In this document: piece by piece, positions 1 to 64,000 of the stretch
How the letters are laid out: the number at the start of each line of letters is the position of its first letter
Position numbering within the stretch: position 1 is the stretch's first letter
DNA from: Bryobacterales bacterium
Lineage (GTDB): Bacteria; Acidobacteriota; Terriglobia; Bryobacterales; Bryobacteraceae
Length of the DNA stretch: 64,000 nucleotides
Assembly: GCA_003142185.1 (NCBI GenBank)
Contig: PLOR01000111.1
Span: 1 to 64,000 of the forward strand
Reading direction: 5' to 3'
Notes under the pieces: generated by a model
The model's database searches: none
What the model saw: the letters and a program-made list of their open reading frames with translations, nothing else
What the model was told of the DNA's origin: nothing
Position numbers and translations under genes: made by a program

Positions 1-75
1 CGGTTTTGGGTGTTCACCGAGGTCCACAGTTTTACCGCCTGACGGAGACACTTAGGCCTCCACGCATGATCGAGG

Positions 76-933
76 TCACATTGGTTGATCATCGCGTAGC
101 GTTTTATAGAAATCCAGATCGGCTGTGGTAATTTCCTTGCGGTTAACGAGACGATACCGACGTTCGCGGACCAAAACCACTTCTTCGGGGCCTTCGAGCG
201 CAACCTCGAACAGAACGATGTAGTTCTTCTCTTCGTCGCGGGTGTCCACAAACTGGGCGCTGACTGCTTTGCACGTGGCATGCGGGAATTGCTCTGCGCA
301 ATAGAGCAGATCCTGACGAGCCTGAACGGCTGCGATGTTATCCGCACCGGCTTTGGCTTGCACCGGTATGACGAAATGCGTACCCGTTGAGTTCAGACCA
401 ATGTACAGCTCGTCGATCTCGATTTGGCTGCTTTTGAGCGCCCTGACGGTAGCTCGGAGATGGTTTTGCAGCGAACAGGTAGTAATGCCCAGGAAGACGT
501 CAATGAGTCGGTTGTACCGCACACGCGCCAGAAGCGCCTGTTCATCGGTTCTGGCATACTGTTTGATGATCTCGGGTGTCTGGTCAGGCACCTTGATCTC
601 GACGAGGCCTTCAGTTGGTGTTATCCACTTCAGCTTGCGTAACGCAAATCTGTATTTCCCCTTGCCCGCAAGTTCGATTACCCATTTCCTTCCCTTTGGT
701 TGTTCGGCTTCAATCTCAGGTGGAAGTGGGCGGCGAAATCGATACTGATATACGAGATCCGGTTTGTTGCCGATTTGCGGAACGCCCTTGTCCCTGCAAA
801 TTGCGTCATACTCGCTCTGCGCGAAATCGAACGATTCCCCTTTTCCTTTGTAGTGTTTCTCGAAGAGGCCCAAAACAACTGTGCGATAGATTGTTTCCTT
901 CTGGGCCTCCGGGGCTGGCTTAGTCTTAGACAT
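76..933 (-). CDS. Probable type II restriction endonuclease partner of the adjacent m5C methyltransferase
   Basis: This 285-aa soluble protein has no signal peptide or membrane segment. Its start overlaps the end of the cytosine methyltransferase gene by 8 bp, so the two are translationally coupled. Around residues 172-194 it has a pattern that fits a PD-(D/E)XK nuclease core: E172-x-D174, a beta strand, then Q192-A-K194 (the segment HFVIPVQAKAG). Several restriction enzymes use Q in place of D/E in the last motif. The likely role is cleavage of unmodified DNA at the site protected by the upstream methyltransferase. I do not recognise the exact family or the target site. The nuclease assignment is inferred from motif plus position. 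An accessory protein of the modification system is the main alternative. Confidence 0.68.
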   Translation of the reverse strand: MSKTKPAPEAQKETIYRTVVLGLFEKHYKGKGESFDFAQSEYDAICRDKGVPQIGNKPDLVYQYRFRRPLPPEIEAEQPKGRKWVIELAGKGKYRFALRKLKWITPTEGLVEIKVPDQTPEIIKQYARTDEQALLARVRYNRLIDVFLGITTCSLQNHLRATVRALKSSQIEIDELYIGLNSTGTHFVIPVQAKAGADNIAAVQARQDLLYCAEQFPHATCKAVSAQFVDTRDEEKNYIVLFEVALEGPEEVVLVRERRYRLVNRKEITTADLDFYKTLRDDQPM

Positions 934-2194
934 TCGTCTTTTCCGCCTCGCCTTTCCTGATGCGATGGGGAATGACGTTTGCGGCTACACCATAGCGCGC
1001 GGCCGCGTCGGACATGTTGAATTCGAGAAGAAGCGAATCGCCAAGGGTGCGAGGCCCTTCGCTTTCGCTCTTCCGGCCGACCTGCTCCATGATCTTCGAC
1101 GCAACCGCTTCCCCGAGAAGTGGCGGGACGGAGTTTCCGACCTGCCGGAATCCATGCCACTTGGTGACGTGGAACCGGAACCAATCCGGGTATGAATGCA
1201 GCCGAGCGGCCTCCCTGACGGTTATACACCTTGGAGAGAATGGATGAATCGGGCGCGGCGAAGTGAAAGCGCCTCGATCACTCGCGGTGCCTGCGCGGAT
1301 CGTATTGCATACGCCGTCGGGATCGAGCTTGAGGAAACGGCTGACGGGTTCGGTTTCACCGGGCCCTGTGTCCCTGAATCGCTTTTTTGAAAGAGGTGTG
1401 TGGATGGTGCGTCGACTTGATGTGAGAAGATAGCGGGATTTTCCGCTGCCGAATCTTAGGGATTTGGCGTAGGGGCTGGGCTTGGCGAAGTCGGCCTCAA
1501 CCCAATCCCGTTTGAGCAATTCCTCGTAATCGTCTGCCTCGGGCAAATCGCCGAGCGCCTCCCAGACTGTGGGCGTTGTTTCTGTAAAGCCGAGATCGAG
1601 ATTGGCACCCGGTAGTGCGTGTGTCTGGCTGGGGTATTCGGGGAGGCGCTGCCCCCTCCGCGCGCCCATAAGGAAAAGGCGCTGGCGGTCCTGGGGGACG
1701 CCGAAGTTGACGGCGTTGAGGACCCGGTAGTCCTCCTGGACCTTGTAGCCCTTCGCCTTGAACTCCACGATGATCTCGGAAAGAAACTTCTTGTGCTCGC
1801 CAACAGTCAGGCCGCGTACATTTTCGAAGATGAAATACTTTGGCCTCAGCTCGGAAACGATCCTGACGAAGTGGTACACAAGGCCATTGCGCGGATCGTC
1901 CAGAGCGCGTTTTCCGATCATGCTGAACCCCTGGCATGGGGCGCCCCCGAAAACCACGTCAACGTCGGCTTTCCCGATCTTGGAATGCGCGCGAATATAG
2001 TCGCCGTCGATGTCGGCTACGCTGCGGCAGATTGTCGAGCAGTTCGGGAAATTGTATTCATGCGTCGCGGCGTGGATCGGATCGTACTCAACCGCGGCGG
2101 CAAGGTGGAAACCGGCCTGCTCAAATCCGAGCGATAGACCGCCCGCGCCGGCGAAGAGGTCCACGCCAATCGGTTTTTCCCCGTTGCGTTGCAT
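926..2194 (-). CDS. DNA (cytosine-5-)-methyltransferase (type II modification)
   Basis: This 422-aa protein has the full ordered motif set of C5-cytosine methyltransferases. Motif I is DLFAGAGG (12-19, SAM binding). Motif IV is PCQ with catalytic Cys87. Motif VI is ENV (124-126), motif VIII is QDRQRLF (168-174), motif IX is REAAR (327-331), and motif X is GNSVPP (353-358). The target recognition region lies between VIII and IX (about 180-300). It transfers a methyl group from SAM to C5 of cytosine within the recognition site. It is first in a two-gene minus-strand operon with the overlapping nuclease gene, the usual order that lets modification precede restriction. About 60 residues follow motif X, slightly longer than a minimal enzyme. 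Confidence 0.95.
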   Translation of the reverse strand: MQRNGEKPIGVDLFAGAGGLSLGFEQAGFHLAAAVEYDPIHAATHEYNFPNCSTICRSVADIDGDYIRAHSKIGKADVDVVFGGAPCQGFSMIGKRALDDPRNGLVYHFVRIVSELRPKYFIFENVRGLTVGEHKKFLSEIIVEFKAKGYKVQEDYRVLNAVNFGVPQDRQRLFLMGARRGQRLPEYPSQTHALPGANLDLGFTETTPTVWEALGDLPEADDYEELLKRDWVEADFAKPSPYAKSLRFGSGKSRYLLTSSRRTIHTPLSKKRFRDTGPGETEPVSRFLKLDPDGVCNTIRAGTASDRGAFTSPRPIHPFSPRCITVREAARLHSYPDWFRFHVTKWHGFRQVGNSVPPLLGEAVASKIMEQVGRKSESEGPRTLGDSLLLEFNMSDAAARYGVAANVIPHRIRKGEAEKTNV

Positions 2195-2516
2195 AAAACA
2201 ACAATTGTACCGAATGCTTTACCGCCTCGGGGGAGGGTATCTACCTCCCGATTTTACATCGGATGGAATCGTCGCCGCAAACATATCTCTCTCCGCAAAA
2301 TGGGGGAACATCGGACAGGGCGCCGCGAAGAGACGTCGCGGGTTCGGGCCCCGTCTCCCGCTCCATCTTTTACCAAACCGCTGCCAGGCTACGCGTTTCC
2401 ACTTTTCTGAGACGAGGAGCCCTGGAACAACTGCACCGGGCCTTAGGCCCCTGGAATCACCCACTATACTGGATTGAGACGAACGCACCCGAGGGAAAAG
2501 GAGCGGCTTTCACTCC
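2195..2516. other. Divergent intergenic region between methyltransferase and kinase
   Basis: This 322-bp gap separates two divergently transcribed genes and should hold both promoters. I see no convincing -35/-10 pair and no strong repeat. A Shine-Dalgarno-like AAGGAG lies at 2497-2502, about 14 nt before the kinase ATG, which is longer than ideal. Confidence 0.4.
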
Positions 2517-5348
2517 ATGGACAGGGAACGCTGGGAGCAGATCGAGAAACTCTTCCACGCGGCATGGCAGGTGCCCGCCGAAAGACGCGAGATCTTTCTG
2601 GCCGGCCGATGCGGCGGCGATGACGACATGCGGCGGGCGGTCGAGGCACTGCTGAATCAGGCGAGCTCCGGCGCGTTTGACGCTGCGGATCGCCAGGCAG
2701 CGCCATCGCCAGCCGGCCAGGACCCCACGGAGACGATGCTTCTGCCTGGTGCGGCCGTGGGACCCTATCGGATCGAGGGGCCGTTGGGAAAGGGGGGAAT
2801 GGGAGAAGTCTACCGGGCGCGAGACAACCGCCTGGGCCGCCCCGTGGCTTTGAAATTCCTCTCCGGAGCCATGGCTGTGAATCAATCCACACTGGAGCGG
2901 TTCCGGCGCGAGGCGCAGGCCATCTCCACATTGAATCATCCCAACGTTTGCACGGTTTACGACATTGGGGAACACGAGGGCCAGCCGTTTCTCGTCATGG
3001 AGCTGATGGAAGGGCAGACGTTAAAGGAACTGATCGCCGAGCGGCCGTTGTCCAACGACCAGTTACTGGCCATCATGATTCCCGTTTTGGAGGCGCTCGA
3101 AGCGGCGCACGGTGCCGGCATCGTGCATCGCGACGTCAAGCCCGCCAATGTCTTTCTCACTCGGCAGGGACCGGTGAAGATTCTGGATTTCGGTCTGGCT
3201 AAGTCGGCCGGGGCCGAACTGGTCCCGTGCGCCTTGCCGATGGATAGCCTGACGGCTCCCGGAGCCACCGTGGGAACGATTTCCTACATGGCTCCCGAAC
3301 AGGCTCGCGGCCAGACTGTCGATGCGCGATCGGACATTTTCGCTTGCGGAGTGGTCCTCTATGAGATGGCCACCGGAACACTGCCATTTGCCGGCGAGGG
3401 CCTTGCCGGCAAGATCGAGGCCGTGCTGACCCGCGCGCCCCGGCCCGCCCGGGAATTGAGGCGCGGTTTGTTGCCCGAGATCGAACAGGCGATCGAGCGA
3501 GCGATCGAGAAGGACCCGCAGGCGCGCTATCAAAGCGCCGCCGACATGCGTGCGGACCTGCTGCGGGCCGGGAGGGTCCTGAAATCGCTCGACGCACCGG
3601 AGGTGAATCGGCACCCGCGTCCACGGAACTGGAAGGGACTCGCCGCCGCTGGGGCAGCGGCTACGCTGATGGCGGGCTTGGTTGGCTGGTACTTTGGCGT
3701 CCACAAGCGGCCGGTCACCTCGCCATCCGAGTACGTGCAACTCACCGATTTCAGCGATTCCGCGGCGGCGCCAGCGCTTTCCCCCGACGGCCGGATCGTG
3801 ACGTTCTTCCGGTCCGGAGCGCCCTTCCTGACCTACGGCCAGATCTACGTGAAGCTGCTTCCGGATGGCCAGTCGACCGAGATCACCAACGATCCGAGCC
3901 CGAAATACAACCCGATCTTCACTCCTGACGGATCGCGCGTCGCCTATACCGCGATCGCAGACGGCTCCTGGGACACCTGGACCGTGCCGGTCACTGGCGG
4001 CTCGCCCACGCGATTGATGAAGAACGCGGCGGGCCTGACCTGGATCGGCGATGGGCGGGTTCTCTTTTCGGAGGTGATGGCCGGCACGGCATTGCACATG
4101 GGCATCGTGACTTCTCAGGAGAGCCGCGCCGGCGAGCGCGCAGTTTATTTCCCCGACCACGTGCGCGCCATGGCCCACTATTCCTACCTCTCGCCGGATC
4201 GGAAGACCATTCTGGTTGTCGAAATGGATGGCACCGCTGCCTGGCTGCCGTGCCGCTTGCTCCCGGCGGAGGGAGGCTCCAAGGGCCGGCAAGTTGGTCC
4301 TGACGGTGCTTGTATTGCGGCCGGCTGGTCGCCAGATGGCAAGTGGATGTACTTCAACGCGGCGGTGAACGGCGCAACTCACCTGTGGCGCGAGCGATCT
4401 CCCGATGGCGCCGCGGAGCAGATCACATTCGGACCGGGCGAGGAGGAAGGACTGGCGATTGCGCCAGACGGGAAGTCGCTGATTGCGTCGGTGGGCATTC
4501 GCAAGAATTCTGTGTGGCTTCACGATGGCTCGGGCGAGCGTCCCATCTCTCCGGAGGGATCGGCCTCCAACCCGAAAATCACCGCAGACGGCAAGCGGGT
4601 TTACTATTTGCTGCGGAAGAATGGATCGAATCAAAGCGACCTGTGGTCCACGGAGCTGGCTTCCGGGAAGGCGAACCCTTCTCTGGCGGGCGTCTCAATG
4701 GTGGATTTCGACATCTCGCCGGACGCACAAGAGGTGGCGTTCACGTCACGGACCGGCAAGGAGAATCTAATCTTCGTGGCTCCCCTGGACGCGAGCGCGC
4801 CGCCCCGTCAAGTGGTGCGCGGAGGAGACTCGGTCAGCTTCGGGGCGCCGGGCGAACTGTTCTTCCGGCAGGTGGGATCGGAAGCGAACCACCTTGCCCG
4901 CATCAAGACGGATGGTGGGGGGATGGCGCGTGTTCTGGACCAAACCATCGTCGGAAAAGGTGACGTATCCCCAGGCGGCGCCTGGGTGGTGGCGTCGGGC
5001 ATCGGCGGGCCTAGACGGGGCACTGTCGCGGTGTCGCTACAGGATCGAACCTGGAAGGTCATTTGCCCTAGCCCCTGCCGGGCGATGTGGTCTCCGGACG
5101 GGGCATTCCTATACGTGACAGCGAGTATCAACCCGACTGCGGCGGGCACAACTCTGGTCTTACCCATTCCTCGCGGCCAAGGGCTGCCGGCCTTACCCGA
5201 AGGGGGGCTTGGCGTCAATGCGAGCGATGATATGCCGGGCGTTCGAGTGATCCGGCAAAGCCAGGTTGTTCCCGGACCTACCCCAGAGACCTACGCATTC
5301 GCAAAATCGGATTTCGTGGGCAACCTGTTCCGCATACCGTTGCACTAA
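2517..5348 (+). CDS. Transmembrane Ser/Thr protein kinase with C-terminal TolB/WD40-like propeller
   Basis: This 943-aa protein starts with a short acidic helical segment. A complete Hanks-type kinase domain follows at about 84-350: glycine loop G91-KGGMG, Lys113 in VALKF, HRD at 204-206, DFG at 224-226, and APE at 259-261. A single membrane segment lies at about 376-392. The rest is repeated beta-propeller blades marked by SPDGR, TPDGSR, SPDGKW and APDGKS. The kinase would be cytoplasmic and the propeller periplasmic, making it a one-component sensor that phosphorylates Ser/Thr on target proteins. This fusion is very common in Acidobacteriota. All catalytic residues are present, so it should be active. 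The signal and targets cannot be read from the sequence. Confidence 0.93.
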   Translation: MDRERWEQIEKLFHAAWQVPAERREIFLAGRCGGDDDMRRAVEALLNQASSGAFDAADRQAAPSPAGQDPTETMLLPGAAVGPYRIEGPLGKGGMGEVYRARDNRLGRPVALKFLSGAMAVNQSTLERFRREAQAISTLNHPNVCTVYDIGEHEGQPFLVMELMEGQTLKELIAERPLSNDQLLAIMIPVLEALEAAHGAGIVHRDVKPANVFLTRQGPVKILDFGLAKSAGAELVPCALPMDSLTAPGATVGTISYMAPEQARGQTVDARSDIFACGVVLYEMATGTLPFAGEGLAGKIEAVLTRAPRPARELRRGLLPEIEQAIERAIEKDPQARYQSAADMRADLLRAGRVLKSLDAPEVNRHPRPRNWKGLAAAGAAATLMAGLVGWYFGVHKRPVTSPSEYVQLTDFSDSAAAPALSPDGRIVTFFRSGAPFLTYGQIYVKLLPDGQSTEITNDPSPKYNPIFTPDGSRVAYTAIADGSWDTWTVPVTGGSPTRLMKNAAGLTWIGDGRVLFSEVMAGTALHMGIVTSQESRAGERAVYFPDHVRAMAHYSYLSPDRKTILVVEMDGTAAWLPCRLLPAEGGSKGRQVGPDGACIAAGWSPDGKWMYFNAAVNGATHLWRERSPDGAAEQITFGPGEEEGLAIAPDGKSLIASVGIRKNSVWLHDGSGERPISPEGSASNPKITADGKRVYYLLRKNGSNQSDLWSTELASGKANPSLAGVSMVDFDISPDAQEVAFTSRTGKENLIFVAPLDASAPPRQVVRGGDSVSFGAPGELFFRQVGSEANHLARIKTDGGGMARVLDQTIVGKGDVSPGGAWVVASGIGGPRRGTVAVSLQDRTWKVICPSPCRAMWSPDGAFLYVTASINPTAAGTTLVLPIPRGQGLPALPEGGLGVNASDDMPGVRVIRQSQVVPGPTPETYAFAKSDFVGNLFRIPLH

Positions 5349-5390
5349 TGCTTCCTCTCAGCGAGGCGGTTCCGAATCGGCCGGGTTAAG

Positions 5391-5504
5391 TGATACGGGG
5401 CAAGTGATACGGGGACAGGCGAAACTCCGAATTGCGATAAGAGTTTTCGCATTTGATCCCCACCAATTGCCCGGTTCCCCCCCGAATTAGCCGAGGCCTT
5501 TGAC
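5391..5504. repeat. Dispersed repeat fragment with hairpin
   Basis: This segment contains the recurrent words GATACGGGG(ACAGG) and GAATTAGCCGAGGCCTTTG, the latter also present at 8415-8434. Inside is an inverted repeat (arms 5419-5427 and 5441-5450, GCGAAACTC against GAGTTTTCGC with one bulge). It is part of a repeat family that flanks the radical SAM/PEP-CTERM stretch on both sides. It looks like a non-autonomous or REP-type element, but no transposase is present here. Confidence 0.55.
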
Positions 5505-5528
5505 AGCAGATACGGGGATACGGGGACA

Positions 5529-5629
5529 GGAAGCTGCGAAATAATCGGCAAAACCACTTTCGCCACTAAATGATTTCAGTCGTTTACGTTGTGCAAAGCT
5601 ACCGAAAAATCGGTTATTTCACAGCTTCC
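5529..5629. repeat. Long imperfect inverted repeat (17 of 20 bp arms)
   Basis: The arm at 5529-5548 is complementary to 5610-5629 at 17 of 20 positions, with the core AAGCTG(C/T)GAAATAA. The 60-bp spacer has no gene. It follows directly on a GATACGGGGACAGG word, so it probably belongs to the same dispersed element as 5391-5504 and 5635-5707. Confidence 0.6.
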
Positions 5630-5634
5630 AGCCT

Positions 5635-5707
5635 GTGTTTCCATCATCCTGCCCAGGTGCAAACGATAGCCCGGTTCGGGGGAAACCGGCCTATCCCCGA
5701 ACTAGCC
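5635..5707. repeat. Dispersed repeat, copy 1 of a 70-bp family
   Basis: This stretch shares long identical runs with 8346-8412 and partly with 8259-8300. Shared words are GTGTTTCCAT, CCTGCCCAGGTGCAAACG, ATAGCCCGGTT, AAACCGG and CCCCGAA-TAGCC. It contains no coding potential that I trust. From 5708 to about 5960 I see no recognisable gene, although one plus-strand frame there reads plausibly as protein. Confidence 0.65.
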
Positions 5708-6083
5708 ACGTTCTTGCTCTTCCAAGCCGCGATGTGGCGTTCCTCGCCCGAGCCGAAGATGCCATTGATCAGACCGGGACAAGCGACGAGGCCCTCTCCG
5801 CGTTTTTGACGGATGCCGAGCTGCGCTATCAAAACACAGGTCCAATTTTCGTGGTTACGCCGTATAGGCCGCATCATCTCGTCTCCATGTTGCCCGTGCA
5901 GAAGTTACACAGGCAGTTGGCCAGGGCAGCGGGATAAAGGATGGTTAGAGCTACAATTGAGGGCAAGCAGGAAACCAAACGGAGATTCTGGCTCACTTCT
6001 TCGGTGCGAAGCTCGCTAACGTTCGGTCATTTCATCGAGAAATCAACTCACCTCGCCTGGACGGATTTACGTCTAACGCTCCT

Positions 6084-7127
6084 TTGCTCTTCGTTATAGA
6101 GCCGACCTCCAGGTGCAATTTCAAGTGCGTGCATTGCTCCCAGTCACGCACTGGCAGACAGCCTGCTGATCTGAGTTTGGAATTGTTTCAGGCTGTTGTT
6201 CCCTCCATGAAAGCGGCGCTGGAAGTCTACCTGTTCGGCGATGGAGAAGTCCTGCTGGATATTCCCCGCCACCTGGCCATGATTGAGCGCATCTATAAAG
6301 AAAATCCCACCTGCGTACTCGGGTTTTCAACCAACGGAAAGCTCTTGACGCCTGAAGTCTACAGCCGGTATTCGGCGGCGGGCATCGGGTACATTCAGCT
6401 CTCTATCGACGCGGCCACCAAAGAGCTATATGAAGCGATGCGCCGGGGCGGGAGCTTCGACCAACTCGTTGCCAATCTGGAAGGCATTGCGGCCCTGCGT
6501 TGCCGCGCGAAGGCGAGGAAACCGCGCCTGCACCTTGCGACTGTAATCTCAAAGCAGAATTTTCGTCAGCTTCCTACGTTGGCGGAATTCGCGAAGAGAT
6601 ACAACTTCTCTTTCTGGTTCATCAATACGGAATACCCACTCAATCCCGGCCGTGCTCTGCTCGCATTGACAGAAGAAGACCTCGCGGAGTTGGAGCGAAT
6701 GAGAGCGGAGATAATACGGGATTACGGCTCGTATTATGCAACCGCCTTCGATCCTTCCATCGGCTTGCGTCTGGAACCAAGCGAGGAGCAGTTCGAATCG
6801 AAAGCTCCGGTATTCTGCACAGTTCCCTGGCAGCGATTCGAGCTGAAGGCCAACGGCGACGTTAAGGTCTGTCCGTATTTTCACGAGCCAATTCGCTCCA
6901 TGAACGGGAACTCTCTTATGGAGGTATGGAACGGCCAGGAGTTTCGGCGATTACGCCGGGCATTCGCCTCCGGAACAGGCATCCCGTCTTACTGCATTAG
7001 CTGCGATAGCGGAATGAGAAGACAGTATTTGCGGGGTTTTCCAACCGGTTCAGACGTCCATCACGTCAGCCTGTTAAATCGGTTGGTTCGTCGAAGCCGC
7101 GCGATTACGAGGCGAATAATTGGATGA
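6084..7127 (+). CDS. Radical SAM protein with SPASM-like C-terminal cysteines; start unresolved
   Basis: The cluster motif C11-x3-C15-x2-C18 (SRCNFKCVHC) binds the SAM-cleaving 4Fe-4S centre. The C-terminal part carries further cysteines in the patterns CTVPW, VCPYF and CISCDSG, typical of a SPASM auxiliary-cluster domain. Such enzymes modify peptides, sugars or other small molecules by radical chemistry, and the substrate is unknown here. The first usual start codon is TTG at 6084, only 10 codons before the first cluster cysteine and without a ribosome site. The frame stays open back to 5961 and reads like protein (for example LAHFFGAKLANVRSFHREI) but offers only ATT or CTG. The gene may therefore start at a rare codon or be 5'-damaged. 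Confidence 0.82.
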   Translation: MLFVIEPTSRCNFKCVHCSQSRTGRQPADLSLELFQAVVPSMKAALEVYLFGDGEVLLDIPRHLAMIERIYKENPTCVLGFSTNGKLLTPEVYSRYSAAGIGYIQLSIDAATKELYEAMRRGGSFDQLVANLEGIAALRCRAKARKPRLHLATVISKQNFRQLPTLAEFAKRYNFSFWFINTEYPLNPGRALLALTEEDLAELERMRAEIIRDYGSYYATAFDPSIGLRLEPSEEQFESKAPVFCTVPWQRFELKANGDVKVCPYFHEPIRSMNGNSLMEVWNGQEFRRLRRAFASGTGIPSYCISCDSGMRRQYLRGFPTGSDVHHVSLLNRLVRRSRAITRRIIG

Positions 7128-7231
7128 ACAATGAGATCAGGTGGCGTAACCGCCGCTTCGATGCCGTCCAACCATCCTGAGGGAAATGTTGCTTCCCGCC
7201 CGGTGTCCAGGTTGGCCTAAAGTGGATTGCT

Positions 7232-8098
7232 TCACACCTTCCGGAGCAATAGAAGGCATGTTCCAAGGCTCGCACCAAACAGCGCAAACGTCCCGGGCTC
7301 GGGAACCGCGCCGCCGCCGCTACCGCTGCCGCCGCTGAAGCCGAGGCTGCCGAAGTCGGAGCGGCCGGAACCGAAGTCCTGGAGGGCGCTGTTGTCGGAT
7401 ATTTCACTGCCACTCAGCGTCACGGCACCGGTTAGCGCGATGGCCCTGCCGCTCAGAATGTCCGCGGCGGCATTCATGGTGATGCTCTGATCTGCGAGGA
7501 TGTTTCCCGCGAAAGAAGTGGACGCACCTAGAATCGCGGAGGTGCCGACCTGCCAGTACACGCTGCTCAGCGGACCGCCGTTGATGACGTCAACAGCAGC
7601 GCCGGCGGCGGTGGTCAGCGTGGTTCCTATCTGGAAAACGAAGGACCCAGTCGGGTCGCTCGAGAAATCCAGGATGACTGTCCCTGTCAATTGAGCCGAC
7701 GTATCAAAGTGATACACGCCCGGCACGAGTATGGTGTATCCCGCCGAACCCAGGACCACACCCGCATAGTCGTAGCCGAACGGCAAGCCGGCTAGCGTAT
7801 CGTACGCGGTGACGGCAGCACTCTGAGCCTGCTGCGCGACCACGTCGGTTGTGTGTATGGTCCCGCCAGTCACCGTGCCCGGCGGGAAGCCCGTGATCGA
7901 GGTTCCCGAATAGAGACCCAGACCTCCGTAGATAGCGGTCGCGTCGGTACTGGTCACCGTCGAGGCGCCCAGCACCGCGAAGTCCTGCGCCGTACCCAGA
8001 ATGGTCCCGGCAAATCCTGGGACGGGGCCGCAAAGAAACGCGGCGAACGGGACAATAAGGACCATTCGGGCCGCACATTTCCGTACAACGTCTCTCAT
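7232..8098 (-). CDS. Ice-binding-like (DUF3494) surface protein with PEP-CTERM anchor
   Basis: This 288-aa exported protein starts at ATG 8098, chosen because AGGAGAG lies 7 nt upstream; a longer frame exists but lacks this site. A signal peptide occupies about 1-30. The body (about 31-240) resembles the IBP/DUF3494 fold, a beta-solenoid rich in Gly, Thr, Ser and Ala with motifs such as FAVLGASTVTSTDATAIYGG and GVYHF. A Gly/Ser-rich linker and the sorting signal VPEPGTFALFGASLG, followed by a hydrophobic helix and RK, form the C terminus. PEP-CTERM proteins are processed by an exosortase, which must be encoded outside this window. In many bacteria the DUF3494 domain acts in adhesion rather than ice binding, so the role is open. 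It converges on the radical SAM gene. Confidence 0.85.
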   Translation of the reverse strand: MRDVVRKCAARMVLIVPFAAFLCGPVPGFAGTILGTAQDFAVLGASTVTSTDATAIYGGLGLYSGTSITGFPPGTVTGGTIHTTDVVAQQAQSAAVTAYDTLAGLPFGYDYAGVVLGSAGYTILVPGVYHFDTSAQLTGTVILDFSSDPTGSFVFQIGTTLTTAAGAAVDVINGGPLSSVYWQVGTSAILGASTSFAGNILADQSITMNAAADILSGRAIALTGAVTLSGSEISDNSALQDFGSGRSDFGSLGFSGGSGSGGGAVPEPGTFALFGASLGTCLLLLRKV

Positions 8099-8258
8099 GG
8101 CGTTTCTCTCCTGCATCTGTTTACCTTGGCAGCGCAAGGTGGCCACGCAATTCGAGAGGAGCGTAGCCCCGGTCCCGAAGCGCATGCGCGAGCCATGGCC
8201 TAGGACTTGGCAATCGTAAACTCAGCTTCTTCTTCGAGACCTGGAAACCCGTGACATG

Positions 8259-8434
8259 CGTGTTTCCATTTTCCTGCCCAAGTGCAAATGATAGCGCGGT
8301 TGGTCTTGGTCTGGGAGATACGGAGACAGGTCGCAAAACCGGTGACGTGTTTCCATTTTCCTGCCCAGGTGCAAACGATAGCCCGGTTTGGAGAAAACCG
8401 GTCCCCGAATTAGCCCGAATTAGCCGAGGCCTTT
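8259..8434. repeat. Dispersed repeat, copies 2 and 3 of the 70-bp family
   Basis: Two tandem partial copies (8259-8300 and 8346-8412) of the element at 5635-5707 are separated by GGAGATACGGAGACAGGTCGC. The second copy ends with GAATTAGCC twice, then the GCCGAGGCCTTTG word also found at 5492-5504. They lie just upstream of the toxin-antitoxin pair. Confidence 0.65.
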
Positions 8435-8449
8435 GGCCGCAACACATCC

Positions 8450-8469
8450 TAGCCCGAAAAAGTGGGCTA
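8450..8469. promoter_or_regulatory. Candidate operator of the toxin-antitoxin pair
   Basis: A perfect 6-bp inverted repeat, TAGCCC (8450-8455) and GGGCTA (8464-8469), lies 10 nt before the antitoxin ATG. Phd/YefM antitoxins normally repress their own operon by binding short palindromes in this position. The role is inferred from symmetry and location. Confidence 0.4.
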
Positions 8470-8479
8470 ATATAGGATC

Positions 8480-8707
8480 ATGGCTACCATCGTCAATATG
8501 CACGACGCCAAGAGCAGCCTCTCACGCCTGGTGAAGCGGGCCGCCTCCGGGGAGGAGATCCTGATCGCCAGGAACGGCAAGCCGGTGGCGCGGTTGACCC
8601 GGTTGTCGAGCCACAAATCCACCGCCATGGTCGGTGCGTTCGCGGGCAAGCTTCACATGGCGGACGATTTTGACTCCATCCCCGCTGAGTTCGGGCCGTA
8701 TCTATGA
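8480..8707 (+). CDS. Phd/YefM-family antitoxin
   Basis: This 75-aa protein has the Phd/YefM N-terminal DNA-binding pattern: VNMHDAKSSLSRLVKRAASGEEILIARNGK can be read as N-M-HDAK-LS-L-GE--IARNGKPVA. The C-terminal tail (DDFDSIPAEF) would wrap and neutralise the toxin. Its stop overlaps the toxin start by 4 bp (ATGA), so translation is coupled. It probably autoregulates through the palindrome just upstream. The AGGA ribosome site at 8474-8477 is unusually close to the ATG. Confidence 0.9.
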   Translation: MATIVNMHDAKSSLSRLVKRAASGEEILIARNGKPVARLTRLSSHKSTAMVGAFAGKLHMADDFDSIPAEFGPYL

Positions 8708-9093
8708 CGCGGCCGATCCTGCTCGACACCAATGTGCTGATTTGGGCTCTCAACGACGACCGCGCGCTGACCCGCCGCCTGAGGGCGGCCATCACTTCCG
8801 CCACTGCCCAAGTGCACGTGAGCGTCGTCAGCGCATGGGAAATCGCCATCAAGTACCAATGCGGGAAGCTCTCATTCGACGTGCCGGTGGAGGAAGTGCT
8901 CTCGCGAATTCTGGCTGGCACAGTCTGGCCGGTGCTGCCCGTGCTGCCGGCGCACATCACGGAACTGCTCGCCCTTCCCATGCATCACCGTGACCCTTTT
9001 GACAGGCTGCTCATTGCGCAAGCGCGCACTGAGGGCATGGCACTTGCCACGGCAGACGCCAACATTCGTAAATATCGCGTGCCGGTGGCGTGA
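8704..9093 (+). CDS. vapC: VapC-type PIN-domain toxin ribonuclease
   Basis: This 129-aa PIN-domain protein has its acidic metal-binding residues in place: D8 in LLDTNVLIW, E46 in SAWEIAIK, D96/D100 in HHRDPFDRLL, and D116 in TADANI. PIN toxins are Mg2+-dependent ribonucleases that cleave tRNA or rRNA and stop growth when the antitoxin is lost. It overlaps the antitoxin gene by 4 bp and sits beside dispersed repeats, as mobile TA modules often do. Length and motifs are typical and nothing looks broken. The RNA target cannot be predicted. Confidence 0.92.
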   Translation: MTRPILLDTNVLIWALNDDRALTRRLRAAITSATAQVHVSVVSAWEIAIKYQCGKLSFDVPVEEVLSRILAGTVWPVLPVLPAHITELLALPMHHRDPFDRLLIAQARTEGMALATADANIRKYRVPVA

Positions 9094-9152
9094 TCGGCAG
9101 AATGGTGAAGGTTTCCTTGGACGGTTTCCGAGTTGTCCAGAAACACGGCGCT

Positions 9153-9533
9153 TCAGCGCTGTGCTTCGCGTTCGCGCTCTACACGCTGATTGTGTTCTGA
9201 TTGCTGTAGCTGGGCCACGCACAGCGGGACCGTCTGAGAAAGAAATGCGTTCAGGTCCCCGAGACGGGGAATCAACACGATTTCGAAGGTATTGGCGAAA
9301 CTGTAATGCCCTACGTAGTGATACTTCTCGCCGAGATCCGTCTTAGGGGAATCGACCCTGTAGACCGCAACGGAGAGGGCGTGCTCAGCGCCAAATTCGA
9401 TCTCGGGCACTCTGCAATAGCCGTGGTGTTCGAGGGCAGATTCCAACCCCGCTGCACCTTCAGGCCAGAAGTGGTCACGGTCGGAGGCCGGAATGATCTC
9501 GCCTCTCGAAATCGTGTACACCATAGAGGACAT
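9153..9533 (-). CDS. Hypothetical protein
   Basis: A frame of about 126 aa from ATG 9533 (a longer frame extends to 9608) begins MSSMVYTISRGEIIPAS. I do not recognise the family. It is soluble, acidic to neutral, and the segments HFWPEGAAGLESALEHHG and YHYVGHYSFANTFEIV read like folded protein. The C terminus is charged. No ribosome site is obvious before either start. It lies between the TA pair (convergent) and the tmRNA gene (same strand, upstream). Confidence 0.5.
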   Translation of the reverse strand: MSSMVYTISRGEIIPASDRDHFWPEGAAGLESALEHHGYCRVPEIEFGAEHALSVAVYRVDSPKTDLGEKYHYVGHYSFANTFEIVLIPRLGDLNAFLSQTVPLCVAQLQQSEHNQRVEREREAQR

Positions 9534-9620
9534 GGCTGGATCATAGCACGCGCCTATCCACGTATAGTTCACTTGGAGCCTTGACCGGCTCCAAATATCT
9601 GATTTCAAATGAAAAGATTA

Positions 9621-9969
9621 TGGTGGAGGCGGGGGGAGTTGAACCCCCGTCCGAGAAAGCCCGACATGAAGAGCCTACGTGCGTATCCGGCTCATTAGTC
9701 TCGGCCTCCGCTTCAAAACCGGCGAGAGCGGCGAAAGCCCAGTCCGATTAGATCTCGACCGCCGGCTCCGGACAGAAGCCTTTGGCCTATCCCGCAAAAT
9801 GACGCTCACTGACCGCCGCGCGGGCTCAGACGGCTGGAGCGGCTACCTAATTAGGCAGCGTATGCAAACTGCGTATTGGCAGTTCTGTTTTTCCGATCGT
9901 TTTACGGGAGCTCGGAACCCGGCACGCCTCCCCACCCCGATTCAATCCCGTCGAATCCGTTGCGCCCCC
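9621..9969 (-). ncRNA. ssrA: Transfer-messenger RNA (tmRNA), tag ANTQFAYAA
   Basis: The minus strand gives a 349-nt tmRNA. The 5' end GGGGGCG pairs with CGCCTCC near the 3' end (one G-U pair), followed by the A discriminator and an encoded CCA (9621-9623). The T arm GGGGGTTCAACTCCCCC and the conserved 5' segment AACGGATTCGACGGGATTGAA are present. The resume frame on the minus strand (9880 down to 9851) encodes ANTQFAYAA followed by TAA. tmRNA rescues stalled ribosomes and tags the nascent peptide for proteolysis. SmpB is not encoded in this window. Confidence 0.97.
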
Positions 9970-10030
9970 ATTTCTCGTAGAAGCACGGTGGGTACTACAA
10001 CTCTATTGTAGCATCGGCGATAATCAAGGT

Positions 10031-10426
10031 ATGCGGAATCGCAGTGCTTGCCTTTTGGTTCTGGTTGCCTCGCTCGCCGGCCTCGCGCTTTCCATCGCCT
10101 GGGCGGCCGGCCCCACGACCGAGCTCGAGATCACCGTCAAAACGCCGGGCGGCCACGCCATCGACCGCGCCGAGGTCATTGTTCGCTGGAAGGCCAACGC
10201 CAAGCACCCCGCCGAGCGCTACTCCAAGGCCGTCAGCACGACTTTCGAAATGCGCACCAATCAGGATGGCATAGCCAAGGTGCCGGCCATCCCACAGGGC
10301 AGCATCCTGATTCAGGTCAACGCCAAGGGGTATCAGACCTACGGCCATGTCTTCGACGTGTACGACGACGAAAAGGCGATTGACGTGGTTCTCAACCAGC
10401 CGCAACAGCAGTACTCGGCGCACTGA
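10031..10426 (+). CDS. Secreted carboxypeptidase-regulatory-like domain protein
   Basis: This 131-aa protein has a signal peptide (about 1-26, ending near AWAAGPTT). A single beta-sandwich domain follows with the pattern LEITVKTPGGHAIDRAEVIV, later NQDGIAKVPAIPQGSILIQV and AKGYQTYG. This is the CarboxypepD_reg/peptidase-associated fold also found at the N terminus of the TonB receptors in this window. It probably acts in the periplasm or at the surface as a small binding or structural module. It is 6 nt upstream of the metallopeptidase gene and likely co-transcribed. Specific function is unknown. Confidence 0.75.
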   Translation: MRNRSACLLVLVASLAGLALSIAWAAGPTTELEITVKTPGGHAIDRAEVIVRWKANAKHPAERYSKAVSTTFEMRTNQDGIAKVPAIPQGSILIQVNAKGYQTYGHVFDVYDDEKAIDVVLNQPQQQYSAH

Positions 10427-10432
10427 GCCTCG

Positions 10433-11170
10433 ATGCCGGGCGAAGACAGCATGATCGAGAGCGACAGCCTGCCCGCTCTTCTGTTTTTCGAAACGCCGGA
10501 GCAAATCTACGCCCGCGTTTTCCGTGCACTCCGGCCGCGCACGCCTGTGCCCAGCCTGCGCGTCGAGTTCTGCCAGTTCGCCAACGCGGATAGCTCCATT
10601 TCGCTGCGGGACGGCTGCCTGCGGGTGAGGATCAGCGACCTGCTGGCCGGCGCCCCGGCCCCGGTCACCGAAGCGCTGGCATTCATCCTTCTCGGCAAGC
10701 TCTATCGAAAGCCGGTGCCGCGCATGTACGCGCACCGCTACCGCCTGTATCTGAACCGGCGCGACATCCGGCACAAGGCGGAACTGGTGCGGCAGATCCG
10801 CGGGCGCAAATTCGTTTCCGGGCCCGCCGGGCAGCATCACAATCTGGAGGAGATTTTCGAGCGCCTCAACGCGCAGCACTTCGATGGTTTGATGGGCCGG
10901 CCGCAGTTGGGCTGGAGCCGCCGGCCTGCTCGCGGCATGCTCGGGCACTTCGATCCGTCGCACAACGCCATCGTGATCAGCCGCATTTTCGATCAGCCGG
11001 CCGTTCCGCCGCTCGCGCTCGAATATGTGGTGTTCCACGAGATGCTGCACCTGCGGTTTCCCGTCAACCATTCCGGCGTCCGCCGCCGCGTGCACACCCG
11101 CGAGTTCCGCGAGGCCGAAAAGCAATTCCCCCGCTTTCAGGAGGCCAAGGAAATGCTCAAGCGCCTGTGA
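10433..11170 (+). CDS. SprT/YgjP-like zinc metallopeptidase
   Basis: This 245-aa cytoplasmic protein carries HEMLH, a zincin HExxH motif, in the context YVVFHEMLHLRFPV near residue 203. A third ligand candidate is His in VHTREFREAE about 20 residues later, the arrangement seen in SprT-like and YgjP/WLM peptidases. The N-terminal 100 residues are helical and lack known motifs. Substrate is unknown. Relatives act on DNA-protein crosslinks or as housekeeping proteases. ATG 10433 or 10451 could be the start and neither has a clear ribosome site. It probably forms a unit with the upstream small secreted protein gene, 6 nt away. Confidence 0.8.
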   Translation: MPGEDSMIESDSLPALLFFETPEQIYARVFRALRPRTPVPSLRVEFCQFANADSSISLRDGCLRVRISDLLAGAPAPVTEALAFILLGKLYRKPVPRMYAHRYRLYLNRRDIRHKAELVRQIRGRKFVSGPAGQHHNLEEIFERLNAQHFDGLMGRPQLGWSRRPARGMLGHFDPSHNAIVISRIFDQPAVPPLALEYVVFHEMLHLRFPVNHSGVRRRVHTREFREAEKQFPRFQEAKEMLKRL

Positions 11171-11240
11171 CTGCCCGCGCCACGACTTTCGAAACCGAAA
11201 CGTCATTTGGGCGGGGTAAGCTGTAAAGGGGGAGCTCGAA

Positions 11241-13676
11241 ATGCCACCTGTCGCAGCCGAAGCCAAGCCCGCGTCCGATCTGAGCGCTTACGGCGAAGCG
11301 CGATCCACGATTTCGGGAACGCCGCTGAACGCCGAAGACCTGCGCCGCACCCACGCCTACTGGCGGGCCTGCAATTACCTCAGCCTGGGGATGATCTATC
11401 TGGTCGAGAACCCGCTGCTGAAGGAGCCGCTGCGGCCGGAGCACATCAAGAACCGCCTGCTCGGGCACTGGGGCTCGAGTCCCGGCCTGTCGTTCGCCTA
11501 TGTTCACTTGAATCGATTGATCAAGAAATACGATCTGGACATGATATTCATGGCCGGACCGGGGCATGGCGCTCCGGGTGTGCTGGGGCCGGTTTACCTG
11601 GAAGGCACCTACTCGGAAATCTATCCCGACAAGAGCGAGGACGAAGAGGGGATGCGCGAGTTCTTCAAGCAATTCTCCTTCCCCGGCGGGATCGGCAGCC
11701 ACTGCACGCCGGAAACTCCCGGTTCGATCCACGAAGGCGGTGAGCTGGGCTACGTGCTGTCTCACGCTTGCGGCGCTGCGTTCGACAATCCGGAGCTCAT
11801 CGTCGCCGCGGTGGTGGGCGATGGCGAATCCGAAACCGGCGCGCTGGCGACCTCCTGGCACATCAACAAATTCCTCTCTCCCGTTCGCGACGGCGCGGTA
11901 CTGCCCATCCTCCACCTCAACGGCTACAAGATCAACAATCCCACGCTGCTGGCGCGCATCAGCCACCTGGAGCTGGAGCAACTGATGCGCGGCTATGGGT
12001 GGACGCCATACTTCGTAGAAGGATCGGACCCGGACTCGATGCATCAGGCCATGGCCGCCACCGTGGAGCACGCCATCGACGAAATCCGCCGCGTGCGCCA
12101 GGAAGCGCGCTCCACGGGCGTGGCCGAGCGGCCGCGCTGGCCCATGATCGTGATGCGAACGCCCAAGGGCTGGGGCGCGCCGCTCGAAGTGGGCGGACAT
12201 CGCCTGGAAGGCTCCTGGCGCGCGCACCAGGTTCCCCTGCCCGATGTCAAGAAGAACCCCGACCAACTGGCCGTGCTCGAAAAATGGATGCGCAGCGAGA
12301 AGCCGGAAGAGTTGTTCGATGCCGCCGGCAAGCTGCTACCGGCGTTGAAAGAGCTGGCGCCAACCGGAGCGCGCCGCATGAGCGCCAACCCTCATGCCAA
12401 CGGAGGCATACTCAAACGCGCCTTGCGGCTGCCGGATTTCCGCAGCTACGCGTTCGGCCTCGAACAGCCCGGAAAATCGGAAGCCGAAAACACGCGCCCG
12501 CTCGGCGTTTTCCTGCGCGACGTGATGAAGATGAACATGAACAACTTCCGCGTCTTCGGCCCAGATGAGAACACCTCCAACAAGCTGGACGCCATTTACC
12601 AGGTCAGCAAGAAATTCTGGATCGCCGAATACTTTCCCGAGGATGCCGATGGTACCGAGCTCGCGCCAGACGGCCGGGTGATGGAAATGCTCAGCGAACA
12701 CACCATGGAAGGAATGCTCGAGGGCTACACGCTGACCGGGCGGCACGGCTTCTTCTCGACATATGAAGCCTTCGTTCATGTGATCGATTCGATGTTCAAC
12801 CAGCACGCCAAATGGCTTTCCATCTCGAATCACTTGTCCTGGCGCCAGCGCGTGGCTTCCCTGAACCTGTTGATCACGTCCACCGTATGGCGGCAGGACC
12901 ACAACGGTTTCACTCACCAGGACCCCGGATTCCTCGACGTGGTGGTCAACAAGAGCGCCACCGTCACCCGCATCTATCTTCCGCCCGACGTGAATTCCTT
13001 ACTCTCGGTCACCGCGCACTGCCTGAAAAGCGAAAACTACGTCAACGTGATCGTGTCCGACAAGCAGATGCACTTGCAGTATATGGATATGGAAGCCGCG
13101 ATTCAGCACTGCACCAAGGGCATCGGCATCTGGGAATGGGCCAGCACCGATTCGAGCGGCGAACCGGACCTGGTGATGGCTTCTGCCGGCGATATTCCCA
13201 CGCAGGAAGCGTTAGCCGCCACGGTTCTGTTGCGCAAGGAATTTCCCGATGTGAAGATCCGCTTCATCAACGTCGTCGATCTGTTCAAGCTGCAACCCAG
13301 CACGGAGCATCCGCACGGATTGACCGACCGCGACTTCGATTCGCTGTTTACCGTCGACAAGCCGGTGATCTTCAACTTCCACGGCTACCCGTGGCTGATT
13401 CACCGGCTGGCGTACCGCCGCACCAACCACAACAACATGCACGTGCGCGGTTACAAGGAAAAAGGCAATATCAACACGCCGATGGAGCTGGCGATCAACA
13501 ACGAGATCGACCGCTTCAGCCTGGCAATCGACGCGATCGACCGCACCCCCCGCTTGCAGCGCATCGGCGCGCACGCCAAAGAGCGTTTCCGCAACATGCA
13601 GATCGAGTGCCGCAACTACGCCTACGAACACGGCGTCGACAGCCCGGAAATCAACGGATGGAAGTGGCCGTTCTGA
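11241..13676 (+). CDS. xfp: Xylulose-5-phosphate/fructose-6-phosphate phosphoketolase
   Basis: This 811-aa thiamine-diphosphate enzyme cleaves xylulose-5-P (and/or fructose-6-P) with phosphate to acetyl-phosphate plus glyceraldehyde-3-P (or erythrose-4-P). Seen directly are [11 protein letters not shown] and GPGHGAPG near the N terminus, the ThDP/Mg motif GDGESETG with a following NGYKINNPT, and the C-terminal XFP region ending in [11 protein letters not shown] and INGWKWPF. Length matches the family. A GGGGGAG ribosome site lies 8 nt before the ATG. It converges on acetate kinase, so its product can go directly to acetate and ATP. This gives a carbon-efficient bypass of lower glycolysis. Confidence 0.97.
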
Positions 13677-13685
13677 CCGGATGGC

Positions 13686-13811
13686 GTGGCGCGGGCTGTC
13701 TGGCCTGCCGTGTCGAGAGTCATCTCGACATTTCTTTGGGTACGATGCTCCGCGGTTGCGAAGAAAAGTCGCCATGACTGGCGACTCTGCAGGCTTGACA
13801 GCCCGCGCCAC
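13686..13811. repeat. 126-bp imperfect palindromic element between convergent genes
   Basis: The whole segment folds on itself. The outer arms (13686-13700 and 13797-13811) are perfectly complementary over 15 bp. The inner arms continue with about 80% complementarity to the centre near 13749. Stop codons of xfp and ackA lie on either side. It may work as a bidirectional terminator. The length and near-perfect symmetry look more like a short mobile inverted-repeat element (MITE-like) than a plain terminator. Confidence 0.75.
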
Positions 13812-13814
13812 GGT

Positions 13815-15062
13815 CTATCCCGGATGCGGCTCGCCCAGGATGCAACGCACCGTATCGCGCGCGATCAGCAGCTCTTCATCGGTCGGGATCACCCACGCGT
13901 TGAGCGTGGAATCGTCGGTTGAGATCTGGCCTTCTCCTCGCGCCACCATCTGCTCGTTCCGTCCCTGGTCGAGCTTCAAGCCGGCCCAGCCGAGGCCTTC
14001 GCAGATCCGCCCGCGAATCATCGGCGAGTTTTCGCCGATGCCGCCGGTGAAGATCACCGCGTCGGCTCCGCCCATGGCCGCCAGAAACGCGCCGACGTAC
14101 TTGCGCGCCCGGTAGCAGAATATCTCGATGGCTAAGCGCACGCGCCGGTCGTCGTGCACTTTGAGCTCGTCCTCGAGCACTTTCATGTCGTTGGTCAGGC
14201 CGGAAATGCCCAGCAATCCGGACTGGGTATTGAGCACCGACTCGACCTCATGCGGCGAAAGCCCTTCCTTGCTCGCCATCAGGTTCAGAATGGCGGGATC
14301 CAGATCGCCGGAGCGGGTCCCCATCACCAGGCCCTCCAGCGGCGTCATTCCCATCGACGTATCCACCGAACGGCCGCCGCGAATAGCGCAAGCCGAGCAG
14401 CCGTTGCCCAGGTGGAGCGTCACCAGGTTGGTCTGCTCGCGCGTCAGGCTGCGCAGCATTCGATAACGATACGCCACGTAGCGATGCGATGTCCCATGAA
14501 AGCCGTAACGGCGTATGCGGTGGCGGCGGTACAGGTGATAGGGCAAGGCATACAGGTAAGCCTGCTCCGCGATGGTAGAGTGAAACGCGGTATCGAACAC
14601 CGCGACTTGCGGGGTCTGGCGGCCAAAGATCTCGCGCACCGCCAGAATTCCTTTTATGTTGTTGGGATTGTGCAAAGGCGCCAAGTCGATGCAGTCCTCG
14701 ATGCCTTTCAGGACGTCATCGGTGATCAGGGCCGATTCGTGAAACATCTCGCCGCCGTGCACCACCCGATGCCCCACCGCGTGCAAGTCGCCCAGGCTGC
14801 GAATTTCGGCCACCTCCGAGGTGTCCGAAGCCAGCCAGCGCAGCACGTAATCGAGCGCCGCGGCAACGTCGCGAATGGGCGCCGTCAGCTTGCGTCGCGG
14901 GCCATTCTTGTTCTGCACCGTGACGATGGCCTCGCCGCCAATCCGTTCCACCTGTCCGCGGCAGAGGCGTTCGTCGCTCGCCTTTTTGATCCGGTCGAGA
15001 TCGGTCGCAATCACCTGAAACTTCAGGCTGGAGCTACCCGCATTGAGTATCAAGACATTCAT
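13815..15062 (-). CDS. ackA: Acetate kinase
   Basis: This 415-aa cytoplasmic enzyme interconverts acetyl-phosphate plus ADP with acetate plus ATP. Family signatures are in order: NAGSSSLKF at the N terminus, HRVVHGG, DTAFH (catalytic Asp), [37 protein letters not shown] and FTGGIGENS. Length is typical. It is transcribed toward phosphoketolase, with only the 126-bp palindromic element between them. The two probably form one acetyl-phosphate-to-acetate pathway although they lie on opposite strands. No phosphotransacetylase is present nearby. Confidence 0.97.
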
Positions 15063-15114
15063 CGGTTCACTCCATTTTTAACAGATCGCAGGCGAGATGT
15101 CCCGCCTCGATAAT

Positions 15115-15199
15115 GTAGCGCCGGCGGTCTTGCCGCCGGTGTCTTACGTCTTGTACGCGCCTGGAAAAAACATCGGCGACAAAATATCGCCGGCGCTAC
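15115..15199. repeat. GC-rich inverted-repeat element upstream of ackA
   Basis: Perfect 12-bp arms (15115-15126 and 15188-15199, GTAGCGCCGGCG) flank an 85-bp unit with further small internal palindromes (GCCGGCGGTCTTGCCGCC and GGCGA-N7-TCGCC). Related words recur to about 15250 (ACGCCGGCGGTCTTCGCTGCCGG). It looks like a dispersed intergenic element. It lies in the ackA 5' region and could also form a terminator for the upstream ompH gene. Confidence 0.6.
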
Positions 15200-15293
15200 G
15201 GAAAAGCACCGCCGCTACGGTAACGCCGGCGGTCTTCGCTGCCGGTGCTTTGCCAGCGCGCCGCGCGACAGGATCAGATTGGCTCGCGCCGTC

Positions 15294-15932
15294 TTACGGC
15301 TTCTTGGCTGGCGCTGGCGCCGGGGCGGGCGGCTTCGGAGCTTCCGCGTTCGGATGGGCCTGGTCGTAGAGACGGACGATATCGGGCGTGATGTTCGTGG
15401 AAGCAGCGGCCCACAACACATCGGTTTGCGGGTTGCTCACGTCGAGCACCACCGCATATGCGTTCTGGTTCGCGTACTCTTCGACGATCTTCATCATCTT
15501 GGCGCCCAGGTCCTGCATGATGCGACTCTGCTCCTGCTCCAGGTCGTCGTTCATGTCCTGCCCCCTGCGGTTCAGTTCCTTGGTGCCGGCGTCGATTTCC
15601 TTCTGCAGCCGTTCCTTGGCCTCATCGCTCATGGTGGCGCTGCCCTTGCGCAATTGTTCCTGCAGCGCTTCTGTTTCAGAGCGCTTCTTATCCAGTTCCG
15701 TCTTCTTCGGATTGAACTTTGCCTGCACGTTGGCAGCGGCCTTCGTCCCATCCTTGGTGTTCAAGATGGCGGACTGGATATTGATGATCGCAATCTTGGT
15801 GGGGGCCGGCCCCGGCAACGCCTGGCGCGGCGGCGGCACGGCGGCCGGTGTCGGTGCGGGCTGCGCCTGGGCGCACGCCAGGGCGGCGGCGCAGCAGAGC
15901 AGCGCGGGAATTGCGGCTACATTCTTTTTCAA
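15294..15932 (-). CDS. OmpH/Skp-family periplasmic chaperone
   Basis: This protein of about 212 aa has a signal peptide (KKNVAAIPALLCCAAALACA) and then a Pro/Ala-rich linker. The OmpH domain starts at KIAIINIQSAILNTKDG and continues into long charged helices (about 75-150) that form the tentacles of the Skp trimer. It would escort unfolded outer-membrane proteins across the periplasm to the BAM complex, consistent with its place directly downstream of bamA. TTG 15932 was chosen because AGGAG lies 7 nt upstream; another TTG at 15938 is too close to that site. The C-terminal Ala/Pro/Lys tail is unusual. Confidence 0.9.
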   Translation of the reverse strand: MKKNVAAIPALLCCAAALACAQAQPAPTPAAVPPPRQALPGPAPTKIAIINIQSAILNTKDGTKAAANVQAKFNPKKTELDKKRSETEALQEQLRKGSATMSDEAKERLQKEIDAGTKELNRRGQDMNDDLEQEQSRIMQDLGAKMMKIVEEYANQNAYAVVLDVSNPQTDVLWAAASTNITPDIVRLYDQAHPNAEAPKPPAPAPAPAKKP

Positions 15933-15986
15933 GCTCAAACTCCTAAATGTGAAAATCCTATCATAGCTGGACGCGCGGCGAGTTTG

Positions 15987-18900
15987 CTAGAACGTCCTGC
16001 CGACGGTGAACCGGACCATGGTCGACTTCTCGTCCCAGGGGTACAGCGGCCCGTAATTGGCAACCGCGTTTTGGTACGTCGCCAGATTGGGGAACATGCT
16101 GCGGTCCGCGGCGATGGGCGTCTGAATGTTCGTGTTCAGCCGCAGCGGGTTATACGCAAAATAGATGCGGAAGGGCGCGTTGACAACGGGAAGAATGACA
16201 TCGATCTCCAGGCCCGTCGAGGCGCGCGGCATTTCCGTGCCCGGCGCAATCTGCACCTGGCCGTTATAACCAGCCGAGGGAAACTGCTGATTGAGATCCA
16301 GCACGCGCTGCGGGTCCATGGTGAGCTGGCTGGGACGCATGATCCGGTTGACGCCGGCATCGAAAAACGGCACCAGGCTCACGCTCTCGCCGATAATCGG
16401 GATACGATACTCGAAGTTCCCGTAACTCTGCCAGTCGCCTCCGGGGGTGATGATCTGGTAAACGGGCATGGTCATCGTCACCGGCTCCGGCGTCAGCACT
16501 CCGCCCACCACCACGTTTTGATTTCGCGCCGATCCGTCGGCATTCAAGACGCTCACCGAAGCGGTGGAGGGAATGAATGCGATCGGCGTGATGCCCCAGA
16601 TGTTGAAGCCGCGCACATCGTTCTCGCCGCCCATGAAACTGCGCGAAAACGGCGGAACCAGCTTGCCGCCGTAACCGGTGATCAGCCAGGTGCTGAGGTG
16701 GAACGCCATGATGTTCTTTTTGCTGAAGATGGGCGAAGGGTGGAAGTATTTCACGTCAATCGCCGGCCGAATCGTGTTGACGTTGCCGCCGAGCACGCTG
16801 CCGGCGGCCGCCACGGAAAAGAAAATGCTTTTGCCGCCGGTCGGGTTCATGGGGTTATTGACCGTGCTGTAGGAAATCGCCGGCGTAATCGAGCTGGTGT
16901 CAATGCCGTTCAGCGCGTTGGGCCCGTAAACGCCGCTGAAGTTGATGTAGTCGAAATAATTCGTTGCGCCCGTGGTCTGGGTGACGATGTCCGAAATACT
17001 GTACCCGTAGGTGATGCTGGTGTGCCAGAAGCTGCGTTTAAGCTGGTGGCTCAGCGACACGTTGAAACCCTTGCTGTTCTGGATGTAGTTCAGCAGGTTC
17101 TGGTTGTTCGGACCTTCGATGGACTGGAACAGCGGCAGCAGGTTTTGCCCGTAAAGAATCGAGGCTTCGCGGGCCTGATTGTAATCGAAGCGGCTGATGA
17201 AAACCGTAAAACCAGCCTGGATGGGCCTGTCGAACAAGTACGGCTCGGTGAATCCGAAGGTCGCACTCTGCTGGCGCGTGCCGAGCTGCCCGTTCAGCGT
17301 CAGGGTTTCGCCCAAGCCGAGGAAATTGTTGGTGGAATAGTTCGCCCCCACGAAGCTGCCGGAGATACCCGAAATGCCGCCGTTCAACCCGATGGTGTTC
17401 TTGCCCTTCTCCTTCACCTTGAGCGTGATATCCACCGTGTCGGTTCCCGGATTGGTCTTGATATCCGCCGCCTCCTCCTTCTTCAGCATTTCGAAATAAC
17501 CGAGCTGGTTGAGGCGCAAAACGCTCATGTCCCAAAGCTGGGTGTTGAACATGTCGCCTTCATCCAGCAGGATTTCCCGCCGGATCACGCGATCGCGCGT
17601 GGTCGTGTTGCCGGCAAAATCGATGCGGCGGACAAAAAACTGCCTGCCTTCGTCGGCGGTGATGGTGAGATCGATCTGGTCCGAGCCCGGCTGCGGTTCG
17701 AACGCGGGCTCCGGCACGAAGTTGATATAACCGAACTGGCCGTACAGCTTGCGCATGTTCTCCAATCCCTTGCGCAGCTTGTCGGTGGAGAACACGTCTC
17801 CCTTCCTCATGCCGAACAGCGCCATGAGAACCGAGGGCTCGCGGAAGAGCTTGACGCCCACAAAATTCATGCTTTGCAGGTGATAGAGGCGGCCTTCTTC
17901 GACAGGAATGGTGATGTCAGCGTAAATGCCTGGCGTCTCCATCTTGACGATCGGCAGGCGCCAGCCGTGGCCGCCGCTCGGATAGATCTTCACCGTCTCG
18001 TCCAGCGCCTTGAACTCGAAATACCCGTGGTCCTGGTAGGCCTGGCGAATTCGTTCCTTGTCTTCTTCGAGCTTGGCCTGATCGTAGGTTTTGGCGAAGA
18101 GGCTTTCAAACAGGATCGAGTGCGGAATGCCGAAGGGATGGAGGTTCTTCATCGCCTCGATCACCCACCGCTGGGGTTCCGCCTGATTGCCCGTGATGAT
18201 GATCTTTCCCACCTTCACCTTCGGTCCTTCCTTGACGTCGAAAGTGACTTTGAGCGAGGAAGGCGGAATCTGCTCTACCACCGGGTCCACGGTCGCATAC
18301 TGGCGGCCGCGCTCGGACAGGAATTCCTTCAATACCTGCGCGGCGTGCTGAATCTTGTTGGGATCGTACTGCGATTCGACCACCAGTCCAACCTTGCGCT
18401 CCTTGAAGCGGTCGAGAATCTCCGACACCGTCACCGTGTGGATGCCTTCGTAGTTGATGGTGCGGATGACGCGGCGTTCGGTCACCACGAAACGCAGGAC
18501 CAGGCCGCCGGTAGGGTCCGGTTCGGTTTCGAGAACGATATCGTCGAAGCGGCCGGTGTTCCATAGCGCCATGAAGTCGCGCCGCAACGCTTCTTCGCTG
18601 TACAGATCGCCAACCTTGGTGAAAATCAGCGCTTTCAGCGTTTCGGAAGGAACCCGCCGCGCGCCGCGGAATTCGATGCCCCTGATCACGTCGCCGGTCA
18701 CCGGTTGCGGCGCCCCGGGAGCCGGTTTTGGCGCTTCCAGTTGCGGCGCCGGCTGGTTTGGCTCGCTCGGAACATTTTCCAGCGGACTCGGCTGCGCTGG
18801 CGGTTGTGCCGGTTGCTGCGCCGGCTTTGCGGGCGTCCCCGGCACGTCCTCGAACGGGTTGCGCGGCTGGGGCGCCGGCTGCGGCGGATTCTGCTGAGGC

Positions 18901-19019
18901 GGCGGCGTTTGCGCCGGCGGGGTTTGAGCCTGCTGCGCGCCGGCTGGCGCCACCAGCCCGCCCAGACACAGCGCGGCTGTCGCCATGATCGCCAGGCTCC
19001 GCCGCCCGAAGTACTTCAT
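15987..19019 (-). CDS. bamA: Outer-membrane protein assembly factor BamA
   Basis: This protein of about 1010 aa starts at ATG 19019, with GGAAAGG about 9 nt upstream. A signal peptide (ending near PAGAQQ) is followed by a roughly 100-residue Pro/Gln/Ala-rich spacer that most BamA proteins lack. POTRA domains come next (motifs GIEFRGARRVPSETLKALI, IRTINYEGIHTVTVSEIL, KVGKIIITGN, and FVRRIDFAGNTTTRDRVIRR, the classic last-POTRA signature). A C-terminal Omp85 barrel follows, with FSRSFMGGENDVRGFNIWG (VRGF/Y motif) and a terminal Phe. It inserts beta-barrel proteins into the outer membrane. The ompH gene follows 54 bp downstream in the same operon. Confidence 0.95.
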   Translation of the reverse strand: MKYFGRRSLAIMATAALCLGGLVAPAGAQQAQTPPAQTPPPQQNPPQPAPQPRNPFEDVPGTPAKPAQQPAQPPAQPSPLENVPSEPNQPAPQLEAPKPAPGAPQPVTGDVIRGIEFRGARRVPSETLKALIFTKVGDLYSEEALRRDFMALWNTGRFDDIVLETEPDPTGGLVLRFVVTERRVIRTINYEGIHTVTVSEILDRFKERKVGLVVESQYDPNKIQHAAQVLKEFLSERGRQYATVDPVVEQIPPSSLKVTFDVKEGPKVKVGKIIITGNQAEPQRWVIEAMKNLHPFGIPHSILFESLFAKTYDQAKLEEDKERIRQAYQDHGYFEFKALDETVKIYPSGGHGWRLPIVKMETPGIYADITIPVEEGRLYHLQSMNFVGVKLFREPSVLMALFGMRKGDVFSTDKLRKGLENMRKLYGQFGYINFVPEPAFEPQPGSDQIDLTITADEGRQFFVRRIDFAGNTTTRDRVIRREILLDEGDMFNTQLWDMSVLRLNQLGYFEMLKKEEAADIKTNPGTDTVDITLKVKEKGKNTIGLNGGISGISGSFVGANYSTNNFLGLGETLTLNGQLGTRQQSATFGFTEPYLFDRPIQAGFTVFISRFDYNQAREASILYGQNLLPLFQSIEGPNNQNLLNYIQNSKGFNVSLSHQLKRSFWHTSITYGYSISDIVTQTTGATNYFDYINFSGVYGPNALNGIDTSSITPAISYSTVNNPMNPTGGKSIFFSVAAAGSVLGGNVNTIRPAIDVKYFHPSPIFSKKNIMAFHLSTWLITGYGGKLVPPFSRSFMGGENDVRGFNIWGITPIAFIPSTASVSVLNADGSARNQNVVVGGVLTPEPVTMTMPVYQIITPGGDWQSYGNFEYRIPIIGESVSLVPFFDAGVNRIMRPSQLTMDPQRVLDLNQQFPSAGYNGQVQIAPGTEMPRASTGLEIDVILPVVNAPFRIYFAYNPLRLNTNIQTPIAADRSMFPNLATYQNAVANYGPLYPWDEKSTMVRFTVGRTF

Positions 19020-19472
19020 GCGCGCATACCTTTCCGTTGTGCCCTGCCGCGAAGATTTTGCATGGGGAATGACGTCACTCGGGTTTAGCCGGCCGTACTG
19101 TTGATAAGCACTCATTCTAGCGGATCTCGGACGCTCCAAACAACGAGGCGGCAGCGTCCACAGGTGTGAACGCCCGTCACAGGCCACGGGACTGGGCCGC
19201 GCGCTCTCTACCCGGCTGCTTCGACTTGCCATCCCCGGCTTCGAACGTAGTTGCACGTTCGCGGCCAGCCGTCGCACCATGCGGTGCACAGTCCCGGAAT
19301 CCGTTCGAATCAAGCGGGAACCGCGCCATGAACGAATCGAACGACGGAATCGAGCGGCGCCACTGCTGGAACCATGCGGCCACACCCTGTTGCTCAAGAG
19401 CGGCAGCATCCCGCTCCGAAACCGCGCGATCGCAATCGGTAGGCGCCGTCGAATTAGAATAAGCGTTGGACC
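19020..19472. other. Divergent intergenic region bamA / phosphomannomutase
   Basis: This 453-bp gap lies between divergent genes and must contain the promoters of both. No convincing promoter elements, repeats or small genes were seen. The GC content stays high throughout. Confidence 0.35.
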
Positions 19473-20846
19473 ATGCTCAAATCGACCATCTTTCGCGAAT
19501 ACGATATCCGCGGCGTCGCCGACGCCGAACTTTTGAGTGAGGACGTTGCCGCGCTTGGCCAGGCCCTCGGAACCTACCTGCGGCGGCATGGCGGTCCGCA
19601 TCTTTCGCTGGCCCGCGACACGCGGCTCAGCTCGACCCGCTTGCGCGATGCCTTGATGCTCGGCCTCAAAACCAGCGGCTGTCACGTCACCGATATTGGC
19701 GTCCAGCCAACTCCCTTGCTCTACTACGCCACCGTGCACTTGAATGCCGATGGCGGCGTGATGATCACCGGCAGCCACAATCCACCCGAATTCAACGGCT
19801 TCAAAACCGTCTTAGGCTCCGGCACAATTCACGGCGAGGCCATTCAGGAAATTCGCCGCATGATCGAAACCGGCGATCTGGACCACGGCGAAGGCAGCGA
19901 AACCACCGCCGACGTTGCCACTCCGTACATCGAGGAAGTCGCCGCGCAGTTCCACTTCCCGCGCCGGATTCGTGTTGTGGTGGACGCCGGCAACGGCGTC
20001 GGCGGTCCGGTCGCGCACCGCGTTCTGGAACGGCTCAACGTGGAGGCCGTGGAAATGTTCTTCGAGATGGATGGCCATTTCCCCAACCATCATCCCGACC
20101 CCACTGTCCCGCGCAATCTCGAAGCGCTGATCGCCCGCGTGCTCGAAACCAAAGCCGACCTTGGTATTGCCTTCGATGGCGACGCCGACCGCATTGGCGC
20201 CGTCGACGAGCGCGGCACTATCCTCTGGGGCGACCAGTTGATGATTCTTTACGCTCGTGAAATCCTGGCGCGCAAGCCGGGCGCCACCTTCATCGGCGAA
20301 GTGAAATGCTCGCAGCTCATGTATGACGATATCGCCGCGCGCGGCGGCCACCCCATCATGTGGAAGACCGGCCATTCGCTCATCAAGGCCAAGATGAAGG
20401 AGACCCACGCCGAATTGGCCGGCGAAATGAGCGGCCATATGTTCTTTGCCGACCGCTATCACGGCTATGACGACGCCCTCTACGCCGCCTGCCGCCTGAT
20501 CGAGATCGTGGCCGATTCCGGCCGGCCGCTCTCCACCCTCCTGGCCGATCTGCCGCGCACCGTCACCACCCCCGAAATCCGCTTCGATTGCCCCGATGAA
20601 ATCAAGTTCGAAGTGGTGCGTCTGGCCTCCGCCGAGTTGCGCGCCAGGCACAAGACCGTGGATGTGGATGGCGTGCGCGTGCTGTTCGCCGAAGGATGGG
20701 GACTCGTGCGCGCCTCCAACACCCAGCCCGTGCTGGTGATGCGCTTTGAAGCCACCACGTCCGACCTGCTAGCCCAATACCAGCGCGAGGTGGAAGAAGT
20801 AGTCGAACGCTCCAAACGCCAGGCACAGCTCGCCGCCAGCCACTAG
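19473..20846 (+). CDS. Phosphomannomutase/phosphoglucomutase
   Basis: This 457-aa alpha-D-phosphohexomutase interconverts hexose-6-P and hexose-1-P (mannose and/or glucose). All four functional loops are visible: phosphoserine loop TGSHNPPEF, metal loop FDGDADRIG, sugar-specificity loop GEMSGHMFF, and the C-terminal phosphate-binding loop RASNTQPVLVMRFEA. The N terminus FREYDIRG is typical of AlgC/ManB proteins. It could supply mannose-1-P or glucose-1-P for the GDP- and UDP-sugar pathways of the glycan locus 11 kb away. It is transcribed alone, divergent from bamA. Confidence 0.94.
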   Translation: MLKSTIFREYDIRGVADAELLSEDVAALGQALGTYLRRHGGPHLSLARDTRLSSTRLRDALMLGLKTSGCHVTDIGVQPTPLLYYATVHLNADGGVMITGSHNPPEFNGFKTVLGSGTIHGEAIQEIRRMIETGDLDHGEGSETTADVATPYIEEVAAQFHFPRRIRVVVDAGNGVGGPVAHRVLERLNVEAVEMFFEMDGHFPNHHPDPTVPRNLEALIARVLETKADLGIAFDGDADRIGAVDERGTILWGDQLMILYAREILARKPGATFIGEVKCSQLMYDDIAARGGHPIMWKTGHSLIKAKMKETHAELAGEMSGHMFFADRYHGYDDALYAACRLIEIVADSGRPLSTLLADLPRTVTTPEIRFDCPDEIKFEVVRLASAELRARHKTVDVDGVRVLFAEGWGLVRASNTQPVLVMRFEATTSDLLAQYQREVEEVVERSKRQAQLAASH

Positions 20847-20979
20847 CCGCCCGCGTGGATCCGCTGTTAATCCGCGCATAACTGGTCGGATAGCCAAGGC
20901 GTTCGAGCGCCAGTGCGCGGGCTTCGTGCCGAAAAGCGTGGCGCTCTAATATCATGTCTAGCCAACAGGAGAACAAGCC

Positions 20980-21426
20980 ATGAAGAAGCGCAGTTTCACC
21001 ACAACCATTTCGGTGGACCAAACACCGAGCGAAGCGTTCGCTGCCGTCAACAACGTTCGTGGATGGTGGTCAGGCGAGATCGAGGGCGCCACCGACAAGC
21101 TGGGAGCTGAGTTCACGTATCGTTACAAAGATGCGCACCGCTCCACGCAGAAGGTCATGGAACTCATTCCCGGCAAGAAGGTCGCCTGGCATGTCTCCGA
21201 CAGCCATCTGAGCTTCGTGAAAGACGAGAGCGAATGGACCGGCACGGACATCGTTTTTGACATCTCCACGAAAGATGGCAAAACGGAAATCCGTTTTACC
21301 CACTCAGGCCTCGCGCCGGAGATTGAGTGCTACGGTAGCTGCTCCAATGCTTGGGGCATCCTCATCAACGGCAATTTGCGCAAACTGATCACCACGGGCA
21401 AAAGTCAGCCAGACGTCTTCGCATAG
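20980..21426 (+). CDS. SRPBCC (AHSA1-like) domain protein, copy 1
   Basis: This 148-aa single-domain START/SRPBCC protein has the pattern TTTISVDQTPSEAFAAVNNV, RGWWSG, a central FTYRY, and the C-terminal helix with CSNAWGILINGNLRKLI. The fold makes a hydrophobic ligand pocket. Ligand and role are unknown. It is the first of a tandem pair, and the second copy starts 12 nt after its stop. The two share the same architecture along their whole length, so they arose by duplication. Confidence 0.85.
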   Translation: MKKRSFTTTISVDQTPSEAFAAVNNVRGWWSGEIEGATDKLGAEFTYRYKDAHRSTQKVMELIPGKKVAWHVSDSHLSFVKDESEWTGTDIVFDISTKDGKTEIRFTHSGLAPEIECYGSCSNAWGILINGNLRKLITTGKSQPDVFA

Positions 21427-21438
21427 GAGGAACCAGCC

Positions 21439-21903
21439 ATGAACAACCCAGACCCAAATTTCACCACAACCATTTCGGTGGACCAATCTCCCGAGGAGGC
21501 CTTCGCCGCCATCAACAATGTTCGTGGATGGTGGGGGAAAGACATCGAAGGCAGCACCGCGAACCTCGGCGATGAGTGGACGTATCGTTACAAAGACGTG
21601 CACCGTTGCACGATGAAAGTGACAGAAATGGTGCCTAACAAGAAAGTTGTCTGGCTTGTTGTGGATAACTATTTCAATTTCACCCAGGACAAGACCGAGT
21701 GGAAGAACACGAAGGTTGTGTTTGAAATCTCCACACACGGCAACAAGACGGAAATCCGCTTCACCCACGCAGGCCTCGTTCCCGCGTATGAGTGTTTCGA
21801 CGTATGCTCCAACGCATGGGGCTCCTATGTGAACGGCAGTTTGCGCAGTTTGATTGCTACCGGCAAGGGCCGGCCCAACCCGAAAGAACCGAAGGGGAAC
21901 TAG
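21439..21903 (+). CDS. SRPBCC (AHSA1-like) domain protein, copy 2
   Basis: This 154-aa paralogue of the preceding gene has TTTISVDQSPEEAFAAINNV, RGWWGK, WTYRYKDVHRCTMKV and VCSNAWGSYVNGSLRSLI. A strong AGGAGG ribosome site overlaps the end of copy 1, so the two are co-translated. The C-terminal tail (GRPNPKEPKGN) is longer and more basic than in copy 1. Function is unknown and likely similar but with a changed pocket. A strong hairpin at 21924-21945 ends the unit. Confidence 0.85.
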   Translation: MNNPDPNFTTTISVDQSPEEAFAAINNVRGWWGKDIEGSTANLGDEWTYRYKDVHRCTMKVTEMVPNKKVVWLVVDNYFNFTQDKTEWKNTKVVFEISTHGNKTEIRFTHAGLVPAYECFDVCSNAWGSYVNGSLRSLIATGKGRPNPKEPKGN

Positions 21904-21923
21904 GAGGGAAGAAACGGGGACAA

Positions 21924-21945
21924 GAAAAGGGGAAGTCCCCTTTTC
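21924..21945. terminator. Bidirectional terminator hairpin
   Basis: A perfect 10-bp inverted repeat, GAAAAGGGGA-AG-TCCCCTTTTC, lies 20 nt after the SRPBCC stop and 45 nt beyond the end of the convergent beta-helix gene. The arms carry A and T runs on their outer sides, so the hairpin can serve both strands. Confidence 0.7.
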
Positions 21946-21990
21946 TCCGTAACACGTAGCCGAACAACGCCAGGCATCGCGCGATACACG

Positions 21991-23916
21991 TCAAAGTGGG
22001 CGCCTTCCACACTGGCCGTTTTTCGGCGGCATGGCCGGAGTTCGTGGGTCACAGCTACCGGGAACGGAGACTCTTGAACCCGATATCGAATTCCCCGAGG
22101 CACCATCGCCCAGGTTGGCGAAAAAGGACGCATCGCTGAGCGCCCCAGCGATCAGGTTGTTTTCCACGCGCACCTGCAGCACCTGGTTTCCGGTCGCGGC
22201 ATCCAATCCGGCGGTCACGTCGATGCCCTTGATTCCTGAGGCGGGCGTGACACCAAGCGTGGGAATCTGGTCCACCTGGTTGCAATAGATCTGCGCGGCA
22301 GATACGACATTATTGTCGGCTGGAGAGGGAGGGGCGTTCGGTGGGGCGCTGCCCCCAAATCCTCCGACAACGTCGATTCCAATGAACGGCGTGTTCACGT
22401 CGTTATTGGCAATCGAGATACCGTTGACGCTGTTTCCCGGCTCCAGCCATCCTGCCCATACCCCAATTCCCCCGCTCGCGAACGCCATATCAAGGGTGAA
22501 GTTGGGGTTTCCGGGAAGAGTCAAGCTCCGGATGCTGTTTGCCTGGATAAGCACGTTGGACAGCGAATTCCCGGTTGAGGGTCTGCTGAAGTACCCGCCG
22601 CTGGAGCCGCCTTCGAGTTGCACTGTGCCCGTCATCGTATTACCCAGTATGGAGAGACTGTCGATCGTGTTGTTGGCATTCCCGCAGCATGCCGCTTGAG
22701 CGAAGATTCCGAAGCCCACGGCGCCTTCGATGGTGTTCGAGAGAATGCCGATATTCCGAGCGATGTTGTTCTCCGAATACTGGACCGGCAGCAGGGACGG
22801 GTTCGCATCGTCGCTGGCGGCATCTCCGACCGCTACGTTGATGCCAATTGGCTGCACGGATGATGGCGGGAGCTGGCCAGTGACGTGGATCTGGTTGGCA
22901 ATAACCTGCATGCCGTCAATCAAATTGGCCGATGCACTGCCCACGCCCTCCCCAATCCGAATCCCATATTCGGGAACAGCGGATGAAATGGCATTGTTAG
23001 CGATCAAGGTATCGAGCGCCTGGTTGTTCGTCGACGCGATCCCGCCTCCGACGGTCATCACAATGCCTCCCGCGCCCGGCATCGGAAGCACAATATCGTT
23101 ATTGGCGATGGTGGTGTGCTGCAACGTGTCGCCGACCGTGTCGCCGAGTCCGACATCGATACCCAGCAGCGGGCCGGAGGCGCTGCCGGTGATGGTGTTG
23201 CCGGTAATCAGGATATGATCCCAGGTGTTATGCGTAGCCACGGCCGGGCTGGAACCTGAGAGGCCGGCCTCGCCGATGACTGGAGACAGCACGATTGCCT
23301 CAGTTTGGATGTTCGTCATCACCAGATTGCTGACGGTAATGTTGGAGAAAGTCGTCCCGGTGGCCGCGGGTGGACGCTTGATCAGAACACAGATCCCACA
23401 GTTCTGGAGAGCCAGCCCGTAGAGGGTGTTGCCTCCCGAAAAAACAAAAACAGTCGTGGCCGGGCCAGACTGGCTGGTGAGCGTGATATCGGGCTGTCCG
23501 TCGCCATCGATGTCGCCGTTGATGGTCACGTTGCCCCCGGATAAGGAGGACAATCCCTTGATATTGGGTCCGGAATCGACGACGATGGTGGAACCCTTCA
23601 GCGCGGGTGCGAACTGGATGTTCCATGTGCCGGGGTCGTTATTGGTGGCGATGACCGCTTCCTGGAGTGAAATTCCGTCCGGGCCGGGATTGGCGACCAG
23701 CGCCGCCACCGAGGACGTGTCGCCATTAATCGCCATCGTGGCATTCGTGACCGTGATCACCGTGCCGCGATTGAGAACCACAGCGGGAACGGTCACCGCG
23801 GGAGGGGTATAGCTTTCCGCGCCGACCGCGCCGCAAGACGCTGGCAACTGGTCCGCGAGTGCCGGGAGTGCGCCGATGGCCAATAAAAAGGGGATAGCCG
23901 CCATCGCGTATCGCAT
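21991..23916 (-). CDS. Secreted right-handed parallel beta-helix protein
   Basis: This 641-aa exported protein has a signal peptide (about 1-22, ending PALADQ). The mature part is rich in Asn, Gly, Thr and Ile, with repeated short units such as TIANNDIVLP, VIANQIHVTG, NIGILSNTIEG, SILGNTMTG and SIANNDVNTP. These are rungs of a parallel beta-helix as in pectate-lyase-like and NosD-like folds. An early NGDIDGDGQPDI loop resembles a calcium-binding DxDxDG site. I see no catalytic signature, so a polysaccharide-binding or lyase role is only possible, not shown. It is transcribed convergently with the SRPBCC pair. Confidence 0.75.
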   Translation of the reverse strand: MRYAMAAIPFLLAIGALPALADQLPASCGAVGAESYTPPAVTVPAVVLNRGTVITVTNATMAINGDTSSVAALVANPGPDGISLQEAVIATNNDPGTWNIQFAPALKGSTIVVDSGPNIKGLSSLSGGNVTINGDIDGDGQPDITLTSQSGPATTVFVFSGGNTLYGLALQNCGICVLIKRPPAATGTTFSNITVSNLVMTNIQTEAIVLSPVIGEAGLSGSSPAVATHNTWDHILITGNTITGSASGPLLGIDVGLGDTVGDTLQHTTIANNDIVLPMPGAGGIVMTVGGGIASTNNQALDTLIANNAISSAVPEYGIRIGEGVGSASANLIDGMQVIANQIHVTGQLPPSSVQPIGINVAVGDAASDDANPSLLPVQYSENNIARNIGILSNTIEGAVGFGIFAQAACCGNANNTIDSLSILGNTMTGTVQLEGGSSGGYFSRPSTGNSLSNVLIQANSIRSLTLPGNPNFTLDMAFASGGIGVWAGWLEPGNSVNGISIANNDVNTPFIGIDVVGGFGGSAPPNAPPSPADNNVVSAAQIYCNQVDQIPTLGVTPASGIKGIDVTAGLDAATGNQVLQVRVENNLIAGALSDASFFANLGDGASGNSISGSRVSVPGSCDPRTPAMPPKNGQCGRRPL

Positions 23917-24661
23917 CTTCAGGTGTCCTCTGGCCGCGGCGGCATTTTAGCCGCAATTCCCATCGCGCCGTACGGCACTATTAGATTACTCCCAATCGTC
24001 TTCATTCGTTGTTGATACTTCGTCTGTTCCCCTCCCTTCCATCCGGAGCGGCCGCAAACCCAGCCGAGGTTGCGCGTCTGATCGAGCAAGTGGTACCCAT
24101 CAGGCCTACTTGGACGTAAGTTGCCATCTCGGACTTCTGCCACTCAAGGGGTCCCCAAACGGCGATCTGGGAGATCAGTCCCGATAGTCCGGCTCACGTC
24201 AACTGACGCATACGCCAACCCGCAGAAGTGAGACTCGCAGTCCCAAGTCCCGATCTGGCACATCTGCCCAAACACGTCCGCGCCAACTCACGCTCCACAC
24301 GCAGTCAACGTGTTCTCATGGTCGCACCTGACCACGGCAGATCATCTGCGCTTGCCCTGTCTTCCGCGGTCACACTTACTACGACTTTCTTAACTCGTGA
24401 CCTGCCAATACCTTGCTCCCCGCCAATCAAGCCGTCGAATCACGCCAGGCTCGATAATCGGACCGGAGGCGGTTCCTTGTGGGGCAGGTCCCCGACCTGC
24501 CTATCGTGCGGCCCCCCGAGTGGGGCGAAATCGCCCCACGAAAAAAAAGTAAATTATTGATTCTATTTCGACACCCCCTCAATCCGTGAGCCAAAATCGC
24601 CCCACGGATCTGCCGGTTCTGAACCCTGCCCATCTCGCGGCAGAATGGGTCGCGAACGTTT
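23917..24661. other. 745-bp intergenic region with GC hairpins at 24483-24539
   Basis: No gene is recognisable. Two clean hairpins stand out: GGCAGGTC (24483-24490) with GACCTGCC (24494-24501), and GTGGGGCGA (24520-24528) with TCGCCCCAC (24531-24539). The words ATCGCCCCACG recur at about 24595-24606, suggesting a small dispersed element. The region lies downstream of the M14 peptidase gene and upstream of the beta-helix gene, so it may hold the latter's promoter. Confidence 0.45.
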
Positions 24662-27520
24662 CTACTCCAGATTGACCGCGGTGGCGCCCGCCAGTTCGAT
24701 GGCGTTGAAGAGGAATTTGAAGGTTCCGTGCGGCTGCCCGCGGAACGTGATCTCAGGCCCAAACAGATACACCTTGCCCTTACCCACGTTGGCTTCCACA
24801 GCGCCGACCGTGCCATTCAAGTACTGCTGTCCCCAACCCCAACCGCTCCGCAGCGGGTCGCTCGAGAACCACGCAATCGGCCGCGTGCCCTTCAGAGCGG
24901 CGTCCGGCAACAGACGGAAGGCCGGGCTGTTGTCGTAGAAGACATCGAGTTTCTCCGGCAGGCCGTATGCAATCGGCAGGCTCGTATCCACGCTGGCTTC
25001 GAGCACCGATCCGGGAACGTAGAACTTATCGCCCGCCAGTCGCCGTGGAGCGCCGTCCGGTCCCGCTTCGGTCAGGGCATTACTTAAAGGCAGCCCGAGA
25101 TAATAGCCGAAGCTGGTGGAGTTTCCGATGGCCAGCACCGTCCCGCCTTCTTCCACGAAGCTGCGCAGTTGCGGCTCGGTGGTTGCGGCCGTGAGGTTGC
25201 CGACCTGGTTCTTGTATTCATCCGGGATGTTGGCGTTTCTGTTGCCGCCGCGTCCTCCGCCCGGCGCATCCGGCCCGCCTCCGCGTCCTCCGCGCCCGCC
25301 GATTCCCGGAATCGCGCCGCCAGGGAAAATCAGAACGTCGTATTTGCTCTTGAGGTCTCCCGCGTCGAGAGCCGGCGCATACACCCGCTCATACGGCGTG
25401 GGGAAGGCCTGTTCGAAGAGCCATCGGATATGGCCAGAATCCTGCGATCCGCCGTAGCGGTCCCACAGGCCGACCCGCACCGGCCGCAACTTCAGCGCCG
25501 CTCCCGTCGGCTTCACGGTGGTGACGTCGAAACTCAACCCCACTTCAGCCGCCAGTTTCGCGAGCAGCGGCGCAGTGGTCGCTTTGGCGGGAATATAGAT
25601 CGTGCCCACCGGATAAGTCTTGCCATTGGCCGTAAACTCCTGCTTCAGCCAATACACATCCTCGCCAGCGGTGAGCAGACGCGTGGTGCCGGCGAAAGAA
25701 TCGTTCACTTGATGACTCAGCAGGTAGCCCGCAGCGCCCTCCGCTGGTCCCACCTTTCCTTTCGGCGGCTTGGCCAATCCATCGATCTTCTGGAACGGGC
25801 CTTCAAAGCCATCCAGGATGCGATCGAATTGCACGCCCATCTGAAGAGCCAGCGTATATCCGGTGATATCGTAAGGCGGCCTGGGCGGTCCGCCCGGATA
25901 CTGGAAGTCGTTGGGGTGGTCCTGCGGCTCGAACATATCGCGCAGGTGCGGCCGGAATGCCTGGGCCGCCAGCACAACATAAGACCCGGCCGGATAACTC
26001 TTGGCGGCCACCGTGAAATCGGCCCTGGCGCGGTCGACCACCACGCCCGCCTTCTGTAGAGCATCCACGAACTTAGTCGCCGTCAGGAAGTCCGGCTGGT
26101 TCGCGGGAATAATGTAGCCGCGCGGATCGCGCGTTTCCGGCGTGTGTAACTGGTCCCAATACTTGACCGGGATGCCCGCGCTGAAGTAACCCTGCAAGAC
26201 CTCCGTGTCGCCGCCCGGGCCGCCTGCCGCCGCGCCTCGCCTGCCGCCGCTTGGTTCCGGCTGATCCTTGGCGTAGGCTGCCTCGAGCGCGGCTACGCGC
26301 TTTGGCGTGAGCGTCCAGTAATCCTCGCTGCCACGCTCGATCGAATTCTTCCCCGCACGGTAAATGCGGTACAGAAACTCTTCCCGAAACCTGGAGGCGA
26401 CGTCCAGAATCGCCAGATCGGCCGTGAGCAGGTAATCGATGGTTTGCCGCTGGTGCCACTCCGCCCGCGGGCCGATCGGCAACGGCTGATTTCCGTCCGG
26501 CAGCAGCTTCGACGCAATCAGCGGAATGCTGATCGGCGTCGGGTTGCCGATGATCTCCGACAACAGCCCAATCTGATTGTGGAACCCCGTGGTCGTCCGG
26601 TCGCCGCCGTTGAACCATGTCGAGTACGGCGCATTGGTGCGCATCACCGCGCCCGGCTTGCCTTCCGCCAGGAATCTCTCATGCACCGCCGCCGAGACCA
26701 GATCGATTCCGATCGGCACCAGCGGGTCCTGGTTGTAATTGAACGGATCGCGGAACGGCGCAAAGAACAGCACCGCTCCCGCCGGACCGGTCTGGTGCTG
26801 GTTGTACATGATCTGCGGAATCCATTCGATGTACATCTGCCGGTTGATGGCTTCGGTTTCCGGCTGATTGGCGATGTAGGAGTCGCGATTGTTGTCGTGT
26901 CCCACATACTTCTGATACAGGCGTGGAATCGATTCCGTGCGGCGCAGCTTCGGGTCGCTTTCGCGCATATACCAGTTCGAAACCAGTTCCATGCCGTCCG
27001 GGTTCGCCGGAACCAGCAGCAGGATGTCGTCGTTCAGGATGCGCAGCATCTCGGCGTCGGTGCGGGTCAGAAACTCATATGCCTCGGTGAACAGGGCTTG
27101 CGCATTGACGCACTCGGTGGCATGCAGGCCGCCATCGATCCACACTACGGACTTGCCTTCGGCGGCAAGCTGGCGAGCCTGCGCGTCGGTCAGGTTTTCG
27201 GCCCGCGCCAACCGCTGCGAGATCTCCTTGTAGCGCGCCAGATTCTTGAAGTTGGCCGGCGACGTGATGATCGCCATGACGATCGGCCGTCCTTCGGCCG
27301 TCTTGCCGATCTCCACCAGCTTGATGCGGTCGGACTGCTTGGCCAGTTTATTCCAGTACTCGAGTAACTGCGTGTAGTTGGCGAGGAAGTAGTCGTCCCC
27401 CACCGTGTACTCGCCAATTTTCGGCGGTGTGATGGTCTTCTGCGCCAGCGCGCTCGAGCCCGCGACTAAAGCCAAAGTCACGGTCAACAGCGCCGCCAGA
27501 GTCGGTTTCTTGATGTGCAT
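24662..27520 (-). CDS. Secreted M14-family zinc carboxypeptidase with C-terminal amidotransferase-like domain
   Basis: This protein of about 952 aa has a signal peptide (ending SSALAQK). The M14 domain follows: EIGKTAEGRPI, the zinc motif GGLHATE (H-x-x-E), NPDGME, and a later zinc-ligand candidate His in MYNQHQTGP. The C-terminal third, with DVLIFPGGAIPG, a Gly/Arg-rich loop and FVEEGGTVLAIG, resembles a class-I-amidotransferase-like sensing fold common in such acidobacterial peptidases. It would trim peptides or peptide-linked substrates in the periplasm. It lies 23 bp downstream of a TonB receptor gene, suggesting uptake and processing of the same ligand. ATG 27520 is preferred; TTG 27532 sits too close to the AGGAGA site. 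Confidence 0.85.
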   Translation of the reverse strand: MHIKKPTLAALLTVTLALVAGSSALAQKTITPPKIGEYTVGDDYFLANYTQLLEYWNKLAKQSDRIKLVEIGKTAEGRPIVMAIITSPANFKNLARYKEISQRLARAENLTDAQARQLAAEGKSVVWIDGGLHATECVNAQALFTEAYEFLTRTDAEMLRILNDDILLLVPANPDGMELVSNWYMRESDPKLRRTESIPRLYQKYVGHDNNRDSYIANQPETEAINRQMYIEWIPQIMYNQHQTGPAGAVLFFAPFRDPFNYNQDPLVPIGIDLVSAAVHERFLAEGKPGAVMRTNAPYSTWFNGGDRTTTGFHNQIGLLSEIIGNPTPISIPLIASKLLPDGNQPLPIGPRAEWHQRQTIDYLLTADLAILDVASRFREEFLYRIYRAGKNSIERGSEDYWTLTPKRVAALEAAYAKDQPEPSGGRRGAAAGGPGGDTEVLQGYFSAGIPVKYWDQLHTPETRDPRGYIIPANQPDFLTATKFVDALQKAGVVVDRARADFTVAAKSYPAGSYVVLAAQAFRPHLRDMFEPQDHPNDFQYPGGPPRPPYDITGYTLALQMGVQFDRILDGFEGPFQKIDGLAKPPKGKVGPAEGAAGYLLSHQVNDSFAGTTRLLTAGEDVYWLKQEFTANGKTYPVGTIYIPAKATTAPLLAKLAAEVGLSFDVTTVKPTGAALKLRPVRVGLWDRYGGSQDSGHIRWLFEQAFPTPYERVYAPALDAGDLKSKYDVLIFPGGAIPGIGGRGGRGGGPDAPGGGRGGNRNANIPDEYKNQVGNLTAATTEPQLRSFVEEGGTVLAIGNSTSFGYYLGLPLSNALTEAGPDGAPRRLAGDKFYVPGSVLEASVDTSLPIAYGLPEKLDVFYDNSPAFRLLPDAALKGTRPIAWFSSDPLRSGWGWGQQYLNGTVGAVEANVGKGKVYLFGPEITFRGQPHGTFKFLFNAIELAGATAVNLE

Positions 27521-27543
27521 GTGAAGTCTCAAAATCTCCTCGC

Positions 27544-30500
27544 TCAGAAATGAAGCCGCAGCCCGAACTGCATCTGGCGCGGCGTATTGGCCTGGCTCGT
27601 GACCACGCCCCAGGTTTGTGGACTGTCGATATCCAGGGTCGGATTAGACGGCTGGAAGTGGTTCATCACATTGTTAGCCTCGATGATGAGCGTGGCGCCA
27701 ATTCTCTCGCGGATGCGAAAATCCTTGGAAGCGGTGGCGTCGACGTTCCAGGTCGGAAAACCGCGCAGCACGCCCGCGCCGCCAGCCGAGGTGTCCAGCC
27801 CCAGCACCAGCCGCCCGAAATCCGAATAAACCGCGGCCGGGTTGGCGAACATATTGATTCCCGAACCGCCTTTGGAGATGTCGCCATTCAGCCCCGCGCC
27901 GCTCGTCACCGTGACATTGTCGTGCTCCGAGTTGCCGCCCGTATACGGCGCGATCAGAACCGCGTTCTCATTGGCGGAGTTGCTGTTGCCGTACTCCTCG
28001 CCGAAGGATTGCGTATTCTCGGTGCTGCCGGTGCCAATGCTGACTGCCAACGGCGCTCCGCTCTGTGCCGTGAATAACGGCGTGACCGCCCAGCCGCCCA
28101 GCACCTTCCCCAGCAATCCCCTCTGACTCTTGAAGAATGGAATCTGATACACCAGCGCCAGGTTGTAGACGAACCGGATATCGAACGATTGCGGCCCGTA
28201 GGAGACCTGCATGTTCCACGGATCCACCACGGTTTGGCCGCTGCTGCTCTGCGCCGAGTCTCCCGTTCCCATGGCGCGGCTCCAAGTGAAGTTGGAACGC
28301 GCCGTCAGGCCGTGCCAATCCTTGGCCGTGAAGGAAAGGAATGCCGCATTGTAGTTCCCCCAGCCGGTGCTGGCCGCCAGCTCATAGGATTGAAGCTGCG
28401 TGGTGACCGCGCTGCCCGGCGCGCCAGGAGATGCCAGCAGGGTGCGCCCCAGCGTCCAGGAAGACGCCGCGTTCAGCGCGCTCCAGAGGTTGTAAACCTG
28501 CGTCGATACGATCGCCGTTTTTTGCAGCTTCGCCACCGCCGCCGTGCAACTGCCGTACGCCGCGCAGTACGCGGAGCCGGCGCCGCCCAGCGCCGCTTCA
28601 AAGAATGGCTGCGCCTGGATCGCCTGGCCGCCCGCGACCTCCTGGTACAGGGCGGCGAAGGCATTCGCAAAGCTCTGTCCGTCCAGCGTGGTCATGGTGG
28701 GCACCGCATCCACGTTGACCAGGTTGTACTCATTGCGGATGATGCGGCCCACATAGCCGGCCTCGAGCACCAGGCGGTGGGAAAGCTCGCGCTGAATCGT
28801 CAAATTGAATTCATCGGATCGGTCCGGCCGGAAGTCGAGGTCCACGCCGGCTCCATCGCCCGCCGCCGCGTTGCCGCCCACTCCTGGGACATACGGCTGG
28901 GCCAGCGTTTGCGTCACCGCCGGCAGCGGAGCCACCAGACCATCCGTGCCAATGCGAAACGCCGTCGCCGGCGTGACGCCGTTGACTCCCAGGCATTGAT
29001 CGGTCGAGCTCGCGCCGATGCATTGAACCACCTGCTCCAGGCCGGCTCCCAGCACCGGGCTGCCGACCACGCGTCCGCCATTCAGCCGGCCGTAAATCCG
29101 GCTATATCCGCCGCGGATGACGGTCTTGCCCGGACCGAACAGAGCCCCCAGAACCCCGTCGCTGAAACTCGGGTTCCACGCCACCGCCAGGCGCGGGCTG
29201 AACTCGCCGTAGAACGGATTGAACGGATACTTGCGTCCGCCGGCCACATTCGGCGTGGTGGCAAACCCAATCGTCGGATCGTATACCTGCCCGGCGAGGG
29301 CCGCTTTCTCCTTTTGCTGCAAATACGATTCCAGGCTGATCGGCTGGTCGGCCGAATCCACAAACTGCACCTGTTTCCCTTGCAGCTCGTATGGCGGCAT
29401 TTCGATAGCATATCCCAGGCCGTAAGTCAGCGTCACGGATGGGCGCACATGCCAGCTATCGTTGAAATAGACGTTATAGCTCGGCACGACGGCATGAATC
29501 GAGATCGGGTCCCCCACCGTGTCCAGGTTCAGATTGGATCCGCTGCGCGTGTACATCACCTGCGGCTGTGACACGATGCCCAGCACTTCGCCATACAGGT
29601 TCGACCAGTTCGTCACCTGCGACGCGGGCAGACCGGCGGGTTCGTAAGCCGACGAGAAAGCGATGCCCGATCCTTCGCCGACTTGATAGACCGTGGATGC
29701 GTCCGTGGCAATGCCGTTGTCGTTGCGGGTGTAGTAGTCGAAATTGCGCTGATAGGAACCGCCGAACTGCAAGAGGTGGTTGGCATGGAGCCTGGTCAAG
29801 TCGTCGCGGTAGGTTTGGTCGTGTCCATCCCAGGCGCGCTGGCGCGTGCTCTGCGTGTCCACGTTGTAAGGATCCAGCGAGTTCGACGTTTCACCGCCGA
29901 TTTCGAGCGCGCCGCCCAGGCCCGGCAACTGCGGCGTGCCTCCGTCCGTCGTCCAGGACCAGTAATTGCGAAGAAAGTTGAAGTGAAAATCGTTGGTCAG
30001 TTCCGGCGTCACGATCATCGTCAGCCCGGCCACCAGGTAGTTGGCTTTCTGCGGCCGCGGGGCCGTTGCCGTCGCTTGCCCGAACGTGTCGCCCGGCAGC
30101 ACGCCGCCGATGTCCACCTGATTCGACGTCAACTGCTCATAGCTGTAGTAGCGGTCGCTGACGGTGAAGTGGTTCTTCTCGCTGAAGTCATGGTCCAGCC
30201 GCACCACGCCGAAGTTGGAAACCTGCGGCAGCTTCACGGTCGATATGTACCCCTGGGTGTTGTATTGGTCGCCGAACGAAGGGTCGTTCGGCAACGGCAT
30301 TTGCTTGCTCCAAATCTGGTTGACGGTCGGGTTCAGCCCGAGGCCGCGCGGATCGCAGAGCGCTCCGCCCCCGCAGGTTGCCGGCTGATACGTGACGCCG
30401 TTAGCCGTCACCGGAGACGAGTTCAGATTGTAGGCCTGATAAACTCCCGCGCTGTTGGGAACCTGGATCACGCCCGCGCGCAGCAGCGCCGATGGCACAT

Positions 30501-31512
30501 CCTTCTCTATCGTAGTGGCGTTCGGATAACGAAAGCCCTCGTAGTTGGCGAAGAAGTAGGTCTTCCCACCCGCGAACGCCGGCAACAGCGGTCCGCCCAC
30601 TGCGCCGCCGAAACGGTTCTTGTGCGTCTTCGGCAGCGGCGTGTACAACAGTCCATCGGCCGGCGTGTGGTTGTCCTTCCATGTATTGGCAGCGCCTACG
30701 TTGGTGGCGAAGAAGTAGTCGTAGAGCGCGCCATGGAACTGATTGGTTCCGCGCTTGGTGACCATCTGGACCTGGCTGCCGGCGGCGCCATTGAAATCGG
30801 CCGTCTGGTTGGTGATTCCCACCTTGAACTCCTCAATGCTCTCCACCGGTGTCGGGAGCACGCCCGATGTCGCGCTTCCGTTGCTGGTCGTATAGGTCGA
30901 GTTGGTACCCGCCATGTCGTCGCTGTTGTTGCCGCCATCGAGTTGGAAGGCGCCCTGATCGTTCTGCGTTCCGGCCACCTGTCCGGAAGGGGTCACGCCT
31001 ACCTGCAAGACGGCAAGCGAGGACGCGTCGCGGCTCAGGTTCGGTACCAGCAGCAGCGAATCGCCGGAGATCGTGGAGCCAACGGTCGCATTCACCGTCT
31101 GCAGCTCCGCTCCCGCCGAAGCCGTGACTTCCACCGTGGTCGTAGTGGCGCCGACTTCCAGCACCACGTTGAGCGTGAGCGCCAGCCCCACATCTACGGT
31201 CTGCGATTTGACTCGGGCCAGCCGGAAACCGGGCTGCGTCACCGTGAGATCGTAGCTGCCGAGCGGCACGCTGTTGAATATATACCGGCCCGTCTCGTTG
31301 GTCACGGTTTCCCGCTCGGCATTGGTGGAATTGTCGATCAGTTTGACCACCGCTCCGCGCAGGACGGCGCTCTGCGGGTCGGTCACCAGGCCGGACACGG
31401 CTCCGGTCGCGGCCGATTGCGCACCCGCCGGCATCGCCGCGGCCACCAGCAATAGTCCCAGGCAAGCCGCCACTTGCCCCGATCTCCCATTCGTGTTTAC
31501 TCGATTCTTCAT
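27544..31512 (-). CDS. Oar-like TonB-dependent receptor with N-terminal carboxypeptidase-regulatory domain
   Basis: This protein of about 1322 aa starts at ATG 31512, with AAGGAG 6 nt upstream. A signal peptide (ending PAGAQS) is followed by a CarboxypepD_reg domain (GAVSGLVTDPQSAVLRGAVV, GRYIFNSVPLGSYDLTV) at about 30-120. The plug comes next (FQLDGGNNSDDMAG, QVQMVTKRGTNQFHGALYDY), then a very long barrel with an aromatic C terminus (RQMQFGLRLHF). Such receptors import large ligands across the outer membrane using TonB energy. The M14 peptidase gene follows in the same operon, so a peptide-like substrate is likely. No TonB/ExbBD genes are in the window. Confidence 0.93.
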   Translation of the reverse strand: MKNRVNTNGRSGQVAACLGLLLVAAAMPAGAQSAATGAVSGLVTDPQSAVLRGAVVKLIDNSTNAERETVTNETGRYIFNSVPLGSYDLTVTQPGFRLARVKSQTVDVGLALTLNVVLEVGATTTTVEVTASAGAELQTVNATVGSTISGDSLLLVPNLSRDASSLAVLQVGVTPSGQVAGTQNDQGAFQLDGGNNSDDMAGTNSTYTTSNGSATSGVLPTPVESIEEFKVGITNQTADFNGAAGSQVQMVTKRGTNQFHGALYDYFFATNVGAANTWKDNHTPADGLLYTPLPKTHKNRFGGAVGGPLLPAFAGGKTYFFANYEGFRYPNATTIEKDVPSALLRAGVIQVPNSAGVYQAYNLNSSPVTANGVTYQPATCGGGALCDPRGLGLNPTVNQIWSKQMPLPNDPSFGDQYNTQGYISTVKLPQVSNFGVVRLDHDFSEKNHFTVSDRYYSYEQLTSNQVDIGGVLPGDTFGQATATAPRPQKANYLVAGLTMIVTPELTNDFHFNFLRNYWSWTTDGGTPQLPGLGGALEIGGETSNSLDPYNVDTQSTRQRAWDGHDQTYRDDLTRLHANHLLQFGGSYQRNFDYYTRNDNGIATDASTVYQVGEGSGIAFSSAYEPAGLPASQVTNWSNLYGEVLGIVSQPQVMYTRSGSNLNLDTVGDPISIHAVVPSYNVYFNDSWHVRPSVTLTYGLGYAIEMPPYELQGKQVQFVDSADQPISLESYLQQKEKAALAGQVYDPTIGFATTPNVAGGRKYPFNPFYGEFSPRLAVAWNPSFSDGVLGALFGPGKTVIRGGYSRIYGRLNGGRVVGSPVLGAGLEQVVQCIGASSTDQCLGVNGVTPATAFRIGTDGLVAPLPAVTQTLAQPYVPGVGGNAAAGDGAGVDLDFRPDRSDEFNLTIQRELSHRLVLEAGYVGRIIRNEYNLVNVDAVPTMTTLDGQSFANAFAALYQEVAGGQAIQAQPFFEAALGGAGSAYCAAYGSCTAAVAKLQKTAIVSTQVYNLWSALNAASSWTLGRTLLASPGAPGSAVTTQLQSYELAASTGWGNYNAAFLSFTAKDWHGLTARSNFTWSRAMGTGDSAQSSSGQTVVDPWNMQVSYGPQSFDIRFVYNLALVYQIPFFKSQRGLLGKVLGGWAVTPLFTAQSGAPLAVSIGTGSTENTQSFGEEYGNSNSANENAVLIAPYTGGNSEHDNVTVTSGAGLNGDISKGGSGINMFANPAAVYSDFGRLVLGLDTSAGGAGVLRGFPTWNVDATASKDFRIRERIGATLIIEANNVMNHFQPSNPTLDIDSPQTWGVVTSQANTPRQMQFGLRLHF

Positions 31513-31696
31513 GCGGATCTCCTTCTGGAAAATTTCGCCAGTCACTTTTCTTGTATGAGTTTCTCCTCAGCCAGGTTGAGCCTGAGGAATAAGTGCCAAC
31601 TGAATCAATATTTTAGGAATGACAACAGCAGGACGAAAACGCTCGCGGACGTGGCAGAGAGGTGATCGGCGGGGACCATTGGCGACGGCTGATCAT

Positions 31697-31746
31697 ATAA
31701 TCCACTATTGTCTATAGAGATTATAGGATATTGATCGAATTGTCAA
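31697..31746 (-). promoter_or_regulatory. Candidate sigma-70 promoter of the TonB receptor operon with overlapping dyad
   Basis: On the minus strand a perfect TTGACA (31746-31741) and a perfect TATAAT (31725-31720) are separated by 15 bp, shorter than the usual 17. An inverted repeat ATAATC/GATTAT (31697-31702 and 31719-31724) overlaps the -10 box and could be an operator. The region is AT-rich, unlike its surroundings, and lies about 200 nt upstream of the receptor ATG. Confidence 0.5.
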
Positions 31747-31868
31747 GAGGAAGCTGGGGAATCCGTGTGGGGCTATCCCCAACTAACCTTCGTCAACACC
31801 GGCCTTCGTCCCCTTTGTCGGGCTTGACTCGCAGTTCACATCGCACGTAGCTTGAAAAGGGGTCGGAT

Positions 31869-33350
31869 ATATCCGAAACAGTCATCATCGGCGCAGGACC
31901 CGCGGGCCTGACGGCTGCCTATCAACTCGCAAAGAAAGGACTTTTAGCAACGGTCCTGGAGGCCGATGAAGCATACGTCGGCGGCATCTCACGCACCGTG
32001 GTCTATAAGGGCTTCCGCTTCGACATAGGGGGGCACCGGTTCTTTTCGAAGTCCGAACAGGTGGAAGCTCTCTGGAGCGAGATTCTCGGGCCCGACCTGC
32101 TCGAACGGCCGCGGTTGTCGCGCATTCTTTACGGCGGCAAATTCTATTCCTATCCCCTCAAACCCGTCGAAGCGCTCTGGAAGCTTGGTCCCATCGAGTC
32201 GGCGCTCTGTTTCCTGTCATATCTGCGGGCGCAGATGTTCCCGGTTCGAGACCCGCGCTCATTCGAAGAATGGGTGAGCAACCAGTTTGGCGCACGGCTT
32301 TTCCGGATGTTTTTCAAAACCTACACGGAAAAGGTCTGGGGCATTAGCTGCCGTGAGATCTCTGCGGATTGGGCGGCGCAGCGCATCCAGGGCTTATCGC
32401 TGTGGTCAGCCGTCAAGAATGGCTTCAGGTCCGGGTCTACGAAGGCGGGCGGTGAGATCGTCAAGAGCCTGATTCACTCGTTTCGGTACCCGCGGCTCGG
32501 GCCGGGCATGATGTGGGAAAAGTGCGCGGAACGCGTGCGTGCGATGGGCGGACGCGTGCTGCTCGGGTGCAAGGTCACGGCTTGCCGGTTTGACGCGGAA
32601 TTGAACCGGTGGTCGATCGAGTACAACCACAGCGGAGGAGCGAGCGAGTCTATTTCCGCCGACCACGTGATCTCATCGGCTCCCTTGCGCGAGCTGGCCG
32701 CGTCATTGTCTCCGCCCGTTTCCGAACAGGCTGCCGCGGCGGCAGCCGGGTTGCGGTATCGGGATTTTATGACGGTCGCGCTGATTGTGAAAGACCGCGG
32801 CACTCTGCGGGACAATTGGATCTATATCCACGATCCGTCCGTCCAGGTGGGCCGCATCCAGAACTACAAATCGTGGTCGCCGGAAATGGTGCCCGACGAG
32901 GCCCACTGTTGTTACGGGCTGGAGTATTTTTGCAATGAAACCGACCAGCTCTGGAAATCCAACGATAGCGATCTGGTGGCGCTTGCCACCCGCGAACTCG
33001 TGAAGATCGGGCTGGCGCGGCGCGAGGACGTGGTGGACGGCTGCGTGGTCCGACAGCTCAAGGCCTACCCCGTTTATGACGATGCTTATGTGCGGCATGT
33101 GGCAACCTTGCGAGCCGAGTTGCAGCGTTATCCCAACTTGCACCTGGTCGGGCGCAACGGCATGCACAAGTACAACAACCAGGACCACGCCATGATGACC
33201 GCCATGCTGACGGTGGAGAACATCGCGGCCGGGCGGCAGGTGTACGACGTGTGGCGCGTCAACCAGGATGCGCAATATCACGAAAGCGGCCTGGCAGAAG
33301 AGACGAAGCCTGCTGGCGCTGTGGCGAAGCCATGCGGGGCCAAGGCGTAG
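31869..33350 (+). CDS. FAD/NAD(P)-dependent oxidoreductase (amine-oxidase/HemY-like) with probable AUA start
   Basis: The protein of about 493 aa needs the region upstream of its first usual start (GTG 31998), because the Rossmann motif VIIGAGPAGLTAAYQL is encoded at 31881-31928. No ATG, GTG or TTG exists in frame between the stop at 31848 and that motif. ATA at 31869 is preceded by AAGGGG at a 6-nt spacing and would give the common N terminus xSETVIIGAGPAG. Further family features are GGHRFF after the Rossmann fold and a C-terminal GRNGMHKYNNQDHAMMTA FAD-contact region. Such proteins occur in polysaccharide loci, resembling UDP-galactopyranose mutase or desaturase-type flavoenzymes. Its substrate is unknown. 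It opens the glycan locus. Confidence 0.85.
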   Translation: MSETVIIGAGPAGLTAAYQLAKKGLLATVLEADEAYVGGISRTVVYKGFRFDIGGHRFFSKSEQVEALWSEILGPDLLERPRLSRILYGGKFYSYPLKPVEALWKLGPIESALCFLSYLRAQMFPVRDPRSFEEWVSNQFGARLFRMFFKTYTEKVWGISCREISADWAAQRIQGLSLWSAVKNGFRSGSTKAGGEIVKSLIHSFRYPRLGPGMMWEKCAERVRAMGGRVLLGCKVTACRFDAELNRWSIEYNHSGGASESISADHVISSAPLRELAASLSPPVSEQAAAAAAGLRYRDFMTVALIVKDRGTLRDNWIYIHDPSVQVGRIQNYKSWSPEMVPDEAHCCYGLEYFCNETDQLWKSNDSDLVALATRELVKIGLARREDVVDGCVVRQLKAYPVYDDAYVRHVATLRAELQRYPNLHLVGRNGMHKYNNQDHAMMTAMLTVENIAAGRQVYDVWRVNQDAQYHESGLAEETKPAGAVAKPCGAKA

Positions 33351-33354
33351 ACGA

Positions 33355-35079
33355 ATGGTCACACTGGCCGGCAGGCTTCTGGCATTGCTGATACTCATCA
33401 TCAGGGTGGATAAGAATTGGTTGGAGTGGCTGGCACTGATCGGCGTGCTGCTGCTTGCGCGCTTCCGCCCTTCCTTCGGCGCCAAGCAGTTTCGGCGGGT
33501 GGAGGCGCTCTGCGGACGGCTGGCGCGCAAACGCGGGCTGAGCGTAGCGGCGATTGGCCTGACCACGGTAGCCCTTCGGCTGGCGCTGCTGCCCCTGATG
33601 CCGGTTCCGCAACCGCTGATCACCGACGAGTTCAGCCACCTGCTGCTGGCGGACACGTTAGCGCATGGGCGCCTCGCCAATCCGGCGCACCCCATGTGGA
33701 AGTACTTCGAGACCATTCACGTGATTCAGCAGCCCACATACAGCTCCATGTACTTCCCCGCCCAGGGGATGTTTCTCGCGGCGGGGCAGTTGCTGGGTAA
33801 TCCGTGGTTCGGTGTGCTGATCAGTGTGGGTCTGATGTCAGCGGCGGTCTTGTGGATGCTGCAGGGCTGGTTTCCACCCGGTTGGGCACTGCTCGGGGGA
33901 GTCATTTGCGTTGTGCGCTACGGGTTGTTCACTTATTGGATGAACAGTTACTGGGGCGGAGCGGCGGGCGCAATCGGAGGGGCCCTGGTTCTCGGCGCCA
34001 TACCGCGTATCCATAGATCGATGCGATGCCGTCACTTCGTTCTGCTTGCGATCGGGCTTCTGATACTCGTCAACAGCCGGCCGTTCGAAGGCGCCGCGCT
34101 GGCCCTCCCCGCGGCCATTAGCCTGCTGAACTGGTTGCGGCGGCAGCGCGGCGCCGTGTTGCGCAAGGCGTGGTTGAGAGCCGTGCCGGCGTTCCTTCTC
34201 GTCCTGGCGGCCGGGGGGTTCCTGACGACGCGATATTTCCGCGCCGTTACGGGCGATCCGCTGCTGGCGCCTTACCGCGTGAACCAGCGGACCTACGGTT
34301 GGCCCTTGACATTGGCGTGGTTTACGGTAACGCCGGTTACACACACCTGGCAGCCGATGCACGATTACTATCTCTGGGAGGTGCAACAGCACGAGAAGTT
34401 CCAGGTGAGGACACACGTGATGGAGAACGGCCTGGACGCCATCGTTCTGTGGAGTTTCTTCGTGGGCCCGCTGCTTTCGGTGCCGCTCATCTTTCTACCT
34501 GCCGTATGGCGCGATCGGCGGCGCCGCCTGCTGGTTGCGACGGCCGGATGCATGATCTTAGCCCTCGCTGTGGAACAGTCGCGGTACCCGCATTATGCCG
34601 GGCCGGCTACCTGCGTGGCCCTGGCGCTGGTGGTGGCCTCGCTGCGCCACATGAGAGCGGCGGGCCGGCACATCGGAAGAAGACGGGCGTTGCCGCGCAT
34701 GCTTTTGGCTGCCGCGCTGGCGTGTCCCGTAGTGCTGGCGCTTATGCCTGTGCACCGTATTGTCCTCGGAACGGTGAACCCCTACACGTGCTGGCGTTGC
34801 AGCACTCCGGGAAATCTCGAGCGGGCTTCAGTCTTGAACCGATTCCGCGATATGCCCGGCCTCCATTTACTGATCGTGCGGAATGGTCCGAAGCACAACT
34901 GGATGAACGAATGGGTCTGGAACGAGGCGGACATCGACCATGCGAAGGTGGTTTGGGCACGGGACGCCGGCGACGGCAACCGAGCGCTGTTGCAGTACTT
35001 TCGGAACCGCACCGTGTGGATCGTCGAGCCGGATTGCACCCCACCGCGCGTGAGTAAGTACACCGTTTCGTCGCGATAG
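33355..35079 (+). CDS. Polytopic membrane protein, probable GT-C-fold glycosyltransferase
   Basis: This protein of about 574 aa starts at ATG 33355, 4 nt after the oxidoreductase stop. It has about 10-12 hydrophobic segments. After the first segments, the loop ITDEFSHLLLADTLAHGRL matches the acidic first periplasmic loop of GT-C enzymes (catalytic Asp/Glu). Further features are PAQGMFLAAGQLLGNPW and a soluble C-terminal domain containing WRCSTPGNLERA. GT-C enzymes transfer sugars from a polyprenyl-phosphate donor on the outer face of the inner membrane. Acceptor and donor are unknown. It is tightly coupled to the upstream flavoenzyme. Confidence 0.72.
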   Translation: MVTLAGRLLALLILIIRVDKNWLEWLALIGVLLLARFRPSFGAKQFRRVEALCGRLARKRGLSVAAIGLTTVALRLALLPLMPVPQPLITDEFSHLLLADTLAHGRLANPAHPMWKYFETIHVIQQPTYSSMYFPAQGMFLAAGQLLGNPWFGVLISVGLMSAAVLWMLQGWFPPGWALLGGVICVVRYGLFTYWMNSYWGGAAGAIGGALVLGAIPRIHRSMRCRHFVLLAIGLLILVNSRPFEGAALALPAAISLLNWLRRQRGAVLRKAWLRAVPAFLLVLAAGGFLTTRYFRAVTGDPLLAPYRVNQRTYGWPLTLAWFTVTPVTHTWQPMHDYYLWEVQQHEKFQVRTHVMENGLDAIVLWSFFVGPLLSVPLIFLPAVWRDRRRRLLVATAGCMILALAVEQSRYPHYAGPATCVALALVVASLRHMRAAGRHIGRRRALPRMLLAAALACPVVLALMPVHRIVLGTVNPYTCWRCSTPGNLERASVLNRFRDMPGLHLLIVRNGPKHNWMNEWVWNEADIDHAKVVWARDAGDGNRALLQYFRNRTVWIVEPDCTPPRVSKYTVSSR

Positions 35080-35173
35080 CGTCTTTCCCCGCAAGCCGCA
35101 GGCGAGGCGTTCCTCGCCCTCACGCGGACTCTGCCAATTCAAACACAGATCCGAATGGAGCATTTGGCGCGTA

Positions 35174-35226
35174 CCATGACTCCGTATACTTTCGATAACT
35201 CCGTTGAATAACCCTACGGAGTATGG
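35174..35226. promoter_or_regulatory. Dyad symmetry upstream of the main glycan operon
   Basis: CCATGACTCCGTA (35174-35186) and TACGGAGTATGG (35215-35226) are complementary apart from one inserted base and are separated by 28 bp. They sit in the 303-bp gap before the B12-binding radical SAM gene, where its promoter should be. An operator or leader hairpin is possible. No clear promoter boxes were found. Confidence 0.35.
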
Positions 35227-35382
35227 TCTCCCAGGCAACGGTGCTGGATAATACTTGCGAGGAAAGCCCGACTAGAATGGAGACGTTTTACAATAAGGAT
35301 GTTATCCGGTGTTAATCCAGCGGCCGGTGACAGGAAGCGTAAGGTCCTCTATGGCTGTACTTTTGCCTTGGGGGGAGTGTGA

Positions 35383-36885
35383 ATGTCTGGCCTAGATCTG
35401 CTGCTAGTCAGCCCAGGTGGGCGCGACAAGGTCTACCAGGTGCTCGGCGGAGACGTGGCAGCCATTGAGCCGCCGTTGTGGACGCGGCTGATCGCCGGTT
35501 ACCTCCTGGACCGCGGTGTCTCCCTGCAGATCCTGGATTCTGAAGCCGAGGGACTCGGCCCGGCGGGGATTGCCGCGGTCGTGGATGGGGCTCGGCCTTC
35601 GTTGGCGGCCATGGTGGTGTTTGGACACCAACCCTCGGCCTCCACGCAGTTGATGGCGGCTGCCGGAGAGTCGTGCCGGGCTATCAAGCGCGTGAACCCC
35701 GGTCAGCGGATCATCATTCTGGGAGGGCACGTCTCGGCATTGCCTGAACGCTCGCTGCGCGAGGAGGCCGTCGACTATGTATGCCAAGGCGAAGGTCCGG
35801 TCACAATTCATCATCTCCTCGAGAGACTGCGTGATGGAGGACAGGATGCAGACCTCAGCGGAGTGCCGGGCCTGGTGTGGCGAGAGCAGAACGTAATCCG
35901 CAGTAATCCCACCGCTCCGTTGATCCAGAATCTCGACCGCGATCTGCACGGAAATGTCTGGCACTTACTCCCCATGAGTAAATACCGGGCGCATAATTGG
36001 CAATGCCTGGACGACCTGAGCTCGCGCCAGCCTTACGCCTCCATTTACACGTCCCTTGGCTGTCCCTACAGATGTTCGTTCTGCTGTATCAACGCACCGT
36101 TCGGGGTGAACCGGTATCGGATGCGCAGCCCTGAGAAAGTGGTTGCGGAGATCGATTTGTTGTATCAGTGCTACGGCGTGAAAACCTTCAAGATCATCGA
36201 CGAGATGTTTGTGCTGAACGAACCGCACGTCAGAGACATCTGCGAACGCTTGGCTTCGAAGCCTTACGCCTGCGAGTTGAATATCTGGGCCTACGCGCGT
36301 GTCGACACGGCAACACGCGTGCGGCTTTCGTTGCTGCGGGCAGCTGGGATCCGGTGGCTTGCACTGGGCATCGAGTCAGGCAGCGAACATGTCCGGGAGG
36401 GGTCCGAGAAGGCGCTCGGCAAGCAGGACATCGTCGACATCGTGGCGCAGATCCAGGCAGCCGGTATCAATGTGATGGGCAATTTCATTTTCGGACTTCC
36501 GGACGATGACTCAGAAACGATGCGCCAGACGCTGGATTTGGCGAAGAGGCTCAATTGCGAGTTCGCCAATTTCTACTCCGCGATGGCGTATCCAGGGTCG
36601 AGACTCTATCAGATCGCTTTAGATGAAAACTGGCCACTCCCGAAGAGCTGGACGGGATTTTCGCAGCATAGCCGGGACTGCCAGCCGGTGTCCACTCGCA
36701 AGGTATCTGCGCAGGCCGTACTTGCTTTTCGGGACGACGCTTTCCGCGAGTACTTCACGAGTCCCGGATACCTTGAAATGGTCGCCGGCAAGTTCGGATC
36801 GAGTGCGCGGCGGCATGTCGAGGAAGTAGCGCGCGTTCGTCTCCGCCGGGATCTCCTCGAACTGCATCCGGAGGCCGTCTCCTGA
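35383..36885 (+). CDS. B12-binding-domain radical SAM enzyme
   Basis: This 500-aa protein has an N-terminal cobalamin-binding-like Rossmann domain (about 1-150, with IIILGGHVSALPERSL and VDYVCQGEGP, family-typical). The radical SAM core follows, with C-x3-C-x2-C in SLGCPYRCSFC (about residues 227-234), then FKIIDEMFVLN and GIESGSEHVREG. Class B relatives methylate unactivated carbons, rearrange sugars or close rings. A weak DxHxxG or its absence would mean cobalamin is not bound by the usual His. I do not see that motif clearly. It is first in a tight plus-strand operon with nucleotide-sugar genes, so a sugar or lipid substrate is likely. A GGGGGAG ribosome site precedes the ATG. Confidence 0.85.
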   Translation: MSGLDLLLVSPGGRDKVYQVLGGDVAAIEPPLWTRLIAGYLLDRGVSLQILDSEAEGLGPAGIAAVVDGARPSLAAMVVFGHQPSASTQLMAAAGESCRAIKRVNPGQRIIILGGHVSALPERSLREEAVDYVCQGEGPVTIHHLLERLRDGGQDADLSGVPGLVWREQNVIRSNPTAPLIQNLDRDLHGNVWHLLPMSKYRAHNWQCLDDLSSRQPYASIYTSLGCPYRCSFCCINAPFGVNRYRMRSPEKVVAEIDLLYQCYGVKTFKIIDEMFVLNEPHVRDICERLASKPYACELNIWAYARVDTATRVRLSLLRAAGIRWLALGIESGSEHVREGSEKALGKQDIVDIVAQIQAAGINVMGNFIFGLPDDDSETMRQTLDLAKRLNCEFANFYSAMAYPGSRLYQIALDENWPLPKSWTGFSQHSRDCQPVSTRKVSAQAVLAFRDDAFREYFTSPGYLEMVAGKFGSSARRHVEEVARVRLRRDLLELHPEAVS

Positions 36886-36890
36886 CCAGC

Positions 36891-37637
36891 GTGGCGCCGT
36901 CACTTCGGGATTTGGATATCGCGGTCCTGGCTGGAGGCCTTGGGACGCGGCTGGCATCCGTCGTGAGCGGTTTACCCAAGATTCTCGCTCCAGTCGGGAA
37001 CAGGCCCTTTCTGGACTATTTTCTTTTGTGGCTCGCAGCCAACGGAGCGACTCGCGTTCTGCTGTGTCTGGGACATCGCGCCGATGCGGTCCAGGAATAT
37101 TTGGCCCGGAGCGGTTCCCTTCCGGTCGAGGTCTCGGTTGTGGTCGAAACCATGCCTCTCGGAACCGCAGGAGCCGTCAACTTTGCCCTGCCGCACTTGC
37201 GAAGCGATCCGGTCCTGATCCTTAACGGAGACTCCTATGTCGACGCCGCGTTAGGCGATTTCCTGAGAGAGCACCTGCGCTCAGGGGCGCTTGCGTCCAT
37301 CCTCTGCGCGCAGGTCCCGGATTCGGGCCGGTACGGCCGGGTAGAGATCGATTCCCACCAACATATCGCCCAATTCCGCGAGAAAGACGGCCGCGCGGCG
37401 GGGGCCGGATGGATCAGCGCGGGTGTGTATGCGATCAGTCAGCGCCTCCTGAGCCAGATCGCGGCGTTCCCGACAGGCTCTTTGGAGCGCGACGTATTGG
37501 AAGTGTTACCCGCGGGTACGATCCACGCATTCAGAACGACCGGCCAATTTCTTGACATCGGCACGCCGGAGGCACTGGCCAGTGCAGCCGAGCTATTTTC
37601 GCGGCGCTTCGTGAACTGCGCAGAAAGGCGCTTATGA
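36891..37637 (+). CDS. Sugar-1-phosphate nucleotidyltransferase, HddC-like
   Basis: This 248-aa protein of the NTP-transferase fold starts at GTG 36891, 5 nt after the radical SAM stop. The nucleotide-binding signature AVLAGGLGTRLASVV and Lys in GLPKILAPVGNRPF are at the N terminus. Metal-binding LILNGDSYVD follows, and the end has FLDIGTPEALASA. The order nucleotidyltransferase then GHMP kinase, overlapping by 4 bp, matches HddC-HddA of GDP-D-glycero-alpha-D-manno-heptose synthesis. The expected reaction is heptose-1-P plus GTP to GDP-heptose. Other sugar-1-P guanylyl- or thymidylyltransferases look similar, so the sugar is inferred from context. Confidence 0.82.
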   Translation: MAPSLRDLDIAVLAGGLGTRLASVVSGLPKILAPVGNRPFLDYFLLWLAANGATRVLLCLGHRADAVQEYLARSGSLPVEVSVVVETMPLGTAGAVNFALPHLRSDPVLILNGDSYVDAALGDFLREHLRSGALASILCAQVPDSGRYGRVEIDSHQHIAQFREKDGRAAGAGWISAGVYAISQRLLSQIAAFPTGSLERDVLEVLPAGTIHAFRTTGQFLDIGTPEALASAAELFSRRFVNCAERRL

Positions 37638-38638
37638 TCCTCAGTCGCACACCGTATCGGATCTCTTTGTTCGGGGGAGGGACTGATTATCCGGCCTGGT
37701 ATCGCCGCTACGGCGGAGCGGTCATTGGAACAACCATCAATAAGTACTGTTATATCAGCATACGCACCCTGCCTCCGTTCTTTGAACATCGTCACCGCAT
37801 TGTCTATTCCCGAATCGAGCTTCCCCAGAGCCTGGCGGAGATCCAGCACCCGTCTGTGCGCGCCGTCCTCCAGGAACAGCAGATCGAGACCGGCGTGGAG
37901 ATACAGCATCACGGAGACCTGCCGGCCCGTTCCGGAATGGGATCGAGTTCCTCGTTCACGGTAGGGCTGCTGAACGCGGTGCGAGCCTATAAGGGACAGA
38001 TGTCGTCGCCGGAGTGCCTGGCCAAGGAGGCCATCCGAGTAGAGCAGGACGTCATCAAAGAGAGAGTAGGTTCGCAGGATCAGGTTTGGGCGGCCTACGG
38101 GGGCACGAACCGGATCGATTTTCGTTCTGACGGCAGCTTTGATGTAACACCACTCCTCCTCTCGGCGGAGCGGCGGCGGGAGTTGGAGACACACTTTCTC
38201 CTCGTGTTCACAGGTCTCTCCCGAACCGCCGCACTAATCGCCGAGAAACAGATTGCGAACATGGGCAACTGCGAGGGGCAATTAAGAGCACTTCGGGCAA
38301 TGGTGGACGAGGCGGCTCTTCTTTTGCCGGATCCGGCCCGGCCGTTCAAGGAACTGGGCACCATGTTGCGCGAGGCCTGGGCGATCAAGAAGGAACTGGC
38401 CGGACCCGTTTCGAACCCCGCCATCGACGGGATTTATTCGGCTGCTCTCGAAGCTGGCGCTCTCGGAGGAAAACTGCTGGGCGCGGGCGGCGGGGGATTC
38501 ATGCTCCTGCTGGCGGATCCGCGTGATCATGCCAAGATCCGCGAACGGCTGCGTTCTCCCATCGAAGTCTCCTTCCGAATCGCCAGTCCGGGAAGCAAGA
38601 TCGTCGTCTACGATCCGGACGAGGGACGGGAGGACTAA
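37634..38638 (+). CDS. GHMP-family sugar kinase, HddA-like (heptose-7-phosphate kinase type)
   Basis: This 334-aa GHMP kinase has the N-terminal motif RTPYRISLFGGGTDYPAW, the ATP-binding GLPARSGMGSSSSFTVGLL-like loop (here DLPARSGMGSSSSF), and the C-terminal GGKLLGAGGGGFMLLL. It overlaps the nucleotidyltransferase gene by ATGA. HddA phosphorylates D-glycero-D-manno-heptose-7-P at C1. Fucokinase and related enzymes share these motifs but are usually longer. The matching isomerase (GmhA) and phosphatase (GmhB) are not in the window, so they are elsewhere or the substrate differs. Confidence 0.85.
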   Translation: MILSRTPYRISLFGGGTDYPAWYRRYGGAVIGTTINKYCYISIRTLPPFFEHRHRIVYSRIELPQSLAEIQHPSVRAVLQEQQIETGVEIQHHGDLPARSGMGSSSSFTVGLLNAVRAYKGQMSSPECLAKEAIRVEQDVIKERVGSQDQVWAAYGGTNRIDFRSDGSFDVTPLLLSAERRRELETHFLLVFTGLSRTAALIAEKQIANMGNCEGQLRALRAMVDEAALLLPDPARPFKELGTMLREAWAIKKELAGPVSNPAIDGIYSAALEAGALGGKLLGAGGGGFMLLLADPRDHAKIRERLRSPIEVSFRIASPGSKIVVYDPDEGRED

Positions 38639-38734
38639 GTCGCATGCATCCCGGTTCGGAAACTGTACGACCAGGGCAAGCGAATCCGCAGACACCATAT
38701 GATACAGTAAGCCTGCGGTTGCCGGTGATCGGTG

Positions 38735-39487
38735 ATGTTGATTGATGACTCCATTGGAACGCCAGTTCCTCTCGCAACCGAACCACTAGTGGACCGTGGG
38801 CCGCGGATCCGCCATTTTGGCGCAAGACGGTGGCCGGTCTGGGTTGCACTGCTGGCAATCGTGGCGGCCGTGTGGTATCTGTACCATTCGGGATTCCTCA
38901 CTCCGGAAGGCATCACACGTTACGTGGAGAGCCATCGCGCGTCCGCCATTCCAACTTTCGTTCTGGGATATGCCGTGTGCGTGCTGAGCGGGGTCCCGAC
39001 TCTTCCCTTGAATCTGGCCGCCGGACTTTTCTGGGGAGCGCTCCTCGGTGGCGTCGTATCGGCTTTTGGGGCGGGTTCGGGCGCGGTGGCCGCCTTCTTT
39101 GTGGCCCGCTATCTGGCGGGACAGCCTCTGGCGAGGAGTTCCGAAAGCCGGGTCCTGGCCTGGTTACAGAGGGAGCTCGCCTCGAGAGGCTGGCGCCTGA
39201 TTGCCGTTCTTCGCCTGACTTCCATGATCCCTACCGGGCCGCTCAACTATTTGCTGGGACTCACTTCAATTCGCGCCGGCACCTACGTCTGGTCCACGAT
39301 TGTGTTCTTGTTGCCCCCGAGCGTCGCTGTCGCGGCAGCCGGAAGCGGGATGCGGCCGTTTCTTTTTTCCAGCCGCAGCGGCGCAACTCTGCGGGCACTG
39401 TTAGGCCTTTGTCTTGCGGTCGCGATTCTGGTCGCGATTCGATACATCGCACGCTTTTTTCGCCGGAGGCCAGGGAGTTCATTGTGA
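38735..39487 (+). CDS. TVP38/TMEM64 (VTT) family inner-membrane protein
   Basis: This protein of about 250 aa has 5-6 hydrophobic segments. It carries the VTT/DedA-like signature SGVPTLPLNLAAGLFWG and the characteristic re-entrant motif LRLTSMIPTGPLNYLLGLT. VTT proteins are scramblase- or transporter-like and help move lipids or lipid-linked intermediates across membranes. In this operon it could aid undecaprenyl- or lipid-linked glycan handling. GTG 38732 is an alternative start one codon upstream. Its stop overlaps the start of the GT2 gene (GTGA). Confidence 0.85.
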   Translation: MLIDDSIGTPVPLATEPLVDRGPRIRHFGARRWPVWVALLAIVAAVWYLYHSGFLTPEGITRYVESHRASAIPTFVLGYAVCVLSGVPTLPLNLAAGLFWGALLGGVVSAFGAGSGAVAAFFVARYLAGQPLARSSESRVLAWLQRELASRGWRLIAVLRLTSMIPTGPLNYLLGLTSIRAGTYVWSTIVFLLPPSVAVAAAGSGMRPFLFSSRSGATLRALLGLCLAVAILVAIRYIARFFRRRPGSSL

Positions 39488-40188
39488 AGACGACGATACT
39501 GGCGCTGACGCTGAACGAGTTGGATGGGGTGAAGGTCATTCTGCCCGCCATCGACCCGGCGTGGTACACGCAATTGATCGTAGTGGACGGCGGTTCCACC
39601 GACGGGACGATCGAGTGGTGCCGGGATCACGGTTACCAAGTGTACGTTCAGAAACGGCGCGGGATCCGATTCGCGTACCTAGAGGTGCTGCCCTTAATCG
39701 AAGGCGATATCGTGTTGACTCTAAGCCCGGACGGCAACTGTCCCGTGGACGCGATCCCGAAAATACTCGATAAGATGGCCGAAGGTTACGACCTCGTCAT
39801 TGGCTCGCGGTATCTCGGAGAAGTCCGCAGCGAAGACGATGACGTAGTCACTGGTTTTGGAAATTGGCTGTTCACCCACACGGTCAATTGGCTGCACGGT
39901 GCGAATTACACCGATGCCATGGTGATCTATCGGGCATTCCGCAGGGACTTGATCTACACCTTGGACCTGCAAAAAGACGAATCCTACGCTCTCCCCGAAC
40001 GGCTCTTCCACACGATTATCAGCTGGGAGCCGTTGATGGCCGTGCGCGCGGCAAAACGAAAGATGCGCATCGGCGAAGTCGGCGTTGGAGAACCTCCACG
40101 CATCGGAGGGCAACGTAAGCTGCAGATCTTTCGCTGGGGGGCGGCATACTATTTCCAGTTCTGGCGGGAGAAGTGGTATTGGCGATGA
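39484..40188 (+). CDS. GT2-family glycosyltransferase
   Basis: This protein of about 234 aa has a GT-A fold. The N terminus KTTILALTLNELDG is followed by IVVDGGSTDGTIEWC (nucleotide-sugar binding), then LTLSPDGNCPVDAIPKI with SPDGN in place of the usual DxD neighbourhood, and GSRYLG. The GTG start overlaps the VTT gene stop by 4 bp. A much longer frame exists upstream but lies over the VTT gene and was rejected. It likely adds a sugar to a lipid carrier (dolichol-phosphate-mannose-synthase-like shape, without the C-terminal membrane pair). Sugar and acceptor are unknown. Confidence 0.88.
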   Translation: MKTTILALTLNELDGVKVILPAIDPAWYTQLIVVDGGSTDGTIEWCRDHGYQVYVQKRRGIRFAYLEVLPLIEGDIVLTLSPDGNCPVDAIPKILDKMAEGYDLVIGSRYLGEVRSEDDDVVTGFGNWLFTHTVNWLHGANYTDAMVIYRAFRRDLIYTLDLQKDESYALPERLFHTIISWEPLMAVRAAKRKMRIGEVGVGEPPRIGGQRKLQIFRWGAAYYFQFWREKWYWR

Positions 40189-40325
40189 CAGATTACCGGA
40201 TGGTTGGACTGTTCAGCCGCACGGCCCTAACTGGTCGCGCCCCAACGGCGCAATACCGGACGTTCGCAAGCCTTGCGCGTACGGCCCGGCACACGGAGCC
40301 GGAGAGCGTGCGAGGAGTTTTCTGA

Positions 40326-41282
40326 ATGCCTGCCTATCCCGCGCCCGACCTCGTCAGGCTCTACCGCGCGCTGCGCCTGATCCGCAGGTCAGAGGAGGAG
40401 ATCGCTCGCATCTACCCCACCGACAAGATCAAGAGCCCGGTCCATCTGTCCATAGGGCAGGAGGCCGTCTCGGTCGGCGTCTGCGACGCTTTGCGCGCTG
40501 ACGACTTTGTCTCTCCGACCTATCGCTGCCATGCGGCATATCTGGCCAAGGGTGGCGATCTCAAGGCAATGTTTGCGGAGCTGTACGGAAAGGCGAGCGG
40601 ATGTGCGCGCGGCCGTGGCGGCTCCATGCATATGATCGGCTTGGACCACAATATAATCGGCGCTTCGGCGGTGGTCGGCACCACCGTTCCGGTGGCCCTC
40701 GGCTACGCACTCGCCTTGAAGCGGGAAGGAAAGGGCCGCGTCGTCGCGCTGTTCCTTGGCGACGGAGCCACCGAGGAAGGCGTCTTCTACGAGAGCCTGA
40801 ATTTCGCCTCGTTGCACCGGCTGCCGGCGCTGTTTGTCTGCGAGAACAACTTCTACGCGATCCACGCGCCGCTTGCGAAGCGGTGGGCGACGGCGCGCCT
40901 TTGCGAGAGGGTCGCGACGTTTGGGATTCCGGCCCACATGATACCCCAGTCGGATGTGCTGGAGATTCGCAGTAAGGCCGCGGAATGCCTCGAAGCGATC
41001 CGGGCCGGAGCCGGGCCCGCGTTCCTCGAATGCCACACGTACCGCTGGCGCGAACACGTTGGTCCTGGAGAAGACTACGACTTCGGCTACCGGAACCGCG
41101 ACGAGCTCCGCCCATGGCAGGACAAGGATGCGGTGTCGACGCTCGGCGCATCCCTGGACCCCGGCGAACGTGCCCGGGTCGATGCGGCAGTCGAAGCGGA
41201 GATCGCCGCCGCCATCGAAGCGGCGGAGCAGGCGGAGTGGCCGGATACCAGGGAGCTTCATAACTATGTCTATGCCGACTGA
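40326..41282 (+). CDS. Thiamine-diphosphate E1 alpha subunit (pyruvate-dehydrogenase-like), stand-alone
   Basis: This 318-aa protein is homologous to 2-oxoacid dehydrogenase E1 alpha. It has the ThDP/Mg motif GDGATEEG, a spacer, and then ENNFYA (GDG...NN), plus GRGGSMHM and GASAVVGTTVPVALG as in PDH E1 alpha. A GAGGAG site lies 9 nt upstream. The beta subunit gene overlaps by 17 bp. No E2 acyltransferase, lipoyl protein or E3 gene is nearby. The pair lies inside a nucleotide-sugar operon. Stand-alone E1 pairs are known to transfer two-carbon (ketol or acetyl) units in secondary metabolism, for example AviB1/AviB2 for the avilamycin branched sugar. A similar role on a sugar is inferred here. 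Confidence 0.88.
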   Translation: MPAYPAPDLVRLYRALRLIRRSEEEIARIYPTDKIKSPVHLSIGQEAVSVGVCDALRADDFVSPTYRCHAAYLAKGGDLKAMFAELYGKASGCARGRGGSMHMIGLDHNIIGASAVVGTTVPVALGYALALKREGKGRVVALFLGDGATEEGVFYESLNFASLHRLPALFVCENNFYAIHAPLAKRWATARLCERVATFGIPAHMIPQSDVLEIRSKAAECLEAIRAGAGPAFLECHTYRWREHVGPGEDYDFGYRNRDELRPWQDKDAVSTLGASLDPGERARVDAAVEAEIAAAIEAAEQAEWPDTRELHNYVYAD

Positions 41283-42336
41283 CGGAGGCCGCCTGCTGCG
41301 TTATGTGGATGCCCTGAGGGAAGGAATCGCTCAGGAGATGGAGCGTGATCCTCGCGTCTTCCTTTTTGGCCTCGACGTGGACGACCACAAGGGAATTCAG
41401 GGTTCGACGCTGGGGCTCCTGGACCAGTTCGGACCTGAGAGAGTCTTCGGCACTCCAATGTCCGAGGATGCGATGACAGGCGTCGCCATCGGAGCTGCTA
41501 TGGCCGGGCTGCGACCTATCCATGTGCACATCCGCATGGATTTCCTGTTGTTGTGCATGAATCAACTCATCAACATCGCGGCCAAGGCACATTCCATGTA
41601 CGGCGGCGCGGTGCGCGTGCCACTGGTGGTGCGCAGCATGATCGGGAAATCCTGGGGGCAGGGTGCGCAACATAGCCAGGCCCTGTACTCGATGTTCATG
41701 CACGTGCCCGGACTCAAGGTGGTGGCGCCCTCCAACGCCAACGACGCCAAGGGTTGCATGATTGCCGCGATACGGGACGATAACCCCGTGATTTTTGTGG
41801 AGCACCGGTTGCTGTATCCCACCCAGGCCGTCGTGCCGGAGTCTTCCTACACGGTGGAGTTCGGCCGGGCCCGCGTCTGTGCGCGCGGCAAGGATATCAC
41901 GCTTGTCGGGGTGTCGAACATGGTGGTCGAGTGTCTGCGCGCCCGTGAGTTGCTCCTCGACGCTGGAATTGAGGCTGAGGTCATCGATCCCATCAGCCTG
42001 GCCCCACTCGACTCTACAACCGTGTTGGAATCCGCTCTTCGCACCCGGAGGCTTCTGGTCGCGGATAATACCTGGACGAACTGCGGAGCCAGCGCGGAGA
42101 TCCTTGCACGTGTGGCGGAATCCGGCGGAGTGGAGGCCGGAGTGCGCATGGCACGCATTGGCTTTGCTGCCACCACCTGCCCACCGAGTCCGCCGCTCGA
42201 AAACGAATTCTATCCGAATCCGGCCAAGATTGCCTCCGCGGCGTACGCGTTGGTTCGCGGAAATAACGACGACTGGGCGCCGGACCCGGAGCGCGCCGCG
42301 CTGAGCTATCAGTTGCAGTTTCGAGGACCCTTCTGA
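41266..42336 (+). CDS. Thiamine-diphosphate E1 beta subunit (pyruvate-dehydrogenase-like)
   Basis: This protein of about 356 aa has a transketolase-type pyrimidine-binding domain followed by a transketolase C-terminal domain. The ATG at 41266 has GGGAG about 10 nt upstream and overlaps the alpha gene by 17 bp, so a stoichiometric alpha2beta2 complex is expected. The conserved active-site neighbourhood is WGQGAQHSQALYSMFMHVPG (His of the E1 beta HS pair), followed by GLKVVAPSNANDAKG. The C-terminal 30 residues (DWAPDPERAALSYQLQFRGPF region) are unlike respiratory PDH and may contact a different substrate or partner. Substrate is unknown. Confidence 0.88.
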   Translation: MSMPTDGGRLLRYVDALREGIAQEMERDPRVFLFGLDVDDHKGIQGSTLGLLDQFGPERVFGTPMSEDAMTGVAIGAAMAGLRPIHVHIRMDFLLLCMNQLINIAAKAHSMYGGAVRVPLVVRSMIGKSWGQGAQHSQALYSMFMHVPGLKVVAPSNANDAKGCMIAAIRDDNPVIFVEHRLLYPTQAVVPESSYTVEFGRARVCARGKDITLVGVSNMVVECLRARELLLDAGIEAEVIDPISLAPLDSTTVLESALRTRRLLVADNTWTNCGASAEILARVAESGGVEAGVRMARIGFAATTCPPSPPLENEFYPNPAKIASAAYALVRGNNDDWAPDPERAALSYQLQFRGPF

Positions 42337-42348
42337 GATGACAGGCTC

Positions 42349-43518
42349 ATGTTCTACGAATTAACAGCCTCCACGTGGGGCAAGGAAGAAACCGGAGCGA
42401 TTGAGCGCGTCATACGCAGCGACCGCTTCACGATGGCCGATGAGGTGGCCGCTTTCGAGCGGGAGTTCGCGGATTACTTCGGAATGCGGTACGGCGTGAT
42501 GGCGAACTCGGGCTCCTCAGCCAATTTGATCGCCACCGCAGCTCTGTTCTACAAACGCGAGAACCCGCTGCAGCGCGGTGATGAGGCCATCGTCCCATCC
42601 ATCGCCTGGAGCACCACTTACAGCCCACTCCAGCAGTACGGCCTGCGGCTGCGGTTTGTCGATGTTGAGCTGGAGACCCTCAACATGGACACCTCGCGCC
42701 TGGAGGAGGCCTTGACACCCCGTACGCGCCTGCTCGTTGGGGTAAGCGTGCTGGGAAACCCCGCTGCGCTCGATGTGATGCGCGCTTTCGCGCACCAGCA
42801 CGCCTTGTACTTCCTCGAAGATAATTGCGAGTCCATGGACGCCGAGCTGGGCGGACAGAAGACCGGCACTTTTGGCGATCTGAGCACGTTCAGCTTCTTT
42901 TTTTCGCACCACATCTCGTCCATGGAAGGCGGCATCGTTCTCACCAATGACGAAGAGCTCTATCACTTACTACGGTCCTTGCGCGCGCACGGCTGGACGC
43001 GAGATCTGCCGCCGGGTTCGCCCCTGTTCGAACGGCACGGTAACGAGCACTTCGAGGCCTACCGCTTCGTCCTGCCTGGCTACAACGTCCGACCGCTCGA
43101 GATGGTCGGCGCGGTAAGCCGTGAGCAACTCAAGAAGCTTCCGGCGATGACGCAGCAGCGCCGCAGGAACCTGGCGCTCTTCCAGCGCCTCTTTGAAGGC
43201 GATAGCCGGTTCATCACGCAGCGGGAAAACGGAAAGAGCTCCAGCTTCTCATTCACATTGGTTCTCAACCCTGAGGCCGGCTTGGACCGGGATGGCGTGT
43301 TCTCTTCACTGCGAGATGCCGGAATCGGATTTCGCATGATTACCGGCGGCTGCCTACCCTGCCACGACACCATCCAGTACTATGACTACGACACGGTTGG
43401 ACCGCTGACCAACGCTCGGCTGGCGCATAACCAAGGCTTCTTTGTTGGCAACTACCCGTCCGACCTCACCGGCGCGATTACGAGGTTACGGGAGGTTCTG
43501 AACCGGGTAGGCCGATGA
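42349..43518 (+). CDS. DegT-fold PLP enzyme with Lys-to-His replacement, ColD/DdhC-like sugar 3-dehydratase
   Basis: This 389-aa aspartate-aminotransferase-fold protein belongs to the DegT/DnrJ/EryC1/StrS group. It has NSGSSANL (phosphate-cup), EDNCESMDA with the cofactor Asp158, and GTFGDLSTFSFF. Where true aminotransferases have the Schiff-base Lys (SK), it has S186-H187-H188 (FFFSHHISSMEGG). ColD and the E1 protein DdhC also have His there. They use PMP to remove the C3 hydroxyl from a 4-keto-6-deoxy sugar, giving 3,6-dideoxy sugars. The same chemistry is therefore likely here rather than transamination. It follows the E1 beta gene by 12 nt. A 4-keto-sugar producer is not certain in this window. 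Confidence 0.85.
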   Translation: MFYELTASTWGKEETGAIERVIRSDRFTMADEVAAFEREFADYFGMRYGVMANSGSSANLIATAALFYKRENPLQRGDEAIVPSIAWSTTYSPLQQYGLRLRFVDVELETLNMDTSRLEEALTPRTRLLVGVSVLGNPAALDVMRAFAHQHALYFLEDNCESMDAELGGQKTGTFGDLSTFSFFFSHHISSMEGGIVLTNDEELYHLLRSLRAHGWTRDLPPGSPLFERHGNEHFEAYRFVLPGYNVRPLEMVGAVSREQLKKLPAMTQQRRRNLALFQRLFEGDSRFITQRENGKSSSFSFTLVLNPEAGLDRDGVFSSLRDAGIGFRMITGGCLPCHDTIQYYDYDTVGPLTNARLAHNQGFFVGNYPSDLTGAITRLREVLNRVGR

Positions 43519-43578
43519 GTTCCGGAGGCACTCAGAAGAACGCTGTGGCAGGCGCAACCTAGGTCACATAAGGTACCG

Positions 43579-43983
43579 TTAGTGGCCCTGCTCCACGTAT
43601 GGCAGCATATAATGATCGGGAAAACCGGCCACGAACGTCCACACTGTTCCATCGGACCAGAGAATACTACTGTAGTCCGGAGCCACGCGACCACTGTTCT
43701 TCCAGACAGGGACACTCAGCGTGCGGCCGCGGACTTCCAGATCTGCCGTGGCTCCGAACTCGTCCACTAGAAACAGCCTTCCGTGATTCTCGCCGATGAA
43801 ACATGTCTCGCCCCGAACCTTCCAGAATCCAACTAACTTCGGGCCCAAAACCGACCCGCTCTTAATTACATCAAGCTCCACAGCGCTATCCTGAGCGCGT
43901 TTCTCGCGGAACTGAAGACCACTGACCACAATCACGCCCGGGAGAAGAAGAAGCGATAGGACAAGAAAGCCTTTATGTGACAT
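43579..43983 (-). CDS. Hypothetical secreted or membrane-anchored protein
   Basis: This 134-aa protein has an N-terminal hydrophobic segment (about 5-23, LVLSLLLLPGVIVVSG) and then a compact beta-rich domain: GFWKVRGETCFIGENHGRLFLVDEFG, split by turns, and SILWSDGTVW. I recognise no family. The look is of a small lipocalin-like or propeller-blade domain facing the periplasm. It lies 18 nt downstream of the large membrane glycosyltransferase-like gene on the same strand and is probably co-expressed. A GGAGGAGG stretch precedes the ATG very closely. Confidence 0.65.
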   Translation of the reverse strand: MSHKGFLVLSLLLLPGVIVVSGLQFREKRAQDSAVELDVIKSGSVLGPKLVGFWKVRGETCFIGENHGRLFLVDEFGATADLEVRGRTLSVPVWKNSGRVAPDYSSILWSDGTVWTFVAGFPDHYMLPYVEQGH

Positions 43984-44001
43984 GCCTCCTCCATTGGTCG
44001 C

Positions 44002-46914
44002 TCACAACGGGATACCGGGGTCACCCCAAGGTGGCGGGCCAAATAGACTCGGCAAGGGACCGAACCACGCGAGCCCCAGCAGGAGCAGGCCAAACAGCCA
44101 TGCGGCGCGCCTCGCTCCAATACCGGTTGCGTAGCCGACACAAACCAAGGCTATAGCGTGCATCCACAGGCCTGCGGCGGTCCAGTCCACCACTTGACCG
44201 AAGACCGCAACGCCTGCGAGGTCCATAACAAGACCGATAATCGCAACCCAACGAACAAACTGAACGTAGCGGGCTTTCTTCGTCAGCACGCCCACCGCGG
44301 CCGCGACGCCAGTGGTGAGCGTCAACCAGACGACGTGATTCGCCAGATAAGCGCCCGGGCATCCGCCGTGGGGTGCGAACACCGCGAAAAAACGCCAAAG
44401 CCCCCCCCGAACCGGGTCAGCCGCAAGAACGCACACTACATAGTACATCGAGCCAAATGCCACTAATCCGCGCTTCACCCAACTCGGGCACTTAGAAATC
44501 AAGAAAACTGCATCGGCCGCAGGGCTCGGGCTGAGCGCCGCTGAATGTCCGAGATCTGTGACGAGAAGATAAACGACCGCACAAGTGGCGGCGATTCCTA
44601 ACGAGAGCATCAACCAGACTAGAAACGAGAGTGAAAACTCGCCGAACTTCCAGACCACTTCCGAAGGCCCCGGAGGCACAATCACCGACTTGTATCCGAG
44701 GTTTGTACATATCGTCGGCGTCTCCACCGAGTTCACCCAAGCGCGCCAGCGCGGATCGTACCCGTCTGCATAATACAACACAGCGGGGGACGAACTCGGG
44801 TTGCACAGGTGGATGTGAATCCTGTCAAATGTAAAACTGCGGACGGATATCTCCGCTGACGGCGCGCGATCATCCTCAGGGCCAAGCGTGGTCAACTGGC
44901 CCAACGCAACCTTGACCACCGAAGGACTAGTGATGTTGACGTTCCCCGCAAACAACATTCCTCCATTTCCGTCCTTCGTGCGCAAGGCGGCACCGACATC
45001 GTCTTGCAGCGGCAACGAATATATGCGCGAGAATAGCTGCAGTTTCGGGAAGTCCATGCCGGCCAGTGTGCGATAGCCTGCGGCTTCCGGAATCGGGTGA
45101 CCGAGTCGGCCGCTGCCCAGTCGATCCGGCCGGTGCTTAATCCATATGTCGTGAAAGGCACCCACACCCTTCAGCCACTCTTCTGTCCGAAAAAGACTGG
45201 CAACGCGGTCTACGTAAACAAACGAGTCTATACTGCCATACAGACTGCCAAACGGACCTCGGGCGGGCCCCATTTCCTGGCCCGTCTTCGGTGGAGAGCT
45301 TCCAAACAAATATGGTGACAGTGCGGCGGCCCTCTGGGAGTGCCCGTAGTCGAGTTGCCGGTGCATGGGAAATGCGTAATTGAAACTCTTAAACAACTCA
45401 ACGACCTCTGGTGAGACCTGCGGAGTTCGAAGGTACTCCCTTTCTACCTTTACTGAACCTACATCAACAACGTGCAGGCCCAAGAGCATCACTGCGCACA
45501 AGTAGGCGCTATGAATTGCCTGTCTGTATATCAGGACTAGGAGGACGATGGCGCCTATTACAAAACCTGCATAACCGATTACTGTGTGTACCGGAGCCTC
45601 AGCTCCGGGCACCAACAGCAATATCAAAGTTGCTGCCGCGATGAGGAACGGTCGCCTGTCAGCGCCGGGCTTCAATAGAGACTGCCATGCGCGGTCAACT
45701 CCAAACCCTGCATAGAAAATCAAGAACATCTTGACTATGGGTGCGACCAGGCCGATGTGACGAAACATCCGGCCCAAAGGAAATGCGTAATAGAACGCGG
45801 CTGTTACCAGCGTAGCGGCGCTGAACATCGCGAGTACGAGCGCGGTCAATCCAAATGCCGCCGCACGGCGCGAACGGACGCAAAAAAGCGCGACGGCGGC
45901 GAACGGAACGACTAGTAGACCCGCGTACAGTGTGATGTCTAAGCTATCCACGAATCGGCCGAGGAGGTCCCAGTACTTCCAAAAGGTGTTAAGGCCGCCG
46001 TACGTCAAAAAAGAATTCAGCGAGGCGACACTTCCGTCACTGCCGCGGCCGGGGTGATCAATGGCCATCGTGGCTGTACTCAGCGGATAAATCAGAAGTG
46101 TTCCGGCCATGAAAGCTGCTGGTAGCAATAACAAGGGCAGCTGCCGGCGGCTTCCCGACCACCAGTTCATGAGCACACCCCTGCAATGTGCTGCACCGAA
46201 GGCGAAATAGATGCTGCAAAAGAGACACAAGATGAAGGCTGTGTAGGGCACGAAATATGGTAGGTTCCCGATTACTGTGGCCGCGGACAGCAAGGCCGCG
46301 GCTAATAGATAGCGGGGCAGCCCTGTTTCGAGTGCCTTTAGAGCGGCATACAGTATCAGGGGAATCAAATAGTAGGCGTGGAGGTCGAACCATACCTGTG
46401 TGGAGGAGATGGCCGTGTAAGTAATCGCCGCCGATACGAACAACACAGCCGCAATTGATTGATAGCATCGACGGCCGAGTAGTATACATCCGCCGAGCAG
46501 GGCAGCCTCATCGAATATCAACCCCGCGTGGTATAGCCACAGGAAGTTGATGCGTTTGAGGACGGAAGCAAGCGGATAAATACAAGAAGTTAACAGTCCT
46601 TGCGACAAGACAATCCAGATGCCGGATGGCACACCGTGAGCCATGAATGGATACCACAGCGGCGGTCTGCCACTCCGGACCGCCTCGTTGAAACTGATGT
46701 ACTGAAGTTGAAGATATTGAAAAGCATCGTGCCTAACCGGCACCCGGCTGTTTTCCAGCAGTGCAAGCCGCAGAATGACTAGAGGTGCAAAGAGTCCAAG
46801 GAACACGAATACGGCCGGCCTCTGCAATACAACAGATCTGCCCAAGCGAACAAACCGCTGGCAGACACTAACTGCCTGGGTTGCTGTCCACCGATGACTC
46901 GGAGTGGTTTTCAC
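44002..46914 (-). CDS. Large polytopic membrane protein of the YfhO type (GT-C-like)
   Basis: This 970-aa protein starts at GTG 46914 with AAGGGG close upstream. It has roughly 14-18 hydrophobic segments. The first periplasmic loop RHDAFQYLQLQYISFNEAV and GRPPLWYPFMAHG match YfhO-family proteins, predicted GT-C transferases that decorate envelope polymers from lipid-linked sugars. Between the membrane blocks is a soluble region (about 500-760) with beta-rich segments, for example FDRIHIHLCNPSSSPAVLYY. Its base composition looks more AT-rich and its codon use less biased than neighbouring genes, hinting at acquisition. It is divergent from the SDR gene. Confidence 0.72.
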   Translation of the reverse strand: MKTTPSHRWTATQAVSVCQRFVRLGRSVVLQRPAVFVFLGLFAPLVILRLALLENSRVPVRHDAFQYLQLQYISFNEAVRSGRPPLWYPFMAHGVPSGIWIVLSQGLLTSCIYPLASVLKRINFLWLYHAGLIFDEAALLGGCILLGRRCYQSIAAVLFVSAAITYTAISSTQVWFDLHAYYLIPLILYAALKALETGLPRYLLAAALLSAATVIGNLPYFVPYTAFILCLFCSIYFAFGAAHCRGVLMNWWSGSRRQLPLLLLPAAFMAGTLLIYPLSTATMAIDHPGRGSDGSVASLNSFLTYGGLNTFWKYWDLLGRFVDSLDITLYAGLLVVPFAAVALFCVRSRRAAAFGLTALVLAMFSAATLVTAAFYYAFPLGRMFRHIGLVAPIVKMFLIFYAGFGVDRAWQSLLKPGADRRPFLIAAATLILLLVPGAEAPVHTVIGYAGFVIGAIVLLVLIYRQAIHSAYLCAVMLLGLHVVDVGSVKVEREYLRTPQVSPEVVELFKSFNYAFPMHRQLDYGHSQRAAALSPYLFGSSPPKTGQEMGPARGPFGSLYGSIDSFVYVDRVASLFRTEEWLKGVGAFHDIWIKHRPDRLGSGRLGHPIPEAAGYRTLAGMDFPKLQLFSRIYSLPLQDDVGAALRTKDGNGGMLFAGNVNITSPSVVKVALGQLTTLGPEDDRAPSAEISVRSFTFDRIHIHLCNPSSSPAVLYYADGYDPRWRAWVNSVETPTICTNLGYKSVIVPPGPSEVVWKFGEFSLSFLVWLMLSLGIAATCAVVYLLVTDLGHSAALSPSPAADAVFLISKCPSWVKRGLVAFGSMYYVVCVLAADPVRGGLWRFFAVFAPHGGCPGAYLANHVVWLTLTTGVAAAVGVLTKKARYVQFVRWVAIIGLVMDLAGVAVFGQVVDWTAAGLWMHAIALVCVGYATGIGARRAAWLFGLLLLGLAWFGPLPSLFGPPPWGDPGIPL

Positions 46915-47184
46915 GAGGACCCCTTGTGGCTTCAGACGCCGTTCGTTTTCACGCTGTTCGGCATCCCGTTGGCGAGCCGAAACTCACTCGACCCCGAAGC
47001 CGCTGGACGGTCGAACGCGGCGGCTTCGCCGGGCTCATATCTGATGATCCTCGAACTGAAGGCTGCGTGCAACTCTCGCCCGTGCGAGAGCGTGCGCTAT
47101 CATGGATCGTTTAGGGCTGCGTTACTATCAATCCGGTCATTGGACCGGACTGCAGATCGGTAGGCTAGGAGTTGAACGCACATC

Positions 47185-48132
47185 GTGAGCCAACAGACTT
47201 ATTCCGTTCTCGTGACCGGTGGGGCCGGATACCTCGGCTCGATCCTGGTTCCAGCCCTGATCGCCGAAGGGTATCGCGTGACCGTTCTGGACAACTTCCT
47301 TTTCGGCCAGGCGCCACTCAACCAACTCTGCGCCGATCCAAAGTTCGACGTACACCACGGAGACGCTCGAGAAGAAGGCGTGCTGAAGCCGTTGCTCAAG
47401 AGCGCCGACTTTGTCATTCCCCTGGCGGCTCTGGTGGGCGCGCGGCTCTGCGACTTGGACAGGACTGGAGCGCAGACCGTTAATCGGGATGCGATTCTAA
47501 CTCTGCTGCGGCTGGCCGGCAAGAATCAGGGGATCCTGATGCCAGTCACGAACAGTGGGTATGGGATCGGCGAAAAAGGGAAGTTTTGTACCGAGGAATC
47601 TCCCCTGCGCCCCATCTCCCTGTATGGACGCACCAAGGTGGAAGCCGAGCGCGCCATACTGGACCGTGGCAACGGGATCACTTTCCGCCTGGCCACCGTT
47701 TTCGGGATGTCGCCCCGCATGCGGATCGACCTCCTGGTCAATGACTTCGTCTATCGTGCCGTGACCGACCGCGCGGTGGTTCTCTTCGAGCCTCACTTCA
47801 AGCGGAACTTCATCCATGTGCGGGACGTAGCCCGGGTATTTATCCATGGCATTCGCAATTTCGAAAGCCTGAAAGACCAGCCCTACAACGTCGGCCTGTC
47901 TGACGCGAATCTCTCGAAGCTGGAGTTGTGCCAGAAGATCAAAGAGCACATTCCGGCTTTCGTGTTCCTCGATGCGCCGCTCGGCGAAGACCCGGACAAG
48001 CGGGACTATATCGTCTCCAATGAGAAGATCGAGAGGTCGGGCTTCCAGCCCAGCTACTCCCTCGATGATGGCATCCGCGAACTCATCAAGGGTTATCGCA
48101 TGTTACGCAACAGCCGCTACAGCAACGTCTGA
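47185..48132 (+). CDS. NAD-dependent epimerase/dehydratase (extended SDR), nucleotide-sugar type
   Basis: This 315-aa extended SDR starts at GTG 47185 with AGGAG 13 nt upstream. It has the cofactor motif TGGAGYLGS, the active-site Ser region TNSGYGIG, catalytic Y-x3-K in YGRTKVEAE, and NFIHVRDVARVF, typical of nucleotide-sugar epimerases. The absence of a TDE/TDD-type dehydratase motif favours epimerase or reductase over 4,6-dehydratase, though this is not decisive. It would act on the GDP- or other NDP-sugar made in this locus. It stands alone between two minus-strand membrane glycosyltransferase genes and converges on the next one. Confidence 0.88.
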   Translation: MSQQTYSVLVTGGAGYLGSILVPALIAEGYRVTVLDNFLFGQAPLNQLCADPKFDVHHGDAREEGVLKPLLKSADFVIPLAALVGARLCDLDRTGAQTVNRDAILTLLRLAGKNQGILMPVTNSGYGIGEKGKFCTEESPLRPISLYGRTKVEAERAILDRGNGITFRLATVFGMSPRMRIDLLVNDFVYRAVTDRAVVLFEPHFKRNFIHVRDVARVFIHGIRNFESLKDQPYNVGLSDANLSKLELCQKIKEHIPAFVFLDAPLGEDPDKRDYIVSNEKIERSGFQPSYSLDDGIRELIKGYRMLRNSRYSNV

Positions 48133-48157
48133 GAAGAACGGAGGCTTTGCCAAGCCC

Positions 48158-49753
48158 TTACGGAGCCGTAACCAAAAACAGCAACTCGTGTCCGCGCTTG
48201 GCCTGTAAGCTGACCGTGTAATGCCGTGCCAGCAACGCATCCAGACTCGAGTTCGCGCTGTTGCCGACGTAGTACAGCAGAAAGCTCCGATTCGCGGTTA
48301 GGAAGCCGTCCAGGCCGACGATTGCGTCCGGCGCCATGGGCCTGATCTTAAGGAGAATGATCTCGTTGGTCGTATCGGTGGTCTTGCGGGCAAATGGCAA
48401 ATCGGTGACGTAAAACAACCTCCTCTTCAGGAAGGGCGGAGCATAGCGCCAAAGCGGCGGGAAAATCAGTCCCTCTGATATCACGATGGGCAGTCGACCC
48501 CTATTCTGTTCGAGCAGCAGTGGATGGTCGTCGTAGGCGCGCGCATTGCCGGCAAATCCCAAACTCAGAGCCGAGATGTAGAACTGAGCGGACAGCACCC
48601 CCAGCACCGCCAGTGCAATAGCCGGCCGCTTACGAAGCGCGAAGTGCACGAGGAAACCTGCCAACATTGCCAGCCCCATGGCTCCCGGCAGCACGTACCG
48701 CAGCACGTAGGTTTGAGTGACCAGGACGGCGACCAGAAAAACCAGAATCGGGAATGTGGCCAGACCAGCGGCCAGCGCCAATTCGGCAAACGGGATGGAC
48801 CGGCGATATGCGTCCTCTTGTCCGTCCGGGTCGCTTCGCCTCCAAGTCAGAAAGAGAACGAGAATCAGACTGATCAGCAGTGCCGGAATCAGGGGAAAAA
48901 GAAGCCAGGAATAGTCCTGGAAAAGCGCCCCCATTGTCGGCTGAGCGAAGTAGTCCGCGTGCAGAGCGTTGCCGGCAACGTTGCCACGCACATTCCGCAC
49001 TATCGGCATCCAGAAGATCAGCGGCACCATTCCCGCGCACATGGCGAGCCCCGGCGCCCACTCGATGCGCCGCCTTCCAAGCCACCGCGTTGCTTCGGCT
49101 GACGCCAGCGGCACAATCAGCAGGGCAGCGTAGAAGTGCGTAGAAACCAGTCCGGCAACGCTCAAAGCAAGGACGCCCGGCCAGAGCAGGGACCGCGAAC
49201 TCCCGGCACAGCGTTGCCAGGAAAGCAGCGCCAGGCCTGCAAAACCCAAGACCACCGCATAGGGGCGGGCTTCATAGGCCCAGGGAAGGGCTCCGGATTG
49301 CGCGAAACACACCAACGCAATACTCGCCGCCACGGTGGAGGTGTGACGGCGCACAAAGGCGAAAAGACAAAGACCAGCGACCCAAAAACCCAGGATTGCG
49401 GGCAGACGCGCGACCAGTTCGGTCTCGCCGAGACCACGGAGCAGCAGCCTGCTCAGCAGGTAGTACAGCGGCGGATTGCCATCCACGGTCCGCAGCAGTG
49501 CGGACCAGATGTCCTGGACCCGGGGCAGCGTGCTCACGTACAGAGCGACAAGTTCGTCCAGCCAAAAGTCTCGGCGGAGTGCTGCCCCGACCGCAGCCAA
49601 CGCATAGAACACGGTAAACCACACGAGCGCGAACCACGGATGCGTTTCGACCTGGGCCGCGAATCTCGTTGCGTGGCCGGCAATCGAAGCAGCGGTCCGC
49701 TGAACACGGCCGTCTGCGGGCACCACGGTCTGGCCTTGGTGGCTGATTCCCAA
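48158..49753 (-). CDS. GT39/ArnT-like membrane glycosyltransferase
   Basis: This 531-aa protein starts at TTG 49753, favoured by GGAGG with 5-nt spacing. About 11 membrane segments follow a basic N-terminal tail. The first large loop contains RRDFWLDELVALYVS, with the acidic pair expected for the catalytic site of dolichyl/polyprenyl-phosphate-sugar protein transferases (PMT/ArnT). The later PPLYYLLSRLLL and a C-terminal soluble domain fit the family. It probably transfers a sugar from polyprenyl phosphate to a lipid or polymer outside the membrane. It converges on the SDR gene with a 25-bp gap. Confidence 0.85.
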   Translation of the reverse strand: MGISHQGQTVVPADGRVQRTAASIAGHATRFAAQVETHPWFALVWFTVFYALAAVGAALRRDFWLDELVALYVSTLPRVQDIWSALLRTVDGNPPLYYLLSRLLLRGLGETELVARLPAILGFWVAGLCLFAFVRRHTSTVAASIALVCFAQSGALPWAYEARPYAVVLGFAGLALLSWQRCAGSSRSLLWPGVLALSVAGLVSTHFYAALLIVPLASAEATRWLGRRRIEWAPGLAMCAGMVPLIFWMPIVRNVRGNVAGNALHADYFAQPTMGALFQDYSWLLFPLIPALLISLILVLFLTWRRSDPDGQEDAYRRSIPFAELALAAGLATFPILVFLVAVLVTQTYVLRYVLPGAMGLAMLAGFLVHFALRKRPAIALAVLGVLSAQFYISALSLGFAGNARAYDDHPLLLEQNRGRLPIVISEGLIFPPLWRYAPPFLKRRLFYVTDLPFARKTTDTTNEIILLKIRPMAPDAIVGLDGFLTANRSFLLYYVGNSANSSLDALLARHYTVSLQAKRGHELLFLVTAP

Positions 49754-49840
49754 TCTTTCCTCCGCGAAACCAGAAGAAGCAATTATATGCGAAGTTGTGA
49801 TGATCCGAGCGGTGCTTATTTAGTTCCGCATAACGTAGTG

Positions 49841-50090
49841 TCAATCTAAGCGCAGCGAAGACTGGTCCCAGAAAGCTGTGGCCAGCGCGGGCGGCGGCGC
49901 ATTCGGCCAGACGTGTTTCGGGCGTCCTCGCTGAGGTGCCAACAGTCTTTGGGGCAGCCATTGGCCAATTCGTGTTGCTTCCAGTAGCTCCAGATGTACT
50001 CGATTGGATTGAGTTCTGGCGCGCAGTCTGGCAAATACTCCAAGCGGAGACCTGCTGGTGCCCGGTAGACCCAGCTCATGCAGCGAGGTC
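49841..50090 (-). pseudogene. IS630-family transposase C-terminal remnant
   Basis: The minus strand encodes RLEYLPDCAPELNPIEYIWSY followed by WKQHELANGCPKD, then RRRP, typical of the C-terminal catalytic part of IS630/Tc1-type transposases (the LNPIEYIW motif carries the third catalytic acid). The reading frame then breaks. The expected ending (ATAFWDQSSL) continues in another frame, so at least one frameshift is present. The rest of the transposase and both terminal repeats are missing. It is a dead fragment at the edge of another broken gene. Confidence 0.8.
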
Positions 50091-50149
50091 ACTATGGAGG
50101 CCCGTCCGCAAGGCGGCAAGAGTTAAAACAATTTCTACACCCTTTAGGA

Positions 50150-50470
50150 ACTGGCGATGCTGGGCATAGCTAACCACTCCAAGGTGCCGCTGCGGCTGAT
50201 GACCTTTCCGGCTTCGTTAGTGCTGCCATTTTCGGCCTGGTGGCGTTCGGATACCTGGTTTATAGGCTGCTGTACTGGAACCGCTTTTCAGTGGGCATCG
50301 CCCCCTTGGTGATCGGCATCTTCTATTTCAGCTTGGTGCAATTGATCTCGCTTGGAATTCTAGGTGAGTACGTCGGCTCCATTTATACCCAGGTACAGAA
50401 ACGGCCGCTGGTGGTGGATCGCGAGCGGATCAACTTCGAACACACACCGGGGCTGCCCAAAACCGAATGA
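50150..50470 (+). pseudogene. 5'-truncated, frameshifted GT2 (GtrB/DPM1-like) glycosyltransferase tail
   Basis: This stretch encodes only the C terminus of a bactoprenol-glucosyltransferase-like protein. IANHSKVPLRLMTF in one frame is followed by GFVSAAIFGLVAFGYLVYRL in the next, then VGIAPLVIGIFYFSLVQLIS and LGILGEYVGSIYTQVQKRPL. One base appears deleted near 50205-50210 (TTT-CCGGCTTC where TTTGCCGGCTTC is expected). The catalytic GT-A part is gone, probably through the IS630 event just upstream. Two membrane helices remain but cannot be functional alone. Confidence 0.78.
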
Positions 50471-50478
50471 ACACTGAC

Positions 50479-50831
50479 TCACCGGCCAAAGACAAACACG
50501 CGCAAGTGATCGCCGGAGATCAGCGGCTCTTGCGGCCCCACCCAGCTCCCGGGAATGCTCCAGACGGGGTCCGTGTCCTTGACGACCAAGGCGGAAATTC
50601 TTAGCGCGCGGCAGGCGCGGTCGACCTCATCCGCGTGGCCGTTCCCTGAAACAGCGGCGCGATCATTCCCATAACGGCCGCGCATTCGCGCGGATCCCCA
50701 CCCAGCGGCGAAAGCCGATAAGATCCGCCGTCCAGCCCACCGCATAGCCAGGCACCAACGCGAACAGACCGAATAGCACGAACGCCCACAAACTGGACCA
50801 GAGATCGAGCAGAAAGAAGTTCCGGAGCATA
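50479..50831 (-). pseudogene. Decayed membrane-protein gene with internal deletion
   Basis: On the minus strand an apparent start at 50831 (ATGCTCCGG) is followed, after one extra A, by a frame reading FFLLDLWSSLWAFVLFGLFA and then LVPGYAVGWTADLIGFRRWV, the look of an N-terminal membrane segment, ending at a stop near 50663. A second frame then gives DEVDRACRALRISALVVKD and ISGDHLRVFVFGR up to 50479, which looks like the C terminus of a large membrane protein. The middle is missing. This suggests a GT-C-like gene reduced by deletion and frameshift. The reconstruction is by eye. Confidence 0.5.
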
Positions 50832-51264
50832 TCGGCTCAGGCCCCAACACTTAACAGCATGGTGCCGGCCGGTTCAAGTGGCAGGCGTCGATGGCCGGAG
50901 CCCACTAGGCCGCCGGACCACGCCTCGCGGCAGAATTGTTGAAACGTTTGAGCGGTGAGGCTCACTACCCGAGGAAAGCTTGCAGCAGGCTTTCGCCTTC
51001 GCCGGGCAGTAGGGGACGCGTCACTCGCCGGAATACGGCTGCGCGATTGTCCGGTGGAGCAAACCAGTTTCGATAAGCTCCGGCCGCGACGGGAGGGTTG
51101 CGGCTCCCATGGAGCGATCGAAAAGCGGAGGATAAGGCCGCGCTTGCGGCGCGCGGAGGGCCAGCCAAATCGGCTGGTGCGCCCGCCGCGGCCTCTCCGC
51201 CGATTCGGGGAATAATCTGGCCGGCCCTCGTTATTTCCGCGGCTTCTAACGGGTCACGGACGGT
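50832..51264. other. Intergenic region, no confident gene
   Basis: GC-rich sequence of about 430 bp lies between the gene remnants and the next intact gene. A short minus-strand frame (50965-51168) has a protein-like end (RNWFAPPDNRAAVFRRVTR) and may be a further remnant. It has no ribosome site or recognisable motif. Nothing else was seen. Confidence 0.35.
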
Positions 51265-51699
51265 TCACACCCGGTAAGTGTCGGCGCGCCAATGTTGAAC
51301 GGCGCGCTTGATGGCATCGGGGGACAGGCTCTCCCGGGCGGCGCGGGCGGCCAGAGCCGCGAATTCCTGGTCGTCGGCGAAACGCAGAGCGACAATCTGC
51401 CCCACCCCGAGCCGCGGGTCCAGCAACTTGCCGGTCAGCACATAGTGCCGCAGATTCTCCTCGGCGCGGATGGCGCGATCCTGCGCTTTGAGCGAAAACA
51501 CACGGCAGAACAAAGCGATCATCAGCGAAGTAACGACCAGCACCACGATCAGCGACGCGCTGTAGAGCCGTGCATGGCTGCCAAGAGACTTGTACAGGTT
51601 GACCAGCGATCCGATCAGCGTCAACACCAGGATGCCCAAGAGCACAAAGTGGTAAGCCGGCACCAACTGCCGGTGATTGGCGTAATTCTGTTCCTGCAT
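51265..51699 (-). CDS. Small two-helix inner-membrane protein (DUF6526-like)
   Basis: This 144-aa protein has AAGGAG 6 nt before the ATG. The sequence begins with NYANHRQLVPAYHFVLLGIL, then two membrane segments (about 17-37 and 47-67). A charged cytoplasmic helical domain follows, with RFADDQEFAALAARAARE and SPDAIKRAVQHWRADTYRV. This layout matches a conserved hypothetical family common in Acidobacteriota. Function is unknown. It lies alone between the gene graveyard and the BON-domain gene on the same strand. Confidence 0.8.
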   Translation of the reverse strand: MQEQNYANHRQLVPAYHFVLLGILVLTLIGSLVNLYKSLGSHARLYSASLIVVLVVTSLMIALFCRVFSLKAQDRAIRAEENLRHYVLTGKLLDPRLGVGQIVALRFADDQEFAALAARAARESLSPDAIKRAVQHWRADTYRV

Positions 51700-51868
51700 G
51701 CGTTCTCCTTCCGGCGCGGCTCGGGCTAATGAGGCAGCGCGTCCGGCTCAGAATAGCACGTTGCCGAGGAGATGGAACGCATCCGGCGGCCAGGGCAGCG
51801 GGCTCGCCGGGTCTGGGGCGCGGCCCGCGCCCCAGATGTCCCAGGCAGAGAGCCGTTATCGCCAACGC

Positions 51869-52432
51869 TCAGCTTTTCTTGGCGGAAGGATGCTCGACTT
51901 CGAGGTTGTTCACCACCTGGCCGAAACTCAATCCAGCGCCCGTGGCGCGAATGCCGACCAGCTCTTTGTCGACGTCGGTCGAGACCAGGCCGCTCAAGGT
52001 CACGCGCCCGTTATCCACCACGATGTGAATGGCAGGCTGCGGGCCGGCGGCGTACTGCCCCAGCGACGAGTAGCTGAAAATGGCTCGCGCCACTTGACGT
52101 CGCAGACGATCGTCCATCGGCGAGGGCGGCAGCACTTTGATTTCGTTGGTGACGCCGGTGACGCCGGGAATGCGTGCGACCAGCCGCGCCAGATCGGCTT
52201 TCTTGAATGGTTCCGTCACCGCCCCGTTTAATTCCACCTGGCCGTCATGCACGAACGTGCCAACCTGGTCCCAAATATAGTAATAGGGGTACGACAATAC
52301 CACGTGTCGCACCTGTTTGGCGATCGTATCGTCGGTTGCGGGCTTTGGGAAGCTGTCCTTGGTAGCCGCCAGAGCGGTCGCGGCCAGTAACGCCGCAGCC
52401 ATCAGAATCCTTGTGATTGCCCCTGTCTTCAT
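51869..52432 (-). CDS. Periplasmic protein with two BON domains (OsmY-like)
   Basis: This 187-aa protein has AGGAGG 7 nt before the ATG. A signal peptide (ending ALAATK) is followed by two BON domains: about 38-100 (VRHVVLSYPYYYIWDQVGTF, GQVELNGAVTEPFKKADLA) and about 107-180 (RVTLSGLVSTDVDKELVGI). BON domains bind membranes or phospholipids and occur in osmotic-stress and secretin-associated proteins. It likely stabilises the envelope. The YPYYYIWDQV segment is an unusual aromatic cluster. Confidence 0.88.
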   Translation of the reverse strand: MKTGAITRILMAAALLAATALAATKDSFPKPATDDTIAKQVRHVVLSYPYYYIWDQVGTFVHDGQVELNGAVTEPFKKADLARLVARIPGVTGVTNEIKVLPPSPMDDRLRRQVARAIFSYSSLGQYAAGPQPAIHIVVDNGRVTLSGLVSTDVDKELVGIRATGAGLSFGQVVNNLEVEHPSAKKS

Positions 52433-52518
52433 GTTTTTTCCCTCCTGTCTTGTTAGAGGGTTGTCCGGCAGGTCCGGTTACATGGATGGCGAGCTGCGAG
52501 CGCTCGATCGACGCCGGC

Positions 52519-52731
52519 TCAGGCTAGCCGGCCGCCGCAGCGCCAACCGCCGGCTGTCGCGGGGGCACGCGGCGCAACCAGGCGCGCGTCCCGCTCGTCC
52601 ACCAGGTGTATCACCTTGAGCAACCGGCGCTCGAATTCGGGATGCCATTCCGGGGTCCGCTGCAACTGGCTGCGGGCTTCGGAGATGCGATCATCCAGGT
52701 TGGCGGCCGGATGCTCGGTCCTTTGCATCAT
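52519..52731 (-). CDS. Small hypothetical protein
   Basis: A 70-aa frame starts with MMQRTEHPAANLDDRISEA and is helical and charged, with PEWHPEFERRLLKVIHLVDE. The last 15 residues are rich in Gly, Arg and Ala. It lies 107 nt downstream of the sigma factor gene on the same strand and may be co-transcribed. No ribosome site is evident, and codon use gives only moderate support. I do not recognise a family. Confidence 0.42.
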   Translation of the reverse strand: MMQRTEHPAANLDDRISEARSQLQRTPEWHPEFERRLLKVIHLVDERDARLVAPRAPATAGGWRCGGRLA

Positions 52732-52838
52732 GACTGACAATGCAGTGCCCCGCCGCGGAAGAAATTCTCGCCAAAAAACGCGCATTTATTCGCCCCGGTT
52801 CCAGGCAATTTCAGCATCGAGCCCGCTGGCAACACTCC

Positions 52839-53606
52839 TTACACCGGCTGAAAGGCTTCCGCCGACCGTATGCCCTGGGATTCCAGCGCCAGCGCCATCC
52901 TCTTCAGTGCCGTCTTATGAATCTGCGAGATGCGGCTTTCATTGACGCCCAACAGGCTGCCAATTTCCTTCATCGTCATCTCGTTGGTGTAATACAGGAA
53001 CACAACCTTCTGGTAGCGCGCCGGAAGCGTTCCGAGGGCTCGGGCGAGTGTGCTTTCCAGTTCCCGCCGTTCGCACATACGGTCGGGCTGGAGCTCGGCA
53101 GTCGCGGGAAACTCCTGCGGGCGCTCCCGGTCCAGGTCGTCCCGCTGCGTAATCGAGATCTGTCCGAGATGCCGCAATTCCACTTGAATGCGGCGCAGGC
53201 GGTCCGTGCTGACGCCCAGTTCCGAGGCCACTTCTGTTTCATTGGGATTGCGGCCCAGCCTGAAGGCGAGGTCGCTGGTCGCCGCATCAATCTGTTTTTG
53301 CCGCTTCCGCATATCCCGCGACGCCCAATCGAGCTGGCGCAGGCTGTCCAGGATGGCGCCCTTGATGCGGTGTTTGGCGTAGCTGTGGAACTCCACCTTC
53401 TTGCGGCGATCGAACTTGGCGACGGCGTCGAACAGGCCGAGCACGCCGGCGTGAATCAAGTCGTCCAGGTCGACGTGCACCGGCAGGTTTTCATGGACCC
53501 GGATGGCGATCGCCTTCACCAGGGGAAGATGTTCGAGCACGATTTGATCGCGAATCTCCTGCGAAATCTTGACCTCTTTGCGTGCAGACACACTTGGCAC
53601 CTTCAT
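52839..53606 (-). CDS. FliA/WhiG-type RNA polymerase sigma factor
   Basis: This 255-aa group-3 sigma factor has region 2 (HLPLVKAIAIRVHENLPVHV, DDLIHAGVLGLFDAVAKFD, FHSYAKHRIKGAILDSLR), region 3 (about 110-165, with RNPNETEVASELGVS), and region 4 with a helix-turn-helix (MTMKEIGSLLGVNESRISQI). It would direct polymerase to sigma-28-type promoters. In most bacteria these are flagellar and chemotaxis genes, but none are in this window, so it may control another late regulon. An AAGGA site lies about 10 nt before the ATG. Two adjacent perfect dyads lie about 130 nt upstream. Confidence 0.93.
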   Translation of the reverse strand: MKVPSVSARKEVKISQEIRDQIVLEHLPLVKAIAIRVHENLPVHVDLDDLIHAGVLGLFDAVAKFDRRKKVEFHSYAKHRIKGAILDSLRQLDWASRDMRKRQKQIDAATSDLAFRLGRNPNETEVASELGVSTDRLRRIQVELRHLGQISITQRDDLDRERPQEFPATAELQPDRMCERRELESTLARALGTLPARYQKVVFLYYTNEMTMKEIGSLLGVNESRISQIHKTALKRMALALESQGIRSAEAFQPV

Positions 53607-53737
53607 GGCGTTCCGTCCTTTTTTCGGATTTCTTTGGTCCGGCCCGAACCGGCCGGCACAGCTAGGAATGCATCCCTAGTGCCAGAAGACTTTAGGCTTT
53701 AAGTACCTTTTTATCTGTAAATAGGAGATGGAAGACC

Positions 53738-53770
53738 CGTTCCGAAATGGAACGTGTTTCAGGTTGAAAC
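53738..53770. promoter_or_regulatory. Two adjacent palindromes upstream of the sigma factor gene
   Basis: CGTTCC-N5-GGAACG (53738-53754) and GTTTCA-N3-TGAAAC (53756-53770) stand side by side, separated by one base. Both are perfect and of similar half-site type. They could be a double operator for the sigma factor gene (start 53606) or for the divergent TonB receptor (start 54140). Confidence 0.45.
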
Positions 53771-53900
53771 GAAGGAGGGGAGGGCCTTGGAGCAAAACGG
53801 AACTGAAGGTGCGGCGTCACGCGTCGTGCAACTACATCGAAATGACGCCGGACGCATCCGGCGCGGGACGATCCCGTTCGGCGCCATCACCCTGGAGGCG

Positions 53901-54061
53901 CCTAGTGTATTCCCATTATTGCCATGAATAGGTATTACAGATACGATGCCCTTTAGCTGGATTTCGGTAAACGCTGTTAGTCTCGCTGCAAACGGCGCTA
54001 AAAACAAAATTTACGTCGGACACCCGCTGCAAGTGGGCGCGGGAGTCGTGTGTTCGCAGGG
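53901..54061 (+). promoter_or_regulatory. Conserved leader block, copy A (upstream of TonB receptor 54140)
   Basis: Segments shared with 61319-61492 occur in the same order: CCTAGTGTATTCCCATTATTGC (first 20 bases cited in part: ATTCCCATTATTGC is identical), CGGTAAACG against CGGTGAACG, and CGGGAGTCGTGTGTTCGCAGG with one mismatch at 54040-54061. The blocks are spaced similarly (118 against 131 bp). The copy ends about 79 nt before the receptor ATG. It may be a shared promoter/operator or a structured RNA leader. Confidence 0.6.
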
Positions 54062-54139
54062 TGCTACCCCCGTCGCGGCCTCGATTCCTTCGCTGCGGGA
54101 AACTCCGCTCTATTATTCGAACTTGAGTGAGGTCTTATC

Positions 54140-57100
54140 ATGTTCAGACTTACTGCAGTTATTGTCATCGCGTGCGCGTCTCTTTGTGCGCAGAGTAACT
54201 TCGCGACGCTGAGTGGAAGGATTCAGGACCCGTCGCAGGCGCCCGTTTCGGGTGCACGCATCTCAGTGACGGCCAAAGCGACCGCCGCGGTGCGGCAGGC
54301 AGTCACCAATGGCGAGGGCCTGTTTGAATTCCCGAACCTGCTTCCAGGCGGCTACGCGGTTCAGGTTTCCGCACCCGGATTCGCCGTCGAGACCCGCGAC
54401 GTCCTGCTCGAAGTCGGCCAGAATCTGGCACTCGATCTTGCGCTGGTGCTCGGTGAGAGGCACGAAACGCTGGAAATTGTGGAGGCTGCGGATCTGCTAC
54501 GAACGCAGGACGTCAGCCTGGGCGAAGTCGTGGAGCCCAAGTCGATCGAGGATTTGCCGCTGAACGGCCGCATGCTGCTCGACCTGGCATTGACCGTTCC
54601 GGACGCGCACGTCGGCCATGGCGCGCAGACCGGCGACATGAGCCCGCTCTACTGGCGGCCCGGCCAGGCCTCCGCCATCACCATCGGCGGCAACCGTCCC
54701 AACGCGAACTATTTCCTGCTGGACGGCGTAACCAACACGGATCCTACCTTCAATGCGATGAACCTGAGTTTGTCGTTGGATGCCGTGCAGGAGTTTCAGG
54801 TCCAGACCGGCAGTTACTTGGCCGAACTGGGCGGCGCCGGGGGCGGTCAGATCAACGTCATCACCCGCCAGGGCACCACGAATTTTCATGGAGCCGTATA
54901 TGAGTATCTGCGCAACAACGCACTAGATGCGCGCACGTGGAACGAGCTGCCGGGCGACGACCATCTGGTGCAGAACAACTATGGCGGCGCGCTGGGAGGT
55001 CCGCTCTTTGGAACTAAGACCTTCTTCTTTGCCAACTATGAAGGTTTCCGGCAGACCGCGGCGCAGACCGCGATGGATACCGTGCCAACCGCGGCGGAGG
55101 CCACCGGCAACTTCAGCGGCAGCGGATCCGCCATTTACGATCCCGCCAGCACTTATACGAATCCGAATTACAACCCATCGCTTCCGGTGAGCGCGGCCAA
55201 TCCGCAGGCCCTGCGGACCGAGTTCCCGGGTAACATCATTCCAGCCAGCCGGATGAATTCGGCGGCCCTTCTCATGTTACAGAGTTACGTGCCGCGCCCG
55301 AACACGGCGGGAGACATGGGCCTCGGTATGACTATGAACGGTGCGCCGACGGTCTTCGGCGCCGGCTTGGATTCCAACAACCTGCTGGATGTCCGCGACG
55401 CACAGGAGCGAAACAACCAGGGCACTATCCGCGTGGACCGGATACTCGGCAGCGATACGCTCAACGTGCGTTTCTCGTCGAGCAATGAGCAGGGATTCAC
55501 GCCGCAAAACCTGCCCGGTTACGGCTTCAACTTCAACAACGCCTCGCAGAACGGCGCTCTAATCTGGACCAAGGTGATCTCGCCCACCATCGTGAATACG
55601 GCTTCGGTCGGCGTTTCCCGCCTGGCTATGTCGCACTGGTCGCAGGATAACGGAATTGACGACATCGTGGACGCGCTGGGAATCACCGGGACCAACTTCG
55701 GCGGACAGAAAGGCTGGGGAGCGCCCTACTTCAATGTGCAAGGCTATTCGCCGTTCGGAGACTCCTGGCAGGCCACGCCCATGGATCAGTGGAACACCAC
55801 CGTTCAGGCTCGCGAAACGCTGAGCTGGCAAAAGGGGCGCCACAGCCTGAAGTTCGGCTCGAGTGGCCAGCGGGTGATCTGGCCCATGTGGGCGCTGGTG
55901 CAAAGCCGCGGCTACTATCAATTCACTCCCGGCTTCACCACGGAAACGGAAAACAACGACGGCACAGGTTCCGCGCTGGCGAGCTTCCTGCTCGGCCTTC
56001 CCGCATCGCGCCAGGTTCAAGCCGGCGTGCCCAGCATGAACCTGCGCAACTGGTCCGCGAATGCCTTCGCTCAGGATACCTGGCGTCTGACGCCGACCAC
56101 CACCCTCGACTTCGGCCTGCGCTACGAATTCGAGACGCCGCTGGAGGATACGAAGCAGCCTTGGAGCAATCTGGAGGTCGAGAACGGCAAGTTGATGGCG
56201 TTCATCGGCGGTCAGGACGGCATGCCGCGCGGCCTGATGTACTCGAACAAGCTGCGCTTCGCGCCGCGCTTCGGCATTGCGCATCACTTCGAACAAAGCG
56301 GCATCGTGCTGCGCGCCGCCTATGGCATCTTCTACACTCCGGTGGACATGAACACCTGGTGCAACGAGTTGCACAATGTGCCCGTCCTGTTCCCGATCAC
56401 CCAGCAGAGTAACAACTTCACGCCGCAGATCACGGGGTTTAACTTCCCGCAGCCGGTGCTGGGCCAGACCACGGTGAGCTTCTCCGCCTTCGATCCGCAC
56501 GCGCCGTCGCAATACGTGCAGCAGTGGAGCACCTCTCTGCAAAAGAGCCTGGGGCGCAACACCACGCTGGAGGCCGGCTATCACGGCGAGCGCGGCTTCC
56601 ATCTGCAACGCGCGGACCTCATCAACAACGCCCTTCCGGGACCGGGGGCTCTGCAAGCACGCCGGCCGTATCAGGACGCCACCTTCGTCAATGGGACCGT
56701 CTTGCCCTCCAACATCACGGTCGCAAGCACGACCTTCCCCGTGAGCTCGGTGAACCTGCTGCAGAACACCGCTCGAAGCTGGTACGACGCCGGCTATGTC
56801 AATCTGAGGCGGCGGTACGCGAATAGTCTGAGCCTGCTGGTGAACTACACTTATGCGAAGAACCTGTCTAATGCTCCCGATTTTCGGTCGCCCATGTTCG
56901 AATCCGCGATTCCTCAGAACGACAACGATCTGAACGCGGAAAAAGGGCCGGCGTGCGATGTCCGCAGCCGCTTCTCGCTCAGCGCGGTGTACGACATTCA
57001 TCCGCTGACGGTGAGGGATTGGACACGGTCCCTCACGCGCAACTGGAAGCTCTCGACGATTTATCAAGTGCAGTCCGGAATGCCGTTCACGATATCGGTG

Positions 57101-57493
57101 TTCGGCGACACCGCGAACACAGGCACTCTGATCGGCGAGAACGCGATCCGCGCGAACTACACCGGACAGCCGGTCTTCGGCGCGGGCACGGGCACGACGG
57201 CGGAGTGGTTCAATCCGGATGCCTTCGCCACTCCCGCCGCATATACGTTCGGCAACCTGGGACGCAACACCGTCTACGGGCCTGGCATGCAAACAGCGGA
57301 CGTCGCGCTGGTTCGCACCTTCGCCTTCACCGAGCGGCTGCACACGGAGCTTCGCGGCGAGGCGTTCAATGCGCTGAATCATTCGAACTGGGGCACGCCC
57401 AATCGTTTCGTGAACACGCCCCAGTTGGGCACCATCACCGAAGCCACCACTCCGGGCCGCGAATTCCAGTTGAGCGCCCGGCTTTCGTTCTAA
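54140..57493 (+). CDS. Oar-like TonB-dependent receptor
   Basis: This 1117-aa outer-membrane receptor has a signal peptide (MFRLTAVIVIACASLCAQ), then a CarboxypepD_reg domain (ATLSGRIQDPSQAPVSGARI, FEFPNLLPGGYAVQV) at about 22-105. The plug follows (EDLPLNGRMLLDLALTVPD, NRPNANYFLLDGV, GQINVITRQGTTNFHGAVYEY). The large barrel ends in a C-terminal Phe (GREFQLSARLSF). The ligand is unknown. Its leader shares blocks with the rdhA leader, so it may import a factor needed by the dehalogenase system, such as a corrinoid or the substrate. It converges on the AhpD/MFS operon. Confidence 0.92.
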   Translation: MFRLTAVIVIACASLCAQSNFATLSGRIQDPSQAPVSGARISVTAKATAAVRQAVTNGEGLFEFPNLLPGGYAVQVSAPGFAVETRDVLLEVGQNLALDLALVLGERHETLEIVEAADLLRTQDVSLGEVVEPKSIEDLPLNGRMLLDLALTVPDAHVGHGAQTGDMSPLYWRPGQASAITIGGNRPNANYFLLDGVTNTDPTFNAMNLSLSLDAVQEFQVQTGSYLAELGGAGGGQINVITRQGTTNFHGAVYEYLRNNALDARTWNELPGDDHLVQNNYGGALGGPLFGTKTFFFANYEGFRQTAAQTAMDTVPTAAEATGNFSGSGSAIYDPASTYTNPNYNPSLPVSAANPQALRTEFPGNIIPASRMNSAALLMLQSYVPRPNTAGDMGLGMTMNGAPTVFGAGLDSNNLLDVRDAQERNNQGTIRVDRILGSDTLNVRFSSSNEQGFTPQNLPGYGFNFNNASQNGALIWTKVISPTIVNTASVGVSRLAMSHWSQDNGIDDIVDALGITGTNFGGQKGWGAPYFNVQGYSPFGDSWQATPMDQWNTTVQARETLSWQKGRHSLKFGSSGQRVIWPMWALVQSRGYYQFTPGFTTETENNDGTGSALASFLLGLPASRQVQAGVPSMNLRNWSANAFAQDTWRLTPTTTLDFGLRYEFETPLEDTKQPWSNLEVENGKLMAFIGGQDGMPRGLMYSNKLRFAPRFGIAHHFEQSGIVLRAAYGIFYTPVDMNTWCNELHNVPVLFPITQQSNNFTPQITGFNFPQPVLGQTTVSFSAFDPHAPSQYVQQWSTSLQKSLGRNTTLEAGYHGERGFHLQRADLINNALPGPGALQARRPYQDATFVNGTVLPSNITVASTTFPVSSVNLLQNTARSWYDAGYVNLRRRYANSLSLLVNYTYAKNLSNAPDFRSPMFESAIPQNDNDLNAEKGPACDVRSRFSLSAVYDIHPLTVRDWTRSLTRNWKLSTIYQVQSGMPFTISVFGDTANTGTLIGENAIRANYTGQPVFGAGTGTTAEWFNPDAFATPAAYTFGNLGRNTVYGPGMQTADVALVRTFAFTERLHTELRGEAFNALNHSNWGTPNRFVNTPQLGTITEATTPGREFQLSARLSF

Positions 57494-57528
57494 GGATTCG
57501 TTCCGGAATTACCGTTATCGACCGCTCC

Positions 57529-58095
57529 CTATGGTCGCGGCTCCGTCAGTATCCTGTGGATCGAGCTCGCGTAGCCGTCGCGGGCGGTGATGGGCGCGCG
57601 CTGCCGATACACATCGGGGTCGGTGGGCGCCCAGGTTCCCAGTCCGTCGACATAGCGATTGAACATGCAAAAGGCCGCGGCGATGAGCACAGTGTCGTGG
57701 ATCTCCATGTCACTGGCGCCGCACTCCCGGGCGCGCGCGATATCTTCGCTGGTTACTTCCTTTCCGCTGCGCTGAACTTTGCCGGCGATGGCGAGCAGGG
57801 ACTTCATCTTGTCCGAGACGGCGGCGTGTTCGGGGTCGCGCTTGACGTCGAGCACGAGTTGCTCGTTATTGCCCAGATGGTATGCGGCAACGGCTCCGTG
57901 AACGGTTTGGCAGAAGAAACAGTCGTTGCGCGACGAGACGAAGGTCGCGATCAGCTCGCGCTCCCCGGGGGAGAGCGTATTCGGTCCGCGAAGAAGAATG
58001 TCGGCGAGCTGGTTGAGCGGCTCGGCGGTTTCCGGCCGGAACACCATCAACCCTCGGATGCCGGGCAGGTCCTCTCGCAACTGTATATGTGCCAT
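57529..58095 (-). CDS. AhpD-like/carboxymuconolactone decarboxylase-family protein, copy 1
   Basis: This 188-aa protein carries the redox motif C-x2-C-x3-H in NDCFFCQTVHGA, as in AhpD-type alkylhydroperoxidases. The helical core ends with IHDTVLIAAAFCMFNRYVDG. It begins MAHIQLREDLPGIRG, nearly the same as the two copies at 60023 and 60652. It is the last gene of a five-gene minus-strand operon, 18 nt after the MFS gene. AhpD proteins use the CxxC pair to reduce peroxides or alkyl hydroperoxides, and some relatives act on aromatic lactones. The substrate is unknown here. An AGGAG site lies 9 nt upstream. Confidence 0.88.
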   Translation of the reverse strand: MAHIQLREDLPGIRGLMVFRPETAEPLNQLADILLRGPNTLSPGERELIATFVSSRNDCFFCQTVHGAVAAYHLGNNEQLVLDVKRDPEHAAVSDKMKSLLAIAGKVQRSGKEVTSEDIARARECGASDMEIHDTVLIAAAFCMFNRYVDGLGTWAPTDPDVYRQRAPITARDGYASSIHRILTEPRP

Positions 58096-58113
58096 TTGTA
58101 AGTTCTCCTCTCA

Positions 58114-59361
58114 CTAATCCTCGCTGCTTGCGAAGCTTGTCTTGTAGCGCGGCAGCAGCAGCATGAGCAACGCGGCGACAAGTGTCACACCGGCGAGTTG
58201 CATCAGAAGCGCGCGGTAGGATCCGGTGGCATCGAAGGCACGGCCCATGATGACAGGACCGATCGCGCCGGCGATCGCATACGCGGTCCACGTGAAGCCG
58301 TACAGAGTCGAAAACGATTTCAAGCCGAAGTATCTGGAGAGCAGATAGGGAGTGACATCGCCTTCTCCACCCATGCCGAATCCAATCAGCGCGGCGGCCC
58401 CGATGCCCACCGGGAGGGAATGCGCACCCGCCAGCAGGAACGTGCCCAGCGCTGAGAGTGCAAAGAGACAAACGGCGACCCTCGGCGCGAAGTAGCGGTC
58501 CAGCAGCCATCCCGTGAGCAGCCTGCCTGCGAGGATCGCTCCGCCCATCGCCGACACGGCCAGAGCGGCCTTCCCCGCCGCAATTCCGCGATCGGTCAGC
58601 AACGCGGAAAGATGAGTGATGGCGCCGTTCTGGCTGATGGAGATGAGAAACAGCTCGGCGACGATAATCCAGAAGATGCGGGAGCGCACGCCCTCTCTGA
58701 CCGAGGTGCCGGTGGCCGGTGTGATCACCGAATGGGCGGCGCGGGAACGCTCGCGAACGCGCCAGCCGCATGGCAGGCCGATCACGAGAACGCCGGCGCC
58801 TAAAATGGCGAAGGAAGCGCGCCAACCCACGGCGTGAATCAGAGCTTCGGCGAGAGGAGGAAGAACCATGGCGCCCACCGCGCCACCGCCGAGCAAAATG
58901 GAAAATGCCACGCCGCGGCGCTCCCGGAACCAGGTACTCAGCACGCGAGTGTATGCCAGGTGAGCGGTCCCATTCCCCACCATGCCGAGAATCAGGAAGA
59001 TCGCGTAGAGATGCCACAGATGGCGCGTCAGCAGCGCGAGCGACGCGAACGCGCACCCGAAGATGGTCAGGCAGGGCAGAATAATGCGCCGCGCCGGATA
59101 GCGATCGAGCAGCCAGCCGAGCGGCGGCGAGCAGGCCGCAACCGCCAGCGCCGCGATGCCGAAGGCTACCGAGACCGCTTCGCGCGACCAGCCGAACTCG
59201 GCGGCAAGCGGTTTCAGGAAAATGGCGAAAGTATAGATAAACAGCGACGCGAAGCTGACCAGCACGCAAACGGAAGACGCGGCGGCCACGCGCCATCCCG
59301 GATAGCGGATGCTGTGCTCGTTCGGCGCCGAGGCCGCGGCGGGCTGAAGGGCGGTTACCAG
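58114..59361 (-). CDS. Major facilitator superfamily transporter (probable CTG start)
   Basis: This MFS protein has about 12 membrane segments. The N-terminal YPGWRVAAASSVCVLVSF and the loop RPARRI-like motif (LLDRYPARRIILP) fit the oxalate/formate-antiporter-like or monocarboxylate-type branch. No ATG, GTG or TTG precedes YPGWRV after the stop of the upstream gene. CTG 59361 lies 1 nt after that stop region, with AGGAG 10 nt upstream, which suggests termination-reinitiation. GTG 59289 is the alternative but would remove the conserved first residues. It probably moves a small organic acid. The substrate could be linked to the AhpD/CMD enzymes of the operon. Confidence 0.82.
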   Translation of the reverse strand: MVTALQPAAASAPNEHSIRYPGWRVAAASSVCVLVSFASLFIYTFAIFLKPLAAEFGWSREAVSVAFGIAALAVAACSPPLGWLLDRYPARRIILPCLTIFGCAFASLALLTRHLWHLYAIFLILGMVGNGTAHLAYTRVLSTWFRERRGVAFSILLGGGAVGAMVLPPLAEALIHAVGWRASFAILGAGVLVIGLPCGWRVRERSRAAHSVITPATGTSVREGVRSRIFWIIVAELFLISISQNGAITHLSALLTDRGIAAGKAALAVSAMGGAILAGRLLTGWLLDRYFAPRVAVCLFALSALGTFLLAGAHSLPVGIGAAALIGFGMGGEGDVTPYLLSRYFGLKSFSTLYGFTWTAYAIAGAIGPVIMGRAFDATGSYRALLMQLAGVTLVAALLMLLLPRYKTSFASSED

Positions 59362-59362
59362 G

Positions 59363-59995
59363 TTAGTGGTTCTCCTCGCGAACGTAACCGTGCCGGGCCA
59401 GATGCTGCCCTTGCAGGCGGTGAGCTTCTTCGGACATCTCGGCGACGCCGGTAGCCGTGATCCAGCGATTGTAAAAGTTGAAGAGCGCGCAGGTGGTGAT
59501 GGCGTAGTAAATCGCTTCGTCGTCCCATCCGGCAACACGCACCTGCTCAACATCGTCGGCCGTAACGGCTGGCAGGTCGCGGGTAATCTTCGTGACGTAA
59601 CGGAGCATGGCCTTGTCCTTCTCCTCGAGAGCGGAGGCCTCGAGGTCGTTGAGAACGCCTCGGACAAGGTCCTCGCTGCCGAGCAGTTCGGCGGCGGCGG
59701 CGGCGTGGGCGCGCGTACAGAAGCGGCACTCATTCTGCAATGAGGTCCACGCGGCAATCAGTTCGCGCATCGCCGGACTGATCGTGGCAGGCGTCCGCAG
59801 AACTCCCTGGCTGAAGCGGGAGAGGCTGTCCGTGAACGACGGCTGGAACGCAAACAGGTCCCAGATTTTCGAGTACTCGGCGTTGCGGCCGCGCGCGGAG
59901 TCAATCAGTTCCTTGTAGAGACCCGGCTTCGGGTTGCTCTCCACGCCGGGAAGGTACAGCGCCTTGGCGCGCGCGCGAGCAGAAACGGTGGACAT
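59363..59995 (-). CDS. AhpD-like/CMD-family peroxidase-related protein (divergent copy)
   Basis: This 210-aa protein has the CMD core with NECRFCTRAHAAAAAELLG (C-x2-C-x3-H) and the helical RYVTKITRDLPAVTADDVEQ. It is longer at the N terminus and clearly less related to the other three copies, which share the MAHI start. It resembles peroxidase-related proteins of the CMD group. It lies third in the operon, 27 nt after the previous gene, and its stop abuts the MFS gene. It likely reduces a peroxide or acts on a small organic substrate. Confidence 0.86.
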   Translation of the reverse strand: MSTVSARARAKALYLPGVESNPKPGLYKELIDSARGRNAEYSKIWDLFAFQPSFTDSLSRFSQGVLRTPATISPAMRELIAAWTSLQNECRFCTRAHAAAAAELLGSEDLVRGVLNDLEASALEEKDKAMLRYVTKITRDLPAVTADDVEQVRVAGWDDEAIYYAITTCALFNFYNRWITATGVAEMSEEAHRLQGQHLARHGYVREENH

Positions 59996-60022
59996 GGAAC
60001 AGGGCCTCCTAATGCCCGTGTA

Positions 60023-60625
60023 TTAGGGGCGGGCCGGCGCCGCCCGATTGCTGGATACTGTTTGTAACGGCTGCTTCCAGTCGCGGGCAACATACCCTAA
60101 CGCCACCGTTTGCTTTCCAACCTCGCCGTAGAATTCCGCGTCCTGGGGCTGCCAGGTGTCCAGCCCATCGACGTAGCGATTAAACATACAGAAGGCTGCC
60201 GCGATCAGCACCGTGTCATGGATCTCCTTGTCGGTCGCACCATGGCTCCGCGCCCGCTCGACATCTTCCGTGGTCACGTGCTTGCCGCCCTTCTGAACTT
60301 TGCCGGCAATCGCCAGCAGCGCCTTCATCTTGTCTGAGAGCGAAGCCGCCTCGCAGTTACATTTCATCTGGGCGATCAATTCATAGTCCTGCGGGGCCCC
60401 ACCGAGATGTTGCGCCGCCGCTGAACCATGACATGTCTGGCAGTAGTAACAATCGTTCTTCGCGGAAACGTAAGTCGCGATCATCTCGCGTTCCGCCATG
60501 GTGAGACTGTTCGGAGCGCGGAGTAAGACTTCCACCAGATCGCACAGCGGCTGAGTGGTGTCGGGACTAAAGACAAGCGGGCCGCGAATTCCAGGCAATC
60601 CTTCGGGGAGATGAATATGAGCCAT
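60023..60625 (-). CDS. AhpD-like/CMD-family protein, copy 2
   Basis: This 200-aa paralogue of the genes at 57529 and 60652 starts MAHIHLPEGLPGIRG and shares TDKEIHDTVLIAAAFCMFNR. The redox motif is NDCYYCQTCHGSAAA, with an extra cysteine between the CxxC and the His, unlike the other copies. It is second in the operon (26 nt after copy 3). Its C-terminal tail (SSNRAAPARP) is variable. The role is probably the same redox chemistry with a different partner or substrate. Confidence 0.88.
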   Translation of the reverse strand: MAHIHLPEGLPGIRGPLVFSPDTTQPLCDLVEVLLRAPNSLTMAEREMIATYVSAKNDCYYCQTCHGSAAAQHLGGAPQDYELIAQMKCNCEAASLSDKMKALLAIAGKVQKGGKHVTTEDVERARSHGATDKEIHDTVLIAAAFCMFNRYVDGLDTWQPQDAEFYGEVGKQTVALGYVARDWKQPLQTVSSNRAAPARP

Positions 60626-60651
60626 CTGCGTTCCTCCGGTTCTATAGACAG

Positions 60652-61215
60652 CTACGCCGCTTCCACTGGTTCTTCCCAGTTTGGCCGGACGTACCCCACA
60701 TGAGCCATCCTTTGTCCCATCTCACGGTAGGCGCGCGGATCGGTCGGTTGCCAGGTGCCCAAACCGTCCACATACCGATTGAACATGCAGAAAGCCGCCG
60801 CGATGAGCACCGTGTCATGAATCTCTTTGTCGGTCGCGCCAAGCTTCCGAGCTCGCTCCACGTCTTCCGGAGTCACGTGCTTGCCGCCTTTTTGGACCTT
60901 GCCCGCGATCGCTAATAGCGCCTTCAACTTCTCCGAAATCTCCGCCGAGGCATAGTTGCTCTTGACCCGGTCGATCAGTTCGTAGTCGCCGCCCAGATGT
61001 TCCGCGGCGGCCGCGCCGTGAGACAGTTGGCAGAAACAACAATCATTTTGGGAAGAGACGTAAGTCGCGATCATTTCGCGTTCCGCCGAGGTCAGGGTGT
61101 TGGGGCCGCGCAACAGGACTTCCGCCAATTCACGAAGCGCCTTGGTGCTTTCCGGGCTGATTGCCATAGGGCCGAGAATGCCCGGCAGTCCTTCGGGTAG
61201 ATGAATGTGAGCCAT
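60652..61215 (-). CDS. AhpD-like/CMD-family protein, copy 3 (first gene of operon)
   Basis: This 187-aa protein starts at ATG 61215, with GGAGGGG 7 nt upstream; a longer frame to 61266 lacks this. It has MAHIHLPEGLPGILGP, the motif NDCCFCQLSHGAAAA, and TDKEIHDTVLIAAAFCMFNR. It opens the minus-strand operon (copy 3, copy 2, divergent copy, MFS, copy 1). The operon promoter must lie in 61216-61642, shared with the divergent rdhA gene. Confidence 0.88.
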   Translation of the reverse strand: MAHIHLPEGLPGILGPMAISPESTKALRELAEVLLRGPNTLTSAEREMIATYVSSQNDCCFCQLSHGAAAAEHLGGDYELIDRVKSNYASAEISEKLKALLAIAGKVQKGGKHVTPEDVERARKLGATDKEIHDTVLIAAAFCMFNRYVDGLGTWQPTDPRAYREMGQRMAHVGYVRPNWEEPVEAA

Positions 61216-61318
61216 GAACTTACCCCTCCAGTGTTTTAATCGAGAATACACCAAACTCGTGCGCAAGCCAGTAATCGAAATGTACTACTCGCCAGGTTGT
61301 CCCACAAAAGGCGCCCAG

Positions 61319-61492
61319 CCTAATACATTCCCATTATTGCGATTCATGTGAATGGCAGATTACCATACTCTTCAAATGAAAACTCGGTGAACGATTCACC
61401 GCGGGCTATCAGTTTCGCTCTAACAGGGGTACTGACAGATAGGAGCTACATTACACCCTACACGGTGGCACGGGATTCGTGTGTTCGCAGGG
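61319..61492 (+). promoter_or_regulatory. Conserved leader block, copy B (between AhpD operon and rdhA)
   Basis: This copy matches the region at 53901-54061 in order and spacing: ATTCCCATTATTGC at 61327-61340 (14 of 14), CGGTGAACG, and CGGGATTCGTGTGTTCGCAG at 61471-61490. A perfect ATTCA-TG-TGAAT palindrome sits at 61342-61353. It lies 150 nt before rdhA, so it may be an operator for both divergent operons or a leader RNA for rdhA. Confidence 0.6.
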
Positions 61493-61642
61493 CCGAGCTT
61501 ACTTAGTAAGCGTCCTGGGCAGTGAGGCGGCCTACGGCGGCGGTCCCGGTGCGCGTAACTTACTGTGCGGAGTGTGTATTCGGATGGCTGTAACTGTGCC
61601 TGAGCTTCAAGTGAACGCCCGTTGAGTCGTTTCCGAGATCGA

Positions 61643-63016
61643 ATGCAAGGCGTGGACAGGAACAATAACGTGGAACGCGAACGCAAGCAGACTGGCCGGC
61701 GTGCCCTGTTGACGGCAGCCGGGCTTATTGCTGCAGGCGGTGTGCCGGCGGCCATTTCGGCGCTGGGAGGAAAGCCGAGCGGCGGCAGCCGCAAGCGGGC
61801 CTGGTGGGTGAAGGCCGTCGACCGGCCTACCCTGGGGCAGAAAACGGGTCAGTTCAAGCGATTCTCGGGCGACAACATCTTCGTGATTTACCGGCAGTTG
61901 AAAGCCCAGCGCGACGGAGCTGGCTCGTTCGAAGCGGAGCAGGCCGCCAAAACCAAACGTCTGGCAGGGTGGATGCGAGACAGAAAACCCGGCTTTCGCT
62001 TGCCCGACCACCAGTTGAGCGAAGGCGCGTGGACTTTGATGAAGAGCACCGAGCCGGGCGCGGGGCTGCTGTCGTGGACGCGCATCGCAGTAAATACGCC
62101 GGCTGAGTTAGGCGTTGGGCGTCACACCGCTCCGCCGGAAGAGATGGCGAAAACCGTGAAAGCCGCGGCGCGCCTCTATGGCGCCGGCCTGGTTGGGATC
62201 GCGCCGATGAATGAGGGCTACGTCAATCTCAGGCAAGAGAAGAAGGACATCGTCTTCGAAGATGCCGAAGTTCCGGCGGTGACTGACAAGAAGTTCGTGA
62301 TTCCCAGGACGATGAAATGGGTGGTGTCCATCGCAATCCCGATGGACCTTGACCTTCTCTCGCGCGCTCCAACGTCATTGGGCGACGCCGCTACCGGGCT
62401 CGGGTACAGTCACTCTGCGTTTACTGTGGCATCGTTAGCCGAATTCATTCGCGGTCTCGGCTATCAGGCCATTCCCAGCGTGAACGACACTGCGCTGAGC
62501 GTGCCGTTCGCGGTTGAGGCGGGCATTGGGGAACTCAGCCGCCTCAATAAGCTGGTCACACCGGAATTCGGTCCCGCGGTTCGCTTGTGCAAGGTCTTCA
62601 CCGATCTGCCGATGGCTTACGACAAGCCCGTCGATTTCGGGCTGGTCGAGTTCTGTAGAAAGTGTAAGAAGTGCGCCGAGTCGTGCCCATCGGGCGCACT
62701 GTCATTCGACGACGAGCCGAGTTTCAAAACCAGAGGCCCGTGGAATAATCCCGGACACAAGGCATGGTTCGAAGATTCGTACCTCTGTTTCCAGCACTGG
62801 CAGCAAGTCGACAACGGGTGCGGCATATGCCTAGCGAGTTGCCCTTACACCAAAGCCGCCCAGGCTTGGATTCACGATGTAGTGAAAGCCACGGCTTCGG
62901 TCGCGCCGGCCGCGGACGGACTGTTCCGTATCATGGACAACGCCCTTGGCTATGGGAGGCAGCACGATCCCGAACAATGGTGGACTAGAGATCCGCCGTC
63001 CGGTGCGAGAGGATGA
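61643..63016 (+). CDS. rdhA: Reductive dehalogenase catalytic subunit, Tat-exported
   Basis: This protein of about 457 aa belongs to the RdhA family. It has a twin-arginine signal with R19-R20 (TGRRALLTAAGLIAAGG) and a corrinoid-binding core (about 90-330, e.g. GLVGIAPMNEGYVNLRQ, SLGDAATGLGYSHSAF). Two 4Fe-4S motifs follow: C338-x2-C-x2-C-x3-C-P (CRKCKKCAESCP) and C382-x10-C393-x2-C-x3-C400-P. The enzyme would replace halogen by hydrogen on an organohalide, using a base-off corrinoid, on the periplasmic side. ATG 61643 is preferred over TTG 61622, and neither has a strong ribosome site. The rdhB-like gene follows 2 nt after the stop. No regulator gene is adjacent. Confidence 0.88.
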   Translation: MQGVDRNNNVERERKQTGRRALLTAAGLIAAGGVPAAISALGGKPSGGSRKRAWWVKAVDRPTLGQKTGQFKRFSGDNIFVIYRQLKAQRDGAGSFEAEQAAKTKRLAGWMRDRKPGFRLPDHQLSEGAWTLMKSTEPGAGLLSWTRIAVNTPAELGVGRHTAPPEEMAKTVKAAARLYGAGLVGIAPMNEGYVNLRQEKKDIVFEDAEVPAVTDKKFVIPRTMKWVVSIAIPMDLDLLSRAPTSLGDAATGLGYSHSAFTVASLAEFIRGLGYQAIPSVNDTALSVPFAVEAGIGELSRLNKLVTPEFGPAVRLCKVFTDLPMAYDKPVDFGLVEFCRKCKKCAESCPSGALSFDDEPSFKTRGPWNNPGHKAWFEDSYLCFQHWQQVDNGCGICLASCPYTKAAQAWIHDVVKATASVAPAADGLFRIMDNALGYGRQHDPEQWWTRDPPSGARG

Positions 63017-63018
63017 CC

Positions 63019-63255
63019 ATGCCCAGCGATACGGATACGCTCACTATCACAATTCGCAAGCGCCCGTGGTGGTTTTGGGTTCTCGCCGGATTGTGGGTGC
63101 TGCTGGAGGTACTCTTCCTGCAGACCGCTTTGGCGAGCGCGCGGGAAGGTGAATACCGCGCGGCCGCTATCAGTTGGATTGCGGTTGGCGTTCTGGCAGC
63201 CGCTGGCGTCTTGGTCGGGTTCCTCCAGGGCCGATCGAACACCCCGGCCAGGTGA
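63019..63255 (+). CDS. rdhB: Small two-helix membrane protein, RdhB-like anchor
   Basis: This 78-aa protein has a basic N-terminal segment with TLTITIRKRPWWFWVLAGLW, then two membrane segments (about 18-37 and 50-70). Its position 2 nt after rdhA, its size and its topology fit a membrane anchor for the dehalogenase. ATG 63019 is preferred because GAGAGG lies about 6 nt upstream; ATG 63013 overlaps the rdhA stop. Known RdhB proteins usually have three helices and some carry a conserved Glu, so this is a shorter variant. Confidence 0.7.
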   Translation: MPSDTDTLTITIRKRPWWFWVLAGLWVLLEVLFLQTALASAREGEYRAAAISWIAVGVLAAAGVLVGFLQGRSNTPAR

Positions 63256-63311
63256 AACGGCCAATTCTGAGGACTATTGTGACTATCGTTCCTAGTATGG
63301 AGATTTCAACG

Positions 63312-64000
63312 ATGAGACAACTTAGTATTCTCGCCTTGCTGTTTATATGTTTATGCACGCTTGTCCAGGCACAGGCCCCCATCGGAACTCTGGAAGGGCA
63401 AATTACCGATCCAGCCTCGGCGCTGGTGTCGAACGCCGAAGTCAGCGTCCACAACGCGCAGACCGGCCTCTCGCGGACCGTTTTATCCTCGCGCCAGGGA
63501 GCGTTCCATTTCTCCGACCTGCCCATCGGCGCGTATCTGCTCGAGGTGAAGGCCCAGGGATTCGCGCCGTATTCGGTCTCATCCATTCGAATCGACATCG
63601 GCCAGGTGGTGTCCTGGCCGGTGCAGTTGCAGATCGCCACCGGGCACACCGAGGTCAGCGTCTCCGGCCAAGCCGTAACAGTGGACACCAGCCAGACTCT
63701 CGGCAACGTGATTTCCGAGAAGCAAGCAACCGATCTTCCCCTGAATGGACGTGACCTCACGCAACTCGGCCTGCTGCAACCCGGAGTCGCCCCGATGACG
63801 GCTGGCCTCGGCGAGGCGGGCGGCATCGCGCGCAGCGGCCAGGCTTATGCTGTCAACGGGCAGCGGCCGGAATCGAATAACTATCTACTCGATGGCGCCA
63901 GCAACGTGGATAGCGTGAATGGCGGATACGCTCTGCGCACGCCCGTAGACGCGGTGAATGAGTTTCGGATCCTGACACTGAACGCTCCCGCCGAGTACGG
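63312..64000 (+). CDS. Oar-like TonB-dependent receptor, partial (runs off the window)
   Basis: The 229 visible codons are open from ATG 63312 to the end of the window. A signal peptide (RQLSILALLFICLCTLVQAQ) is followed by a CarboxypepD_reg domain (GTLEGQITDPASALVSNAEV, FHFSDLPIGAYLLEV). The plug start is TDLPLNGRDLTQLGLLQPG, YLLDGASNVDSVNGGYALRT and FRILTLNAPAEYG. It follows rdhB by 56 nt and is probably co-transcribed, so this receptor may feed the dehalogenase system. Its C-terminal part is beyond the window. Confidence 0.9.
   Translation, partial: MRQLSILALLFICLCTLVQAQAPIGTLEGQITDPASALVSNAEVSVHNAQTGLSRTVLSSRQGAFHFSDLPIGAYLLEVKAQGFAPYSVSSIRIDIGQVVSWPVQLQIATGHTEVSVSGQAVTVDTSQTLGNVISEKQATDLPLNGRDLTQLGLLQPGVAPMTAGLGEAGGIARSGQAYAVNGQRPESNNYLLDGASNVDSVNGGYALRTPVDAVNEFRILTLNAPAEY

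Follow-up and report, generated by a model that had tools for sequence, protein, structure and literature searches.

The window, by which we mean the whole 64-kb stretch of DNA analyzed, carries on its forward strand adjacent genes for E1-alpha (40326..41282; Pfam E1_dh, 2.7e-57) and E1-beta (41266..42336; Pfam Transket_pyr and Transketolase_C), the ThDP pyrophosphate-binding and pyrimidine-binding halves, respectively, of a proposed carboligase. They are followed on the same strand by a predicted ColD-like, His-type PLP/PMP-dependent C3-dehydratase (42349..43518; Pfam DegT_DnrJ_EryC1, 8.7e-70). With the E1-beta ATG at 41266 the two E1 frames overlap by 17 bp and a spacer of 12 nt precedes the DegT enzyme, so that the reading frames confirm the tight three-gene unit described in an earlier note on this DNA. 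That note had also listed an HddA/HddC-like pair and a glycosyltransferase, all of which are recovered as Pfam or NCBIfam matches, the last of the GT2 type. Its gene set is correct as far as it goes and omits two further genes, for a proposed C4-dehydrogenase (47185..48132, +) and a radical-SAM enzyme (35383..36885, +).

The E1 Pair and the ColD-like Dehydratase

Alignment of the window E1-alpha with the human chain places R67, G145-D146-G147, N174/N175 and H244 opposite human R90, the GDG motif, N196 and the histidine of the loop, while E67 and H136 of E1-beta match human E59 and His128. Judged from this alignment the ThDP motifs of the pair are intact, as had been claimed, and so are the catalytic residues; alpha H244 and beta E67/H136 do not vary across the 74 E1 pairs aligned (74/74). 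Neither E2 nor E3 nor lipoyl genes were found within the 64-kb window, in agreement with the earlier reading, and the ColD clusters of relatives likewise showed no E2; the E2 genes of the genome lie on contigs C106 and C51, and a PDH-type E1 alpha/beta pair distinct from that of the window lies on C34. In a tree of E1 pairs those from sugar clusters form one clade (SH-aLRT 100) that includes none of 12 E2-adjacent pairs, nor the organism's own PDH on C34. The window pair has several features of an aKADH2-type sugar carboligase, namely E1-like alpha and beta chains that are separate and keep their ThDP and catalytic residues, no linked E2, E3 or lipoyl partner, a phylogeny apart from the E1s of complexes and a position beside genes for a deoxy-keto nucleotide sugar. 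The comparisons do not show it working with a neighboring or cognate E2 and E3, as the E1 of a 2-oxo-acid dehydrogenase complex would and, being a pair, it is not a single-chain decarboxylase-superfamily enzyme like YerE.

The closest solved relative of the DegT enzyme is ColD (PDB 2gms, E=2e-108), and the PLP lysine is replaced by histidine, S-H187-H-I (HHIS), aligned with ColD His188, the site altered in the H188N and H188K structures. The earlier observation of His for Lys thus stands, and with this replacement and a sequence close to ColD the protein has what is expected of a ColD-fold 3-dehydratase. The window-type enzymes, which we call class A, form their own clade (SH-aLRT 100) apart from the colitose-type proteins, and their clusters contain HddA, C4-dehydrogenase and ThDP genes. 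The arrangement expected for GDP-colitose, with GMD and GDP-fucose-synthase/ColC-like partners and no carboligase, is not what the window holds.

Proposed GDP-Heptose Genes

Upstream of the E1 pair, and also on the forward strand, are genes for an HddC-like sugar-1-phosphate guanylyltransferase (36891..37637; NTP_transferase, 7.7e-30) and an HddA-like D-glycero-D-manno-heptose-7-phosphate kinase of the GHMP type (37634..38638; GHMP kinase domains). The former scores 126 bits with the NCBIfam mannose-1-phosphate guanylyltransferase model and 116 bits with HddC (cut-off 300), below cut-off in both cases, and the best match of the latter is HddA, at 128 bits against a cut-off of 600. Since both proteins fall short of their equivalog cut-offs, the assignment of heptose specificity rests on their neighbors. 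Among these is a Cj1427-like SDR, a proposed GDP-D-glycero-D-manno-heptose C4-dehydrogenase, whose gene (47185..48132) lies 3.7 kb past that of the ColD-like enzyme with an opposite-strand gene in between. The clustered SDR of locus L045, with which it shares 67% identity, in turn matches PDB 6vo6/6vo8 with E=1.8e-114; the similarity to Cj1427, the GDP-heptose C4-dehydrogenase of 6vo6, is thus drawn through the L045 homologue. A Cj1427-type enzyme is expected to recycle by turning alpha-ketoglutarate into L-2-hydroxyglutarate, which Cj1427 produces, and a gene for L-2-hydroxyglutarate oxidase is found inside the cluster of seven relatives, although not in the window; the one such protein tested scored above its NCBIfam cut-off. 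GmhA- and GmhB-like genes likewise occur in clusters of relatives and are present in the organism's own genome. By sequence, HddC, HddA, the C4-dehydrogenase and the ColD-like enzyme encode a predicted route to GDP-3-deoxy-4-keto-heptose, a compound that Cj1427 and a PLP-dependent C3-dehydratase produce in vitro (PMC10680097).

Conservation and Exchange of the Proposed Carboligase

Gene calls in the loci of relatives, made with tblastn and a composition-based caller, reveal a recurring cassette of E1-alpha, E1-beta, ColD, C4-dehydrogenase, HddA and HddC, usually accompanied by the radical-SAM gene. The cassette is found in at least five phyla, with linkage retained in Acidobacteriota, Alpha-, Beta- and Gammaproteobacteria, Myxococcota, Nitrospinota and Verrucomicrobiota, as the earlier note had predicted for the E1 pair with ColD-like and Hdd genes, and synteny between phyla excludes chance as the origin of the gene arrangement. 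A ThDP carboligase is nearby in 56 of 59 class-A ColD loci, and contig ends truncate the three remaining loci. The carboligase is an E1-alpha/beta pair in 45 loci, a split transketolase in 8 and an acetolactate-synthase/YerE-like (AHAS-type) enzyme in 3 (L070, L081 and L096); the census limit of 8 kb yields 45, 7 and 3, respectively, the additional split transketolase being that of L119, ∼11 kb from its class-A ColD. Split-transketolase pairs occur, for example, in L079 and in Azospirillum argentinense Az39, and Azospirillum lipoferum 4B has E1-alpha/beta and ColD genes on plasmid AZO_p6. Within the class-A ColD tree the carboligase type switches several times. E1 and transketolase are absent from all 12 colitose-type ColD loci, and an independent sample of 399 Burkholderiales genomes gave the same picture, with E1 or transketolase at 7 of 8 class-A loci (a contig end truncates the other) and at none of 7 class-B (colitose-type) loci. 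These exchanges, like the gene identities, the conserved residues and the conserved cassette, were computed here directly. From a split transketolase one would normally expect a hydroxyacetyl branch in place of an acetyl one, and products may thus differ between loci. The presence of three kinds of carboligase in a single slot points to what the transfer step does; of nine superfamilies, the three represented here, DC, aKADH2 and TK, are the only ones reported with ketone acceptors (PMC12247030).

Proposed Pathway and Alternatives

We consider it probable, on the strength of these sequence comparisons, that the genes of the window specify a pathway for branching GDP-heptose, in which the E1 pair adds a two-carbon unit at C4 to give a branched GDP-nonose that is tailored and then passed to a glycosyltransferase. 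The Cj1427-like SDR would oxidize GDP-heptose at C4 and the ColD-like enzyme would remove O-3, leaving GDP-3-deoxy-4-keto-heptose. E1-alpha/beta, operating without E2 or E3, would decarboxylate pyruvate on ThDP, and the resulting acetyl carbanion would attack the C4 ketone to form 4-C-acetyl-3-deoxy-heptose, a branched C9 sugar that is still GDP-activated. The radical-SAM enzyme may then tailor this sugar, and a GT2 enzyme of the polyprenyl-phosphate type would incorporate it into a glycan of the cell surface. We infer that pyruvate is the donor and C4 the acceptor, and likewise all steps after carboligation; the donor could be a 2-oxo acid other than pyruvate. In the earlier note, an E1 acting on its own was proposed to place a two-carbon unit on a 4-keto-3-deoxy sugar to give an octose or a nonose. 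The sequence comparisons favor the transfer and the nonose; because the acceptor is most likely GDP-heptose, the octose is disfavored.

The same carboligation might instead take place on a GDP-hexose, with HddA and HddC acting on a hexose phosphate and GDP-3-deoxy-4-keto-hexose being converted to a yersiniose-like octose. The known substrate of ColD itself is a hexose, the HddC-like protein scores slightly better against the mannose-1-phosphate guanylyltransferase model, neither Hdd-like protein reaches its equivalog cut-off, and a GMD-like gene is near 11 of the 59 class-A loci. However, the clustered SDR matches 6vo6, of the Cj1427 heptose C4-dehydrogenase type, for which reason a 4,6-dehydratase was rejected, the clusters of relatives contain GmhA-, GmhB- and L-2-hydroxyglutarate-oxidase-like genes, and the class-A ColD clade stands apart from hexose-type loci, in which GMD accompanies a fucose-synthase-like gene, so that we regard a hexose acceptor as improbable.

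It is quite improbable, in our estimation, that the ThDP enzyme leaves the nucleotide sugar untouched and supplies a precursor for the heptose branch (for example, a ketose phosphate such as sedoheptulose-7-phosphate, or acetoin- or acetolactate-like units). A split transketolase could indeed yield sedoheptulose-7-phosphate, the substrate of GmhA, but the same slot is held by E1 and AHAS-type enzymes that are incapable of making it. Moreover, the ThDP genes follow the His-type dehydratase: colitose-type ColD loci are without E1 or transketolase, and even the divergent His-type DegT enzymes of L055, L049 and L116 adjoin E1 or AHAS-type genes.

Most improbable of all is that the pair belongs, as an orphan or spare E1, to a 2-oxo-acid dehydrogenase complex whose E2 and E3 are encoded elsewhere and that its place in a sugar operon is incidental, for although it belongs to the E1 family, has the complete set of catalytic residues and shares its genome with an E2 gene on C106, the genome has its own PDH-type pair on C34, the E1 tree, in which the window pair groups with sugar clusters and apart from C34 and all 12 E2-adjacent pairs, led us to reject a spare PDH subunit, and the E1 genes stand beside ColD in 45 loci and are elsewhere swapped for transketolase or AHAS-type enzymes, neither of which feeds an E2. 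The earlier note had named an E2/E3 partner and a loss of linkage in relatives as observations that would refute its own proposal of a two-carbon transfer. Linkage is conserved, the sugar-cluster E1 clade excludes every E2-adjacent E1 and the organism's own PDH, and loci that lack E1 have in its place a split transketolase or an AHAS/YerE-like enzyme.

Returning to the branched GDP-nonose, a more specific outcome would be closure of a carbocycle by the radical-SAM enzyme between C7 and C8, the former acetyl carbonyl, to give a caryose-type 4,8-cyclo-3,9-dideoxy-nonose, caryose being a sugar produced by Trinickia caryophylli. The caryose skeleton adds up exactly, as a C7 heptose plus C2 from E1, with the 3-deoxy position from ColD and the 9-methyl group from acetyl. 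A role in cyclization would draw on a weak HpnJ-like score, the nearest solved fold by modeling is AprD4, a diol dehydratase, and an inversion at C5 would be required; we think this outcome unlikely. A literature search for caryose biosynthetic genes returned only structural mentions.

Comparison with Known Systems

In Yersinia the 3-deoxy-4-keto sugar is made by a His-type DegT dehydratase. YerE, in the yersiniose pathway, adds a two-carbon unit from pyruvate to a 3-deoxy-4-keto nucleotide sugar destined for a surface polysaccharide (PMC12247030), and the type of acceptor, the donor and the surface setting are shared with what we propose for the window. YerE is, however, a single-chain decarboxylase-superfamily enzyme working on a CDP-3,6-dideoxy-hexose, whereas the window would employ an E1 pair on a GDP-heptose without 6-deoxygenation. 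The aKADH2 carboligases of aldgamycin, kosinostatin and kibdelomycin (KbDH) biosynthesis, and presumably those of avilamycin and paulomycin, use pyruvate to put a C2 branch on a ketone of the sugar ring (PMC12247030). Like the window pair, these are two-gene E1-like ThDP enzymes without E2 or E3, encoded beside deoxy-keto-sugar genes. Compared by description, they serve specialized-metabolite sugars, in contrast to the GDP-heptose cluster with a surface-glycan-type glycosyltransferase seen here, where in addition two other ThDP superfamilies can take the place of E1. Split-gene transketolases such as those for miharamycin and amipurimycin are reported only from Streptomycetes, whereas those found here stand in for E1 in proteobacterial GDP-heptose clusters.

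With Campylobacter jejuni the window shares the GDP-heptose base, the family of the C4-oxidizing enzyme and the type of PLP-dependent C3-dehydratase. The Campylobacter pathways end with epimerases and C4-reductases and a ThDP carboligase is absent from the published scheme; the combination of Cj1427 with the HS:5 C3-dehydratase is itself artificial, the enzymes coming from different serotypes (PMC10680097). With ColD and GDP-colitose the window enzyme shares ∼47-50% identity, His for Lys and the 3-deoxygenation of a GDP-4-keto sugar, but GMD and a GDP-fucose-synthase-like gene mark the colitose-type loci, which are without E1 or transketolase and fall in a separate clade.

ThDP carboligases are known to make C-branched sugars of antibiotics and a few such sugars of LPS, and our literature search turned up none reported with GDP-heptose as its base. 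The window pathway would be a new variation on known C-branched sugar pathways. With a single slot filled by an E1 pair, a split transketolase or an acetolactate-synthase/YerE-like enzyme, nature has in effect carried out an enzyme-replacement experiment, and carboligase function can be tested against a known acceptor compound. If correct, the proposal implies that Azospirillum and Acidobacteriota make a class of branched nonoses for their surfaces, and it would provide three new enzyme sets for chiral tertiary alcohols.

Radical-SAM Enzyme and Other Genes

The radical-SAM protein, with Pfam Radical_SAM and B12-binding domains, is a putative conserved tailoring enzyme. Its best NCBIfam match is HpnJ, at 167 bits against a cut-off of 578, well short of what would identify an HpnJ cyclitol-ether synthase. 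Homologues in the clusters of relatives are 48-66% identical, with CxxxCxxC present in 33 of 34 sequences and DxHxxG in none of the 34. The predicted structure (pLDDT 88) is nearest in fold to AprD4 (6fd2), the comparison identifying the general B12/radical-SAM family only, with AprD4 first. A role as a core pathway enzyme was rejected, the gene being absent genome-wide from five genomes with the remaining set (G455-G459).

The GT2 gene (39484..40188, +; Pfam Glycos_transf_2, 1.9e-12), of the polyprenyl-phosphate-sugar, AglJ-like type (NCBIfam AglJ, 87 bits), has a 65% identical copy in the L091 cluster, and there too it adjoins a VTT/DedA-family membrane protein like the one encoded at 38732..39487 (+; Pfam VTT_dom, 9.9e-18). 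An ARAGORN tRNA-Arg call antisense to E1-beta was dismissed as spurious. Further upstream are genes for a flavin/NAD-binding amine-oxidoreductase-like protein (31998..33350, +; Pfam Amino_oxidase, 3.7e-9) and a putative GT-C type membrane protein (33268..35079, +), assigned from its hydrophobic pattern with no Pfam match. The former gene is possibly part of the same transcription unit as the E1 and ColD genes; its product looks UDP-galactopyranose-mutase-like by eye, and it overlaps the next gene by 83 bp.

Gene Content of the Window Cluster

The E1-alpha (40326-41282) and E1-beta (41266-42336) genes overlap by 17 bp and are followed after 12 nt by a gene for a ColD-like enzyme with His in the PLP-lysine position (42349-43518). 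By Pfam and PDB searches the overlapping pair belongs to the pyruvate-dehydrogenase E1 family, and a PDB search matches the third gene product to ColD (E=2e-108), bearing out the trio described in the earlier note in coordinates, overlap, spacing and family. Closely spaced genes on the 5' side of the E1 pair, all running the same way, encode a radical-SAM protein, HddC-like and HddA-like proteins, a membrane protein of the VTT type and a GT2. Because HddA and HddC both score under their equivalog cut-offs, it is the gene company, not their own scores, that backs a heptose.

An SDR absent from the earlier note (47185-48132), 67% identical to an SDR found in the clusters of relatives, is our proposed GDP-heptose C4-dehydrogenase. 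The clustered SDR of a relative matches PDB 6vo6/6vo8 with E=1.8e-114, well ahead of all other solved structures; we take 6vo6 to be Cj1427. Seven relatives (loci L091, L141-L145 and L147) have an L-2-hydroxyglutarate oxidase-type protein encoded in the cluster that holds the Cj1427-like dehydrogenase, and the one scored, that of L144, reaches 359 bits vs a family cut-off of 299. This fits a Cj1427-type reaction independently of the PDB code assignment, and the oxidase looks like a built-in return of the by-product to alpha-ketoglutarate. The SDR gene is flanked by those of two large membrane proteins, 44002-46914 and 48158-49753 (minus strand), likely GT-C-type transferases, one with a weak PMT_2 match. 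An ARAGORN tRNA-Arg at 42131-42225 (minus strand), antisense within E1-beta, is almost certainly spurious.

Conservation and Phylogeny of the E1 Pair

A ColD match at E<=1e-90 is present in 4 of the 396 genomes from the phylum; E1-alpha/beta lies directly upstream in all three with at least 62% identity, including the window's own, and is not directly upstream of the fourth (48%). A ColD-pattern scan of 84,980 species genomes gave 58 loci, with a bias toward window-like (class A) ColD from the seed used that is lessened, without being removed, by the Burkholderiales sample and the contrast with colitose-type (class B) loci described below. Many of the loci in the analysis come from metagenome bins whose contigs are short. 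The co-occurrence of the E1 pair with ColD-like and HddA/HddC genes is kept across phyla: E1-alpha, E1-beta, ColD and SDR, accompanied by HddA, HddC and in most cases the radical-SAM gene, recur in Azospirillum, other Rhodospirillales, Acidobacteriota, Gammaproteobacteria, Magnetococcales, Myxococcota, Nitrospinota and Verrucomicrobiota.

Elsewhere the window's own genome (G000) encodes a PDH-type alpha/beta pair on contig C34 and a fused E1 on C73, and its E2 genes are confined to C106 and C51. When 72 joined E1-alpha/beta sequences are placed in a tree, all 41 ColD-cluster pairs and 9 others lacking an adjacent E2 form one clade (SH-aLRT 100), which excludes the genome's own PDH as well as the 12 pairs adjacent to an E2. 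Judged by sequence, the window pair is not a central-metabolism E1. Fused E1-alpha/beta sequences (728-779 aa; G000:C73:12861-13763; L002, L059) sit on a very long branch. Members of the clade that holds the ColD-cluster pairs, in L047, L050, L051, L052 and L054, lie near other sugar-type genes without ColD (L052 has an HldE-like gene as well as a DegT of the Lys type) and possibly serve other E1-dependent sugar branches.

Exchange of the Proposed Carboligase

Wherever sequence suffices, class-A loci without E1 hold another ThDP enzyme, either a split transketolase pair (L079, L082, L088, L089, L090, L105, L106 and L158) or an acetolactate-synthase (AHAS)/YerE-like enzyme (L070, L081 and L096). 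The 59 distinct class-A loci divide into 45 with E1, 8 with transketolase, 3 with the AHAS type and 3 with none (L084, L094 and L147); in each of these three the contig breaks off at or close to the ColD start. The 12 colitose-type loci, with ColD 46-49% identical, contain neither E1 (0/12) nor transketolase (0/12), and all have GMD-like and GDP-fucose-synthase-like genes. In a further 399 Burkholderiales genomes, which had no part in framing the idea, E1 or transketolase is present in 7 of 8 class-A loci (6 new, plus the already known Uliginosibacterium L105), the eighth being cut by a contig end, and in 0 of 7 class-B loci. The ColD tree separates the two classes with support 100 and places several changes of carboligase type inside class A.

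Three of the 12 colitose-type loci (L148, L151 and L152) have a distant AHAS/YerE-like gene (31-32%) adjoining a second DegT gene, possibly for another branched sugar. L158, on plasmid p5 of Azospirillum argentinense Az39, carries the pathway with split transketolase for E1, and its plasmid setting and nearby insertion-sequence genes suggest mobility.

Proposed Pathway

Ketone acceptors are known for only 3 of 9 ThDP superfamilies, decarboxylases (YerE-like), aKADH2 (E1-alpha/beta) and transketolases, all three implicated in C-branched sugar formation (PMC12247030, 2025 review). The superfamilies that swap in class-A loci are these same three, which points to carboligation. In all three, a carbonyl receives a two-carbon unit, and the acceptor shared by all loci would be the 4-keto-3-deoxy sugar from the ColD-like enzyme, so that the exchange pattern backs the transfer proposed in the earlier note.

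HddA and HddC, with GmhA-like (C66) and GmhB-like (C109) proteins encoded elsewhere in the genome, would supply GDP-D-glycero-D-manno-heptose, whose C4 would be oxidised by the SDR and whose O-3 would be removed by the ColD-like enzyme. The same two steps are catalyzed in vitro by Campylobacter Cj1427 and the HS:5 C3-dehydratase, yielding GDP-D-glycero-3-deoxy-4-keto-heptose (PMC10680097). E1-alpha/beta would then place an acetyl unit from pyruvate on C4. The steps before E1 are predicted from homology and published chemistry, and the E1 step from the exchange of ThDP enzymes; pyruvate is the probable donor, as characterised aKADH2 enzymes favour it (PMC12247030). We found no report of a ThDP-branched GDP-heptose in the open-access literature searched.

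Most relatives have the radical-SAM gene in their cluster, whichever of the three carboligase types is present. Its absence genome-wide from five genomes with an otherwise complete set (G455-G459) marks it as a tailoring step. The protein has CxxxCxxC, and a search for the DxHxxG B12 motif found none; the best family model, HpnJ, is far under cut-off, and the solved fold nearest to the predicted model (pLDDT 88) is that of AprD4, a sugar diol dehydratase. The chemistry may be methylation, dehydration or ring closure. Ring closure would give the skeleton of caryose, a 4,8-cyclo-3,9-dideoxy-nonose (PMC9026286), a match of formula only; going by the sugar's name, this route would need C5 inversion.

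Distant DegT enzymes, about 30% identical and likewise with His at the PLP-lysine site, are found at L055:7986-9167, L049:14740-15906 and L116:9950-11098, each with a ThDP neighbour that is either AHAS-like or an E1 pair, and would represent a wider family of dehydratase and carboligase clusters.
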